From: Gracilaria domingensis
Lineage: Eukaryota; Rhodophyta; Florideophyceae; Gracilariales; Gracilariaceae
Length of the DNA stretch: 64,000 nucleotides
Assembly: GCA_022539475.1 (NCBI GenBank)
Contig: VCMS01000096.1
Coordinates: 203,762 to 267,761 of the forward strand
Direction: 5' to 3'
A program made the position numbers and the translations under genes. How positions within the stretch are numbered: the first letter of the stretch is position 1; each line of letters starts with the position of its first letter. Below the pieces are notes generated by a model that searched no databases, was not told where the DNA came from, and saw nothing but the letters and a program-made list of their open reading frames with translations. Below are positions 1-64,000 of this stretch, in pieces.

Positions 1-2372
1 TTTCTCAACTTCTCCGACCAGCTTCGCCGTAAGTGTATCCGTGATGACCTCACAGTAGTGGCATACTTCCCTACCACACTGATCGAGGTTTCCGCATCTG
101 AAGCAGACGCAATGCCATTTGTTTCTAGCAAGTCTCTACGCGAGTCCAGGATGCAAATCCTTCAAGAATCTCTTCGTCAAGTCCTGGAGCCCATTCTAAA
201 TCTCCACGCNNNNNNNNNNNNNNNNNNNNNNNNNNNNNNNNNNNNNNNNNNNNNNNNNNNNNNNNNNNNNNNNNNNNNNNNNNNNNNNNNNNNNNNNNNN
301 NNNNNNNNNNNNNNNNNNNNNNNNNNNNNNNNNNNNNNNNNNNNNNNNNNNNNNNNNNNNNNNNNNNNNNNNNNNNNNNNNNNNNNNNNNNNNNNNNNNN
401 NNNNNNNNNNNNNNNNNNNNNNNNNNNNNNNNNNNNNNNNNNNNNNNNNNNNNNNNNNNNNNNNNNNNNNNNNNNNNNNNNNNNNNNNNNNNNNNNNNNN
501 NNNNNNNNNNNNNNNNNNNNNNNNNNNNNNNNNNNNNNNNNNNNNNNNNNNNNNNNNNNNNNNNNNNNNNNNNNNNNNNNNNNNNNNNNNNNNNNNNNNN
601 NNNNNNNNNNNNNNNNNNNNNNNNNNNNNNNNNNNNNNNNNNNNNNNNNNNNNNNNNNNNNNNNNNNNNNNNNNNNNNNNNNNNNNNNNNNNNNNNNNNN
701 NNNNNNNNNNNNNNNNNNNNNNNNNNNNNNNNNNNNNNNNNNNNNNNNNNNNNNNNNNNNNNNNNNNNNNNNNNNNNNNNNNNNNNNNNNNNNNNNNNNN
801 NNNNNNNNNNNNNNNNNNNNNNNNNNNNNNNNNNNNNNNNNNNNNNNNNNNNNNNNNNNNNNNNNNNNNNNNNNNNNNNNNNNNNNNNNNNNNNNNNNNN
901 NNNNNNNNNNNNNNNNNNNNNNNNNNNNNNNNNNNNNNNNNNNNNNNNNNNNNNNNNNNNNNNNNNNNNNNNNNNNNNNNNNNNNNNNNNNNNNNNNNNN
1001 NNNNNNNNNNNNNNNNNNNNNNNNNNNNNNNNNNNNNNNNNNNNNNNNNNNNNNNNNNNNNNNNNNNNNNNNNNNNNNNNNNNNNTCCGTAAAGCCTTGG
1101 AAATGATCCCGGGATTGTTCCATACAAGTTGTGCTCATTCAAAGCATTTACATAACTTGCATCTCGGCATCTCAAAGTTGATAAAAACGGCCACAATCGA
1201 GAGAACTGCAGTCAGACACCCTGTGCACGCACAATAGGAACCTCTGCATCGCGTTTCATTTCGAAAAGCGATACGCAACCCAAACTCTCAACCATGCAAA
1301 CCAATTCTAATCGCTGCCATAAACGCGATTCTCCTGCCAAAGGTTACATATCGAATTTCTCCACGCAGGAGAAAGGCAAATCTTTGAATGGTATCTTCAC
1401 GAAAGACGGTCTCCGTGGAATGCTGGAGGCCAAAACTACAAAGCACTTGACATGGTCTTTCCCTCATAGGAGCATTCTTTGACATATGCTGTGGAGAACA
1501 GGACGTTGCCCCAATCACAACCGTTTTCTCTCAGTACTCGGACTTGCTCTCGACCTTATTCAGATACAATCGTGACCCGTATTGGACTGAAAGCTCTCTC
1601 CTGTGTCTTAGTTCGGAGATTGAAGCCTTCAAGCGTTCCGCAACAAAGACTCTGCCGGATTTTCATCCCTCCAGACTGGGAACTCTGAAGTTCATCTTCT
1701 CGATCATCTCGGGACGATATTCGCCGTCTGGGAAGTATCAAGTACTACGACGCAGGCATATACGAACATGCACACCTGCTATTTAAGAGACACTACAAAA
1801 AGACGTCCAGAAGAACAGCAACGGCTGTGGAGGAGACTATTCGCTCCATTGAGCACGGACATGTTAGAAAGCAATGGAATGGCAATACTCCTTACCAGCG
1901 TAATCCAGGTTTACCAGGAACTTCCACACAGCTTCCTCGTTGCAATGAGAGGCGTTCTTTCACTTTACGAGCTCTTCAACATTGTGTTTCAAGTATGTCC
2001 AGTTCAAAAACATGGACTGCTGTTAGAGAAATGTTCTCAAGTACGGACACAAGGTCGATTCTTGATCAAATTGGTGAACAGGCCCTTCCTCCTTTCCTCA
2101 ATCTCGTGAAAGAAACACTGGATGAGCACTCTATTACATACTTCCCAGAAAAGACAAGGATAACTCTGGTGAATTCGGCCCTCGTGAAAGGCGGTTTCGT
2201 TCCGACTCTTGAACACTTCGAGTCGTCTTCTAAGGCACTTAAGCTTGGACGACCCAAATACCCCATCATCCAACGTGTCTTCGCTTCTCCAGCATTTGGT
2301 CCCAGTAGAAAGCCAAAGTTTTCCACTGTATTGGTAAGCGGAGAAGATTCAGAGACTTGGGTGCCCAGGTAG
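1..2372 (+). pseudogene. Plavaka/KDZ-like DNA transposase, 3' part, broken
   Basis: Frame 1 from base 1 to the gap encodes a segment containing YFPTTLIEVS. It is close to the better copy at 63.2 kb, whose upstream part has the family pattern of an acidic 'TDK' motif, then 'ATAYPLHL' and an 'RR' pair, typical of fungal Plavaka-type transposases. After the gap (1086-1235) comes a histidine/cysteine-rich stretch ending LHNLHLGISKL. Around 1290-1480 another frame gives 'GLRGMLEAK'. From about 1500 to 1830 there is a stretch with 'LKFHLLDHL' and a later 'TKRR', resembling the family's C-terminal helical part. Several frames must be combined, with stops near 1227, 1388 and 1439, so it is dead as written. 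The last open frame ends at 2372, a few bases before the palindrome region. Family assignment is from remembered motifs; frameshifts and gap are seen directly. Confidence 0.55.
210..1085. other. Assembly gap (876 N)
   Basis: Run of N inside the transposase; any open frames across it are artefacts. The missing part should hold the transposase core. Confidence 1.
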
Positions 2373-2590
2373 TCGCTCTGATGTCGGCCACGTCGCGATT
2401 CGGAGCTATTGCAAAGGTCGCGTATTGTGCTAAAAGTCGCGGATCAAGTGGGTGTGAAGCGCTAGTTTCTCTATTTTGATATGTGTGCACGGCGTGTGCA
2501 GCGAAATCACTGCCAGAAGACCGGGAGGAGTGCTTTCGAAGGTCTCCGAGGGTGCCAAAATGTGGCCAGAACGTGCCCGCGGCGGAGGGG

Positions 2591-2948
2591 TCGGTCGTGT
2601 TAGGGTAGCTACCCTACGACGACCGGACCCCCCGCCCGCGGGCACGTTTTGGGCGATGTTTTGAAAATGTGCGATATTATGCCCGCGGGCGGAGGGGGGT
2701 CGGTCGTGTTAGGGTAGCTACCCTAACACGACCGGACCCCCCCGCCCGCGGGCACGTTTTGGACGATTTTTTGAAAAATGTGCGATTTTATGCCCGCGGG
2801 CGCGGGGGGTCGGTCGTGTTAGGGTAGCTACCCTAACACGACCGGACCCCCCGCCGCGGGCACGTTTTGGACGATTTTTGAAAAATGTGCGATTTATGCC
2901 CGCGGCGGGGGGTCCGGTCGTGTTAGGGTAGGTACCCTAACACGACCG
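2591..2948. repeat. Palindrome array 1 (four units, about 107-bp period)
   Basis: Four copies of a palindrome with inner half GTGTTAGGGTA and its complement TACCCTAACAC. Centres lie near 2608, 2717, 2827 and 2931. Units 2 (2701-2734) and 3 (2811-2844) are perfect 34-mers. Unit 4 has a 2-base mismatched centre and unit 1 has a damaged right arm. Between units are gcccgcgggc palindromes and an A/T tract of the form 'ttttttgaaaaa'. The half-site contains TTAGGG, a widespread eukaryotic telomere motif, but never in tandem. No coding frame is credible here. Confidence 0.95.
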
Positions 2949-3243
2949 ACCCCTCCCCGCTCGCGGGCACGTTTTGGCCACATTTCGGCGCCTTCCCGGG
3001 ACCTCCCAAAACACGCCGCCCCGCAGTGATTTCGCTACACCCGGCCGCCGGTACGTTGGCGCCGCTGTCCACGTGTATTCGCGGGAGTAGGCTGTACATG
3101 GAAGTAAATGAGTGTTCTCTTGACTACTATGCAAAGCATTTGAAGAGCATGATTAGAGAGCGCGACCATGGCTCGCGTGAGTCATCATTGCGCGAACTCC
3201 ACGACTCTAAAGCGTACAATCAGCGTGCGAGCGGCCACGGACA

Positions 3244-3330
3244 GGACACGGACGAGACTGGCAGTGCGCTGGGAGGAGCTGCCGAAAGCGGGGGTGCCCA
3301 GCGTAAGTCGCCATTTAAAAGGCTCGCATC
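3244..3330 (+). promoter_or_regulatory. Shared promoter module, left ParB copy
   Basis: An 87-bp block starting 'ggacacggacgagactgg' and ending in a TATA-like 'catttaaaagg' plus 'ctcgc'. It occurs three times in the window (also 25845-25930 and 26628-26710), each time 20-155 bp upstream of an ATG and in matching orientation. That recurrence at gene starts is why I call it a core promoter. The ATG of the ParB-like gene follows at 3396. Confidence 0.7.
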
Positions 3331-3395
3331 CGTTCTTGTATCGTCCAGAGCGAACGTATTGTTGATATACACCTTTCACTGCAATAGTGTTCAAC

Positions 3396-4507
3396 ATGAA
3401 GCCAACTCGTGTTCGAAAGCGTACGCAAAGCGTGACTCCTCGCACTCGGCGGAGCACTCGATTATTGCAAGGTGGAATGCGGGTTTCTCTGCAGATGGAT
3501 ATTGAGAATGAAGGAAAGGTGATAGTGGGGTAAGCGTTTTGCATGGAATTGGAAGTGTTCTACGCCGCGAGTTGCTCGGGAAGCAATTGGACCCAGGTCT
3601 TGTGATGGTTCATAATATTCTCATCAGTCGAAGCGGTCAGACGTTCTACCCTTACCGGGCGGAGGGCCTGGATCTTCAACAATATATCCAGGATCTCCGG
3701 ACGGCCGCTCCTTGGGATGGGAAAATGATGGAACCGGTGGCAGCCAGCATTCCGGCGTCCAAGCGAGGAACGGTGAGCGCTATGAGTGAGGTGATGACGC
3801 CGACAAGCCGCACGGAGCCAATTCAAAGTTCATCAACACCGAGAGGTAGCGCATCAGTAGCACCTCCACGGGCAGGTCCGTCGTCTGTTACGAAGCGGTC
3901 TATGAAGACGAGAGCATCCCCAGCTACGAAGCAGACAGGTCAAACAAAGTCTACCTCCGTTACGAAGCCCACTGCGTCGAAAAGGGCTTCTCCTGCGATG
4001 AATCAAACCGTCGACACAAGGGGATCTTCTGCGTCGAAACAGACGGTTCAGCAGGGGACGGCTGTGCAAGAGGAGGAAGATGAGATCATAAAAGGTCCCC
4101 TTCCAGACGCGGATGCGCAATCCGCACAAGGAGCTGGTCCATCTGTACCCCAAACTGCACCAGAAACTGCGGAGCAGCAGGACGATGAAGTTGTGCTTCT
4201 GTCCGCAAGAATGGCACGTTCAAGTGTTTCTGGCGAGCGGTCTGGAACACAAGGGACACCTACTCGGAGCAAGACGTACAGACGAATTCGTCAGAAGGTA
4301 CCAAAGGTGAACCTCAATTCCAATTTCGTGTACAACAAACTGTGGCAGTGGAGAGAAGAAGTGGATTCTGCTATTGGAGACCTGTTGCAGAAGATGGATG
4401 CGTTTGTTATCTATCCCGGCGATAAAAGTTGCGAAATTGTTGATAACTTCCGGTTTTCACTTCGACAGTCCATTTACGTGAAGTTAGGGAACAGGTCATT
4501 TCGATAA
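3396..4507 (+). pseudogene. ParB-like gene, N-terminal half fused to HAD-gene fragment
   Basis: The ATG at 3396 opens a frame beginning MKPTRVRKRTQ, basic and Arg-rich. It is interrupted after about 45 codons by a stop near 3532 (GAA in the copy at 25.7 kb) and a one-base deletion just beyond. The frame then continues from 3539 through a Ser/Thr/Pro/Lys-rich linker nearly identical to the copy at 24.4-25.7 kb. At about 4312, exactly where the ParB domain should begin, the sequence switches to 45 codons of the HAD paralogue at 20.7-21.5 kb (FVYNKLWQWREEVDSAIGD). It then runs about 17 codons through unrelated sequence into the end of element X. So the catalytic/DNA-binding ParB part is absent and a chimeric 322-codon frame remains. 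Any function of the chimera is unknown; I treat it as a rearranged pseudogene. Confidence 0.75.
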
Positions 4508-4540
4508 AGTAACTTTTATGTTTAACTATCTCTAAAAGGT

Positions 4541-5473
4541 TTACAACACCGAAAAGTCATGTTTTCTAACCTCAAAGCTGGGGAATGGGGAGGGGGATAA
4601 CTTTTCCTTAACAACGTTGACGTAGTTTGTATGAAAAGGAGCGGGGTCACCGCCTACAATGTTTCTTTCTTGGCGGGAAAAGTCGTAGAAGTACGCGTTC
4701 CTAAACTGAAAGTCGGAGAAAGAAGTAGGGAAGCCAACGAGAGTTTTCCCATATGCAAGAAGTCGCCCAACGGTCTCTTCCAGGTTGAAAGTAGTACCTG
4801 TCTTAAGCGAAACTATCTTCAACAGCTCTTTCATTATTGTGAGCACAACCGTACTGCACTCCGTAGCGACTACGTCCATAGGAATGAAACCTCTTGAGGC
4901 CCCGACGATGTTGAACGATGATAACCTCACGAGCTTCTCATAATAGCTTACGAGAAATGTATCTTCGTCGACAACCCCGCAAGTGAGACCCATAGACCTA
5001 AACCTGTCTGCAACGTTGGAGGCCCACTTTCCTGTTACGACAGTGAGACCATCCGGACTTTGAGGAGTGACACCATCCTGCGGAGCTGCGTTTCTTGAGG
5101 GGACACCAACGTATAGGACAACTTTTGAACATTTGTCCACACCGAGCTTCGAAACCAATGGTATGATGTCTCCATTCTGGAAGAAAACGAGATTCTCTCT
5201 GAGCGAATAAGGGCAAGCCTGAATTACGGTCTCCAGGGTGTTCGTTCTTCCACAAACTAGTATCGGTACATCAGAAAGATGAGAGGTAGCAGCCATGCTG
5301 CAGAATTCGTGTGCGGAAATGACCGTATCTTCTTCGTTCGCCAGCATGGTACCTATACGCCCCCTTCCAACAATAACGGCCCGAGTCCTTCGGGCGGGAG
5401 ATGAGGCCTGAGGGACGTCAGAGTATCTGGGACTCGGAGGCGGAGTGGGAGGCATGTCGGACTGGGAGTTCAT
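4541..5473 (-). CDS. Rossmann-fold NAD(P)-binding protein, ketopantoate-reductase-like
   Basis: 310 residues. I start at the ATG of MNSQSDMPPTPPPSPR because the longer upstream frame is not kept in the second copy. After a Pro/Ser-rich leader, residues about 30-40 read VIVGRGRIGTMLA, a GxGxxG dinucleotide-binding turn after a beta strand. This is followed by 'ILVCGRTNTLETVI', and later helices are rich in Leu/Val. The layout (N-terminal nucleotide fold, no signal peptide) recalls ketopantoate reductases and related 2-dehydropantoate dehydrogenases, but I see no convincing active-site Lys/Asn/Glu set, so substrate is unknown. It is intact here. The copy at 18232 has Ser in place of the third Gly. 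CT-rich upstream sequence with no obvious TATA box. Confidence 0.6.
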   Translation of the reverse strand: MNSQSDMPPTPPPSPRYSDVPQASSPARRTRAVIVGRGRIGTMLANEEDTVISAHEFCSMAATSHLSDVPILVCGRTNTLETVIQACPYSLRENLVFFQNGDIIPLVSKLGVDKCSKVVLYVGVPSRNAAPQDGVTPQSPDGLTVVTGKWASNVADRFRSMGLTCGVVDEDTFLVSYYEKLVRLSSFNIVGASRGFIPMDVVATECSTVVLTIMKELLKIVSLKTGTTFNLEETVGRLLAYGKTLVGFPTSFSDFQFRNAYFYDFSRQERNIVGGDPAPFHTNYVNVVKEKLSPSPFPSFEVRKHDFSVL

Positions 5474-5869
5474 TGCAAGTGTTCGAATGTTTTGTGTGAC
5501 GATAGAAATGGAAGATGGGGCGGAGAACTGCTGGGGTAAAGAGTGATACTTAAGTAAAAACGGTTGGGAAGCGCAGAACGGGAACATGGTTCACTTTGTG
5601 AAAGTGAGCGAAATGTATGATATGTGATTGTACTGAATGAATGATAGGGCTTGTATGAGACGACAAGCCACAAAGTGTGATGATGTTTTATGAAAGGTAG
5701 GTGGAAGAGTAGAAAGTGTGCAATGAATGAAACTGATTTCGAACCTGAGTTGTAAAGTAGTTGTAAAGTACGAGTTACGGGGAGCTTGAATACAGGATGA
5801 AAGGAGCCATTTTGGCTTCATAAATGACGTGAACGGGTTTTATAGCTTCACTCGGATTGCCATAATTAA

Positions 5870-6190
5870 AAGGATGGAGTTGGATTGCGCCCGAATACGT
5901 CTATAAAGGTCGTAGAAGCACTTATGAAGGAAGGAGTTGTAGACATGTTATTGTTGATGACGGTGGAGCCAGGGTTTGGAGGACAGGCGTTTATGGAAGG
6001 TGTTCTTGATAAGGTGCGACATGCAAGGAAGTTGTACCCAAGAATAGGGATACAGGTGGATGGAGGTATTGGACTGAGTACTGTGAAAGGAGTAGTGAAG
6101 GCCGGTGCAAACATTTCAGTTGCAGGATCTGCCATCTTTGGCTCGAGTAACCCAGCTCATGTCATAGCTGGTTTTCGAAAGGTTGGTTAG
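5870..6190 (+). pseudogene. RPE: Ribulose-phosphate 3-epimerase, C-terminal half only
   Basis: 106 codons covering roughly the second half of the pentose-phosphate/Calvin-cycle enzyme, which is normally about 220-270 residues. Visible signatures are VEPGFGGQ (phosphate-binding loop and catalytic region), QVDGGI with the metal-ligand Asp, and SVAGSAIF at the C-terminal phosphate site. The frame opens directly after a stop at 5867, and there is no N-terminal barrel half or start codon. An AG before 'gatggagttgg' could be a splice acceptor, but no upstream exon is visible between it and the divergent Rossmann ORF. The same truncated piece is in X copy 2, so truncation happened before duplication. 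Captured host fragment is my inference. Confidence 0.85.
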
Positions 6191-6253
6191 AGATAGTAGC
6201 ATAAAATTATTGTTTATTACATTGTTACCTTTACGTGTTATCACAACTAAATT

Positions 6254-6598
6254 CTCCGTCTCCATTGGAGATGTATTTCTCTTGTATGACAACCGGGAAA
6301 GGATGTGAGAGAACATCAATATATCCCCAGTGGACGCTGAGAGGGAGGATGAACTACTCTACGTGCTACCATTGTTACCCATCCGGTGTCGAGTGGTGAC
6401 ATATTCTTTTTTTGTCACAACCCACAAAGGATGTGACGGAAGAAGAACATGCCCCCAGTCGAGACAGAGGGTGAGCAACTCTAAGTACAATCACTAGTCC
6501 CTAGCTTGCCTCCACTGGCAATATCTTCCTGTTTTGCTATAACCATCGAGTGGGGTTATGGTGGAAGAGAAAAATATCGCCGGTCGAGGCGAGGTGGG
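6254..6598. repeat. Three tandem long hairpins (X copy 1)
   Basis: Three imperfect stem-loops of about 80-95 nt at 6254-6340, 6382-6466 and 6504-6598. Each has outer arms related to 'gatattgccagtgg' and inner arms such as ataacc/ggttat or gtcacatcc/ggttgtgac. The spacers share a 'tagagtagctcatcctcc'-type tract, so the whole is a degenerate tandem repeat of hairpin modules. It lies between the epimerase fragment and the coiled-coil gene. The mirror copy is at 17111-17449. Confidence 0.8.
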
Positions 6599-6823
6599 TG
6601 GGGACTATGTGAAGAGGGGACAGAGAGATGGCGCTTAAATAGTGGAAGGTGCGGAGGTGTAAAGTAGATGTTTTGGCGGGAAATGGGATGAGGGAAACAG
6701 GGACAATCATGGTGCTGGATATAGCCCGTGTGGTTGGACAGTGGGGGTGGACAGCACAGTTTAGCTCGATTGCACTGTATCGCAGCGGAAACTTCGATCC
6801 AACTACTACTTCTTCTTCTGAAG

Positions 6824-7753
6824 ATGTCGAACGGATACGTGAAGGATGAGGAGCTGTTGGCGCTGTTGGAGCGGAAGGAGGTACCGCAGACGCCGTCACC
6901 AAAGCGGGAAGAGGACGTGATTACGGCGGCTGGTCGGATGTCGCAGAAGAAGGAAGTGGCTGATGAAGGAAAGAAGTGTGAGGCGAGGAGAGGGGATGGT
7001 GACGAGGTGGAGAAGGGGGTAGAATTGGAGGTGGAGGGGGTCGCAATGGAGAGAAGGGGTGCGGTGCATCTGAGTCAGTTAGAGGTTGGAGACCAGATAG
7101 AGAGTGGGGGCGGAGAGGGTGACAGGGAGATGCGGTTTGTGGGGGAGATGAAGGCGAGGGTGGGGATGTTGGGGTTGGTGATGAAGGAGCAACTGGACGA
7201 TGGAATTGTGGAGATTGTAACGGAAATGGGCGGTGTGGTGCTGAGTGGGGGTGGTAGTGGTGTTTCGGTTGAGGCGATTTCGAGCCTGCGGAATTCGTTG
7301 TCGGTATTGGGAGTGGAGATGAGAAATCATGTGTATGGGATAGTGGAGTGTGCGGGAAGGGAGGTTGGAGAGTTGCGGGAGGAGAATAGGGTTCTGAACG
7401 AGAGGTTGGACGTGCTGGAGAAGGAGGTGAAGGAGCTGCGCAAGAGGCAAAGATTGGTGGAAGAGGAGACGGTGAAAGGAGGTGTGGAGGGAAAGACGGA
7501 GAAGGGAAGTGTGGGAAGGGTGGCGGTGCAGAAGGGGTCTCCTGTGACACCGAAGACAAAGGGTGGTGGGGTTGGGGATGAGAAGAGCCGTCTGAAGAAG
7601 AGGCGTAAGGAGATGAAGAAGGTGGTGGAGGAGGTGCCGCGGGAGGGAGTGGGAGCTCCGGTGGTGACTGGGTTTAGGAGTGCGGTGGAGGTAGCGCGGA
7701 CTGCGAAGGGGATTCTGAGGGGACAGGAGGAGAGAAGGATGGGAGGGATTTGA
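6824..7753 (+). CDS. Coiled-coil protein of element X
   Basis: 309 residues from the ATG at 6824 (MSNGYVKDEELLALLE), kept in copy 2. The first 130 residues are highly charged (Glu/Lys/Arg). Residues about 180-250 form a heptad-rich coiled coil containing ENRVLNERLDVLEKEVKELR. The C-terminal quarter is basic with SRLKKRRKEMKK, a likely nuclear localisation signal. Composition is G-rich on this strand, which makes the opposite strand look falsely open. A TATA-free region with an inverted 'gggtggacagc' precedes it. Partial, more diverged copies lie at 11546-11815 and 15986-16874, so this is a repeat-borne gene family. I do not recognise a function; a structural or DNA-binding accessory protein of X is possible. 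Confidence 0.6.
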   Translation: MSNGYVKDEELLALLERKEVPQTPSPKREEDVITAAGRMSQKKEVADEGKKCEARRGDGDEVEKGVELEVEGVAMERRGAVHLSQLEVGDQIESGGGEGDREMRFVGEMKARVGMLGLVMKEQLDDGIVEIVTEMGGVVLSGGGSGVSVEAISSLRNSLSVLGVEMRNHVYGIVECAGREVGELREENRVLNERLDVLEKEVKELRKRQRLVEEETVKGGVEGKTEKGSVGRVAVQKGSPVTPKTKGGGVGDEKSRLKKRRKEMKKVVEEVPREGVGAPVVTGFRSAVEVARTAKGILRGQEERRMGGI

Positions 7754-8222
7754 AGCCGTTTTGGGGCGAGGCGGGTATACGAGAAGGGGGAGGGTTGTCC
7801 ACCTGACTTCTACAAAATGACGTTTGCGGAGAGGGAGAGAGAGGATGGGAACGTGTGATGGGCGAGAAATGGGTAAATAGCGGGGGTGGTGTGGACTGGG
7901 AAGAAGTGATGGGATGATTGAGGTGGGATGAGTTGCGATTGGCATTGCAACATGGGAGAAAATGGAAACGCAAACTAGCACGAGTGCAGTTTTGAGAGAG
8001 GGTCGCGGAAAAGAGTGAATGGGGTGGTGCGGCGAAGTGGAACCTCTACAAAAACTAGGGGACCCAAGAACTAAACTGCGCGAAATGGAATTTAATATTC
8101 CAAAATTTCTTAATTTTTTGAGTGCCAGCCTCTGCTACCCCCTTGCGTGCCCCAAATAGCCCCAAAACTAGCTTAGTTTCCAAAGCGAACAGACTATATT
8201 CCACTTTGCAGAACACAGACGA

Positions 8223-9884
8223 ATCCCACGATGGGCTATATGAAATAATGGAGATGGTATCCGTGCTACATGAACGCCCTGTTGGGACTGCTGTAATCTC
8301 TACCTCGCTGTTTCAAGGTCGCACTTGTTCGTGACCCTTTCGGGATTTCTTCCTTCGGTAATTCGTCTCACGCCGTGTCGGTCAGCCGTAGCGCTCTTGC
8401 GTTCGTGTGTCACCCGGCTGGGACTTCGAGGAAGGCAAAACGTGGTTCGCCCTGTTGATTTTGTGTGCTGGTCTTGTTCCCATCTGGTTACTTCGTGGCG
8501 CTCATTCACGCGTCTTTTCGCTTGTGACATTCACCCGCATGGGATTCTTTCGAGAACTACACCGTTGCAAACGGTTTCGTTTCCGCCGCTTCCAACCCTT
8601 ACGGGATTCTCGGCGATTTGAACCTCGTCATTTCGCCGTGTCTGTTGATAGGCACTGAAGAACGGACCCCCCCCATCTAATGGGATTCGCGCATTGCTCC
8701 CACCGTTGCCGTTTTGGTGCACTCTGTCGTTGCCGAAGTGGGATTGTGCTGGTATGGAATTGAGTGTTTCGCCGTGCTACGCTAGCGTTCGCTTTCCACA
8801 TGGGATTTGGCCGACCTCGGAGGTCAGGCCTAAGAAGGGGAGTTGGTGTTGTAATTGGATGCACTGCCCTGAGGGGCACCACCAACTGACCATGGAGAGC
8901 AATCTAAACGACTACTCTCAGGAGCCTACAGAGCATGGATGCTCAATAGACGGTGACGCCTTGAGGAAGCAGGAACGTCATCGGCGTGTCGCGTGCTCCC
9001 CAGGAAAAATTCAACGATCTCAACTGGGGAGCCTCGTACATACTGTTGTCTCGCTCACGCCCTACTTTTACCCACCTGGGAAGGGTGGCAACGCCCTGCC
9101 CACGACACCAGCTCGTACGAGGCGACAACCCGGTTGGGAATGCAGGGCTTCCATTTTGCGACAGTCGTAGTACTTTCTGGGAAGGCCGTTCGGCGGCATT
9201 GGGCGCAACGCGCGTGCTTATTATCGCGATAGTTGCCGCATTCGGGATTTGATGCTTGAGAAAGCACTGTGCCTTCTTGGGCTTGGCGTTTTTGTGCCCG
9301 CAGAGAATGCTTCGGTAGTTTGCGCCTCTTTGACCGGGTTTAGTGTTGTTACTTCCCACTCTCGGGGTTATGGTCGTGCAACGAATGCGCGCGCTATCTC
9401 AGACCCGATTGGGGACATTCGCGTGTTGGAACATGGTTTATCCGCCCCGTGTGGCTTGACCTGTTCGGTCGACGCTGGGCCCGTCAGTGGGGACCCCGCG
9501 ACACGCATTCGCCGTCATCACGTACTGCCCAACAGGGATTCTTCTTACGTGTAATCCTTTCATGCGCCGCAGGATCACTGTTTCACCCACGTGGGAGAAT
9601 GGCAAAATCGTAAGCTCGTTAACTTCTCGCGCTCACTCTTCGCCCAATTGGGATGGGTGAAAAACGATGCCTCACCGTGTAGGCTGGACCATGTTGGTCG
9701 GTTCGTAACGCAGGTTGCCTGGGAGGAGTGGTCGTTGGAGCATCCTATCGCGCTCGTTGGTCACCCCAACGGGATCTTGGAGGATTGGAAGTTGGTGCTT
9801 CGCTGCGTTTTCGTTCGCGTTCGCTCCCTGCATGGGAAATGTTTGGCCAGCCTCGGGACGAAGCCAGGCCCAAGAAGGGGAGTC
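8223..9884 (+). other. Non-coding part of an LTR retrotransposon with periodic mini-hairpins
   Basis: No credible long coding frame. The stretch is filled with short inverted repeats of the form CCC-4nt-GGG, usually followed by ATT or AC. Clear ones are at 8225-8235, 8277-8286, 8335-8344, 8413-8422, 8534-8543, 8596-8605 and 8672-8684, spaced 50-80 bp, then again at about 9066-9905. It ends in the polypurine tract 'caagaaggggagtc' directly before the LTR at 9885, so it is the 3' internal region of element F. A second polypurine-plus-LTR-start-like sequence occurs near 8828-8850, suggesting an internal duplication or nested end. Its left side is cut by X copy 1. Confidence 0.65.
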
Positions 9885-10310
9885 TGTAGTGCAGTGGGAT
9901 GCACCTCCCGATGGGTGCATAGTAGTAGTTTGTAGTAGTTAGTGTGCACAGGGTGCACCTCGGGTCCCACACGTGTAGGGTTGTGACAGTTGTCGTGTCG
10001 CCCTTCGGGACCCCCCTTATAGGTAGATAGTTTATTATTTTCGACACGTGGCTACTGCACGTGGGAGGTGCACTTAAGCATCTCCCGCCGGGCAGAGCTC
10101 ACCGTGGTAAACCTCAAGCACCCCCTAGCCGATTCTTTCATCGTCTAGTTTCCCACAAGGGTCATCCTACCGTCACTACCGGTGCTGCGCGCCTATCTCG
10201 CGCCCCGTTGTTAGCATCCGTTGAGTGCTCCTTCGTCCCCGCTTGGGTGCTGCGCAATTTTTTCCTTTATCAGGGCATAGTACGTTGTCACGGCCTGTGG
10301 CTGTACTACA
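9885..10310 (+). repeat. LTR of element F (426 bp)
   Basis: Begins TGTAGTGCAGTGG and ends CTGTACTACA, giving TGTAG...CTACA termini. It is preceded by a purine tract, as expected for a 3' LTR. It is homologous end to end with the LTR at 36028-36454 of element C (427 bp, opposite orientation). The base after it starts a pol fragment that corresponds to position 44490 of element A, so F inserted into an older pol sequence. Confidence 0.9.
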
Positions 10311-10966
10311 GCTACCCCCTGGCACAGAACAGACGAATCATGTTGAGGAATTAGAGAAGTTGAATCTGGACCATGTCGCATCGTCTCATCGCAAGAAGTT
10401 GCGAGACATGCTCACAGAATTTACTCCCATGTGGGACGGTTCCCTTGGAACAATTGGAATTACGGAGCACCGTATTGATCTGCTCCCAGACACTCGCCCA
10501 ATCGCACAACACCCGTATCGGGCAGGCCCGAAAGCGCGGGAAGAAGAAAAGTCTCAAGTCGAGAAGATGCTACGAGCCGACGTAATTGAGCCAGCTCAGT
10601 CGTCATGGGCATCGCCGGTTGTACTTGTTCCGAAGTCGGATGGATCGTGGCGTTTTTGCATCGATTACAGGCGACTAATCGCCGTTACCGTCAAAGACGT
10701 GTATCCGATTCAACGGATGGATGAGTACATCGACTCGCTGGGAAGCGCCAGAGTATTTACCGCCCTTGACGCCAATTGGGGTTACTAGCAGGTTCCAATT
10801 CGAAAGGAAGATCGCGACAAGACCGCGTTTGTATGTCACCAAGGACTGTACCGTTTCAAACGGATGCCCTTGGGGCTAACGAATGCTCCCGCTACGTTTC
10901 AGCGCGCGATTGACATTCTGTTGGCTAGATTCAAGTGGAAGACGTGTTTTGTGTACTTGGACGACA
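10311..10966 (+). pseudogene. Ty3/gypsy pol fragment D: reverse transcriptase
   Basis: Closely related to element A 44490-45150. Readable landmarks are the segment before RT with HRIDLLPDTRPIAQHPYRAG, the 'SDGSWRFCIDYRRL' fingers motif and 'FTALDANWGY'. A TAG at 10786 replaces an expected Trp codon before 'QVPIRKEDRDKTAF'. The fragment then runs to 'CFVYLDDIV', the catalytic YLDD box, where element X copy 3 is inserted at 10967. Its left edge is cut by the F LTR. A dead, doubly interrupted fragment. Confidence 0.9.
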
Positions 10967-11914
10967 TCGTCTGTGTTCTGCAAAGTGGAATATAGTCTGT
11001 TCGCTTTGGAAACTAAGCTAGTTTTTGGGCTATTTGGGGCGCGCGAGGGGGTGGCAGAGGCTGGCACTCAAAAAATTAAGAAATTTTGGAATATTAAATT
11101 CCATATGGCGCAGTTTAATTCTTGGGTCCCCTAGTTTTTGTAGAGGTTCTACTTCGCCGCACCACCCCATTCACTCTTTTCCGCGACCGTCTCTCAAAAC
11201 TGCACTCGTGCTAGTTTGCGTTTCCATTTTCCTCTGAGTTGCGATAAAAATCACAACTCATCCCACCTCAATCATCCCAACGTTCCTTCCCATCCAAACC
11301 GCAATCACTCTTTACTCATTTTTCGCCGATCCTGCGTTCGGATCCTTCCTCTCCGTCTCCCCAAAAGCTTTTCTGTAGAAGTACGGGTAGCAACCCTCCC
11401 CAATCCCGTACACCCGCGTCGCCCAAAAACAGCTTCCCATTCCTCCCCATCCTTCTCTCCTTATGCGCCGCCAGATTTCGTTCGGCCGTTCGCAGTGCCA
11501 TGCCCCACGTTAAAACCCAGTCAAGACCGGAGCCCCGATTGCCTCCTATGGCACCTCTTTCATCACCATCCTCTTCTCCTTACGCCTCTTCGTCAGACGG
11601 CTCTTCCGGTGCCCGAAACTACCAGCCTTCGCCTTCGGTGTCAAAAAGGACTCCTTCTGTGCCGCAACCCTTCCCATACTTCCCATCTCTGTCCTTCCTT
11701 CTACATCCGATTTCAACATCCTTTCCTCCACCAACCCTTGTCTTGTGCAGAACACTTTCACCGCCTTCTCCATCAGGTCTATCACGTTTCTAAGGACCAT
11801 AAGCTTCTCTTGCAACTCATCTAGGCCTCCTGGCGCACATTATAGTACACCATACACATTTTATCTCATCTCCATCTCTTAAACGAACAAAAAACTGCGC
11901 AGGATTAATATCTT
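10967..11914 (+). mobile_element. Element X, copy 3 (5' part only)
   Basis: Starts TCGTCTGTGTTCTGC in the middle of a reverse transcriptase YLDD codon block, which fixes the X terminus precisely. Homology to copies 1, 2 and 4 continues through the non-coding end and a degenerate coiled-coil fragment to about 11914. There the sequence changes to a Notchless fragment instead of the rest of X. Either a deletion removed the remainder, or this copy carries different captured host DNA. Confidence 0.75.
11546..11815 (-). pseudogene. Coiled-coil gene fragment in X copy 3
   Basis: 89 codons on the minus strand. They align with the middle and basic region of the 309-residue protein at 6824-7753, including RQGLVEERML and SRLTKRRKEKR. 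Strongly diverged and truncated at both ends. This shows that copy 3 is older than, or from another subfamily of, copies 1 and 2. Confidence 0.7.
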
Positions 11915-12965
11915 CTCAAACCACTCGGTAAACGGCCGCAACATGTCCGCGGAACGTGAAGCAAAACTTGCCAGCTTGCCATCCCAAAGTCTTACATTCT
12001 TGTCAAAACTGGCCGACGCGATATACCGCCCATCCGGACTGAACGCCCTGCATTTGACCAGCTGCTGATGGCCGGTCATGCGCGAAATGGGCTGTATGCC
12101 CTAGGTGCGTTTCCAAACGTCTTCCCACAGCATCAAAGTGAAATTATCGGACCCACTCAGCATAAGTTCCCTCCCGCCCGTACTTTGCCGTTTCACCTTT
12201 TCATAGCGCTCCAACGCCTCTTCTCGCGACCACTTGACCGGCATGTATCCGTTCTGCTCGTCCAGAGATGCAAACGCACCGCACTTGAGCACGTAGTCGG
12301 TAGAAAGCGTGATGGAATTCACCCAGTGAGCATGTGCATTTATAGTCGACAAAGATAAGCCATTATCAGCATTCTAGATCTTTATACTACGATCCTGAGA
12401 AGCAGAATAGATAAAACCGTCTCCACTCCACACGGCAGTCGTGACTGCAGCTCTATGTCGCGCGAGCATCCTGACCGGGCTCATGCTAGCCACGTTCCAA
12501 ATCTTCAGCGAAGCATCCTTCGAAGCAGACACCACCAAACAACATCGTTCATCCAAATGATACGGCTTCAAACCCAAATCCGTCACCCATTTGCGATGGG
12601 AAGCCAAGCTCTCACCAGTTCCTTTCTCAACGTCTCAGATCCATACCCGACCGTCCTTCGAAGCAGAATCCAATCGACTCCCCTCTGTAGAAAATGCCAA
12701 CGCCAGCACTCAATCGCGATGACCGACCAAGGAAAGCTTCGGCAACTGCGCCTCCGCATTCCACAATCTGACGGTTGTATGGCCAGAACCCGTCGCTGGC
12801 AAGCGACAATTCGGCGAGAAACACGCCGTCGGCGCCATCCGACTGCATCGCGCGCCGCCCAACTCGTCGAAGAAGACCGCGCAGCACAGGACGCGGTATG
12901 AAAGACTCTCACCGATGACGCCGCCGTGCACGTGGCACGTGACGCGTGTATTCGCGCAGGCATAC
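11915..12965 (-). pseudogene. NLE1: Notchless/NLE1 (Rsa4) WD40 protein, fragment
   Basis: WD40 repeats of the ribosome-assembly factor Notchless, which acts in pre-60S maturation in the nucleolus. In gene order I can read 'ATGSGHTTVRLWN', 'VVSASKDASLKIWN', 'SASQDRSIKI' and the family-typical insert VKWSREEALERYEKV. After these come LMLSGSDNFTLMLW, a 'TGHQQLV' repeat with '[14 protein letters not shown]', and 'RGHVAAVY'. At least four frame changes and stops separate these pieces. The N-terminal ubiquitin-like domain and the last WD repeat are missing. The 3' side is cut at the X boundary near 11915. The order and the specific insert make NLE1 much more likely than another WD40 protein. Confidence 0.8.
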
Positions 12966-13158
12966 ACAGCGGTAGCGGCCCCAGCCTGTGGCCCACTTGG
13001 CACGGAGGCGAGTCGCGACGCCTCCTCCAGCTGAATATTGGCATTGATCGCAGCTGCCGATTCAGATGCTGACCTCCGCAGTCCGCCAACATCTGCCGAC
13101 GCCGCGCCGCTGTCGCGCGCCGCGTCGCACCCTCACGGTGTGCGCGCAGCCGTCCGCC

Positions 13159-13881
13159 ATGAGGGCGACGTGCTTCCTCTCGCCGCTTCCGTCGTTTCAG
13201 ACCGGCCGTTTCCACGCCGCCACGCACGCTCTCCATCGCATCGCGCTCATTCCCCGCCGCCCCGCAAGCCGCGCCTGCCTGCAGCGCGGCGCGAAGCGCG
13301 CGCTCATGCTGCCGGCGCTCGCTGACGCGTCGTGCGACGCGCAGCTCACGCTGGCGATCGTCGGCGCCGTCACGCTTTGGCTGGGCGTCTGGCAACGGGT
13401 AACAGCGCTTGGGCTGGTTTTCTCGCGCACGACGAGGAAGATCATCCAAATCAGTTGCGGGCCGGCTTTCCTTGTGTTGTGGCCGCTGTATAGCGCGACC
13501 ACCGACCCGCGTCTGTGTGCCGCCTGCGTGCCGCTGTTGTTCCCCGCTGTGCCTGTAGTGTCAGGCTTTTTGTCTGCCACCTCCGCGCGAAGCGCGTTGG
13601 CGTGCGCGTTGTCGAGAGAGGGAAGCGCGCGTGAGGCTCTACACGAACCGCTGATCTACAATGTGACGCTGCTGCTGCTCACGTTCTTTCTGTTCCGCAC
13701 GCCGGCCGCAGCGGTTGGATTCACCCAGCAAATGTACCTTGCCTCAATGGAAGGAGCCGTACTTAGCGGAAAGCTAACAGTAACTGAGATAGTTTCAAAT
13801 ATAGACGTGCTGGTTGAACGAAGGAAGTCAAAGTCCTTGGAAGCACCCCCAGTCAGTCCCGCTGTATACTGTGCTCGGTAA
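13159..13881 (+). pseudogene. Phytol/dolichol-kinase-like membrane protein, truncated
   Basis: Open frame with an ATG at 13159 (an upstream ATG at 13066 is in frame). The first 50 residues are rich in Arg/Ala/Ser and poor in acids, like a plastid transit peptide. Then come hydrophobic segments with 'TRKIIQISCGPAFLVLWPL', 'CVPLLFPAV' and 'ALSREGSAREALHEPLIY'. This pattern matches the N-terminal half of plant and algal phytol or farnesol kinases (VTE5/FOLK), which phosphorylate isoprenoid alcohols at plastid membranes. The C-terminal half, with the family's CGDG-type motif, is absent. After about 13725 the frame runs into an unrelated 50-codon tail. Truncation is seen; the plastid role is family knowledge. 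Confidence 0.6.
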
Positions 13882-13959
13882 ACCAACTTTTGTAAGCAGA
13901 AAAAAGCTTTACTCTTGCCGGCCCTTTGCCCGTTGACTAGCGTTAACTTTCGAAACACT

Positions 13960-14590
13960 CTACGAAAGATGGAACGACCTCTGTCCTTCACGAACAGCGT
14001 AAAGCACCTGCTTCTTCGCAATCTCATAAGAACTATACTCCGGGAGTTTGAAATAATTTGTGCTAGTCATCACGGTCCAAACACTGGTCCAGAGAGTGCC
14101 CGCTTTCCGGGGTACGTCGCACAATTGTTAGACTGGGATGCAATTTGCTCAGCCCCCCCAGAGGAAGAGCTGGAGAGCCAGTAGTAAATTGGATGAAACG
14201 CTGTTGATCTTCTTCATCCAATTCTGTTAGAAGTGTAGGAAGTACTTCACCCGCAGCGCTCTCGTGGCTTAATCCATGATCACATCGCGTAGAATGAACC
14301 AAAAAGTTCATAGTCCACTTCTCATATGGCGGACCGCAGAAAAACAACTCAAGTTCAGCGCTTCGGAACACTAGAAGACTCGTGATATCAATTAGATCAC
14401 CCAAGCCTCTCAAAGCGTTTCAGCTTGCTGATACACACCTCCAAAAAGCACATGGTATGTCACTCTTCTCACGAACTCTTCAGCATTCTGCTCATTTACT
14501 TCAATATTGCTTCCGCCTTTCACAAGTTCTATCGAATCATCACCGGGCAAAACAAATTTCAGACAAAGGCTGGTATCGAATCGCCTTCAT
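13960..14590 (-). pseudogene. HECT E3 ubiquitin ligase C-terminus (TRIP12/UFD4/UPL3-like), inactive
   Basis: The 3' end of a HECT domain. In order: LVKGGSNIEVN, 'FVRRVTYHVLFGGV', a TGA at about 14420, then FFCGPPYEKWTMNFLVHST, 'FIQFTTGSPALPLGG' and 'HPSLTIVRR'. After a frame change come [14 protein letters not shown] and the C-terminus [10 protein letters not shown]. The SFHLS end and the 'KLP.YSS' stretch fit the TRIP12/UFD4/UPL3 class. The position of the catalytic cysteine, which carries ubiquitin as a thioester, is Ser (AGC, codon complementary to 14062-14064). Lesions plus loss of Cys make it non-functional. Everything N-terminal of the HECT N-lobe end is missing. Confidence 0.88.
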
Positions 14591-14665
14591 GTCACCCACC
14601 ATTCTTATAATTGATTGCAGCGAAAACAGCGCAGTTGGATGGTCAACATTATCCAACAGTTTCAT

Positions 14666-15002
14666 NNNNNNNNNNNNNNNNNNNNNNNNNNNNNNNNNNN
14701 NNNNNNNNNNNNNNNNNNNNNNNNNNNNNNNNNNNNNNNNNNNNNNNNNNNNNNNNNNNNNNNNNNNNNNNNNNNNNNNNNNNNNNNNNNNNNNNNNNNN
14801 NNNNNNNNNNNNNNNNNNNNNNNNNNNNNNNNNNNNNNNNNNNNNNNNNNNNNNNNNNNNNNNNNNNNNNNNNNNNNNNNNNNNNNNNNNNNNNNNNNNN
14901 NNNNNNNNNNNNNNNNNNNNNNNNNNNNNNNNNNNNNNNNNNNNNNNNNNNNNNNNNNNNNNNNNNNNNNNNNNNNNNNNNNNNNNNNNNNNNNNNNNNN
15001 NN
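14666..15002. other. Assembly gap (337 N)
   Basis: Run of N between the HECT fragment and the RNase H fragment; frames crossing it are not informative. Confidence 1.
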
Positions 15003-15519
15003 AGCAGGGTATGTCGTCCTCAAGAGTCCTCATCGAGACCCTCGGGTCTCCCAAACGGGACAGCTGCGCCGCAGCTTGGTGTTTGACACCCGCGCGGTGC
15101 ACCACGTCAAAGTCAAACTCTGACAAGCGTAGGCGCCAGCGTGCCAGTCGTCCCGGTACAGTCGGCCAATTAGGATCCACCTCAGCGAATGGTGGTCAGT
15201 CCCCACCGTGAATCTTTCACCTTCCAGATATGGCCTTAAAAGAAGCATCGACCACACAACCGGAGGCATTCCTTCTCGGTGGTCGTGTACTTCCGCTCCG
15301 CCCGCGAGATGGAACGGCTCCAATACCCAACGGGTTTGTACTCCTTCCCATCTGGTTGGTGCTGGAGTAGAGTACAGCCAACCTGGACATCGCACGCGTC
15401 CGGTGTCCAGCAGGTACGGACGTCCCGGTACGGATAAGGCCAAAACAGGTGGAGAGATCAGTCTGTCCCGTAGCTCCTGAAAGGCCTCGTACTCTTCGTC
15501 GTTCAGTATCCTAAAATTA
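15003..15519 (-). pseudogene. Ty3/gypsy RNase H fragment E
   Basis: Minus-strand remains of a reverse-transcriptase connection and RNase H domain. Visible are 'ELRDRLISPPVLALSVPGRP', 'GERFTVGTDHHSLRW', 'RLARWRLRLSEFDFDVVHR' and a degenerate 'HQAAAQLSRL' in place of the usual Ala-Asp-Ala-Leu-Ser-Arg. Two frames are needed. It is cut on the left by the N gap and on the right by X copy 2, which begins at 15520. It is more diverged from A than fragment D is, so it represents another family. Confidence 0.85.
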
Positions 15520-15985
15520 TCGTCTGTGTTCTGCAAAGTGGAATATAGTCTGTTCGCTTTGGAAACTAAGCTAGTTTTGGGCTATTTGGGGCGCGCGAGG
15601 GGGTGGCAGAGGCTGGCACTCAAAAAATTAAGAAATTTTGGAATATTAAATTCCATCTCGCGCAGTTTAGTTCTTGGGTCCCCTAGTTTTTGTAGAGGTT
15701 CTACTTCGCCGCACCACCCATTCACTCTTTTCCGCAACCCTCTCTCAAAACTGCACTCGTGCTAGTTTGCGTTTCCATTTTCTCCCATGTTGCAATGCCA
15801 ATCGCAACTCATCCCACCTCAATCATCCCATCACTTCTTCCCAGTCCACACCACCCCCGCTATTTACCCATTTCTCGCCCATCACGCGTTCGCATCCTCT
15901 CTCTTCGTCTCCGCAAACGTCATTTTGTAGAAGTCAGGTGGACAACCCTCCCCCTTCTCGTATACCCGCCTCGCCCAAAACGGCT

Positions 15986-16874
15986 TCACATCCCTCCCAT
16001 CCTTCTCTCCTCCTGTCCCCTCAGAATCCCCTTCGCAGTCCGCGCTACCTCCGCCGCACTCCTAAACCCAGTCACCACCGGAGCTCCCACTCCCTCCCGC
16101 GGCACCTCCTCCACCACCTTCTTCATCTCCTTACGCCTCTTCTTCAGACGGCTCTTCCCATCCCCAACCCCACCACCCTTTGTCTTCGGTGTCACAGGAG
16201 ACCCCTTCTGCACCGCCACCCTTCCCACACTTCCCTTCTCCGTCTTTTCCTCCACACGTCCTTTCACCGTCTCCTCTTCCACCAATCTTTGCCTCTTGCC
16301 CAGCTCCTTCACCTCCTTCTCCAGCACGTCCAACCTCTCGTTTAGAACCCTATTCTCCTCCCGCAACTATCGAACCTCCCTTCCCGCACACTCCACTATC
16401 CCATACACATGATTTCTCATCTCCACTCCCAATACCGACAACGAATTCCGCAGGCTCGAAATCGCCTCAACCGAAACACCACTACCATCCCCATTCAGCA
16501 CCACACCGCCCATTTCCGTTACAATCTCCACAATTCCATCGTCCAGTTGCTCCTTCATCACCAACCCCAAGATCCCCACCCTCTCCGCCCCCACTCTCTA
16601 TCTGGTCTCCAACTTCCAACTGACTCAGATGCACCGCACCCCTTCCCTCCATTGCGACCCCCTCCACCTCCAATTCTACACCCTTCTCCACCTCATCACC
16701 ATCCCCTCTTCTCGCCTCACACTTCTCTTCTTCATCGGCCATTTCCTGATTCTGCGACATCCGACCAGCCGCCTTAATCACCTCCTCTTCCCGCTTTGGT
16801 GACGGCGTCGGCGGTACCTCCTTCCCCTCCAACAGCGCCAACAGCTCCTTATCGTTCACGTATCCGTTCGACAT
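15986..16874 (-). pseudogene. Coiled-coil protein of element X, broken copy
   Basis: Same gene as at 6824-7753, starting MSNGYVNDKELLALLE on the minus strand at 16874. A frameshift near 16590 leaves the first reading frame. A TAG at about 16367-16369 falls where copy 1 has a Gly-Glu pair before 'LREENR'. The coiled coil (LNERLDVLEKEVKELGKRQR) and the basic tail 'SRLKKRRKEMKK' are otherwise preserved. Only one of the two copies could therefore make full-length protein. Confidence 0.8.
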
Positions 16875-17110
16875 CTTCAGAAGAAGAAGTAGTAGTTGGA
16901 TCGAAGTTTCCGCTGCGATACAGTGCAATCGAGCTAAACTGTGCTGTCCATCCCCACTGTCCAACCACACGGGCTAATATCCAGCACCATGATTGTCCCT
17001 GTTTCCCTCATCCCATTTCCCGCGAAAACATGTACTGTACACCTCCGCACCTTCCACTCTTTAAGCGCCACCCTCTGTCCTCTCTTTCGCGCTCACATAG
17101 TCCCCACCCA

Positions 17111-17449
17111 CCTCGCCTCGACCGGCGATATTTTTCTCTTCCACTATAACCTCACTCGATGGTTATAGCAAAACAGGAAGATATTGCCAGTGGAGGCAAG
17201 CTAGGGACTAGTGATTGTACTTAGAGTAGCTCACCCTCTGTCTCGACTGGGGGCATCTTCTTCTTCCGTCACATCCTGTGTGGGTTGTGACAAAAAAAGA
17301 ATATGTCACCACTCGACACCGGATGGGTAACAATGATACCACGTAGAGTAGTTCATCCTCCCTCTCAGCGTCCACTGGGGATATACTGATGTTCTCTCAC
17401 ATTCTTTCCCGGTTGTGATACAAGAGAAATACATCTCCAATGGAGACGG
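17111..17449. repeat. Three tandem long hairpins (X copy 2)
   Basis: Mirror of 6254-6598. Hairpin 1 (17111-17200) pairs 'gatatttttctcttcc' with 'ggaagatattgcc' around an inner ataacc/ggttat stem. Hairpin 2 spans 17241-17318, with an inner gtcacatcc/ggttgtgac stem. Hairpin 3 spans 17367-17449, with tctcaca/ttgtgata. Spacers repeat 'gtagagtag.tcatcctccctct'. Preserved in both X copies despite scattered base changes. Confidence 0.8.
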
Positions 17450-17514
17450 AGAATATAGTCATGATAACACGTAAAGGTAACAATGTAATAAACAATAATT
17501 TTACGCTACTATCT

Positions 17515-17835
17515 CTAACCAGCCTTTCCAAAACCAGTTATGACATGAGCTGGGTTACTCGAGCCAAAGATGGCAGATCCTGCAACTGAAATGTTTGCAC
17601 CGGCCTTCACTACTCCTTTCACAGTACTCAGTCCAATACCCCCATCCACCTGTATCCCTATTCTTGGGTACAACTCCCTTGCATGTCGCACCTTATCAAG
17701 AACACCCTCCATAAACGCCTGTCCTCCAAACCCTGGCTCCACCGTCATCAACAATAACATGTCTACAACTCCTTCCTTCATAAGTGCTTCTACGACCTTT
17801 ATAGACGTATTCGGGCACAACCCAACTCCATCCTT
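17515..17835 (-). pseudogene. RPE: Ribulose-phosphate 3-epimerase, C-terminal half (X copy 2)
   Basis: Nearly identical to 5870-6190: VEPGFGGQ, QVDGGI and SVAGSAIFGS are intact. Small changes include Cys for Arg before PNTS, Glu for Lys in 'HARELYP', and the last residues (GFGKAG). No start codon or N-terminal barrel half. It lies between the triple hairpin and the divergent Rossmann ORF, as in copy 1. Confidence 0.85.
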
Positions 17836-18231
17836 TTAATTATGGCAATCCGAGTGAAGCTATAGAACCCGTTCACGTCATTTATGAAGCCAAAGTGGCT
17901 CCGTTCATCCTGTATTCAAGCTCCCCTAACTCGTGCTTTACAACTACTTTACAACTCAGGTTCGAAATCAGTTTCATTCATTGTACACTTTCTACTCTTC
18001 CACCTACTTTTCATAAAACATCATCACACTTTGTGGCTTGTCGTCTCATACAAGCCCTATCATTCATTCAGTACAATCACATATCATACATTTCGCTCAC
18101 TTTCACAATGTCAACCATGTTCCCGTTCTGCGCTTTCCAACCGTTTGTACTTAAGTATCACTCTTTACCCCAGCAGTTCTCCGCTCCATCTTCCATTTTT
18201 ATCGTCACACAAAAACAATCGAACACTTGCA

Positions 18232-19134
18232 ATGAACTCCCAGTCCGACATGCCTCCCACTCCGCCTCCGAGTCCCAGATACTCTGACTTCCCTCAAACC
18301 TCATCTCCCACCCGAAGGACTCGGGCCCTTATTGTTGGAATGGGGCGTATAAGTACCATACTTGCGAACGAAGAAGATATGGTCATTTCCGCACACGAAT
18401 TCTACAGCATGGCTGCTACCTCTCATCTTTCTGATGTACAGATACTAGTTTGTGGAAGAACGAACACCCTGGAGACCGTAATTCAGGCTTGCCCTTATTC
18501 GCTGAGAGAGAATATCGTTTTCTTTCAGAATGGAGACATCATACCCTTGGTTTCGCTGCTCGGTGTGGAGAAATGTTCAAAAGTTGTCCTATACGTTGGT
18601 GTCCCCTCAAGAAACGCAGCTTCGCAGGATGGTGTCACTCCTCAAAGTCCGGATGGTCTCACTGTCGCAACAGGAAAGTGGGCCTCCAACGTTGCAGACA
18701 GGTTTAGGTCTATGGGTCTCACTTGCGGGGTTGTCGACGAAGACACATTTCTCGTAAGCTATTATGAGAAGCCCGTGTGGCTATCAGCTTTCAGCATCGT
18801 CGGGGCCTCAAGAGGTTTCATTCCTATGGACGTAGTCGCTACGAAGTGCAGTACGGTTTTGCTCACAATAATGAAAGAGCTGTTGAAGATAGTTTCGCTG
18901 AAGACAGGTACTACTTTCAACCTGGAAGAGACCGTTGGACGACTTCTTGCATATGGGAAAACTCTCGTTGGCTTCCGTACATCTTTCTCCGACTTTCAGT
19001 TTAGGAACGCGTACTTCTACGAGTTTTCTCGCCAAGAAAGAAACATCGTAGGCGGTGACCCCGCTCCTTTTCATACAAACTACGTCAACGTTGTTAAGGA
19101 AAAGTTATCCCCCTCCCCATTCTCCCAGCTTTGA
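18232..19134 (+). CDS. Rossmann-fold protein, X copy 2
   Basis: 300 residues from the ATG of MNSQSDMPPTPPPSPR. Compared with the copy at 4541-5473, the dinucleotide turn reads LIVGMGRISTILA, with Ser replacing the third Gly of GxGxxG, which should weaken NAD(P) binding. The C-terminus ends SPFSQL through a frame difference rather than SFEVRKHDFSVL. Upstream, the frame is open to 17884 but that part is out of frame in copy 1, so I do not include it. The gene is divergent from the epimerase fragment with about 400 bp between. Expression and substrate are unknown. Confidence 0.55.
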   Translation: MNSQSDMPPTPPPSPRYSDFPQTSSPTRRTRALIVGMGRISTILANEEDMVISAHEFYSMAATSHLSDVQILVCGRTNTLETVIQACPYSLRENIVFFQNGDIIPLVSLLGVEKCSKVVLYVGVPSRNAASQDGVTPQSPDGLTVATGKWASNVADRFRSMGLTCGVVDEDTFLVSYYEKPVWLSAFSIVGASRGFIPMDVVATKCSTVLLTIMKELLKIVSLKTGTTFNLEETVGRLLAYGKTLVGFRTSFSDFQFRNAYFYEFSRQERNIVGGDPAPFHTNYVNVVKEKLSPSPFSQL

Positions 19135-19217
19135 GGTTAGAACACATAAATTTTCGGTGTTGTAAACCTTTTAGAGAGATTTAAACATAAAAGTTACTTT
19201 ATCGAAATGACCTGTTC

Positions 19218-19758
19218 ATATTACATTACTTATATAGTTCGTCCTTCTGTGGTTCAAATATGCCCTTTAAATCCTACATCCCTTATCACTAATACCTTGC
19301 TAAGTTTTTGCTAGATGGAAAAGGGTCATTCCACATCATTAAAGTGCACGATACTAGTAACAAAACAAGTACAAATTGTGATATTTCTGAAGAACTAAGC
19401 CTTTGCAATACTTGGGCCACCCGTATAAAGTAAGGTAAACCTTTTATGGGTTTCAACCCTTAATGGAGGTTGTTTTACTGATCTTGATTTCTAAGCTCAT
19501 GTTGAAGATATTCATAGTTTTCTTTACCCACTTGAACCCGTACATATAATTTATGACTAAATCATCCTTTCTTTACTGCAAATCGATGCAAAAGCTTCTC
19601 GTCGTAGTAACGTTTTAAAACAGTACTACAATACCCGTATATGGTCGTTCTTACACTCTTTTTATACTACAAAACACCTTGTGAACATCAATCACATCCG
19701 TTTCATTCGTATACCCACACTCATTTGCAAAACGAACCCTTTCGAAAGCTTTCAAAAC
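19218..19758. other. AT-rich intergenic sequence
   Basis: About 540 bp with no coding frame or repeat that I can see. A TATA-like 'ctttttatactac' about 100 bp before the ATG at 19759 could serve the HAD gene. Confidence 0.5.
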
Positions 19759-20631
19759 ATGTATAACTCAGAAGTTAGAGCCCAAGAAGTAACTCCTCAG
19801 CAGCTGGCTAACGAAATATTCGATAATGGCTGCGCCGTGATTAGTGATATTGACGGTACTCTGGAAAGAGCTGGGGAGAACATTCCTGCCGAAACAGTCA
19901 AATGCATGAAGTACATCAATGCACGCGTTGGTTTTGGAATTGCTACTGGGCGAGATGTAGAGGATGCCGAGAGTTTCATGGAGCACCTGGGTGGCTACAC
20001 TTTTGGCATCTCTGAAAACCAAGGCGCACGGGTGAGATTATCCAATGGTACCGATATTGATCATGACCTTGACAGGGAAGGCTTCGAAAGATGTGCAGCC
20101 GAACTTGAGAGACTTGCACTCTCCTTAAATTAATCGCACGGACTTCATGAAGAGCGTCAACAAGCAGTTGTGAGCACTAGAAAAGACAGTGGACTCCCTA
20201 ACTTCACGCACAATAGACTGTCGAAGTGGAAAACGGAAGTTAACTCCGGTATTTCAAAAGTGTTGACATCCTTTCCGAACCTGGTTGCGTACCCTCAAGA
20301 TGAAAACTGTGACATAGGGGACATTCGTTTCACGAAAAATAGTGGGGCGCTAGCCTTGGTTGAAAACGACCCCCAGTTCGACACACATTTAATCGTTGCT
20401 TTCGGGAATGCTTCCAATGATGGCCCACTATATGAAATGGCAACCCTGGCAGTTCATGTGAAGGGAGACGACCATCCAGCAGCGGTAACATATCTTGTTG
20501 ATGCAGTGGAGGACGTGCATGAGACCATCAGAAGGGTGGCAGAACTGTACGGGTACAGAAAATGCAATTTTCAATGGTTTAGAAATGCTCTTGGAATTTG
20601 TTTCAAGTGCTACGATGCCTGTAATACTTAG
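19759..20631 (+). pseudogene. HAD-superfamily (type IIB) phosphatase, one nonsense codon
   Basis: From the ATG of MYNSEVRAQEV. HAD motif I is VISDIDGTLE with both Asp residues (nucleophile and acid/base), motif II is GIATGRD, and motif IV is FGNASNDGPL. The cap region lies between about residues 85 and 200. This layout fits Cof/sucrose-phosphatase/mannosylglycerate-phosphatase relatives that hydrolyse small phosphorylated metabolites; the substrate cannot be told. A TAA at 20131-20133 splits the frame. The reading frame continues unchanged to 20631, and alignment with the neighbouring paralogue shows that the stop replaces a sense codon within the cap. So active-site residues are intact but the chain is interrupted. 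Convergent with the paralogue at 20683. Confidence 0.75.
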
Positions 20632-20682
20632 CTAGGATATGAGATCTCAGTAATAAAATGTCGTATATATCTCAATACCCTT

Positions 20683-21522
20683 TTATGATTCATGGTGGTT
20701 TTTATCGTGCTGCTTTTCCTCGTAGCCGTACAACAGAGGCACTAACATAATTGTCGAATGTACATCCTCCACGCTTTCGAACAGGTTGTGTACTCCACCT
20801 GGGATACAATCTTCTTTGACGTGAACGCCGTACACGCCTACCTCATGCAAAGGCCCGTCGCTCAAAGCACTTCCGAACGTCACGACGTCATCCGGATCAA
20901 TAAATCTCGGTTCATTATCCACAAGATTTGCTCCTCCGCTTCCTTTTGTGTATCGCTTGTCCACAATTTCGCAACTTTTATCGCCGGGATAGACAACAAA
21001 CGAATCCATCTTCTGCAACAGGTCCCCAATAGCAGAATCCACTTCTTCTCTCCACTGCCACAGTTTGTTGTACACGAAATTGGGAAGGCCACTATCACTT
21101 CTGGTCTCCACAAACCCCTTCTCATCATCATTCAAAAGACCATGCCTCCTACTCAAATCCCTTGCCAGGAACAGTAGTCCGTGAACAGTGTGGTCAAGAA
21201 TGTGATCATTGAATGCAGCCTTAATTTCCCTCTCGTCAGAGAAACGGAGGAAAGCTCCATGATTCGCCGAGACACCAAACTTATAGTCTCCGAGTCCTTC
21301 CATTTTCTCCTCTAGGTCGCCCACATCACCCCCTGTGACAAGTCCGAAACCAACACGTTCGTCAATGAACTTCATACACTTCACAACTTCTTCTGGAATT
21401 GACTCTCCTTCTCTTCTCAACGTTCCATCAACGGAACTTAATATACCGTAACCATTGGCATATATGAACTTAGACAAGGTATTGGGTGAAATTTCCGCCA
21501 AGTCTCTCTGTTCCTCTGCCAT
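20683..21522 (-). CDS. HAD-like pseudo-phosphatase paralogue
   Basis: 279 residues, uninterrupted, from the ATG of MAEEQRDLAEIS; a longer in-frame start 24 codons upstream adds a Cys-rich stretch. It aligns along its whole length with the neighbour at 19759. However, motif I reads ILSSVDGTL, with Ser replacing the nucleophilic Asp; motif II is LVTGGD (Arg lost) and motif IV is FGSALSDGPL. HAD phosphatases need that first Asp for the phospho-aspartate intermediate, so catalysis by the usual mechanism is unlikely. A binding or regulatory role is possible. A 45-codon piece almost identical to residues in its second half is fused to the ParB-like gene at 4312-4447. Confidence 0.75.
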   Translation of the reverse strand: MAEEQRDLAEISPNTLSKFIYANGYGILSSVDGTLRREGESIPEEVVKCMKFIDERVGFGLVTGGDVGDLEEKMEGLGDYKFGVSANHGAFLRFSDEREIKAAFNDHILDHTVHGLLFLARDLSRRHGLLNDDEKGFVETRSDSGLPNFVYNKLWQWREEVDSAIGDLLQKMDSFVVYPGDKSCEIVDKRYTKGSGGANLVDNEPRFIDPDDVVTFGSALSDGPLHEVGVYGVHVKEDCIPGGVHNLFESVEDVHSTIMLVPLLYGYEEKQHDKNHHES

Positions 21523-21858
21523 TTTTCTTGATACAGTCACCACACTGCCACAAGTACCGCATAGACAGGAACTGCATAAACGTCTCAGTTTCATACTTCT
21601 CTTAAAAGCAACTTTAAGTGCAGTTTCAGAAGTGTTAGGACGCTACATGTTCAATTGCGAATTGAATGGTGCCACCAATGATGTTAACGATACCGAGCAT
21701 GTGGCATGTTGCAATTAGACGCAACTGGACCAAAGACGTATGACATTTGTTCAATTACCAGCCTGCCGCACCTTTTCTATGTTCATATGTATAGCCTTGC
21801 AATAGTATACTACTCTTAATACTCGCAAGAAATTCATAATTTACTAATCATCTCATTC
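21523..21858. other. Intergenic, between divergently ended genes
   Basis: 336 bp upstream of the HAD paralogue and downstream of the dioxygenase frame. AT-rich, with no feature I can support. Confidence 0.5.
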
Positions 21859-23428
21859 TCATCCACTTCGAGGCGCTCGCAGCCTCATTATTGGCAAATC
21901 GTCATCACTACTACTCTCGAGCACTTCGGTTCTACCGGCGTCCGCTTCCACACCAATCTCCACGACCACTTGGTCTTCGTCCATGTCAACCGCCCCACCC
22001 TCCTCGTCGGACAACAGTTCATCCTCCGCCTCCTCCTCCTCGTCACCATTGACAAACGTGGGTCGGAAATCCCGCACCCGATGAACAGCATCAGGTATTG
22101 CGTAGCCCTCTGGTACCATGTATATGTGGTATCTAACCAGCAAATCCATAGACTCGGGCCTATCCACCTTGTCCTTCCCACTTGCTCCAGCATGTGTCAC
22201 ATCACCACGGGCCACGAATACAGAGTACGGTGGGATGATTATCTTCTTCGCTGGATACACCTCCGACTTCACTCGCAACTGTTGGTTGTTCATCCCCACC
22301 AGTTGATGGCTTCCAGCGCTCACCCAGAGAGGAAAGCCTTCTTTCCCAGAGGCCACTATAAAGTATCCGGGGTTACCAGTATTCATTGTTTCCTTCGTAA
22401 CGAGACCACTGAAGTCGGTGTGCAGCGTCTGGCGCTTGCACTTTCTCGTAGTCCCCAGAAATCGACCACCAGTTTTCGGAGTGTACATCTTCACAGCTTC
22501 CCTTTCATTGTCCCATAGTCCCAAAGCCGCAGCAATTGTACCCATTCGAACATCAAGTAAAGCACGCGACCTTACAACCCACCTGAGCTCCTCATTATCC
22601 TCCGGCTTCTCCACCGTACCCCAACGTGTCGACATCACTCTCCCCTCAAATGGTCCATCGCTACAGTCCTTCCATCCTTCATCATCGTTGATTATTTGAA
22701 CAAACGACTTCTGTTCCTCCCCTTTCCGTATATTTGGCATCGCTCCATACTCATTCTCGAAGAAGTCCACCAACTTCCCCGACACATCTTCGAACTCCCG
22801 AACTTCTTCCAACTCCTCCAATTTAGGGACACCATTATCCGTCGCAAAGCCATCAAGCACGCAATATCCATTCTGCCTTAGCTCAGCTTGCATTCGGGCG
22901 AAGAACATTTGCCCAAATTCGTCATGCTTTTTCGCAGCAACCCACAGCACCTCTTCATCATCCATACCTGTCGGCCGAGTACGAGGATACTGCATACCAA
23001 ATGTCTCCGCCCGTAGGCGATGTTCAGCCCTTGCAGCGTGCCAAAAAGACAAGATGGTGTACATCTCTGAGATTCGAGACACTTAGGAGCTCCGACCTAT
23101 GTCCCTCCGGCAAGTGAATGACTCTGAGCCAGGAGTCCTTGTGCTCAATTACGTTCTTCCCTTGCCATTCCTGCGGTATCAGCCTGACACACCCGCACCA
23201 TGATGGGTTCGGTGGGCCATCATGTGGGTCTCTTCGAACAAGTCCGTGCTCCTCAGATTCCGGAAGAGCTGTAGGTAACTCGTCATCAAATAACCCCCCA
23301 CCTGTCTCTTGCTGATCGTCTGGCGCAGCATCTTTCTCGACGGTGACAACCCGTAGAACTGTCACAGCAAGAAGCTCTTCGTCATCTACAAATGCAGAAC
23401 TGCCTGCGTTCTCTGCATTCGCTCCCTC
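21859..23428 (-). pseudogene. 2OG-Fe(II) dioxygenase-like segment of the leftward chain
   Basis: The long frame 21859-23082 (407 codons, no ATG at its start) carries QTLHTDFSG (His and Asp iron ligands, codons near 22414-22422). About 75 residues later is ARGDVTHAGA (second His near 22192), followed by 'LVRYHIYMV', placing an Arg where 2-oxoglutarate is usually held. This is the HxD...H...R double-stranded beta-helix signature. The tail is acidic (EEEEAEDELLSDEE). The preceding piece, 23024-23428, is in another frame but reads into the same segment (CGCVRLIPQEW, 'HKDSWLRVIHLPEGH'), so a frameshift lies near 23040-23080. It is also in the same frame as the ORF at 23429, separated by one TAA. 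Such oxygenases hydroxylate proteins, nucleobases or small molecules; the target is unknown. Confidence 0.65.
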
Positions 23429-24412
23429 TTACAATGCCACGAACTGAACCTTCATCGACCTTCCTCTCAGCACATGTTCATTTAGTTGAGACATCAGGTC
23501 ATCCGGTGTCATGCTGTTCAGAGTAGATCTCATCTGTTGTGTGAAAATCTTTCTCAGTTTCTTCCTCGGCGGAGCCCGCTGTTCTTCTTCAGAGCTATCC
23601 AGAACTTCTATGGCACCTCGATTTCGGCCGTGCTCAATTTCCCTATAACTCACCTGCGCCCGTTCTCGTGCACTTCTTCGCGGCTCCCCTTCTTCACTGG
23701 CAGATGTTGCAGCAGCAGCAGCGGGAGTACTCCTCTTCGTCACGCACTGCTTCACTGGTGCGGGGGGCGGAATTACCTTGAGCATCGTCCGCAATCGATT
23801 CAGAACGGAAGTCGTGGCAGTTCTAATTGAGTTCGTCCTGCTCCGAACACGCGGCAATGTGTTGAAGTTCACAACTTGTCCCAAAAGGAACTGATTCACA
23901 GCTGCGATGTTGTCTGGGTCTTCAACGTCATCTTCATTCGATGGAGCAGAACAACTGACTTCGCGTTTCAGGAACACTTCCATCGACTCTTCCTCGTTCA
24001 GTTCATTCCTCACTGCTCGAGCCGCGCCGAACAGAGACACTGCTCTATGACAAAAGAAACCTCGAACCTCCTCAAAGCTTTTCCATTGCTTTGTCTTCGT
24101 CGACTTACCCTGCAATAGAAACATCTGAAGACAATCAAGAATGAAGGAAAACTCCTCGGCATCCAAAACATATAGCGAAGTATGGGACAGATGTGTGAGA
24201 CCTATGTCACTCACACTCTCACATATATCCTCGAAATGGGCCAGCATTCCCTCACGAGACATGAGTTGCAGGGCGACATTGGCATATCTAAGATACTGAC
24301 GCTCTTGCACAGTCCCAATCAGTTGGCTCTCCTTCAACACTTCTGTCACTTCTGCAGGATCCACGTCTCCCGGCGTCACCCCCTCAACATCTTCAAAGAA
24401 TGGCGACCACAC
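23429..24412 (-). CDS. Unrecognised middle segment of the leftward chain
   Basis: 327 codons, beginning without ATG (GTG at 24412) and overlapping the end of the ParB frame by 20 bp. This looks like a continuation after a frameshift rather than a separate gene. The first 170 residues are mixed alpha-helical. Then come a Thr/Arg/Pro-rich linker with poly-Ala and a basic stretch (RRSARERAQVSYREIEHG). The end is acidic-then-basic with 'PRKKLRKIFTQQM', a possible nuclear signal. It stops with TAA at 23429, and the same frame stays open beyond it into the dioxygenase segment. No domain recognised. Confidence 0.5.
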   Translation of the reverse strand: MWSPFFEDVEGVTPGDVDPAEVTEVLKESQLIGTVQERQYLRYANVALQLMSREGMLAHFEDICESVSDIGLTHLSHTSLYVLDAEEFSFILDCLQMFLLQGKSTKTKQWKSFEEVRGFFCHRAVSLFGAARAVRNELNEEESMEVFLKREVSCSAPSNEDDVEDPDNIAAVNQFLLGQVVNFNTLPRVRSRTNSIRTATTSVLNRLRTMLKVIPPPAPVKQCVTKRSTPAAAAATSASEEGEPRRSARERAQVSYREIEHGRNRGAIEVLDSSEEEQRAPPRKKLRKIFTQQMRSTLNSMTPDDLMSQLNEHVLRGRSMKVQFVAL

Positions 24413-25775
24413 TAACTATAGAGTGTATCTTGTCTGCAAACATCATCCTTCGCATGGTAGTCGTCGACTCATTGAGGTACGAAGCAACACATAACAATTC
24501 CTTCATCCCAATGGGCCTCCCATCTCTTCGTATCAGCAGATTGCAACGCCAAAACTTGGCTAATTGCTTGCACTTCGGTGCACCAGTCGCTGCCAAATAT
24601 TGTATAGCTTTCAGACGATGCAAACCATCTACAATGAAGCACTTCTTCGTTAGGCGTCCCTTGTCAGTATCCCTCCCTCCCGTAGTAGCATCTTGTAAGG
24701 CCACCACTGGAGAACCCATCGACTGCAATATCTGCCGCTCCTCCATACTCTTCACAAGGGCTTCAACGTGGCGTTTACTTACTCCACGGAGTAAATTGGG
24801 CGGAGTGTCCACCAGAGTGATGTCAACAGTAACAACAACCATCCGGTAGTGATTGAGGTTCACCTTTGGTACCTTCTGACGAATTCGTCTGTACATCTTG
24901 CTCCGAGTAGGTGTCCCTTGTGTTCCAGACCGCTCGCCAGAAACACTTGAACGTGCCATTCTTGCGGACAGAAGCACAACGTCATCGTCGTGCTGCTCCG
25001 CAGTTTCTGGTGCAGTTTGAGGTACAGATGGACCAGCTCCTTGTGCGGATTGCGCATCCGCGTCTGGAAGGGGACCTTTTATGATCTCATCTTCCTCTTC
25101 CTGCACAGCCGTCCCGTGCTGAACCGTCTCTTTCGACGCAGATGTTTCCCTTGCGTCGACAGTCTGATTCATCGCAGGAGATGCCTTTTCCGACGCAGTG
25201 GGCTTCGTAGCGGAGGTAGACTTTGTTTGACCTGTCCGCTTTGTAGCTGGGGATGATCTCGTCTCCTTATTCCGCTTCGTAACAGACGATGGACCGGCCC
25301 GCGGAGGGGCTACTGATGCGCTACCTCTCGGTGTCGATGAACTTCGAATTGTCTCCGTGCGGCTTGTCGGCGTCATCACCCCACTCATAGCGCTCACCGT
25401 TCGTCGCTTGGACGCTGGAATGCTGGCTGCCACCGGTTCCATCATTTTCTCATTCCAAGGAGCGGCCGTCCGGAGATCCTGGATGTATTGTGGAAGATCC
25501 AGGCCCTCCGCCCGGTAAGGGTAGAACTTCTGACCGCTTCGAATGATGAGAATATTATGCACCACCACAAGACCTGGGTCCAATTGCTTCCCGTTCAACT
25601 CCCGGAGTAGAACATTTCCAATTCCATGCAACAACGCTTCCCCGACTATCACCTTTTCTTCATTCTCAATATCCATCCGCAGAGAAACCCGCATTCCACC
25701 TTGCAATGATCAAGTGCTCCGCCGAGTGCGAGGAGTCACACTTTGTGTACGCTTTCGAACAAGAGTTGGCTTCAT
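24393..25775 (-). pseudogene. ParB/sulfiredoxin-fold protein, start of the leftward chain
   Basis: ATG at 25775 (MKPTLVRKRTQ...) as in the left copy at 3396, but a TGA after about 22 codons replaces CGA of that copy. From there the frame is open to 24393 and could be rescued by ATG at 25694 (MRVSLRMDIE). About 240 residues of low-complexity Ser/Thr/Pro/Lys sequence precede the domain. It begins at 'VVVTVDITLVDTPPNLL' and contains KCFIVDGLHRLKAIQYLA, the ParB-type box II (acidic, Gly, His, Arg), then a helical 'NESTTTMRRMMFADKIHS'. ParB domains bind centromere-like DNA with CTP, or act as nucleases. A palindrome array lies directly upstream. Recognition rests on the box II motif, so it is moderate. 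Confidence 0.6.
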
Positions 25776-25844
25776 GTTGAACAGCTATTGCAGTGAAAGG
25801 TGTATATCAACAATACGCTCGCTCTGGACGATACAAGAACGGAG

Positions 25845-25930
25845 GCGAGCCTTTAAATGGCGACTTACGCTGGGCACCCCCGCTTTCGGTAGCTCCTCCC
25901 GGCGCACTGCCAGTCTCGTCCGTGTCCTGT
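25845..25930 (-). promoter_or_regulatory. Shared promoter module, right ParB copy
   Basis: Complement of the module at 3244-3330 with few changes; includes the TATA-like 'ccatttaaagg'. It lies 70 bp upstream of the ATG at 25775. Confidence 0.7.
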
Positions 25931-26209
25931 CCGTGGCCGCTCGCACGCTGATTGTACGCTTTAGAGTCGTGGAGTTCGCGCAATGATGACTCACGCGAGC
26001 AATGGTCGCGCTCTCTAATCGTGCTCTTCAAATGCTTTGCATAGTAGTCAAGAGTACACTCATTCACTTTCATGTACAGCCTACTCCCGCCAATACACGT
26101 GGACAGCGGCGCCAAGGTACAGGCGGCCGGGTGTAGCGAAATCACTGCGCGGCGGCGTGTTTTGGGAGGTCTCGGGACGGCGCCGGAATGTGGCCAGAAC
26201 GTGCCCGCG

Positions 26210-26372
26210 GGCATAAAATCTCATATTTTTCAAAAAATCCCCCAAAACGTGCCCGCGGGCCAGGGGGCTCGGTCGTGTTAGGGTAGGTACCCTAACACGA
26301 CCGGACCCCCCCGCCCGCGGGCATAAAATCGCACATTTTTCAAAAAATCCCCCAAAGCGTGCCCGCGGGCAC
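26210..26372. repeat. Palindrome array 2 (one TTAGGG palindrome, four gcccgcgggc)
   Basis: One palindrome, 26270-26303: cggtcgtgttagggta, two central g bases, then the complement. It is flanked on both sides by 'cccgcgggc' blocks separated by 'acatttttcaaaaaatccc' tracts. Same building blocks as arrays 1 and 3. Confidence 0.95.
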
Positions 26373-26627
26373 GTTCTGGCCACATTCTGGCACCCTCCGG
26401 AGACCTCCCAAAACACTCTTCCCGGCAGTTCCGGCAGCGATTTCGCTGCACAGTCCGTCCACATATATCAAACTAGAGAAAACTAGTGCTTCGCACCCAC
26501 TTGGTCCGCGACTATTATCACAATACGCGACCTTTGCAATAGCTCCGAATCGCGACGTGGCCGTCACGCGACGCTATCGCACCCGCTCGAAGCGGCACGG
26601 ACAACGACCTCAGAAGCGAGCGGAAAC

Positions 26628-26710
26628 GGACACGGACGAGACTGGCAGTGCGCTGGGAGGAGCTGCCGAAGGCGGGGGTGCCCAGCGTAAGTCGCCATTG
26701 AAAGGCTCGC
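26628..26710 (+). promoter_or_regulatory. Shared promoter module, rightward chain
   Basis: Same module as at 3244-3330, with 'ccattgaaagg' in place of 'ccatttaaaagg'. Its end is 22 bp before the ATG at 26733, which supports that start codon. Confidence 0.7.
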
Positions 26711-26732
26711 CTCCGTTGTTTGCGCTGAAGCG

Positions 26733-28088
26733 ATGAATTCCACCGATGATGGAGAGGAGATACATCCTATCTGCATGAGTGCTTCGCCTCCCGCGTTCCA
26801 TGCATATGTCAGACTTTTCTTGGTTCTTCGCGATGCTTTGGCAAACAGCGATGGAGGCCCTGATCTGCCACGGGACGTGAGGTTTAGAGGGCTAATAGAG
26901 TTCTGCGCCGAGAACTATAAGGATATTCCGGAGGCAAGGAAGATGTTTGAGGAGGAGGCCACTAACTCCAAGAACCTGCAGAACTTGACACTGCAACAGC
27001 TGCGAAAGAGTGTTGTGAATAACAAACCTGTGGAGCAACGATATCTTGTAACAAAGCTTCTTGACAAGAAGGACGGAGATGAGGACCAGAGATTCCGCGA
27101 TTTTTTCTTTCTCTCTATGGATATGGGTATATACCTACCGGTGCGATGCCTGGTTAGTTATTTCATGACCAGGAGAAAGCAGGTTCTGAAGACGACAGTG
27201 TTCATGCCACCAAAAGCTGTGAACCCATTTGAGGTCGTTATATACTTATCATACCTCGGCCACATAATGGGAAAGAACGACGACATCAGAATGATGAAGA
27301 AAAAACAACCGAAAAAGATACGAAAAGTGAACCATGCACCATCTGTGTACACACCCACTTTTACGTCGTTCTCCAAAGACAACTGTGACCAACTGGGATT
27401 CGCTATCAGTGAGGTCGTATGGGCATGGAGTTGTTTTGCGGCTCATATTGGATACACGAACGTTCAGCACATGGTGAAACCATACATTTACATGAATATG
27501 CAGAGGTTGAAGTATACAGCGCTAGAGATACGGGAGTCTGGTTATGCCCCGCCGAGCCAGAGTACTCGATTCAACACACAGGATGTGCCACAGAGCAGTA
27601 CTAGTGGATCGGTGGAGACCTTGAGTGATGAATGCGATACAAACCTGCGAATACTGGCTAAGGAATTTTTTACAGACCTCGAAACCATATGCACCCACGA
27701 TAGCCTCTATAGCTTACCGGTTGATCAGATGAGGAACTGCATAGAGTTTTCGGGGATACGGATGGATACCGTATCTGGTTCTGACTCCGGTGAGTTGCCT
27801 GCACGATTTCAGAACTTTTCGGAGTTGCTATGGAAACCGATACAGGATATGCGTCATGCGGCAGGGTTCAATGTGGGCATTCACGCAAAACCCGATATTG
27901 AGCTGACGAAAACTCCTAAAACTTCCGGTAATGCCGAACCTTCTTCGACCAAGTCTGCCCCACCCCCACCTCGTCGAGAGTATATGGACCTCGTGAGCTC
28001 CGATAGCGATGACTTCGAGAAGCCGGTGAATCGTGCGGAGCATGAATCTCGGGTTGCCAGTTACAACATCCAAAAGACTGGTATTTAG
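26733..28088 (+). CDS. Unrecognised 451-residue protein, first segment of the rightward chain
   Basis: Intact from ATG (MNSTDDGEEIHPICMS) to TAG. The N-terminal 200 residues are mixed helical with a Lys cluster (MMKKKQPKKIRK) near residue 190. Residues about 210-260 have an aromatic-rich helical segment (VVWAWSCFAAHIGYTNVQHM). The last 60 residues are a Ser/Pro/acidic linker (APPPPRREYMDLVSSDSDDF). I recognise no family. The stop is followed two codons later by the ATG of the methyltransferase in the same frame, so the protein may be the N-terminus of a larger ancestral protein. A new type of recombinase or DNA-binding head is possible but unsupported. Confidence 0.7.
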   Translation: MNSTDDGEEIHPICMSASPPAFHAYVRLFLVLRDALANSDGGPDLPRDVRFRGLIEFCAENYKDIPEARKMFEEEATNSKNLQNLTLQQLRKSVVNNKPVEQRYLVTKLLDKKDGDEDQRFRDFFFLSMDMGIYLPVRCLVSYFMTRRKQVLKTTVFMPPKAVNPFEVVIYLSYLGHIMGKNDDIRMMKKKQPKKIRKVNHAPSVYTPTFTSFSKDNCDQLGFAISEVVWAWSCFAAHIGYTNVQHMVKPYIYMNMQRLKYTALEIRESGYAPPSQSTRFNTQDVPQSSTSGSVETLSDECDTNLRILAKEFFTDLETICTHDSLYSLPVDQMRNCIEFSGIRMDTVSGSDSGELPARFQNFSELLWKPIQDMRHAAGFNVGIHAKPDIELTKTPKTSGNAEPSSTKSAPPPPRREYMDLVSSDSDDFEKPVNRAEHESRVASYNIQKTGI

Positions 28089-28094
28089 CCGCCC

Positions 28095-29315
28095 ATGAAG
28101 GGGATATCCAGTCTCCTTCGAATGAATATGGACAAGGTGTGGAAGAGAATGAGAAAGTCATACTTTGTAGCGTACAACTGTGACATGAAGGACCTGAGGC
28201 ACACACACGAAACATTTGTGAATCAGAGTGAGATTTTATGGGGTGAGGCACAGCTTGTCCTAACAGACCCTCCCTTTAACACTCGAAGGAAGAGAAGCAA
28301 ACGGAATAGTGCTCACGATTTCTTCAGTGAGGATGACATGATCAGTACGGCTGACTTAATAAGTTCCGCGCTTCGGTCAGGTGGGCACTTCATTATATTC
28401 TGTGCCATGGCACAGTTTCATGTTTGGCACAGGATACTTTCGGAAACGGCGAGTACGGAAGATGAAGCTGGAAGCGAAGGTAAGCCAGAACTCATGCCTT
28501 CGTTTAAAGTGGATGGGAATCCACTGGTGTTCATCCGGGATCGAAGTAATGTTGGAGGGAATCCACGGAAGTTTGGGATACAGCCCATTACGGAGTACGC
28601 CGTTCATAGGGTGAAGCGTGGATTGCGACCATCTGAGGAAGCCAGTCTTGCTTCATTTGAGGAGAACAATTTCATTCCTTCTAATTTCCCGGCTAACAGG
28701 AATGTAATAAACCGGGTGCCAAAACCGAGAGCGGGGGAGTGGTTGACATGGAGGGTAAATGAGACAGGTCGTTCAGTACCAAGTGGGCAGTACATAAGAC
28801 CGGAGCAGAAGTCCAGGGAGTTGATGAAAGAGTTGATATGTCGGTTCACAAGACCGTGTGATCTTGTCATGGACATGTTCGCGGGAACGTTTTCTACGGG
28901 TATGGCGTGCCTACCGCTGACAAGGCATAGGACGTTCTTGGGGTGCGAGAAGAACAGGCCATGTTTCAGCCATGCGAAGCACCATATAACGACTCTTATG
29001 GCCAAAGTTCTTCGAGGGGGGAAGAATGACATCGTGGTTGAACAGGAGGTGGTGGATGCTGCTTCAACGACTTATGAACGGGTTCCACATCGGGACCGAG
29101 GTCGGCTTGAATGGGAGGCTCCATTTGGACACCCCCAGTACCAAGTAATGCCTGCACATATTACTCAGTTCCTAGGAAGATACTGGAAGGACTGGGAGTT
29201 TGTCGACAAGTGTGGACAACATACTGTAGATCTTTGGGACGAGAAGTACCGAGGAGCTCTGAATCTAATGGATATGCATATGCTGTTGACTGTTGAAGCC
29301 AATCGCTATCGCTAA
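28095..29315 (+). CDS. Beta-class DNA amino-methyltransferase (N6-adenine or N4-cytosine)
   Basis: 406 residues. Motif IV is VLTDPPFNT at residues 56-64 and motif I is MDMFAGTFSTG at about 260-269. Motif IV before motif I is the beta-class order (CcrM-like bacterial enzymes), unlike the MT-A70 enzymes usual in eukaryotes. DPPF rather than DPPY/DPPW/SPPY fits the amino-methyltransferase group without fixing the base. The 'VPKPRAGEWLTW' to 'IRPEQKSRELMKELI' stretch ahead of motif I matches the usual 'K..LL..LI' helix (here RELMKELI). The ORF is intact. The frame continues after TAA at 29313 into a SET domain. Predicted to methylate DNA in the nucleus; the site is unknown. Confidence 0.82.
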   Translation: MKGISSLLRMNMDKVWKRMRKSYFVAYNCDMKDLRHTHETFVNQSEILWGEAQLVLTDPPFNTRRKRSKRNSAHDFFSEDDMISTADLISSALRSGGHFIIFCAMAQFHVWHRILSETASTEDEAGSEGKPELMPSFKVDGNPLVFIRDRSNVGGNPRKFGIQPITEYAVHRVKRGLRPSEEASLASFEENNFIPSNFPANRNVINRVPKPRAGEWLTWRVNETGRSVPSGQYIRPEQKSRELMKELICRFTRPCDLVMDMFAGTFSTGMACLPLTRHRTFLGCEKNRPCFSHAKHHITTLMAKVLRGGKNDIVVEQEVVDAASTTYERVPHRDRGRLEWEAPFGHPQYQVMPAHITQFLGRYWKDWEFVDKCGQHTVDLWDEKYRGALNLMDMHMLLTVEANRYR

Positions 29316-29871
29316 CATGTAGCATCTTCTAAGATTCGACATCCCCGTGCTGGTATGGGGGTGTTCATGGAACATAAGATATTGGCTGGGGAAACTATCT
29401 GTCATTTTTATGGAGCTTTGGTATACACGGATCTGACGAACCGGAATGAAAGACACTTAACGTATGGAAGTGGCTGTCTCGGAGCAACTCCAGTGCGGTA
29501 CAAATTGTTTTCTATGATGATCACTGTGACTGGTTCGGAGTTTCTGCACCTGAAGAACAGACCAGACAGGCTCAGGATAGAAAGGAGAGCGAAGTCTACA
29601 TTGTCCCGGCGCCTTTTTGTATCGGGAGCTACATTAACGACGCCGGATATCATGCCGGGGATCCCGATTTATCGCAGCCCCGGTCAAAGAGGACTCGAAG
29701 TGCCAATATGCAGATGGTGGAAGCGAAGTCCGTGATACAGTTTAAGTCCGAACTTTTTAACTATGCTCTACTTCGTTGTAGAGCAGTAAGAGATATTGAG
29801 AGGGGCGAAGAGTTGTATTTCAACTACGGAGAGCAGTACGTGTGGGACTGGGCTCTGACATTGGAGCAATA
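29316..29871 (+). pseudogene. SET-domain segment of the rightward chain
   Basis: Directly after the methyltransferase stop, and in the same frame, is 'ASSKIRHPRAGMGVFM', then ILAGETICHFYGALVY, the start of a SET domain. After about 29470-29530 the meaningful frame shifts by one. 'ESEVYIVPAPFCIGSYIND', 'YALLRCRAVRDIERGEELY' and FNYGEQYVWDW follow, to a TAG at 29869. The FNYGE end is the SET catalytic Tyr region. SET enzymes methylate lysines, typically of histones. No pre-SET or post-SET cysteines are visible. A frameshift or an unrecognised intron must be invoked for a whole domain. There is no ATG before 29355, in the middle of the first SET strand, so independent translation is doubtful. 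Confidence 0.75.
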
Positions 29872-30065
29872 GATGAGTTCAGTACCGAATAGAAAGTAAA
29901 TATGCTTGTGAAAGTTGCAGCTGCCTGCAATACGCGTTGTACATGTACACTGGAGCTCTTCATCTATTTGTAACGGCGATATTTGTGACCCATTGGGCAC
30001 CTCAAATTCCTAAAAAGCAGGAACTGCGGAGTCTCCCGGAATATCTGCACTATACACCCTGATAG

Positions 30066-30683
30066 ATGAGTTACTCCTCGACCTTCCCCTCTTTCCAGAA
30101 CGGGGCCCTTGCAGCTCGTACGAGGCCGAATTCATCTGATATACGATGCCATGGACGAGGACAGACACGGGAGTTGGAGCTCGGAGCCGTGCCAAGGATG
30201 GACACAGAACGCCTGCAGCCTCTCGTGTCTAAGGGTATGGCACATGAGGATAGTTCCAATAACGAAATAACACCGAATCCTGCGGCATTACCGGGGCCTG
30301 TCGCCGAAGAGGCTAGGGAAATACCGGAAGATATCCACACTGGTGTGAATTCAAGCTCTATGAACAGACCTGATCTTTTAAATGAACTGAATTGCTTGAA
30401 AGAAAAGGTTAAGACGCTACAAGAGGACTTGATGGTTCGGGGAATTCTAGTGAAGGTCGCCCAAGAGCAGAGTACGGCTTTGAAAATTAGGCTTGAAGAG
30501 AAGGATCTAGTCATTGAAGGGCTAAGAGGGGCACTGAAACAGGAGGGAGATAGGAGTACACGTGCTGGTGAACCTGGGCAGACAGGTCGAAAGAAGCATA
30601 AAATTGAGGCGCGACGAGTTTTGAGGGGTTGCTCGAGCAGTGTATCACAACATGCTGACGTGAGCAAGGAGAGAAACAAGTGA
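30066..30683 (+). CDS. Coiled-coil protein downstream of the SET segment
   Basis: 205 residues from ATG. The first 100 are disordered-looking. Residues about 105-165 have heptads (LNELNCLKEKVKTLQEDL, 'IRLEEKDLVIEGLRGAL'). Then comes a basic GRKKHKIEARR, probably nuclear. A perfect splice-donor-like 'aaggtgagt' lies at 30696, just after the stop, so the true 3' end may be spliced. It is in the same frame as the three segments before it, though nearly 200 bp away. Function unknown. Confidence 0.45.
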   Translation: MSYSSTFPSFQNGALAARTRPNSSDIRCHGRGQTRELELGAVPRMDTERLQPLVSKGMAHEDSSNNEITPNPAALPGPVAEEAREIPEDIHTGVNSSSMNRPDLLNELNCLKEKVKTLQEDLMVRGILVKVAQEQSTALKIRLEEKDLVIEGLRGALKQEGDRSTRAGEPGQTGRKKHKIEARRVLRGCSSSVSQHADVSKERNK

Positions 30684-31122
30684 GCTTTGTCTCGAAGGTG
30701 AGTCGCTCACCCGAAATTGGGGTAACCGTGCCGAGAAGGTGGAAGACGCAACTGAGAGTGGGGAAGGGCTTATTGAGCCGGAGGAAGGTGGTTCATACAT
30801 GGTTTTTAGGGGAATTGCGGTATGTTTGCTGCATGGGCATTCTTGGTGTCGTTGCTTGTGAGTTCTCGCTTCAGGACCTTTCGCGTTTTACGATGAATGG
30901 ATTGCTGGTAATCTAACCGATCCTTTTCCTTCTTCTTCTTTCTTTTGCGGGTTACTAGGTCCCTCGATTTTCTAGCGCAACGTTTCTGGTTTGCTTTAAT
31001 GGTACGTTCCATCGCATTTCAAATGTATCCAACGGAGCATTGACTAACTCATTGATACTTTCTGCTTGCGTATACAGGTAAATGACTTTTGATGCCTACG
31101 TAACTCACGAGTTGCAGGTGCA
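30684..31122. other. Spacer without a supported gene
   Basis: Only short shadow frames are present. A donor-like site near 30696 and an acceptor-like 'tatacag' near 31072 could bound an intron. Confidence 0.35.
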
Positions 31123-31290
31123 GGTTCCTCAAGTAGGGAACCATGCATCTGGGCATGGTTCCCTAGATGAGGAACGGAGAGGATGAGGCGCTTTGCGCCT
31201 CATTTTATCGGAGTGCGTATTTGTTCTACCGATACCGCACTTTAGTGCAGGTGCCCTCTGCGGCATCTACCGCAGATTGCGCCTACACCC
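31123..31290. repeat. Cluster of perfect short hairpins
   Basis: Nested stem at 31123-31173: gttcctc pairs with gaggaac around gggaaccatgc/gcatggttccc, with matching internal bulges. Then at 31182-31204 atgaggcgc-ttt-gcgcctcat, and at 31258-31274 tgcgg-catcta-ccgca. They resemble the mini-hairpins of the LTR elements and may be the 3' edge of another copy. Confidence 0.85.
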
Positions 31291-31649
31291 GCTTCATCAT
31301 GGGGAAATGGTACATGTAATATAGCGAAGTAGTAGTCAGCAAAAGCGGTCAATAAAAGAATAGAAACCAATAAAATGGTATGATTTAATAATGGACATCA
31401 TCTGTACTAGCAACAGTATTCCATGCGTTGCAGGGTATCATTCCGCAGAAGGTATCGTGTAATGTGCACCTTAATGGAAACTGAACCTAGACTTCGCGAA
31501 ATACCGTTCAGGTAGCCCTCGACTAAAGAACTACCACGAGCGGAATACCCACCAGTATTTACTGCACAGCGATTCTGGACGACCCAAGCAATTATCTTCA
31601 AAATTTGAAATAATTGATCTCGATATTTTTTCAAAAACTTTACTGGACG

Positions 31650-32640
31650 ACCGTTGCCACTTTCTGGAAGACCGTCGCCAAAAACTAGCATCTGCAAGAG
31701 ACAGACGATCAGGTTGTCCCTTCTCAAGTTTCCTGTTCAAAGGTGCAGCAATGCGAGCGAAGTTAGGGACAAATCTTCAAAACACATTGCACAGTTCTAC
31801 AAAGGAGCGGATTCCCGTCTGGGTCGTAGGCGGTTTAGCCTGCCTAATGGGATCGCACGTTCTCTGGGAAACCTGTAGTTTTCCGGGCCGGAATACGTGT
31901 CCAAGGTAGTCTACAAAGGCCTGGAAGAAGAAGCATTTCTTCAGCTTCAGAGTGACTCCAGCATCCCGTAAAAGAGTCAGAACGTGGCGAACGTGCCGGA
32001 AGTGCTCTTTCACAGAGCGGGAGTAGATGATGACGTCATCCAAGTACACCAGAGCGTACTGCCACTTGACCTTATTCAGGATGATATCCAGCGCCCTCTG
32101 AAAGGGAGCGAGCGCATTCTTCAACCCGAAGGGCATTCGCGTAAAGCGGTAAAAACCCATATGGGACGTAAATGTCGTCTTGTCGCGATCTTCTTCCGCA
32201 ATCTCAACCTGCCAATGCCCACTATTGGCGTCGAGGGTTGAGAAGATGGTGGCTTCTCCGAGGAAATCAATACACTCATCCATACGTGAGATGGGGTATG
32301 CGTCCCAAGGGGTCACGGCGTTGAGCCGGCGGTAGTCAATACAGAACCGCCAGCTACCGTCCTTTTTCTGGGCAACACTACAGGGCTTGCCCATTCAGCC
32401 TTTGAAAGTTCAATGACGCCCGAGTCCAACATACGTTGAACCTCGAGGCCTTCCATTGCTCTGGCCTTGTGCCCAGCCCTGTAGGGAACTTGACATACCG
32501 GTTTTGAACCCGGTTCGAGTGCAATCCTGTGTAAGGCCGCGTGTATGTGACCGAGGCGGCCCGACCACATATCCTCAAAGTCCTGTAGAAGGTCGATAAT
32601 TTGGCCCTTGTGGGAAGAGAATTCTTCACCAATCTGGACC
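31650..32640 (-). pseudogene. Element C reverse transcriptase
   Basis: Readable motifs are KPVCQVPYRAGHKARAMEG in the pre-RT region, 'KDGSWRFCIDYRRLNAVTPW', 'STLDANSGHWQVEIAEEDRD', FGLKNALAPFQRALD and catalytic VYLDDVIIYS. After these are LGHVFRPGKLQV and 'VPNFARIAAPLNRKLEKGQP'. A frameshift near 32390 separates the pre-RT region from the palm, and a stop follows 'LCNVF' at 31777. RNA-directed DNA synthesis domain of the element; inactive as written. Confidence 0.9.
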
Positions 32641-32648
32641 AGTTCTCG

Positions 32649-33480
32649 CTAGTCTTTCGCTCCCTGCGGGTCATTCTTCTCAACCGAGTCGTCGCGTTCG
32701 AGGCCCTCGCTGGATGTACCCTCCCCATCTTTAAGACGAGACCCACTGGGACCGTCTTTAAGAATTGTTAGCAAGCGAGGGGCTGGTAAAGCGAGTCCAA
32801 TGACCATATTCTTGGGCATGCGAACTTCCCGATGGGAGAAGTTGCTGACGAGTACTCTAAAGGGACGGTTCGGAATGATGTTCATCACACCGTTGGCCAT
32901 GAGCGAAAGATCTCGTGAGACCGTTTTCGGGTGGTTCTGCAAGAAACCCAATCCTCGTGTCTTACACGTGACTAGCACTTCCCGTTGAGTCATAGGGAGT
33001 ATGGAAAGAGGTTGAGCGAGGCGGACCTTGTTGGATACAGTGTTCCGAGGTAGTTGGTCTAAGACCTTCTTATCCCCAAGGGGTCCTCGAGAAGCACTGA
33101 CAATGGCCACAGGTGGTGCAGCATAAAAAGCAACCTTGCGTTCGCACGGATATATCGCACGGACGGCGGTCGATGAATGAAGTTCCCAACAGGGCATCGG
33201 CTGCCAGATTCGTGGCGAGTAGGAATGGTACGCGCTGCTCCAAATTTCCCAGTCGAGTCGAAAGCACGATGGTTCCCAGTATATTCAGGGGTTCCTTCGA
33301 CGCGTTGAAAACCCGAGGGGTCGGAGATTCTTCGCATGTATGATGTTTGGGCCAGCGCCAGTGTCTAGAATACCCAGAAGGGTTTTGGTCGTGCGCTTCG
33401 TAAGTCCCGCTTTCATATGGACTTTATAGTTCTCTCGGGTCAAAATAAAAACTGCACCCATATCGGGGCCGTCGTCCTCA
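32649..33480 (-). pseudogene. Element C protease and protease-RT spacer
   Basis: The protease active site LGILDTGAGPNIIHA is intact (Asp-Thr-Gly) near 33340-33385. It is followed by 'VLSTRLGNLEQRVPFLLATN' and, after a frame change, 'LLGTSFIDRRPCDI', the flap and second half of a retropepsin. The spacer carries 'MPKNMVIGLALPAP', matching 'LVKHQVLGSVLPHP' of element A. Several frames needed. Useful as the reference for the altered protease of A. Confidence 0.8.
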
Positions 33481-33589
33481 TCAGACCCAAGAGGACTATT
33501 ACTGTGGGGGTCCTTAGAATCCCATAGTGGGTTGGATTCTGCGTCAGCCCGGGGGGTGAGGCTCGTACCTCGAGAGGAAAGCGTGGCTC

Positions 33590-35794
33590 CTACGCTTCCT
33601 CCGTCTCGTTTCCCTTCGGGTGCGCGCTGTCCTCCCCAGGACTCTCCTCAAAAGAGAGGATTTGATTGATCTGTTGAGGGCTCTGCGAAGGTGCAGGAGC
33701 ACGTCCCACGGGGTTCGCTCTCGCTTGCGAGTAACGGTCCCGCGCTGCAGCCTGACCTAAGGGTAATTGCTCACGTGGGTTTTGACGTGGCGCCTGTCCC
33801 TGGCGGGGTTTATAGTACCCTTCGGCGACACGTTGGTGGTAATTCGCATTGCGAACTTGCACCACCGTGTTGCGGTATTCGGGCTGGAGCCATTCGCAGC
33901 AAGGCCGAGAGGTGGACAGACAGATACGAAAGGGAGTTGTTCTGTTGTCCAAATTCGGTACCGCGCGATACGATGGTGGCGCCTGAAGGGGCGTCACTAG
34001 ATTAACCCTGGGGGACGTGTAGTTGAAGTCCCGACGAGGTTGTATCGCAGACGGAGTCGAAGTACTCGTAGAAGACGGGGCGCCGCTGGTTGAACAGAAA
34101 GGACCAGGGCGTCCTCGTCTTTAAAATGCACGCCCCAGTCGGGTTCATCAGTGTCAGTTGAGACACTCAGCGAAGCCTTCGATGAGAACCTTCGGGTTTG
34201 TGCCCTCTTCGCCGCGTCCAGTGTTTTAAAGTACTTCTTGCCTCCCCGATGGGTATCACCCAGCCCTTCGGCATAGCTGACGAGCTGGCGGAAAACCACT
34301 TTTGTGGTACGTTGACGAGTACAGGCGTACACCGGCACTGATTGCGGGAAGCAATCCCTCGACGAAGAGGGTCTTGAGGCGACCCGCATGGAAGATGTTC
34401 CCGCATCGGAGGTTCTTTGTCCACAATTGGTCAGCGAATTCGCGTTCTGAAACCGCTGAGATCTGGCGGTGTGTGATGACGTCTTGGTAGGCCTCCCATA
34501 GGACATCGTCCGTCGCGTAAACCTCAGGGAGGTAGTTGACCACCTCGGTAAGGACGAGAGGAGTTCAGAACTTTTCTCGAACACGGCCCCGGATTCGCTA
34601 GTGATCTTGGCGGCTACTGTGTCTCTAGCGGGTTGTTCCAGAAAGAAGCGAAACAGCCAGAGGGATGCTCCTTCGTGTACACCATTCTGATCACACGCAT
34701 TACGGAACGCGTCTAAGACCCGCAAGACCAAAATTGGATCTTTGCCCGAGAACTTCAAGGGCATTTGCAGTTGCATGCGTTTCACATGCTTCGCAACTGC
34801 ACGAGCGACCGAAGCGTTACAATGCCCACTCCGGTCGTTCAAGCGGTAGTGCTTGAAACTCAGCACTTTAGTAAAGTCCCCATAGTTGGTTCGAATGCGG
34901 CGCAGATGCGAAACGTTCACTTCGCGGTCGGAGTCGCCCGAGTCGACTGCGACTGACCGGTCTGAGTCAGACTGCAAGTCGTCCGAGTCGGAAAAGCCAC
35001 GACCCTTGCGGGATGACTTCCTTCTGTTCCGACGTCGGCTTGGGGACTTCCGGGTACTCCTTTTATCACGACCCATGTGGGAATCGCAACCGGTACTCTT
35101 CTGCTTCTCTGGGAGAGGACTGCCTAAGTCGGGTATATCAATATTGGGGTCCCTGCCGGGTCTGGAATCTGCTTCAAGTTCGGCAGGGATAGTGTTCGGT
35201 TGCCATACCGAGACGGCCGGCTGTCGGTTGAAAGCTTGCTCATACCCAATGGGAGCGAGCTGGAGACGGCACTGTACCTCAGTGTGCACACTGGTGGCAA
35301 TAGCGCTGTCCAGAATTCCGGTGACGGTCATCTTAGAAGCGACCCGCTGGACAAGGGTATCCAGCAGGCCCTCCACTTCAGCATTAACACTGTGGGCAAT
35401 ACGGCGCTCGATCTCGAGTGTCACCATAGACTCCACGAGTGACCTCAGGGCTATGAGTAGCTCTCTCGTAACGGGTTGAACCTCACTCCCTGCGGGTCGT
35501 TGCGGAGTCCCAACGGGGGTCTCGGGCGCTGTTACCCTGGGGGTCTGCGGCTGCGGAGTCGCTTCTAGAGAGGCATGCTGGCGCATGGCCTCGAGACGGT
35601 TCCGAAAGTCGGTCGGGCAGGACTGACGGAGTATGCGTTCCGGGTCCTCCACACGTGGTAGAATCCCTTCATGGGTACTTCGGGTGCTCAGAGCCCCTGA
35701 ACCCGGAGCAGGGGGCGCTTCGTCAGTGCCGTTATCCCGATGGGGTGGAGCAGGACCGGCGTGTCCATGAGAAGATTCCGGTGGGGTGGCCATA
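33590..35794 (-). pseudogene. Element C gag
   Basis: Capsid-type protein from ATG at 35794 (MATPPESSHGH). It has a Pro/Arg-rich head and a 'RLEAMRQHASLE' helical stretch. Next is a Ser/Asp/Arg-rich linker (SPSRRRNRRKSSRKGRG), then a capsid-like helical part with 'MQLQMPLKFSGKDPILVLRV'. The frame shifts near 34540 into 'PEVYATDDVLWEAYQDVI' and 'FVEGLLPAISAGVRL'. Around 33590-34000 it is degenerate, and I see no clear zinc knuckle. Homologous to gag of A by the 'KFxGxDPILVL' segment. Confidence 0.8.
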
Positions 35795-36027
35795 ACGGTA
35801 GACGAAAAGGAATTTTCGTCCGGCTTGGGACAAAATGAACCCAAATGCGCGCAAGTTCGAAAACCCCCTAGAGGGAAAAAGAAACGGCGCGGTGAAACCA
35901 AATGATCCGCGACGGGTCGGAAAGGCCCGAGAGGGAAGAAATGATTCGAAAGCGACGAAGCGAATCCCGTGAGGGTCTAATTAACCAGAAAAGACCCGAG
36001 AGGGTATTTCTAGGTCGGGAGACGAGT

Positions 36028-36454
36028 TGTAGTACAGCCAAAGGCCGTGACAACGTACTATGCCCTGATAAAGGAACAAATTGCCCAGCACCCAAGCGGG
36101 GACGAAGGAGCACTCAACGGACGCTAACAACGGGGCGTGAGATAGGCGCGCAGCACCGGTAGTGACGGTAGGATGACCCTTGCGAAAAACTAGACGATGG
36201 AAGAATCGTCTAGGGGGTGCTTGAGGTTTACCACGATGAGCTATGCCTGGCGGGAGATGCTTCAGTGCACCTCCCACGGGCACAAGCCACGTGTCGAAAA
36301 TAATAAACTATCTACCTATAAGGGGGGTCCCGAAGGGCGACACGACAACTGTCACAACCCTACACGTGTGGGACCCCGAGGTGCACCCTGTGCACACTAA
36401 GTAAATAAACTAATACTATGCACCAGTGTGGGCGGTGCCTCTCACTGCACTACA
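36028..36454 (-). repeat. 5' LTR of element C (427 bp)
   Basis: On the minus strand it starts TGTAGTGCAGTGAGAGG and ends GGCTGTACTACA. Aligns over its full length with the F LTR at 9885-10310. No tRNA-type TGG primer site is evident immediately inside it. Confidence 0.9.
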
Positions 36455-37851
36455 ATTGTCTCATTTCGTATAGCGGCGTTCGCTAAAAGTCGCGCTATAA
36501 AACAATTTATTGCGGGACTTTTAGAGCTACGAAAGTCTAAGCTAATGCCGAAAGCGTTAGCGACGCCCCAGTGAATGTGAAAAATGTGTCGCTTTGCTAA
36601 ACATCGCCGCCTAAATTTTCGGTATGCTGCTATACCATCAGTAGTGGAGACTTCCTTACGAAAGTCATTAGAAGAACCGCATTGTCTATTGTCGTTGCTC
36701 TCTCTTGGATGCACAAGTATTTTGGCTGACGTCAACGTACCTTTGGTAGTCCTTGCTTCGAATTTTAAAATGTATTAACTCTTCTGCTGGACCATAGAAT
36801 TCGAAAACATGTCAACTTAAAAACTTTCCATAGTCTAACAACGACAAATAATAGGTCAGTTCTATTGCAGATTCCGACTCTGAACCGCGAAGAATTGAGC
36901 AACAATCAACAATAGAGAACATTTCAAAGAATGGTAACGGTTAAGTAATATGAAAGTTTACCTCAGGGTAAGATAGCAATATATTACGTAACAATACTAT
37001 GGTAATAATAAAGGCCATAGAGAATAGCATTGCAATTCTTTATTTCAATGCATATTGAGAACAGATTTGCGATTGCAATAATACTTCAAACCTAATCCCA
37101 CTCTTGTTGTGTAGCGCGTGTGAATCATGCGCGGAAGGGCATGAATCACGGGCGTCACGGCCTTCTTTCGCATACTCTCATCCGCGGAGAGGAAACAAAC
37201 GACTCGGGAGTCAGGTTCCGGTCTGTCCGGAGTTTCTCCGGACCATTATTGGAACCCACAGCATCTACATTATTGTCGATCTCGGCCTGGGCGCTCATCC
37301 GAGATGTTAAAACAGCTCAAATTTAATATCGCGTAAGCTACATGAGGCTGCCGCCTGTCTTAAACTGCGAAAAAAGACACAACTTCCACTCGTGACCATG
37401 AGCCTCAAAACAAAACCTCTTAACAATATGACATTCGAATAAGCATACTTGAGCTAACAGCCCATTTTTACCCCTGGAAAATGGGCAGCCTTCGTTAGAG
37501 TCTAAAAGAAAAAATTGATATGCTTCAAAGCGACAGCTTCATGTTACATCTGACCGAGGCGATTTTGACTCGCGTAATTCCTACGCCAACATAAGCTTCA
37601 CAATGAAAATTCAGCATTCACTGACGGCACACGTTGGAATCAAAATCCTGCATTCATCATCCATCTCAATCTAAAATCAAACCCTGTAGTAAAAAAGAAA
37701 CAAAAACATCTCTCTCACCTGTGCGCCAGGGCGCTGAACCCAAATAATATTAGCACATCCATAAATAGATTTTGTACATAAGCACCAGCTGAGCTGATCC
37801 TTCAATCGAATACCATTCAATACCTCTCAGGTTTCACTGGCTTTCCCGAAG
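36455..37851. other. AT-rich spacer with short hairpins
   Basis: About 1.4 kb between elements C and B with no supported gene. 37100-37260 is locally GC-richer and has gtccggag-ttt-ctccggac and similar stems. The rest is AT-rich and featureless to my reading. Confidence 0.5.
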
Positions 37852-38815
37852 TGTAGTGCAAAACCCCGGAACCGGAGAAACACTCAAGGCGTTCAAGACT
37901 TTGCTCCCTGTAGGAGGTATACTCAGAAGATGAGCCTTCCATACAGGGAAGATGGAGGGTGTAAGACCGCCCGTGCTTCGGGATATATGTCGTATATTGA
38001 TGAAGAACAAAGTCGGTGAAGATCTGGAAACGGAGATTACAGTGGTTGACGGCACCAGTGAACAGTGAAAACCCTAGGCCAAAAGAGAAAGAAGGGAAAA
38101 ACAAGAAGGAAACCCCCGGCGGGACGTGCGGAAAGCGGCAGTGGACCCGGCGGCGGGAGATTATAACGTGTATGAATTAATAAGGGCTTATAAGGCCACG
38201 CGGCAAAGATTTCTATACAGAGTTGGTAGATATACTACTTGTGGTTAAGCAAATATCTGCAAGTAGAAAGACGTCCAAGGATGGAAGAAGACCGAGAGCA
38301 ATACCCACAATTATTCAAAAATGCCTGAAGGATCCCGAGGGATGAGGCTGGTTCGTACCGTACGCGGTGACCCTCCTGAGGGAGATGTAAACTTCGCCCA
38401 TACGAAACTAGTCCAGAGCCGGACTCGGTTACCCTTTACTGAAGGCGGAGGTGACTGGGAGGTCCTCTCTTATATTATAACCGATAAATTAGTCAAACTA
38501 AATTAAATAATCTAATGCACAACGCGGAAGGTCCATACACGTGGTGTATGTGACGACCCGCCGCAGCGGCCACGAAAATATCCGACAGATATTCCATACC
38601 ATGTGTGAACACAACCATTCATACATACGCGTGCAAGCGTCCGGCAACACTCCCTGCCACGTCATGACCGACCACGTCGGGGTGCCATACCCCAATAGTG
38701 CAAAAAATCCCATCTATGGGCCAATATTCACATATGCCCAGTACCCGGAATCGCTCCTACCAAAGAAAGTATGAGTACAATCCCGGCGTATCTGGCGAGC
38801 ACGTTTTGCTCTACA
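37852..38815 (-). repeat. LTR of element B (964 bp)
   Basis: Complementary in orientation to the LTR of A: begins TGTAGTGC at 37852 and ends GCTCTACA at 38815 as written. It is followed by 'tatcccgctccttagcgc', the complement of a polypurine tract, so this is the 3' LTR of a minus-strand element. Clearly homologous to, but more diverged from, the 982-bp LTR of A. Confidence 0.85.
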
Positions 38816-39754
38816 TATCCCGCTCCTTAGCGCAGGAACCGTCCGGTGTGCGAGCGGAAACTCGGCAGCGAGCGCGTATATATGTTGGGTTGCACCATGA
38901 ACATCTCCAATATTGGGGTTTCTCGTCACAACGAGACACGCTCACCAGCACACTCTACCTTTCTGCACTCAAGCGATTCCGTTCTTGAAGTTTCTGGGAC
39001 GATCGACGATTCGAGAAACCAACACCAGGGCGACGGGCGGCATCCCCAAACCGGGGCTCCGAACGCTTTGGGTCCCGCAACTCCTGCGACAGGTTACCTT
39101 CGCGGTTTCGCCTCAGCTCCGTTGCCTCAGAGTCAGCATCTAACGGCTACACCGAACTTGGTCGACGTTGCAACGTTGAATTCCGCGCAAGGCGTGCCCT
39201 TGTTGGTAAATCCAGCGGGCTGGATAGCGCGTGAAGCGCTCCTCGTTCAAGATCAGACCACCGGAAGAAGCTCGGCATACTCCAGAACTCCTTGGTTCCA
39301 CCCGACAGCGGTTCGAAATGGTGAGTTGATGGTTTCGTACACTGAGAGCGGTATGCTGCCTGGCGGCTTGTACCGAGATATGGTAGACTCCTGGGATTGG
39401 AGACTCCGCTTGGCCGTTCCAACTCAAGTTTTTTTACGAAAACGGCGTGGCCGTGGGTACGAAACGCGAAACGAAGCGCGCGCGGTTTTGGCGCGGTTGG
39501 CCTACTTCCGGGAGAACAGAGCCTCGTTCCCCAAGTGGATTCTGGAGTCATACGGTTTGACCTTTTGCGGTTCCGGACTTACGGAGAGATTAAATACGGC
39601 GCGAGCCTCGAGGACTTCCAAGCGGCGGAAAATTTCCAGCGGTCGATGCAGGTGGAAATTCTTCTGTTCAACAGGCCTATCCTGCGAGCGAAGTTTCGCT
39701 TCTGGCATCGCCCGTCGGGAGCGGGAAGTTCTTTTGACAGACTGCGGATGGTGT
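38698..39754 (+). pseudogene. Antisense accessory ORF of element B
   Basis: Plus-strand frames opposite to the retrotransposon sense. Starts within the LTR (SGEHVLLYISRSLAQEPSG) and continues after a frame change near 38850 as 'MNISNIGVSRHNETRS', 'ATPATGYLRGFASAPLPQSQ' and 'GWIAREALLVQDQTTG'. It then gives RKRRGRGYETRNEARAVLARL and, after another frame change near 39550, 'RFRTYGEIKYGASLEDFQAA' and 'DILLFNRPILRA'-like sequence. It stops near 39754. Amino-acid similarity to the antisense ORF of A is strong throughout. Unknown family; truncated relative to A. Confidence 0.7.
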
Positions 39755-40085
39755 AGTACAGTACGCCCGATAGGTGGGAGCTCTACCTGACCAAGTGGTG
39801 ACGTCACGCGCCTCTGAGCACGTTTGTCTACCTTACCACGTGGGAATTGCAGGCTCATACATGGCAAGCACCAATTAGTTTATGTTTTTAATTTAGAATT
39901 AATATTTACTAGGTAGTGCAATTATGTGTCCGGGGTGGTGCACCACAAATACACCTCCCCATGGCTCATGTGGCACTATCCCCATGAGAGCCGGAGGGGC
40001 GCTCGGGGGGTACTAAACCGCCAAGAGCCCAACCTTTCACGCCAAATGGTTAAGTCAAGCAACAACTAGGCTAAAGTGATACCAG
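39755..40085. other. Spacer between elements B and A
   Basis: 331 bp with inverted repeats such as ccccatg/catgagag-type stems near 39958-39990. Possibly another LTR remnant; not resolved. Confidence 0.4.
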
Positions 40086-41067
40086 TGTAGAGCAAAACGT
40101 GCTCGCCCGATACACAGGGATTGTTTTCATAAACCCCTGGTGAGGATGATTCCCGGTACTCGGAAGGTATGAATACTGGCCCACGGATGGGATACTTTTT
40201 GGCAGTATTGAGGAATGGCACCGTGAGGGGTCGGCCATGACGTGGCGCAGATGAGTATTGGTCGCGTGTACGCGTGTGGTTATCTTGACCCTTTCACAGG
40301 TGAATTTGGTTCGATAGTCAAATAGTTTACTGACCGCTGCCGCGGGTTGCACACCTTCCACGTGTGTGGACCTGCACAAGCGTGCACTTTATTTACTTAA
40401 TTTAGTTTAACTAAGTAATCGGTTACGATATAAGGAGGTGACCTCGCGGCCACCTCTGCCCCTCAGTAAAGGGTAACCGAGTTCGGCTCTGAACTGTTTC
40501 GCCATCGCGAAGTGTCTAACTCCTTCCGGAGAAACACCGCGTACGGTACGACTCAGTTTCATTCCTCGGGATCATTCAGGCAATACTGACCATTGTGGCC
40601 GTGCCTTCGGGCTGTTTTATTCCGTGTCTTCGGACTGTTCTTGTTTCTTATTTGTGCAGTTGTACTGCTTTCACCACAATTGGTAGCGTTTCCGTCTCTG
40701 TATAGAGTGTGCCGCGTGGGCTTAATACACATCGTCGTCTCCCGGCGCCGGGTCTGTTGCCGCTTTCCGCACGTCCCGCCGCGGGATTCCTCTCTTTTCC
40801 CCCTTTGGTTTCCTTTCCTTTTCCCCCTTTGCCTAGGGCTGACACCGCTCTACGGTACCTTCCTCCTCGATCATTCCGTCACTTTTCGCCGGATTCCTGG
40901 ATCAGGCCCGTTCACCCCTTAACCACCGTAGGTATATCCCGTACCACGGGCGGTCTTACACCCGCACTTTCCGTGTTCGGAGGGCTCATCCGCTGAGTCT
41001 ACCCTTTACAGGGAGCAAGGACTCGAACGCCTTGAGTGCTTTTCCCATCACTGAGTTTTGCACTACA
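40086..41067 (+). repeat. 5' LTR of element A
   Basis: 982 bp, TGTAGAGCAAAACG to GAGTTTTGCACTACA. The 3' partner at 51151 is nearly identical except for the first 140 bp. Two bases after its end is 'tggtctttcgactta', starting TGG as tRNA primer sites do (41070). An internal 'ctcggttacc...ggtaaccgag' inversion and other small stems are present. Confidence 0.93.
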
Positions 41068-41283
41068 AGTGGTCTTTCGACTTAGAACGGGTTGGATTCT
41101 TTCTTTCGTTCTCGTTCTTGTCGAGGAGTCTCACGATTAGTGATCAATTGGTTTTTTGGAAGCTACTGTGGAACAGTTGACTCTCTAAAGTGTTTTATTT
41201 GTTTTAGTTAATTACTCTTTGAAGTATCGAGACCTCTCGTTGTCAATTTGATCTTACCGCTGTTCGGTACACCGTGGCCCGGT

Positions 41284-43380
41284 ATGGCGCCACCTGCGCC
41301 GAACTCTCGAAACAGTGTGGCCAGAGATGCTGGTGTGCCTCCGCCTAGGCCTCCGCGTTCTCGCGCCTCCGTACCTGCAAGGTCGACTGACAATGAACAG
41401 CTCCCGAAACCCCGGAGAGCTTCGTCAGTCACGTCGGGTCCGATGGCCGCTTCTACGGCAGAAGCTCCGCCCGTCACGGGTACTCCGGCCACGGAGAGAC
41501 CAGAAGATGTGGTTGAAACCCCTGGATACTCGTACTTCGAGGCTCAACTGCGTGTCAGTCAGCTCGCGCAAAACTCGTTGTTCGAGGATCTGCAGTATCT
41601 CAGACGGAAGCTTGACCAAGCTGAAATCGGAGATCCGACCAATGACATTCGCGTCTTACGTCAAGACGTGAATTCCATTTTGGAAAGTCTGGGTGCACCA
41701 GCCACTTTTGTTCAAGCTTATCATTCCTCTATTCAGGGGCATCGAGCTGAAATCGATCGCCTCACCACTCGGTTGTCTACTCTCGAAGAGATCATCCGGA
41801 TGGATAACGCATCTGATGCGAAGAATGCTAAGGAAGAAGCCTCTAAGCGCTCGGCACGCCAGTCTCCGTATCACGGAAACCGAAGATCTAAGAAGGAACT
41901 CCGTTACGACTCGGATTCGTCTAGTTCCAATTCCAGCGTTCGCTATGCGAAATCCACTTCATCCAGTTCTTCGGACAGTGAAGAAGACGAAGAACGGTAT
42001 GGGAGTAGATCCCGCGGGACGAAGTCGAAGGCGACATATGCCACTCAAGGAGTGATTCGCTCTCGCGAGAAAGGTAGACGTCATCTTGGACTCAAGGAGT
42101 TGAAACCAACGAATCTCCTCTACAGGAAGCTGTTGTCGTATCGTTATTACCGATTGGACGATTCATCGTCAAGTCGCACCTCGCGAAGCACCGGTAAGGT
42201 GAAGGACCACATCAGAAGACTGAATATCGTCTTTACGAAGAAATTCGATGGCGAAGATCCAATTCTGGTACTGGACTTATTGGCCCGCTTTGTGCAGGAA
42301 GCAGACATTCTCGGTATGAACGAGGGGCAAGCGTTTCTCGCTTTACCCTATTTTCTGTCAGGGATGGCTGAACATCAGTTTATCTCGGTCCGAGGGTCGT
42401 CCCGTGCATCTGAAGGAGGTATCAGCTGTTGGCCGGAAGCGGTCCAATACCTCCTGAGGTCCTTTGCAACAGAAAGCGCGATTCACAACGCGACGCTCGC
42501 TCTGCGAGATACTAAATAGAAGACTGAAGAGACCGAAACGGTTTACTCAACTAGGTTGAGCAAAGCGTTTCATCGCTGTGGAAATGTGTACTCCGCTCAG
42601 GAGAGATGCATGATGCTTGTGGATGGGTTGGACCCTTCTATCAAGGCTTTGGTGGCGCGATATCGCGAAGAGAAACGTAGGATTACATATCTGGAACTGG
42701 TCCAGTTTGCCCAAGCGGAGGGCGAAGTCTTGCGTGCTCGCAACCCTAAGAAGCCCCACCGTTCGAGAGCCCTTCTCGTACACGAGTCATCTCCATCTTC
42801 TTCACTGGAACGTAAGAATTCCCTCAATCTGGATTTGGATAATGTGCATTTCATTGCAGGTTATCCCGATTCGTACGGGTCTTCCGAGATTCCGTCGTCG
42901 ACAGCTCCGACTTCGGAAAGTGACCGAGCTCTTTATATGGGAGGACAACGGGTACCGGCCACCCCACTCGCTTATGCGAATAACGGAAGCCGTTTCTCAC
43001 GCCCAGGATGGGTTAATGCGCAACCGCAGCGTCGGATGGATGGTAATCGATCTTTCGATAAGCCGGTAACGGCCATCTGTCACATTTGTTACCGACCCGG
43101 TCATATTGCACCTGTGTGCATGTTGCCCGCTCGGGAGTTACCGAAAATTATCGGGTGGTATGAATCTCTGTCATCAGCAGACAAGGCTCGTGTACCGAGT
43201 AAGAACTATGAAGCGCAGAAGGCCATGTTTGGCAACCCTGGTACAGGACAGAACGTTCGTGCAGACGAAACTCGGAATGCGACCGAACAGATGACTGCGA
43301 CTCACCCCCATACCGGGAATTCAGTTCCCAACCCTGGACAGGGAACGCCTTCACCGGCGGAACCAGCCCAGAAAAACTAG
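41284..43380 (+). pseudogene. Element A gag
   Basis: 698 codons from the ATG of MAPPAPNSRNS, one frame, with a single TAG at 42517. The N-terminus is Pro/Arg/Ala-rich and about residues 90-190 are helical. A Ser/Lys/Arg/Asp linker follows, then the capsid-like 'NIVFTKKFDGEDPILVLDL', 'MMLVDGLDPSIKALVARYR', and a zinc knuckle CHICYRPGHIAPVC (CX2CX4HX4C) near 43075-43120. Forms the particle core and binds genomic RNA. It ends TAG at 43378, with the protease frame beginning three bases later without ATG, so pol expression would need recoding. Confidence 0.9.
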
Positions 43381-43382
43381 AC

Positions 43383-44487
43383 TTGGAAGTTTCTCCTATA
43401 AGAGGGGCGTCTCCTGAGCGGAAGTTGGAGACGCCCGAGGCGCCGCCGCTTCGCTCCCCGGCCGATTTCCTGAAGAGGATTGTCCTAACAAGGGAAATGG
43501 CTCAGTCAGACGTTGACTCAGGACCGCTTGCGGTTTTACGTCGTCCGTGGGTACGGTCCCGAAATTTCCGTAACCCGGATAGAGTCCTTGTGATGGCCAA
43601 GAGGAATTATAAGGTTTACGCCGACCTCGGCTTATCACACCAGTTTATGGTTCGTCAACTGTCCGTGTTGGACATGGACGCTGCGCCAAATCTCATTCAC
43701 TCTTCGTTAGTGCCCCCGGCATTTCGGGAATTCGTCCGCTATGGTCCAGGCTTGGGTATCTCTGACGCGAACAATAACCCGTTGCGCACGGTTGGTTACT
43801 TAACTCTCACAGTGAGACTTGGCACCTACGTGGTGAAACTTGAATTTGTTGTCTGCGATTCACTCGCTATTGTGATTTTGCGACCGCTTTGTCGAAGCGA
43901 TAGGCCCAAGGGCGAAAACCCTGGAAGTGGAAGACGGTACAACCATTCCGATCGTTTGGAAGCCGTTGAGGCGCGCAATCCGGAAGCGCGTTTCATGACC
44001 TGTGGCTCAGGAGGTTCCAAACGTGGATCCGAAATCAACAAAGCTTCGCGTAGCGAAATCCGTTTCAATCCGGCCGGAATCTCAGATGTGGGTGCAGTGC
44101 ATCTCCAAACAACATGGAATTCGACTAGTTCAACCGTCTTCATCGTTATACGATCAGCAACAGCTCACTTTAGCTACTGGTGTTGTTTCTATCGAGCCCG
44201 ATCAACCTTTCAAGGTACTGGTTGCCAACTTTGGCAAAACCACTCAGTGGCTAGTCAAACACCAGGTACTGGGTTCGGTCCTGCCGCATCCGGCGATCGT
44301 ACAGACGAGAATCCCAACGTCCGAGGTTCTCAGTGTGCCCGAAGCCAAGGAGGGGGAGATGCGTCCTGGAAACTCCGTTTTGTCGGATTCCTCCAGAAAT
44401 GGAAACTCCGCCGTACCGGAAGCAGTCGCTACTGAAGAGGTGAATCTAGTTAGTTCGGGCCACGAACGACCGTCCATTCCGGTTTAA
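43383..44487 (+). pseudogene. Element A protease (altered active site) and spacer
   Basis: Frame from 43383: a Pro/Arg-rich lead, then 'VMAKRNYKVYADLGLSHQF' and VLDMDAAPNLIHSSLV, the counterpart of LDTGAGPNIIHA in element C. The catalytic Asp-Thr-Gly is Asp-Met-Asp here. 'YLTLTVRLGTYVVKLEFVVCD' follows. A frameshift near 44000 leads to the spacer 'LVANFGKTTQWLVKHQVLGS'. The protease should cleave Gag-Pol; with this triad it is probably inactive, unless the change is characteristic of a subfamily. Confidence 0.75.
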
Positions 44488-44499
44488 TCAGCGCTACCC

Positions 44500-45948
44500 C
44501 CTGGCACAGAACAGACGAATCCTGTTGAGGAATTAGAGAAGTTGAATCTGGACCATGTCCCAGCGTCTCATCGCGAGAAGTTGCGAGACATGCTCAGAGA
44601 ATTTACTCCCATGTGGGACGGTTGTCTTGGAACAATTGGAATACGGAGCACCGTATTGATCTGCTCCCAGATACTCGCCCAATCGCGCAACACCCGTATC
44701 GGGCAGGCCCGAAAACGCCGGAAGAAGAAAAGTCTCAAGTCGAGAAGATGCTACGTGCCGACGTAATTGAGCCAGCTCAGTCATCATCGGCATCGCCCGT
44801 TGTACTTGTTCTGAAGTCGGATGGATCGTGGCGTTTTTGCATCGAATACAGGCGACTCAACGCCGTTACCGTCAAAGACGTGTATCCGATACAACGGATG
44901 GATGAGTACATCGACTCGCTGGGAAGCGCCAGAGTATTTACCGCCCTTGACGCCAATTGGGGTTAAGGTTCCAATTCGAAAAGAAGATCGTGACAAGACC
45001 GCGTTTGTATGTCACCAAGGACTGTACCGTTTCAAACGGATGCCCTTCGGGCTAACGAATGCTCCCACTACGTTTCAGCGCGCGGTTGACATTCTGTTGG
45101 CCAGATTCAAGTGGAAGACTTGGCTTGTGTACTTGGACGACATTGTCGTATTTTCCAACAGTATGGATGAACATATGTCCCATGTGAGGGAAGTGATGCA
45201 AGTTCTGCGCGACGCAGGTGTTACCTTGAAGCTCAAGAAATGCGAATTCTTTACCGACTCCGTGAAATACCTGGGCCACATTATCCGCCCAGGAAAACTC
45301 TCGGTCGACGAAGTAAGGGTGAAGTCGCTGAAGGAAGCGAAACATCCGACAACTCAAACGGAACTCCGATCATTTCTCGGTTTGTGTAATGTCTACCGTC
45401 GGTTCGTCCCGAATTTCGCTGATACTGCAGCTCCTCTCAATTCTCTCCTGAGGAAAGGACAGCCAGTTAAACTGGAACCATTCGGCGACGCGGAAGCGTC
45501 CGCCTTTTCGGCGCTTGTCGCCGCCGTAACGTCTCCGCCAGTCTTGGCATTACCCACTCCTGGGCTTCCTTATGAAGTGGATACTGATGAAAGTGAATAC
45601 CAAGTTCGTTGTGCGCTTTTCCAGGTTTCGGAAGATGGCGTACGACGCCCAGTAAGATATTGGTCCCGTTTGTTAAATGTGCATGAGCGCGACTACTCGG
45701 TTTTCGAGAAAGAATGTCTTGCCGTTGTATGGGCACTCTCAACTCTGAGACCGTACCTCATGGGAACCCATTTTCTGGTGCACACCGATCATTCGGCACT
45801 CCGTTGGCTTATGGAGATATCTGAGCCATCAGGTCGCCTTATGAGATGGCGTCTCCGCTTGTCGGAATTTGATTTCGAAGTCCGTTACGAACGGGGAACC
45901 CTGAACTTGCAGGCAGATGCGCTCTCCCCACTTGGAAACTTCTGGTGA
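44500..45948 (+). pseudogene. Element A reverse transcriptase and RNase H
   Basis: Pre-RT 'PIAQHPYRAGPKTPEEEKSQ', palm 'SDGSWRFCIEYRRLNAVTVK', 'FTALDANWG', FGLTNAPTTFQRAVD, catalytic VYLDDIVVFSN, 'LKLKKCEFF' and 'YLGHIIRPGKLSV'. The RNase H carries YEVDTDESEYQVRCALF, 'FEKECLAVVWAL', LVHTDHSALRWL and 'NLQADALS'. A frameshift lies near 44640 and a small deletion near 44965. A one-base shift near 45930 separates it from integrase. Copies viral-type RNA to DNA in the particle; now interrupted. Confidence 0.93.
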
Positions 45949-47911
45949 AGCAGAACCTGTCGATGACGACGACATCTCCTGCTTCCTCGCTGAAGAATTC
46001 GAGGAAGAACCAGACTTTCTGGACGACGTCTGCGACGACATAATCGCCACCGGACCGGTTACACCGTTACCCGGTTCATTTGAACCCATTACCGCTGAAG
46101 AGGTAATACGTGAACAACACAAGGATCCTTTCTGTAAACAGATAAGGGCCCGACTCAACGGGGGATTCAAGATACCCTTCCTAATCAATGATCAGGGATT
46201 CCTTGTCAGGATTGTTGGGCCACGCCCTCAAATTGTGGTTCCACACTCCCTACAATGGAGGGTTCTCCATATATCCCACTATTCAAAGATTGGGGGACAC
46301 CCTGGCGGCAGGAAGTTGTATCTAACTCTCCGAAGAGACTTTTATTGGCCAGCTATGGCATTCGACTGCTACGCAGTACGCCGTTCATGCACGGAATGCG
46401 CCAAGAACAACGTCAAACTTCGACGAAGTTCTAAGTTGATGACGCTGTTCCCAGCCCGGGCTCCTTTGGAGTTCGTCGCTATCGACATTCTGGGCGAATT
46501 AATTCGAACCGCACGCGGTCACAGGTATCTCCTGGTTATCACGGACAGGTTTTCGAAGTTAATGCGAACGGTCCCGTTGAAGCGGATCACTGCAGCAGCA
46601 GTTGCACAAGCATTTGTGACGCATTGAGTCTTCACTTACGGGCCACCCGTTAATCTGCTTTCAGATAATGGCTCGCAGTTTTCGTCAAAGTTCTTTATGG
46701 ACGTATGCCGTATCTTGGATATCAAGAATTTGGTTACAACAACCTATCATCCGCAGTGTAATGGGCAGGTAGAACTGTTTAACCGTACGATGCTAAACGC
46801 ATTGAGATCCTACGTAGCGGATCACCCAAAGGATTGGGACCTGTACACTGATGCGATAACTCACGCATATAACACCCAGGTTCATCTGGTCACATCGCTG
46901 TCGCCGTTTGAATTGGTCCTCTCAAGGACTCTGCCACCTGTGGCAATTGAAGCTCAAGCGACGCTATCGTCTTTCCCGTCGACGGGTTTGTACAGGAACA
47001 CATGGAAAAATTGGTTGAAGAAGATGGTACCGGTAGCCCAGAAGGCCATAGAGAAGGCTCAACTCGCGTACAAGCGTAATTTCGACAGCCGGTTACGCGG
47101 CAAACCATCAATGGTGAAAGCTAATGACTACGTCTTCCTACGAAAGGTGTATTATAATCCTGAGCAGGAACGACGACATAAGCTGTCTGTGATCGCCGAC
47201 GGACCGTATCACGTTATTTCTGTTTCTCCAGATACCGTCGTGATCGACATTGATGAGAAACACGAGAGTGTATCGCGTGATCGCGTCGTACTGGCACCTA
47301 CTCCGCCTTCCGGACATCCTACAACCAATACCCAATCAGGGGATCCTCTACAGGAAGAAGTTCCGTCAACGGATGCTACACCATCGCGTCCCGCGATTCT
47401 TCCGCACCCGGATCGAGAATTAAGAGATCTACCTACAGTAGGTACTTCTGACCACAGAACTGAACTCCCTACTACTTGGACGAATTCCAACGACTCTGCA
47501 CGAGTATTTACACGAGTCACCCCCCCACCCTCTCTCCTGATCGAGCCCGTGGCGCCACCTAAGGAGGGGGAGGATACTGCAGTTGCTGCAACTGGCACTG
47601 ATGCTCCGGTGTCGCCCGGTTCCCAAACCGCGGGAAAGGTGACCCAAACTGACAATCCAGTCGCTCCCATAGGAGAATCAAGTGGCACGGCCGCCTCGAC
47701 GCGCCCCAACCGCGGAAAGCTCGCCGTATCGTCCGACGATATCACGGAAGATACCCGTACTCCCCGCGAGAGGCGGAACGTCGCCGCAGAAGCAGCTGCC
47801 CAGCCTGGGATCGCTCACCGCTCGAAGTCGCGTAACCGCGTTGAAAAGGACAGTCAAACTGTGAAAACCGTTTCCGCTGATCCGGACCAGCCGCAACACG
47901 CCGAAGAATAG
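45917..47911 (+). pseudogene. Element A integrase
   Basis: Acidic lead, then the HHCC zinc finger (ISHYSKIGGHPGGRKL, 'YWPAMAFDCYAVRRSCTEC'). The catalytic core has Asp in FVAIDILGEL, Asp in LLSDNGSQFS and Glu in CNGQVELFNRTML (DDE). The C-terminal part has 'VKANDYVFLRKVYYNPEQ', the GPY/F-like 'DGPYHVISVSPDTVVI', and a Pro/Thr-rich tail. A single TGA at 46625 lies in the same frame between the first Asp and the second. Inserts element cDNA into the genome; the nonsense codon disables it. Confidence 0.93.
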
Positions 47912-48633
47912 CGCTGCGACTCTGAACTGGGAGATCTCGTGAACGAGTTATGTCAATTGTGACCACTCATTGTGGATTCCCTTGTGGAATTTTGAACAAT
48001 TCCTTGGAAGCAGACACTCTACAGTGTGCACCACTTGGTGTGTGGGATGGAGCCCTGGCGCTCCATCGCCGCTGCACGCGTGCAATCTCCGTGACACGGG
48101 CCATGACAGAACTAGGCGCGTGCCACGCGGTGGCACGTTACAACGTGGAAAGCCCTAATGAGCGGTCGGCGACCTTTCGCGAACGGATGGCCGAGCACGG
48201 CACGCGCACGGTTGTCATGGTCGCCAATCTGTGGCGCGGAGCCAATCAGAGCTCATGGCACATGCCCCGTGGACCGGGTGAACCGCCGCCCTGCCTAGAG
48301 AGTGTTGTACATACCTCCGTCACCGAAACGGTTATCCCCGTGAAGACCGGGAAGTTCGTCAATCGGAAGTACTGCCGTTTGTCGGTCTCTCTACTATCAT
48401 CAAATAATGTGATAGCGTTGTACTCGTCTGCTCGAGAGCTTTCAGAACATCCCTCTAGCTCGAGGACAGGACGCGTAGGACGCGAGTTACAGTACGGCCG
48501 CCGCAGCGGGATCTGGCGAGGAACGCGGAAGGAAGCACGTCTCCAACACTTGGAACGCCTCACCTGAGGGACGCTAGTGCAATTGCACAACCTCTCTAGG
48601 TGACACTGCGTCAGCAGGAGTGGCCCATAAGTC
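47912..48633 (+). other. Region between integrase and chromodomain
   Basis: 720 bp. A 205-codon frame (47950-48567) is open but has no recognisable motif and is Arg/Ser-rich. It may be a decayed link that once joined the chromodomain to integrase. Confidence 0.35.
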
Positions 48634-48867
48634 ATGGAGGCCTGCGAACGGGAAGTGTTCCCACAGGAAGTCGTTATCGAACGCATCGTGAGTCACGTCG
48701 TGAACCCCGATGGGGAGACTGAATACCAAGTCAGTTGGTACGGATACACCCCTGAGGAGGATACTTTCGAGCCGATCGAACATCTACCTCGATCGAAGGC
48801 TCTCGCCTACTACCCACGTAAGCGGTTAGCGCTGCCTCCAGATTTGGATAAGGCCCAAGTAGGGTGA
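48634..48867 (+). CDS. Chromodomain ORF of element A
   Basis: 77 residues from ATG. 'EVVIERIVSHVVNPDGETEYQ' then YQVSWYGYTPEEDTFEPIEHL, the classical chromodomain with aromatic cage candidates (Val/Tyr, Trp, Tyr) and the final helix. Binds methylated histone tails and directs integration in chromoviruses. Unusually it is a separate ORF 720 bp beyond the integrase frame, in a different frame. It could be expressed by splicing, or be stranded by mutation. Confidence 0.85.
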   Translation: MEACEREVFPQEVVIERIVSHVVNPDGETEYQVSWYGYTPEEDTFEPIEHLPRSKALAYYPRKRLALPPDLDKAQVG

Positions 48868-49255
48868 CAGTGCCGCCGTGTCGTAAGGGCAATCGACGGA
48901 CCCACTTGTAGGAGAATCATTGATGGTACTACCAAGAAGTTTGGCTTGTTCCTAAGGAAGGAAGTATCGAAGGGATGAAGAAGAAAGATGATTTCCGTCT
49001 AACGGACGCCGATTTATCGGAAAGAAGCGAACTACCGTCTAACGGTCCATGTGAACATGTCGTGAAGCTACACGCGTAATTGAGAATCGTATCGGAACGA
49101 TGGTGCACCAAAGGCATTGAACCGTAATCCGGTTATGAAGGAACGGATATCGAAGTCGATTTTATTCTAAGGAGAAGTTGTACCGCTAGCTTTTGCGGAG
49201 TGCGTTGGTTGCAGAGCCTACCACAGCCCATCATGGAGGGAACCCACTGTTGGGA
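48868..49255 (+). repeat. Non-coding stretch packed with short perfect hairpins
   Basis: Stems include tccgt-cta-acgga, accgt-cta-acggt, catg-tgaa-catg, accg-taat-ccggt and atcga-ag-tcgat, all within 48980-49160. No coding frame. Lies between the chromodomain stop and the end of the antisense ORF, so it may hold the convergent 3' ends of both transcripts. Confidence 0.75.
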
Positions 49256-51280
49256 TCACTGCCATCCTGTCGAAGTACCGGCACCTCCAGGGTTGGACGG
49301 CCCCGCTTGGGGAGGCAGACTCGCGAAAGCCTGCGCGCCCAATGCCAACAGTTGGCCGATGCCGTACATATCCGGTGGAACCGGCACCCCAAGTCCGAGA
49401 AGTTGGTTGCGCATCGCTATCACGCGAGGGTCAATATTTCCCTGCGAAGGGCCCACGCCCCAACCGATAGGAGCAACTGGCGCAGCCGCCCCTCCGACAA
49501 CCGGAACTCCTGCGGGAGCCGCCGACGGGCCTCCCGTTGCCGGGTCTTCCACAGTTTCATCCATCATTGGATCGTCCTCCTCTGCTACGAAGTAATAGTT
49601 GTCGGAAAACATGAACCCAATAGGGTGATCGCTCGGAACCACTCGAGGAAGTCCGCGTAGGACGAGAGCCCGCTCCTTCGGGACGGTAACTCCCTCCCAG
49701 GGATCGTAATACACGAAGTCACCGGCACCCGGATGTCTTCGCCCTGGCGAACGGTCGTAGTGCGAACGAGTGCCCCTGGGGACGTTTTCCGCCGGAACGG
49801 TACTCCAATCAATGGAATCGATGAGATCGATAAGGATGATGGCCTCGCTGACGTTGTCGTCCGAACCGAGCGCGGTGTATAAGTCGAGTGATCTAATCAC
49901 ATTCCGTAACCTCGGAGGCAAATACAAAACACGGTTCTGGTCATATGCTTCCCATAGCATAAACGCGGCAACGCGAGCCGCCTATTCAGCGATGAAAAGC
50001 ATCCAATACTCCGAGTGCGGATTCGCAATCATGCGTGACCCCACATAGGAGATGCACGGAGGCAATTCCGGGAAATACCCGCGTGGTACCTCATAGTGAG
50101 CCCACCACAATGGGAGTGGAGCGAATCGACCCGCTAGTGCGTCCGGACGCAAACGTTCAACCTCCATGTTCTGGTGTGGAATCAGATACCCGAACCGGGA
50201 TCGCCATTTGCGTTCGTTTCGCAACCGGTCGAAGAAGCTCCCCTTTCCCGAAGGGCGATATAGATATCGGAACTCTGCTCGCAGGATAGGCCTGTTGAAC
50301 AGGAGAATGTCCGCCGGCATCGACTCCGGGAAGTTTTCCGCCGCTTGGAAGTCCGCGAGGTTCGCGCCATACTTGATCTCTCCGTAAGTGCGGAACCGGG
50401 AAAGGTCGAACCCGTATGACTCGAAGATTCTCTCGGGGAACGAGGCTCGGTCCTTCCGAAAGTATGCCAATCGCGCCATAGCCGCGCGCGCTTCATCCAG
50501 CGTTTCGTATCCACGGCCGCGCCGCTTTCGTGACAACACGTGAGGTGCAACCGCCACGCGGTGTCTCCAATTATAGGAATCCACCATATCTCGGTGCAGG
50601 CCGCCAGGCAGCATACCGTTCTCGGTTTATGAATCCATCAACGCACTGTTGCGAACCGCTGTCGGGTGAAACCAGGGCGCATTGGAAAAGGCACAGCTTC
50701 CTCCGGTAGTCGGATCTTCAACAAGGAGCGATTCACGCGCTATCCAGCCAGCTGAAGTCGCCAGCAAGGGCACCTCCTAAGAGGAATTCCACGCCGCGAC
50801 GTCGACCGGCTCCGGTGTAGTAGTGTGATGCTGACTCTGAGGCAGAGGAGTTGAGGCAAAACCGCCGAGATATCCTGTCGCAGGAGTTGCGGGACCCGAA
50901 ACGTGCGGAACCCCGGCTTGGGAGTGCTGCTCGTCACCCTGGTGAGGGTTCATCGAATCGTCGATCGTGGAGGAGACTTCAAGTTCTGAATCGTCTGAAT
51001 GCAGAGAAGTTGAGTGCGCTTGCGCGTGTGTCTCGTTGTGACGAGGAACCGGAATCTCGGATACGTCCATGGTGGACCGCGCTGATATACTCGGTCGCTG
51101 ATGAGTCTCCGCTTGTAAACCGGATTTTTCCTGCGCTAAGGAGGGAGATATGTAGAGCAAAACGTGCTCGCCCGATAAACGGGGATTTTTTTCATAAACC
51201 CTTGGTGAGGATGATTCCGGGTACTCGGAAGGTACTGGCCCACGGATGGGATACTTTTTGGAAGTAGTGAAGAATGGCAC
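49256..51280 (-). pseudogene. Long antisense accessory ORF of element A
   Basis: About 670 codons on the strand opposite to gag-pol, starting ATG at 51280, 129 bp inside the 3' LTR (MPFFTTSKKYPIRGPVPSE). Blocks: Ser/Thr/His-rich N-terminus; 'ATPATGYLGGFASTPLPQSQ'; basic RKRRGRGYETLDEARAAMARL; 'RFRTYGEIKYGANLADFQAA', 'DILLFNRPILRAEFRY'; 'LPPRLRNVIRSLDLYTALGS'; 'GDFVYYDPWEGVTVPKERA'; Gly/Pro/Ala-rich end. In-frame stops near 50777 and 50627 and one near 49980 interrupt it. Element B carries the same ORF in the same relative place. I recognise no family. Conservation of amino acids in two diverged copies argues that it was a real gene. Confidence 0.7.
51136..51150 (+). other. Polypurine tract
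   Basis: 'aaggagggagata' directly before the 3' LTR. Primes plus-strand DNA synthesis in LTR elements. The equivalent tract is seen in complement at 38816. Confidence 0.85.
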
Positions 51281-51869
51281 CGTGAGGGGTCGGCCATGAC
51301 GTGGCGCAGATGAGTATTGGTCGCGTGTACGCGTGTGGTTATCTTGACCTTTTCACAGGTGAATTTGGTTCGATAGTCAAATAGTTTACTGACCGCTGCC
51401 GCGGGTTGCACACCTTCCACGTGTGTGGACCTGCACAAGCGTGCACTTTATTTACTTAATTTAGTTTAACTAAGTAATCGGTTACGATATAAGGAGGTGA
51501 CCTCGCGGCCACCTCTGCCCCTCAGTAAAGGGTAACCGAGTTCGGCTCTGAACTGTTTCGCCATCGCGAAGTGTCTAACTCCTTCCGGAGAAACACCGCG
51601 TACGGTACGACTCAGTTTCATTCCTCGGGATCATTCAGGCAATACTGACCATTGTGGCCGTGCCTTCGGGCTGTTTTATTCCGTGTCTTCGGACTGTTCT
51701 TGTTTCTTATTTGTGCAGTTGTACTGCTTTCACCACAATTGGTAGCGTTTCCGTCTCTGTATAGAGTATGCCGCGTGGGCTTAATACACATCGTCGTCTC
51801 CCGGCGCCGGGTCTGTTGCCGCTTTCCGCACGTCCCGCCGCGGGATTCCTCTCTTTTCCCCCTTTGGTT
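51151..51869 (+). repeat. 3' LTR of element A, truncated by X
   Basis: Starts TGTAGAGCAAAACG and matches 40086-40810 until element X begins at 51869. By eye I count 8 substitutions and a 6-bp indel in the first 140 bp, but only 2 substitutions in the next 575 bp. Confidence 0.93.
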
Positions 51870-52440
51870 CGTCTGTGTTCTGCAAAGTGGAATATTGTCT
51901 GTTCGCTTTGGAAATTAAGCTAGTTTTTGGGCTTTCTGGGGCGCGCGAGGGGGTGGCAGAGGCTGGCACTCAAAAAATTAAGAAATTTTGGAATATTAAA
52001 TTCCATGCCTTGCAGGTTAATGTTGGGGTCTCCTAGTTTTTGTAGAGGTTCTGCCGTTTTGCACCGTCTCATCCGCTCTTTTTCGCGATCCTCTCTCAAA
52101 TCTGCGTTTGTGCTAGGTTGGTTTTTCACTTTTCTCCCTGTTGGGATGCAAATCGCAACTCATTCCACCTCAATGATCCCACCGTTCCGTCCCATTCAAA
52201 TCGGCCTCATTCTTTACTCAATTTTCGCCAATCACGCGTTCAGATCCTCCCTTCTCGTCTCCCCAAAAGTTATTTTTTAGAAGCACGGGTGGCAACTTAA
52301 TATACAATACAAATTATATCTCATCTCCATCCGTTTTACCGACAAGAAACTGCGCAGGATCAATATCGCTTTAACCAAAAGCTCACTACTAGCCCGACTG
52401 AGCAGCACGCTGCCTATTTCACTCACACTCTCTACGATGC
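51869..52440 (+). mobile_element. Element X, copy 4 (diverged, 5' part)
   Basis: TCGTCTGTGTTCTGC terminus inserted in the LTR. The homologous non-coding end continues ('ctcatctccatccg', 'aactgcgcaggatcaatatc') to about 52440, with a degenerate remnant of the coiled-coil region on the minus strand. Most diverged of the four copies; the far end is not found. Confidence 0.7.
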
Positions 52441-53876
52441 AATAGTATAATTACAAGCCATAACAGTCCCATACTTGCCTTTATCTTTGCTACCAAAAAT
52501 ATCTCTTAGTATTTTTGCTTCAATCTCCAAATAGTCTTCAATCTTTAACTCCCTTAGATCCATCGCTCTCTTACCTTCTTTTATGACAACATTTACCTTC
52601 GGTTTTACATCTGTCTGCACTCCATCACCATTTGTCCTCTTCTTGGAAAATATACAATCTTCATCTACCACTTGCTTGTAGTACAACATCCGAACCGCCT
52701 TCCAAATGGCTTTATATGCGTATGTCTGCCGTCTAATGGCGTAATAGAGCTTATTATCCTCACTGTATTCGTTGCACGTAATTAAAACACAAGGCTCCCA
52801 CTAACTTGAAGACGTCAATGCCATACGGTGCAAGCAAAAAGTGTTGAGCTCTTCAAACTTCTGATCTTGTTTCACGGCTTTTTTACCCTGAATTGGTCCC
52901 CTTCCTCTAATCCAAGTTCTCATTGTAAGCTCTTCTGTACAAACTTCTATCTTTCACTAGTTAGTGTCCACTTATTATCTTCCTACAATATCATTAAATA
53001 GTTTTTTAACCGCCTTTCTTTGACCTAAATTACTCTTCCATCGAAGGATGAGAAAACTTTTAAGCCGTTTACAACGATTAACAGTTTTTTTCAACTTTTG
53101 CACGGCAAAGCCGCTTCTTTTCACTGGTCTTTGTTTCCCAACGCGCCAGGCAATAGTGGTTAATCGTTGTTGTGACATATACATCAGTGATAGGATTGTT
53201 AGAGGCATGGTTTGCGGATTTTGAATGCTGTTGGAGAGTGGAAGATGAGTGCTTATGATGGAATGGGGAGGATATTGAAGCAAAAATGTTTGGCTGTGCT
53301 CCAAAGCAGCTGTGAACTGTTTTAGGCGATTCATTATATACGCCTGTTTCACAGCTGAATGCAGACTCTATTCGTGTCGTTATGAACGGTTTATGATATA
53401 GTTGGTTGTTGTTGAGTTTTTAGTTGACGTATACTCGCAGAGATTGGAATGGAAGTGAGCAGAACGATGCAAGTAGCTGTAGATTGTTTTCGTTTTCTGT
53501 AGCAGGGACATAGTCTACATGTGATGGACTGCGGGACGTCAGTAACGCGACAGGAACGAGCTGCTATGTGCTTACTCTCGTGAAAAACACGGCGAGCACA
53601 ATAGCTCGAATGCTGTATGGCAGTTAAAAGTGGAGAGTTATAGTTTTTCTTCTGGTCTGAACGGTTGAAGTCAAACACAACGACGCTTATAAGGGTGAAG
53701 ATCTCGAGCACTGGAGTCTTTTTCAAAGGCACGGAGGAGAACTCGCGTGAGCGTGGAGTCAACACTGCGCACGACCAACGTTGTGCTCTTCACTTGACAA
53801 ATGGGCGCGAGAGCGAAATGTACGTGCGCGCACCGACGCGCACGTGTATCCATCTTGTACTGCAAAGGGGCAGAAA
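52441..53876. other. AT-rich region with unrecognised short frames
   Basis: Minus-strand frames 52432-52689 (Lys-rich, 85 codons) and 52975-53352 (125 codons, basic end 'KLKKTVNRCKRLKSF') are the only candidates. Neither resembles a known family to me. Probably decayed element or intergenic sequence. Confidence 0.4.
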
Positions 53877-53923
53877 GATAAGCTGACGTGACTGTCGTAG
53901 TACGACAGTCACGTCAGCTTATC
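53877..53923. repeat. Perfect 47-bp palindrome
   Basis: Arms of 23 nt, gataagctgacgtgactg... and its exact complement, around a single central g. Each arm contains TGACGTGA, a CRE/bZIP-like site. See findings. Confidence 0.95.
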
Positions 53924-53948
53924 ATTATCTACAGCCTTCCCCCCAAGT

Positions 53949-54802
53949 CTACGGTGCAGTGGTCACACTCTTATCGCCACTCTCGCCCCGCAGCAATTCT
54001 GTCAAGTCGGCGCCAACTTTTGAACGTTCAGCATCGTTTCCTGCTTTGCGCGTTGCTGCCTCATCCATATCTGCGCCATTCCGGATGTCGTACAACACCT
54101 GCGCATCTGACGGTGATGGCGAAATGCTCACCTTGCTCTCCGCCATTTTTATTCGCGCATCGCCCACGCGCGGCTTGTTCTTCAACCAGGAGCAATTCCG
54201 AATGTGCAGTTCAGCTACCAATTTGGTACCATGTAGGATCGGCTGTGTTTTATGATGCACCTGCTGTGACCTTTCTGTCATAGGATGAATAGTAAACCAG
54301 GTTAGTATATCCCCTACTTGAGTTGTCACGCGCGTTTCATCAAGAGGGTGGTCGTCGACAGTACCACGGAGCACGATTTCGCTCCCGCCATGTTCTGAGA
54401 AAGCGCGCAGGCGTTGTAGTGACAGCCCTCGTTGCTATTGACAATACTAAATTCGGAAGGCATTATCCTTATGACCATTCTACTCGGCATGTTGGAAAGA
54501 GTATTTTGCAGCATACACCATGCTTCTAGTAACAAAGAGCATTGTATCAGCATGTTCGCCAGCGATAGAGCGTCGTAATTTGTAAAAGCTGGCCACAAAC
54601 AATACCTACCCGGATGGCCAGGATGATGGACGCTAACGTTCCCGAAGACACACTGTTCGCAAATCTGTGCTTCTTCAGGAACAACGGCTTGTTTTCTAAT
54701 AACGACAAGCACGTGATGTAGTACGTGCATTGGCAAAAGAACTCTGCAATAAGGACTTTTGCTTGTGTGAGCGAAATACCCGACGCAGAACGAAGAAGAC
54801 AC
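53949..54802 (-). pseudogene. Unrecognised minus-strand gene, broken
   Basis: Two overlapping frames, 54326-54802 and 53949-54374, that appear to continue one another. The second contains 'QVGDILTWFTIHPMTERSQQ', 'LVAELHIRNCSWLKNKPR' and ends 'LRGESGDKSVTTAP'. The first has several Cys/His (QICEQCVFGNVSVHHPG). No family recognised. The frame change near 54350 suggests a pseudogene or an unseen intron. The perfect palindrome lies just beyond its 3' end. Confidence 0.4.
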
Positions 54803-55836
54803 TGCGTGTTAACTGAGCGTTAATGCATTAATGTCGAAGAACATAAATGGCGTTCACGCTGTCGAAGGTTCGCAGGCGATACTGGTATCGATACTCGGGT
54901 GTATCTGCGATTGAGATTCTCGATGGTACGTGCTTGTGTCCCTGAGGAGTATGTCGAACAAGAGACGAACAGGCGGTATGAAATTGGGCTTGAACATGCG
55001 GCGGGTTTGCTGCTGCGCTATGATATTCGGATATAGTATGTACGTTTCAAAATGAAACTCGTACAAGCTCACTGAAACCGGGAGCAAGGCAAAGCAAAGG
55101 GATAAGAGGACTGGTCATTTGGGCATTCTCGATGCGTTAGACTGGCGCCGATTCAGCGCAGTGTCGAAAGCGGAACTGACTTTCCGACATGCCTGACACA
55201 GCGCGACACTGAAGCGCCAGAAAAGGTTGCGAGCAAAGTGTACGTGCTCCCGCTTCACCAAGCGATCACGCTGATGTCGCAGAAGCCAAACGAGCATCAA
55301 GCATGTGCGCGGCGCCGAACAAACGCACGTCGACGGAGTGCTCAACAGTTACGAAGACCCGCACCCGCGGCGATTCCACACGCGTGAGAAAAAGGCGTGT
55401 GCTGCTTGAACGAAAACGCATGCGGCCAGCAGGCGGGCAAGGCGTTGCGCGCCATGCGCACGGGGCTGATTGGCCGCCAATGCGGCCTTTTGCGGTTTCA
55501 AGCGCTTCCCGTCAACGATCCCGCGCGGCACGCTTATTTTCACGCGCTTCTCTTCGCCACTGTCGCGCTCGCGCCCTGCGTGCAAGCTCATTGTGCGAGC
55601 ACGTACCGCCCGCCAGCCCTTTCACCTCGCCATACCTTCGACCCCTCGCCATTTCTCACCTTCTATCTTCGCTGCCGTGATCACCGCTTACCCTCCCCTC
55701 ATTGCCAACGACTTTAAAAAGGTTTTGATTGATTCTTTCGCCGTCTCTGTGCGCTTGTCTTCCTTCCCGCTCCGCTCTTGCTTTCTCCACCGCCAACATT
55801 AGCACCTTCAACATTGCTGGCTTTGCCGAGCGCGTG
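54803..55836. other. Intergenic, GC-rich toward the acyltransferase
   Basis: No supported gene. 55300-55760 has open frames on both strands, but they are Arg/Ala-rich and typical of GC-rich non-coding sequence. Confidence 0.45.
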
Positions 55837-57471
55837 ATGCACAGCGTGGAACTGTCGCCCTCGCTGCTCCAGCGACGGTCGCAGCTTGTGCAGGCCCTCA
55901 AAGCGTCAATTGCTTCCACGCACAACTCTTCGCGACCGTCCGACTACGATGTGCGCCCACCGTCAAGTCCTTCCTCCTTCATTTCTGAAATAGATGCCGA
56001 CTCCGTCTCTCGCCCGTCACTGTACGTCCACAAACCACGCGCCCGGGCTGCACCAATTGAAGAATGTTACGGACACAAACCTCGTTCTATCGAGCTTCTA
56101 GAGGAGCTCAAGTCTGATTGTCTAGAGGGGTTTTGCAACCTGTCGTTCATGTTGCTTGCGTTTAGTCTGGAGTTTTTGTTGTCAGAAATGTTTTGGAGAA
56201 CAGTTTTGGTGCGTGGCAGAGTTCCTTTTGTTACGTCAGTTTGTTCAAGCAAGCCGTGCATTCGCTGTTTCTTAAATTGTTACTGCCGTTGCGGTTTTTT
56301 GTGGCGTACTTAATCACCAAGGGTATGCAGACAAGATGGATTACCGTGCACCAGACGCTTATTCTGCACGGCTTAAGTTTGTTATTATTCTTCACTGTGG
56401 CCGGGAAGCTCCTGTTTCTGGCGCGGTTGAATCCGTTGTTCGGACTGATTCAGGGCATGGTGTTCGTGGCGGTGGCGTTCAAGCAGCACAATTATGAGCT
56501 GACCAACATGCTGCTGGATGAGGAGACTCAGCTTCGCCGAATACAACGTCAGCGCCAACGGTTGCGCGCTAGTGCGTCAAATGATAATAACCGAATGACT
56601 ACGACGACGGCGGCGTCAGCGACGGCGACGGCGACGGCGAGGACAACCACAACCACAACCACAACGACGGCAACCACTAGTGCAGCATCGGAATCTTCGT
56701 TGGACTTGCGCAGACGCCCCAATGCAGCGAGCAGCAAGCAACTGAATTACTCGTGCAACCTGACGGCCGGCAATATGTTGTACTATGCGATGGCGCCAGT
56801 GCTGGTGTAAGAAACGAGCTACCCACGCACTCAGACGGTGCGCGTCCGATACGTAGGGTGGTACAGCATCCAGATGGTGGTGTGCATGGTGATTCAGCAT
56901 GTGTTGATCCCGCAGTTCTGCGTGCTGAACTGGCGGCTCGGTCGCGGCACCGACGGCGAGCGCAACTGCTGTGGTACATGGTGAAACTGGCGCCGCCGTG
57001 CTTCTTCATCTGGCTGCTGCTGTTCTTCGAGTTCTTCCACTGCGCACTGAACGTGATGGCAGAGATGACGCGCGCCCCAGACCGGCAGTTCTACCGCGAG
57101 TGATGGAAAGCGACAACTCTGCAGGCGTTCTGGCGCGAGTGGAACGTGCTGGCGCATGAGTGGTGTCTGCGCCACCTGTCCGTGGAGGGCGTGTGGCGGC
57201 ACAAGGTGGCGGAGCACGGTGGCGCTGGGGACGTTTCTTCTGATCGCGATCCTGCACGAGTACGTGGCGTTCCGCGGCTTCCGCATGCTCCGCCCGTACG
57301 TGTTCCTGGGCATGCTGTCGCAGCTGCTGCTGATGCGCGTGTCAGCGTTTGGAGAGGCCGCACGAGTGCAACGTGCTCATGAAGGGAATGCTCTTCGCCG
57401 GCCAGTGCAGCATGGGCGTGCTCTACGTGCGCGATTACCTGCGCCGCTTCGGCGCGCTCGTGCATCGCTGA
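55837..57471 (+). pseudogene. DGAT1/SOAT-type O-acyltransferase (MBOAT), broken
   Basis: From ATG (MHSVELSPSLLQRRSQL) a Ser/Pro-rich cytosolic N-terminus and first hydrophobic segment (FMLLAFSLEFLLS). Then a frameshift near 56195 to 'LFKQAVHSLFLKLLLPLRFF' and further membrane spans with 'GMVFVAVAFKQHNYELTN'. An unusual Thr/Ala repeat tract sits at 56595-56690. 'NMLYYAMAPVLVYETSYPRT', 'LAPPCFFIWLLLFFEFFHC' and 'ILHEYVAF' (catalytic His region) follow. The FYxDWWN-like motif reads FYRE, then a TGA at 57101 where Trp is expected. Makes triacylglycerol or sterol esters in the ER; at least four lesions here. DGAT1 and sterol acyltransferase cannot be told apart securely. Confidence 0.85.
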
Positions 57472-57579
57472 CACGTGTACAGTACTTTAGTATATGTAGG
57501 GCGCGCTGTAAGCCACACGCGCTGCACGCGTTATCCATAAAGCCCATGGCTGTACCGCCGCAGTACCTGTGCGGATTAT

Positions 57580-58813
57580 GCTCCTCGGCACAGCCCCGTG
57601 TGACACGCCTTGCCTTTGCGTGGCGCTCCCGCATTGCTCCGCCGCAACCGCGCATGGCGGGTGCACCGCCTCTCGTACGACGTGCTGCTGCGCGTCATGC
57701 ATATGCTTTGCGCGCGCCCCGCACACCGGTATGAGCGCGCCCGCGCTCGCGCTCGCGTGCAAGTCGCCCTACCTGAGCCGCGTCATGGCGCACGCGCTTT
57801 CTCACTCGCTCACGCTGCGCTTCGAGAGCGACGCCGCGCTGGTCCGCCGTGCTGCGTGACTCGCTCCACGCGCTCGAGCTGCTCACCTTCGGATGGCCGT
57901 GCCACGTCGCCGTCTTCCGACGCCTGCTGGCCGCGCCGCATCTTACCTACGTGAGCATGTCGCTCTCGCCGCCGTTGCCTACAGCCGTCACCGACGCTCT
58001 GTGCGTGCAGTAGCTGTTCGTCACGTCGTTTCCCACCGCCGCCAGCGAGCTGTTTCTGGATACCGTCGCGTCAAGTGCCAGAGGGCGTTGCGTATTGATT
58101 TGCGTACCGCCCATCTCACGGAGATGGAAGACGGCCTGACGATTAGCGGCGTTAGGAACGCTTGTCATTTCGTCCTGCTGGAACGCGTTGCCAGAATGGC
58201 GCCTCGTTTGGAGTCGTTCAATATCTTTGTGGACGATGTGAACTCGGAGGAGCTGCTGCTGGCGTTGCGAACGTTTCCGAATCTCATACATTTGGTGCTA
58301 CGCACCACTTGTCTCGTGTGTCGGTTGCCCTTATCGCTGCAACCTGTTTTGCTTGCTATGCACACTGTCGCGTTCCACGTCTTTCGAAATGGGCCGTGTC
58401 TCGATGCTTCGCTCAGTCATGCTGCGCCCCCGCTCTCGAAACGCTTGGTGGCAGCGTCTCATTTGAACGCGGACGCCAACGTTAAATATCGTGCATTGCG
58501 CCAGTTTGATACCGTCGTTGGGCGCAATGAGCCTTTGAATCTACCGAAATCTCTCAATCGTCACACTCTACTGTGGCATGACCCATTCGTGCCGAAAATG
58601 GGCATGCATACCTTGCTCGCCGCTCTCTGTACAGATATATCTTCTCTACCGGGTCTCCAACATCTAGTTCTGGTGCACGTACTTATCAGTGTTGAGCATC
58701 TGAAACAACTGCTCAGTTCGCTGGCATCCAAGCTGGACACACTAAGCGTTCCGGTGTCGATGCAAGGCTGGGTGTGGTCGTCAAAACGACAATTAAAACT
58801 GTTCCACTTCTGA
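57580..58813 (+). pseudogene. F-box/LRR-like protein, broken
   Basis: An F-box-like start ('RLSYDVLLRVMHMLC') near 57665-57715. After a frame change come 'LALACKSPYLSRVMAHALSH' and 'LTLRFESDAALV'. From 57893 to 58813 another frame has Leu-rich repeats spaced like LRRs ('APRLESFNIFVDDVNSEELL', 'FPNLIHLVLRTTCL', 'LPGLQHLVLVHVLISVEHL'). This is the layout of substrate-recognition subunits of SCF ubiquitin ligases. Family call is by pattern only. Frameshifts near 57720 and 57850 make it non-functional as written. Confidence 0.5.
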
Positions 58814-58937
58814 GCGTAACACTGCAGCGAACTGAGAGAACTGAGGGTGAGCGAGTAGCGATGCAGGAACTTTTCGAGCTGCGGTCCGGCCACCTCGGCG
58901 TCTGTACGACAGAAGTAGCCATGTGGCGGCACAGGTG

Positions 58938-59754
58938 AGGGAGGAGAGATACAGAGCCTGAAGCAGACGTTACACCCGGTGTGTCGAAGCGCGCCGTACC
59001 TGAAGGGCCAGTGGTATCAGACGATACGAGGCCAGTGACGCGGATGACCGCGTCGAGGGATAGTAACGCATCAACCTCCGACTCTGACGGTGATTGGCTC
59101 ATAGATGGAACGCCAGCAAAACTTGCTGGGAAGCGCAGGCGCAGGTCCTTGCAGCATCCGAAGAAACGACGGAGAACGAATTCCGTCCTCGTCGGCGATG
59201 AAACATTCCGAAGAGCGCGCATTAATAGTCCGACAGGTGGGACGGTAAACTACTTTGAGGGTGACGATCTGTCAGAGGAGGAAGCTGCTATTCTTGCAGT
59301 GAAGCAGGCTAAGTAGGCTGCAGATGCGAACATACCAGGCGTTGAACAAGTGTTGGACTATCTCGTTATGGATAGGAAACCAAAAGCGGGTGAAGGTGAT
59401 GGACCTTACACGGATTTTGCGGTCTGCAATGTAGAATTCAAGATCAAGTGGACTGACAACTCGTTCCGGAAGTACACATGGGAAACGTGGGATATTCTTC
59501 AGACAGTGAAAGGTGCGAAGAAAGTCAGTAACTTTGTCAAGTCGGTTGAAGATCTACGAAAACATGTTTTGAGCCACGCGACTCCAGAAGATATTGAGGA
59601 CCTTCGTCCACCACTTCACCTCGCTGACGCCGCAACTTGGGCAAGTTTGAAAACGGATGTGCTCGAAGTTGCGACACCGTCTCGAGACCTGACAGCACGC
59701 CAGCTTCTTCGGCATCGTCATGAAGGAATTCACTCACTGCATGCGTCCTCTTGA
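58938..59754 (+). pseudogene. CHD-type chromatin remodeller, N-terminal chromodomain fragment
   Basis: One frame with no start codon, opening after a TGA. Acidic/Ser-rich then very basic (KRRRRSLQHPKKRRR). There is a TAG at 59314, and then in the same frame 'VEFKIKWTDNSFRKYTWETW' followed by 'VKGAKKVSNFVKSVEDL'. This is the first CHD chromodomain and its linker; the second part continues to 59754. The helicase is absent. A 'cacaggtgagg' just upstream looks like a splice donor, so this could be an exon remnant. Confidence 0.7.
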
Positions 59755-60645
59755 GACGGGGCAGTAGCAGCGCATTCTTCGCTCCATTGCTTGGAATGAA
59801 CGGTGCCATGTCTTCCTCCACGTCAGTAACATCGTCGACGGCGCCGCGCGCATGAAGCAACGAACGCTCTGGTGCTTTAGCAGCTCTACTTCAACGCCGA
59901 CGCGCGTTGTGGCTTTGCACATTGCCAAAACTCGGGTCGCCCTGTTCATCGCTTTCCCATTGCATGTACATCTGTGTGCGCACAAAAGAGCGGAGAAGAG
60001 TGCGAGACTTTTTCCTGGTAATCGAAGTAGGCGAGAGGATGCTCGTTGCAACAGTTGGAAGAATCGTTGGCGTCGCGTCCACTGACGCGCCCTTATCCCC
60101 TCCCGCTCCCTCAACCGAAGGTAGATCCGCTAGCTGTTCCGCAACGAACTTGCACATGGCCTTGTCGAGCGCAGTGAGCGCTTGGGTGCTAATAAAAGTG
60201 TGCCATAAAGATGGACCAGGGTTGGTGAGCTTGTTCAACTTGTTGTGAGAGCGAGACCTCCACATGGTGGAGGTCTGAAACTTTGACGGGTGGTCCTGTT
60301 GCAGTAGAGTAGTAGGCCTAGATAAAGGGCCCTCAAAAGCGTTGGCATGGTCGTCAAACTGGTCGCTACCGCCAGAGACAGCAGACTTGATCGTCGACAG
60401 CGAGTTTTTTGACAGGTTGAGACGCAGATGTTGTCAGCCAACGCTGCAGCGTAGGAACGAAACTTATCATCACGGGACGGGAGCTTGGAGGGGTGGGAGT
60501 GGTGTGCGAAACGAGTGAGACGGGAAGCAGCACCGCGAGGAAATCGGTGACGGACGGGGTTTGCGGCGCCGTCGCGGCGGGAACGAGAACGCGTGGAAGG
60601 AGGTTTGCTGGCGACGGGTTGTTGCAGACGGGCGTCATCAGACAT
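59755..60645 (-). other. Unrecognised minus-strand frames leading from palindrome array 3
   Basis: Starting at ATG 60645 (MSDDARLQQPVASKPPS), only 37 bp from the palindromes, a Ser/Arg-rich frame runs leftward. Other frames downstream (59891-60265) contain the more protein-like 'LDKAMCKFVAEQLADLPSVE' and 'RSFVRTQMYMQWESDEQG'. Two or three frame changes would be needed to join them. I recognise no family. Confidence 0.35.
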
Positions 60646-60681
60646 GTCATAATGTCATTCTGTCGTACTGGCAGCGGGCGA

Positions 60682-61090
60682 GGTCAAGTTGTGTTAGGGT
60701 GGCTACCCTAACACAACTTGACCACCCTGCCCGCGGGCACGTTACGTTTTGGCTGGCGTTGCGTGCGGTGTGTGTTTTGGAAGGTCTGTGGACGTTACCA
60801 CAATGAGGCGAAAACGTGGCCGCGGGCGGGGGGGGGTCGGTTGTGTTAGGGTAGGTACCCTAACACGACCGGACCCCCCCGTCCGCGGGCATGAAATCGC
60901 ACATTTTTCGAAAAATCAGCCAAATCGTGCCCGCGGGCAGGGGGGTCCGTTCGTGTTAGGGTACCTACCCTAACACGAACGGACTCCTCCGCCCGCGAGC
61001 ATAAAAAAGCACATTTTTTCAAAAACCGGCCAAAGCGTGCCCGCGGACGGGGGGTGCGGTTGTGTTAGGGTAGCCACCCTAACACAACCG
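60682..61090. repeat. Palindrome array 3 (four units)
   Basis: Units at 60682-60723, 60838-60871, 60945-60984 and 61057-61090. Inner GTGTTAGGGT/ACCCTAACAC is invariant. Outer arms differ between units yet remain complementary: caagttg/caacttg, ccgttcg/cgaacgg, cggttg/caaccg. The second unit has one mismatch between arms. Separated by gcccgcgggc-type blocks and 'acatttttcgaaaaa' tracts as in array 1. Confidence 0.95.
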
Positions 61091-63238
61091 ACCGCCCCCC
61101 ACGCCCGCGGGCACGTTCTGGCCACATTTTGGCACCATGCTGACACCTCCCAAAACCACTTCCGCAACACTTCCCGCACTCATTACGATGCACCCGCCCG
61201 CGAACACGTTGGCACCGCTGTCCACGTGGATTGGCGGGATGGCAAAAAGCTGTACATTAATTAGCGTATATCTTGAGTATTAGGAGCGCTTCAAAACGCA
61301 GGAATGGAGAGAACTACCATTGCTCCCATACGTGTACGTCCACCAAAACCCCTTGCCAGAAAGAACAGTTTGAGGCCATTCTGTAGCGTTCCGATACCTC
61401 CCGAAACACAATCGGCTGCATTCCTTGCAAAGATTTTGTTGCGAGCTCAGTACAGATCCTTCAGAGAAGAATCAACTAAGTTTTTCATCCAATGCATCCT
61501 CCACTAGTAACACAATACGCGACCTTGTTACAATTTGTGTAGTTACTGACACACCACACTATTTAAACTGCTCAAAGTGGCGAAGAGACGTACCACCGAA
61601 GCGCGCCAACACCCGCACGCACGAAATTGGTAATGCGCCGGGATGAGATGCAAAAAACAGAGTGACGACAGTATGTAGGTACTTAAATACTCGGCACCAC
61701 TTCTTCCGGTGAAGATACAAATTCTACCAATGATATAGATGAAAACTTTATCTTATAGCATGAACGCATCGGCTGTGGTCTTTTATGTTAATATCTGAAA
61801 TTAATTGGTCCGTTCCGACGGGCGGGCAAACAGCGATGAAGGCCTTCAACGACCATAGAATACCCGAATTATAGTGGTAGTAAATTTCTCTGTGGAACAC
61901 TAAAAAAGAACTGAATGGAGTTCTGATAGGCTAACTACTACATGATCCTCAGAGGTTTAGAGAAAGGGGGCTGTAGCAGCTCGTATATGCTAAATTCATT
62001 CACTATAAAACTCTATGGAAGAAAAGGGCGACGAGAGTCGCAGCGGAAAGCAATAAAGATGGTAGTCAGTAAAACCGTTCAACGTGGCGTGTTTGAGCTG
62101 GTGGCACATGACATTAGTTCCAATGTTGAAATCGTATCGCTCCCCCTCCCGTTAACAAGGCCTGTCACCAACAATACAAGAGAAGACATTAATCGACTTG
62201 TTGTGGAGATACCGTAATATGCTGCCAATGGTGTTAATTCTTCTTCTGTTAAGAGCCGTGATAAAACTTCAGAGTTCCACTTCCAGAGCTATGAATTGCT
62301 GCCGACGACTTTGTCGAGGAGCGTGTGAATGCTTCAATCTGCCACCGGAGAGACGAAATAGAGCTTTCATTACATCATGCGCCCCGATTGCACCTATGAT
62401 TAGTCCAAGCGACGTCCGAGAACTGAGAGAAAATTGTTCTGATTCGGGCCGTGTCTTGCGCTCCCCATTAGATTTCAAAGAATTCCTTCATGAAAGGAAA
62501 AACATGTAAATGTCTTTGTAGGCTTTGGCCTCTATCATTCAAAGGAGATATGTCTAGGTGAAGGTTCCATTCAGTGACCTGGCTTTCTTCGGCGTGGAAA
62601 AATCTATATGCAAACCTCTGGCAGAAAAGTTGCATTGCATGGGTGATAGATTTGCGTTTGTGAAGTTGAGGATTTCAGTACGTATCGTTCGAAATGAGAG
62701 TGACGCGGATGATTCGACTGCAGTGCTTAAGGTCTCTGACTACAGTCTTTCGATTTCTGGAGTATTATTCAGTTTCAATATGCCAAGATGCAAGTTGCGT
62801 AACTGCTCGAAGAAAGCTCTCCTTGTTCCCAACAGACTGCATGGAAATAACCCCTGGATGAATCCTACGGTCAAGTGGGTTTCGATGGACGAGGGAATAA
62901 GAGATATGGAATTAGAACGCATGAGAGCATCCGCATGAGATCTCCTCTCCCTCACGCGACGTTTACTTCTTTCTGTATCGTCTTTCTTCGCATATTCTAG
63001 AATAACTGAGTATGTCTTTCTAACAATTTTGGTGTGGTTTTGAGACGGTCTAGTGAATGAGGTAAGAACATTACTACATAAGATGAGGGAGGGGCTTTGC
63101 ATCTATGACACGGGCTCTCCGTTTTGGTCCCATGAAGAGTAGACAGGATGTTTATAGCCTCAGTAATATCCGGACAAAAACTTGCAGAGAATACAACACT
63201 TCACTTACTTTGTCTTCGCAGATGAACTGAAAACCTTT
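61091..63238. other. Right flank of array 3, mostly without recognised genes
   Basis: 61200-61260 matches the ParB-side flank of array 1 (gttggcaccgctgtccacgtgg, aagctgtacatt), but no ParB-like gene follows. Short plus-strand frames at 61304-61507 and 61942-62217 (containing 'VEIVSLPLPLTRPVTNN') are weak. It may be a third, heavily decayed copy of the element. Confidence 0.45.
62558..62938 (+). CDS. Hypothetical protein
   Basis: 126 codons beginning with a GTG (position 62558; 'VPFSDLAFFGVEKSICKPL'), ending 'GIRDMELERMRASA'. The middle has an amphipathic strand pattern ('FAFVKLRISVRIVRNESDAD'). No family recognised. Low confidence that it is a gene; it could be the 3' exon of a larger decayed frame. 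Confidence 0.25.
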   Translation: MKVPFSDLAFFGVEKSICKPLAEKLHCMGDRFAFVKLRISVRIVRNESDADDSTAVLKVSDYSLSISGVLFSFNMPRCKLRNCSKKALLVPNRLHGNNPWMNPTVKWVSMDEGIRDMELERMRASA

Positions 63239-64000
63239 CTACATTAGGTTTAGAATGGGCTCCAGAATTTGAAGAAGAGATTCTTGAAGAATTTTCATCC
63301 TGAACTCGCGTAGAGACTTGCTAGAAACGAGTAGCATTGCGTCTGCTTCAGATACGGAAACCTCGATCAGTGTGGTAGGGAAGTATGCCACTACTGTAAG
63401 GTGATCACGGATACACTGACGACGTAGCTCGTCGGAGAAGTTGAGAAATATGAGGTGAAGAGGATAGGCGGTAGCCGATGTTTGCTTTAGAGTTGTTGAA
63501 TACTTATCGGTGTATACCTGCAGAAGACCTACGAAAGATTCACTATAACTTATTTCTTGGGAGTACCACACTATTCTACTATCCAAAGAGCCCATGACCA
63601 TTTCCTTAAGTTTTGAGGTGGCGTCTCTTGCGAGAGAGCCGGACATGGGGTGAGATATTTTCGTGGAGTGGGTCTGAGGTATAGGGTGGAAGAATGTGTT
63701 TTCGTTGTTAGCCAACTGGAGCTGTTTTCACAAGTGTCTGAACGGGGTCTCTCGTGTAGAGGGTGGCGTGAACTTACATCCTTCTGGCGAGACAGTTCTG
63801 CGATTGAACCGTCCTTTGAGGCGTATCGTTCGAAAATGGCGTTTCTTTCAGTTCTGTACAGCGCTTGGAACGTTATGGTTCCGTTCGAATCCGCTTTCGC
63901 GAAATCTCGCGGGCTGCCCGAAGTAGCCCCAATTAGCCCGTCCGCTCACGCATGACCAATGTTGGAAGCTACGGAAGCCAGACAAAACCGTAAGATAATC
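63239..64000 (-). pseudogene. Plavaka/KDZ-like transposase, N-terminal part
   Basis: Best frame 63239-63715: 'GLLQVYTDKYSTTLKQTSAT', AYPLHLIFLNFSDELRRQC, 'LTVVAYFPTTLIEVS' and a helical end 'SLLQILEPILNL'. The acidic TDK, the 'AYPLHL' segment and the RR pair fit Plavaka-type transposases of the CACTA group. About 85% identical by eye to the first 208 bases of the window. Upstream (63716-64000) several frames must be combined ('ITFQALYRTERNAIFERYAS' in one), and a stop ends the known frame at 63239, just where the other copy enters the gap. It faces the left copy across the window. Confidence 0.55.

Follow-up and report, generated by a model that had tools for sequence, protein, structure and literature searches.

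A giant Plavaka-type DNA transposon of Gracilaria domingensis, found as a defective copy, with accessory fusion genes that probably mark and regulate its own copies

The region analysed here (the window: 64,000 nt of Gracilaria domingensis, GCA_022539475.1, contig VCMS01000096.1, positions 203,762-267,761 of the forward strand) contains a defective copy of a giant red-algal DNA transposon, Plavaka-type (CACTA/EnSpm-like) and recently active. It carries two divergent accessory fusion genes, which on balance we predict to mark and regulate the element's own copies. A sequence-only reading had proposed a selfish, repetitive element; this was right, but the Plavaka-type DNA transposon nature was missed and the limits given, 21859-30683, are replaced by 15521-31707 for the element as a whole. 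Apart from the two fusion genes and the region between them, the following features are present:

15521-31707, + strand: copy of the giant transposon, 16.2 kb, transposase lost
15519-15520, no strand: AT, probable left target-site duplication, with its partner at 31708-31709; the site is single in nine empty gypsy copies
15521-15538, + strand: left terminal inverted repeat, CGTCTGTGTTCTGCAAAG
17515-21594, no strand: left-arm cargo region
17515-17835, - strand: ribulose-phosphate 3-epimerase fragment (left-arm cargo)
17866-19134, + strand: Rossmann-like ORF (left-arm cargo), judged by eye, no Pfam match
19681-20631, + strand: HAD phosphatase ORF with a stop (left-arm cargo)
20683-21594, - strand: HAD phosphatase ORF (left-arm cargo)
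30066-30804, + strand: truncated accessory ORF
30805-31707, + strand: right subterminal region, common to the right end of the complete copy C91 and other fetched copies
31690-31707, - strand: right terminal inverted repeat, reverse complement CGTCTGTCTCTTGCAGAT, imperfect

The window copy sits within a Ty3/gypsy element, of which nine copies show the empty insertion site, consistent with a single AT. Across the 78-Mb G. domingensis genome the 23-base left end has 491 exact matches and the 24-base right-end pattern 464. A 2-bp direct repeat is found at the ends of four out of five copies (AT, TA, TT and AT), C91 having AA/TT. The target-site duplication is graded only as probable, since an inverted reading of the flanking dinucleotides likewise fits four of the five copies, three of the four dinucleotides being self-complementary. 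A host gene cluster is ruled out by the many copies of the region, with their defined ends and empty sites.

The copy on contig C91 is complete (22.9 kb, short terminal inverted repeats). Its right end carries an intact Plavaka-type transposase ORF of 1,100 codons which was lost from the window copy; at 30804 other copies continue into the transposase part. The C91 transposase matches PF18759 (E 1.9e-15, 57.3 bits, cut-off 26.3), a domain annotated on 53 of the 59 transposase homologues listed, and contains the motifs YTDK, ADIPEAKD, CHRC, HLLDH and YEHAH, corresponding to D, D, C(2)C, H(3-4)H and E. The D/D/E catalytic assignment was made here; the alignment of the C-terminal half took in ten of those homologues. 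The termini, CGTCTG...CAGACG, are neither of the PlavakaA (TGT...ACA) nor of the PlavakaB (CATCA...TGATG) type. The middle of C91 holds the divergent pair of accessory fusion genes, both of which are whole only in other copies.

Scattered and unlinked genes in related genomes had been named as evidence against the sequence-only reading; in this genome, which is the one examined, a fixed layout was found. Matches to the methylase numbered 129 out of 150 listed, 21 short partial ones having been dropped. Among these listed matches a SET domain lies at most 1.5 kb downstream of the methylase, on its strand, in 63 of the 129, separated by 385-394 bp in 53 cases and by exactly 388 in 32, and 28 methylase-SET pairs share one open frame, as judged by equal frame length; for the other 66 there is no SET downstream among the SET matches listed. 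A Plavaka transposase lies on the opposite strand at a distance of 4.7-8.0 kb in 31 of the 129 listed, and a divergent methylase or SET adjoins at least 31 of 102 HxD segments. The gene order recurs in diverged subfamilies. All 40 listed tails are 100% identical (rounded), and these many near-identical copies are the product of recent amplification. Copies without most of the cassette also persist, so the cassette is not required in cis by every copy. The partial second copy earlier placed at 2.4-4.5 kb of the window is real and longer than proposed, running from 8222 down to 1 on the minus strand.

The two gene chains of the sequence-only reading are indeed divergent, but each is in fact one fusion gene, broken by mutation in the window copy, and not an operon-like series of separate activities. 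The rightward gene is composed of three parts:

26733-28088, + strand: N-terminal part, no known domain
28095-29315, + strand: beta-class DNA amino-methyltransferase, TDPPF followed by DMFAGT
29316-29869, + strand: SET domain, frameshifted in the window

The methylase and SET assignments are firm, and both had been proposed before. The N6_N4_Mtase profile (PF01555) matches 28095-29312 (E 1.1e-14, 55.3 bits, cut-off 26.7); motif IV (DPPF) precedes motif I (FAGT), and DPP and FAGT are invariant in alignment A1. In C91 the SET profile (PF00856) is matched above cut-off (E 2.1e-8; 35 bits against 22.4), the domain continuing the frame of the methylase C-terminus; the best PDB sequence match of the SET part is KMT2A (E 0.0042). 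The frameshift breaks the SET part of the window copy, and 29355-29732, the single window SET piece scanned, gave no Pfam match. The stop at 28086 is unique to the window copy among the copies aligned, as is the stop between methylase and SET among eight aligned copies; the rightward fusion is open in some copies, and an intact methylase-SET protein has 1,055 codons. The methylase target is probably N6-adenine, a prediction from the DPPF motif and from similarity: out of nine PDB matches seven are adenine enzymes (DpnA twice, CcrM, MboIIA, RsrI twice and EcoP15I) and two are named just "methyltransferase". CcrM, RsrI and EcoP15I we take to be adenine-specific. Distant methylase-SET fusions are known elsewhere at 30-32% identity. 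Of 89 IMG/VR loci with methylase relatives 80 were kept, and most of the matches are confined to the second half of the methylase.

The leftward gene and the region separating the two genes comprise:

25707-26732, no strand: divergent regulatory region, about 1 kb, between the two genes
24393-25706, - strand: N-terminal part, low-complexity region and ParB-like domain (VDGLHRL)
23024-24412, - strand: middle part, ORFs 23429-24412 and 23024-23365, belonging to the same leftward protein in other copies
21859-23082, - strand: C-terminal part, oxygenase-like only in its HTD...H...R motif

The shared promoter region described earlier is confirmed. Its inverted modules (25835-25927 and 26628-26720, 93 nt) are 95% alike, and the region also holds nested palindromes and four CCCGCGGG palindromes, at 26204, 26252, 26314 and 26362. 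In the window 11 of 12 CCCGCGGG sites fall within such regions, about one being expected over the whole window; in ten other copies all 64 of 64 sites lie at 11203-12130, between the divergent genes. Palindromes of the GCCCGCGGGC type are clustered between the two genes in eleven copies. The array is a candidate binding array for the ParB-like protein on circumstantial grounds.

The ParB-like assignment is of moderate strength and is made from sequence. When isolated, the C91 domain matches four ParB-like PHROG families (E 2.4e-4, 5.6e-3, 0.012 and 0.19) and the window domain two of those four (E 0.013 and 0.041), while the whole window ORF reaches at best E 0.63. Pfam ParB gave no match in the leftward ORFs, and PF02195 (ParB_N) none genome-wide in a search positive in 10 of 14 control genomes. 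The evidence for the ParB-like box proposed earlier consists of the DGxHR motif and the PHROG matches of the cut-out domain. The AF2 model of this part was unusable, and a ParB profile built from the IMG/VR methylase loci yielded just one candidate ORF and was dropped.

HxD...H...R is the motif of 2OG-Fe(II) oxygenases and of TET-JBP. The C-terminal segment is oxygenase-like by this motif only: across ten copies H221 is kept in nine, D223 in all ten, H297 in nine and R317 in nine, so that the residues of the proposed oxygenase are present, but HMM, PDB and phage comparisons of the segment returned nothing meaningful. Its AF2 model, made with only three near-identical sequences, was unusable (mean pLDDT 27.7). 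No phage relatives of the ParB-like or oxygenase-like parts were found. The leftward fusion is open in some copies.

According to the reading that we prefer, the ParB-like protein would bind the intergenic GCCCGCGGGC palindromes. The methylase-SET protein would be recruited to this array or to the termini, where it would place a foreign adenine mark on the DNA of the element and methylate lysines of its histones. Such marks would tag and regulate the copies, most likely by sheltering promoters or ends from host silencing so that they stay accessible. If the HxD segment is an oxygenase, it could strip or further alter a mark on a base or protein; the earlier proposal that the element may erase its marks is unsupported, since the oxygenase rests on a motif and is unproven. 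A fully self-addressed system, in which a ParB-like reader of a private palindrome array, a methylase-SET writer of linked DNA and histone marks and an oxygenase-like part, fused to the reader and removing or altering marks at that address, would set up a host-independent chromatin state, is distinctly unlikely.

The same proteins might instead restrain the element: methylase and SET would silence its copies, which could limit copy number or conceal it from stronger host silencing. In bdelloids a coupling of a bacterial-type DNA mark to transposon-silencing histone methylation has been proposed for N4CMT and SETDB1 in the cited part of PMC8885841, and the methylase-fused SET could mimic this loop. 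Against such self-restraint, which we regard as a tentative alternative, stands the recent amplification seen in the many near-identical copies (40 of 40 listed tails). Control of transposition is somewhat unlikely: the methylase would mark ends or replicated DNA and so time the transposase, SET would give chromatin access, and the epigenetic state of the genes would be secondary. Methylation-dependent control of transposons is established for Dam and Tn10 and for Spm/CACTA, and the near-constant distance of the opposite transposase in 31 of 129 listed methylase matches would fit, but the candidate array lies mid-element, away from the ends.

That the genes are captured passengers, carried without function, is very unlikely, even if many copies are broken and the left arm holds neutral-looking pieces: the epimerase fragment and two ORFs with dN/dS about 1. 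In chosen copy pairs two left-arm ORFs show no synonymous excess (p 0.57-0.63). The leftward middle part (23432-24412) also looks neutral, with dN/dS 0.65-1.22 and no sign of constraint, and in the N-terminal, ParB-like part (dN/dS 0.56-0.86) constraint is not significant (p 0.086 and 0.37). Against this reading, the methylase and the transposase are under purifying selection. Methylase dN/dS is 0.36-0.59 in seven near-full-length comparisons, and in chosen copy pairs synonymous excess has one-sided p values of 2.6e-4 to 0.035 for the methylase, 0.0054 and 0.044 for the rightward N-terminal part and 0.0024 and 0.0057 for the transposase; against two control ORFs the excess is weaker (p 0.025 for the methylase, 0.035 for the transposase and 0.24 for the HxD part). 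Long intact frames in several copies, the order recurring in diverged subfamilies and the distant methylase-SET homologues also speak against passengers. An endogenous virus or virophage-like element, which large size, many ORFs and a bacterial-type methylase might suggest, is most improbable given the Plavaka transposase, short inverted repeats, probable 2-bp duplication and absence of viral hallmarks among the ORFs scanned with Pfam.

With Plavaka (CMCT clade, relatives of CACTA/EnSpm), as described in the cited passages of Kojima 2025 (PMC12730594), the element shares the PF18759 transposase and the C(2)C and H(3-4)H motifs; its probable 2-bp duplication would agree with PlavakaA and some PlavakaB, while its CGTC...GACG termini fit neither subgroup described there. 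Some fungal Plavaka families in the same passages carry a TET/JBP oxygenase; an accessory epigenetic gene is thus common to both, the cargo here being methylase-SET and a ParB-like protein. SET genes occur in HarbingerS and MuDR transposons of Phytophthora, as cited in PMC12730594, but that passage mentions none in which SET is fused to a DNA methylase. The part of PMC12477816 cited describes Sola1-1_Ec32 of Ectocarpus, a 21.5-kb giant transposon encoding a 1,104-aa ParB and amino-methyltransferase protein, for which its authors already suggest self-binding and self-modification. Both are giant algal DNA transposons with ParB-like and N4/N6 methylase accessory functions, but in Sola1-1_Ec32 one protein has both domains and the transposase is of another superfamily, whereas here they are on opposite strands, fused to the HxD segment and to SET, respectively. 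Giant EnSpm elements of Bostrychia with accessory genes and similar ParB-methylase proteins (Petroll et al. 2025, as cited in PMC12477816) are likewise red-algal and CACTA-like, and may already contain the methylase-SET and ParB-like architecture. ParB-methylase proteins of algal transposons and red-algal giant EnSpm elements with accessory genes are, by these sources, already published; in the sources consulted no methylase-SET fusion was found together with a ParB-like one. The bdelloid N4CMT also joins a beta-class bacterial amino-methylase to a chromatin domain, but it is, in the cited part of PMC8885841, a host gene with a chromodomain and SPPY, and here a transposon gene with SET and DPPF. 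The Plavaka giant repeats of Amoebidium, in the cited part of PMC11244446, differ in having gene clusters with many tyrosine recombinases.

The methylase-SET fusion, if active, would couple two epigenetic layers which hosts usually link through separate factors, and the element is a possible origin of 6mA or 4mC in red algae. Such a fusion in a high-copy transposon whose palindromic address is private raises the question of whether mobile elements can write, and not just escape, chromatin marks.

The window copy of the transposon lacks several kilobases which other copies have beyond the point of window position 30804. A complete copy is present in contig C91 of the same assembly, and further features are found in the window itself:

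C91 108708-131636: complete copy, 22.9 kb
window 17515-17835: ribulose-phosphate 3-epimerase fragment (PF00834, E 1e-24)
window 1-8222, minus strand: second copy of the element, cassette mostly deleted and transposase parts retained, extending beyond the window
window 51869-64000: related element, left end with 82% identity

The right part of the C91 copy contains an open frame of 1,100 codons on the minus strand, matched by the Plavaka transposase model (PF18759) at E 1.9e-15. Out of 59 homologues of this transposase 53 are annotated with PF18759, and both the catalytic and the zinc motifs were found.

Homology with the window begins at 15519-15521 in all nine copies with an available left end (ten copies compared), and the right limit of the window copy is 31707. 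The window copy disrupts a Ty3/gypsy element, and the empty site is represented by nine gypsy loci (L032-L040) which are continuous across the insertion point without the transposon; the probable target duplication, AT, agrees with the single AT at these sites. Since two loci, L030 and L031, have the left junction of the window copy at 99%, they are probably duplicates or alleles. Flanking dinucleotides elsewhere are TA, TT and AT (three copies), while C91 differs with AA/TT. The termini, CGTCTGTG... and ...CAGACG, are short and imperfect inverted repeats, of which 491 left and 464 right ends occur in the genome (exact matches only; 77.89 Mb searched). Window 25000-26000 has at least 39 further copies with 95% identity, as counted from the 40 candidates scored out of 519. 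According to Kojima 2025 (PMC12730594), the duplication is 2 bp for PlavakaA and 2 or 3 bp for PlavakaB, and the termini of the Gracilaria domingensis element fit neither group as described there.

The rightward chain is one fusion gene, composed of an N-terminal part without known domain, a DNA amino-methyltransferase (methylase) and a SET domain, as shown by unbroken frames in other copies. The gene is disrupted in the window copy, whose stops at 28086 and 29313 are absent from the other copies aligned. The junction between N-terminal part and methylase is uninterrupted in C91 and C117 and broken by an own stop in C409 and by frameshifts in C20, C100, C165, C104 and C351; the methylase/SET junction is uninterrupted in C117, C104, C91 and C100 and interrupted in C165, C20 and C409. 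Genome wide, at least seven methylase matches share a single 1,055-codon frame with SET, and at least one a frame of 1,050 codons. The methylase is of the beta class, with the motif order DPPF then FAGT, and its PDB relatives are for the most part adenine-specific; SET scores above the threshold of its Pfam model both in C91 and in each of the 150 genome matches listed. The methylase-SET order recurs in two protein relatives with 30-32% identity, P0001 (620 aa) and P0002 (684 aa). At three places on contig C382 methylase and SET also share a frame; these frames have 1,169-1,170 codons, and their match range differs.

The leftward chain is also one fusion gene, joining a ParB-like part, a middle (linker) and an oxygenase-like segment with the motif HxD...H...R (HxD segment), as shown by unbroken frames in different copies; it too is disrupted in the window copy. 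ParB-like part and middle lie in one uninterrupted frame in C117 (752 codons, sequence inspected) and C248 (801 codons, judged by length only), and middle and HxD segment in C100 (653 codons) and C104 (566 codons). Among the 102 HxD matches listed, ten are in frames of at least 1,200 codons, six stop-free and four with a single internal stop; stop-free frames of 1,308 codons are found for two (C296, C81). The putative ParB identity is supported by PHROG matches of the cut-out domain and agrees loosely with the succession of secondary-structure elements in a predicted model without any reliable residue; Pfam and PDB searches give no support for it. The HxD segment is a putative oxygenase by motif only, and in C91 two motif histidines are lost. 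The sole protein relative of this ORF at E <= 0.001 is P0064, a Gracilaria domingensis hypothetical protein with 95% identity over 98%.

Linkage was counted from 129 of the 150 methylase matches listed (21 short partial rows left out), 150 SET and 123 Plavaka matches. In at least 63 of the 129, SET follows on the same strand at no more than 1.5 kb, with a gap of 388 bp in at least 32 of these pairs and of 385-394 bp in at least 53, six gaps being outside this count. Plavaka is found on the other strand, 4.7-8.0 kb away, in at least 31 of the 129, at distances clustering near 5.35, 5.53 and 5.75 kb, and together with SET in at least 12. No SET is among the matches listed for 66 of the 129, and at least 19 of these have Plavaka; at several of these 19 loci the transposase matches model positions 105-317 and not 41-272, a match range which identifies it as another subfamily. 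C12, C247, C277 and others carry this second subfamily, with a methylase frame (1,118 codons in C12), no SET among the matches listed and, 5.5 kb off on the opposite strand, a Plavaka frame which has 1,110 codons and shows the other match range. Eight SET matches are strong (E 3e-26 to 2e-11), sit in long frames and have no upstream methylase among the matches listed; they are probably host SET genes. For at least 31 of the 102 HxD matches listed, a methylase or SET lies divergently 4.5-8.0 kb away; this count drew on 40 methylase and 34 SET entries, five of them empty, which were chosen by contig out of 150 each. Transposons with TET/JBP genes are described, and SET genes in others cited, in PMC12730594; a methylase-SET transposon protein was not found in the partly covered literature on Plavaka, ParB, SET domain, methyltransferase and transposons.

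Pairwise dN/dS between copies, in comparisons which have copies in common and hence are not independent, was 0.36-0.59 for the methylase (seven comparisons, each of at least 401 of 406 codons; 0.35 in an eighth of 53 codons), 0-0.87 with few changes for methylase end and SET (reference C91), 0.44-0.67 for the rightward N-terminal part and 0.28-0.63 for the transposase. In the leftward gene it was 0.56-0.86 for the ParB-like N-part, 0.65-1.22 for the middle and, for the HxD part, 0.38-0.74 against the window copy versus 0.8-2.2 against C91. Binomial tests on hand-picked pairs from this set support constraint on the methylase (p 2.6e-4 to 0.035, four pairs), the rightward N-terminal part (p 0.0054, 0.044) and the transposase (p 0.0024, 0.0057). 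They weakly suggest it for the HxD part (p 0.028, 0.092; 0.24 versus control ORFs), and constraint on the ParB-like part was not significant in the chosen pairs (p 0.086, 0.37).

In the left arm, the cargo region of the element, dN/dS of the ORFs CC342 and KPR spreads about 1 (0.5-2.0). The epimerase fragment, a captured gene piece, is present in 10 out of 10 copies with that part available, window copy included; this short fragment gives values from 0.16 to 3.0. At 19681-21594 are two paralogous HAD-IIB phosphatase ORFs (45% identity) in opposite orientation, whose dN/dS of 0.37-0.75 hints at some constraint.

From end-to-end distances, judged by eye, the second copy may belong to a common class of ~10 kb. 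In the related element, pieces similar to the transposase lie at 62.3-63.8 kb, the best of them with 52-81% protein identity, and the cassette genes give no matches in it. A further left end (80% identity) is located at 10967-11919.

The window contains 12 sites of the palindrome CCCGCGGG, compared with about 1 expected. Eleven of these sites are GCCCGCGGGC, located in the central regions of the window copy, the second copy and the related element (at 60.7-61.1 kb). Ten other copies have 64 CCCGCGGG sites between them, every one within positions 11203-12130, which is the gap separating the divergent genes, and we infer that the ParB-like protein may bind these palindromes.
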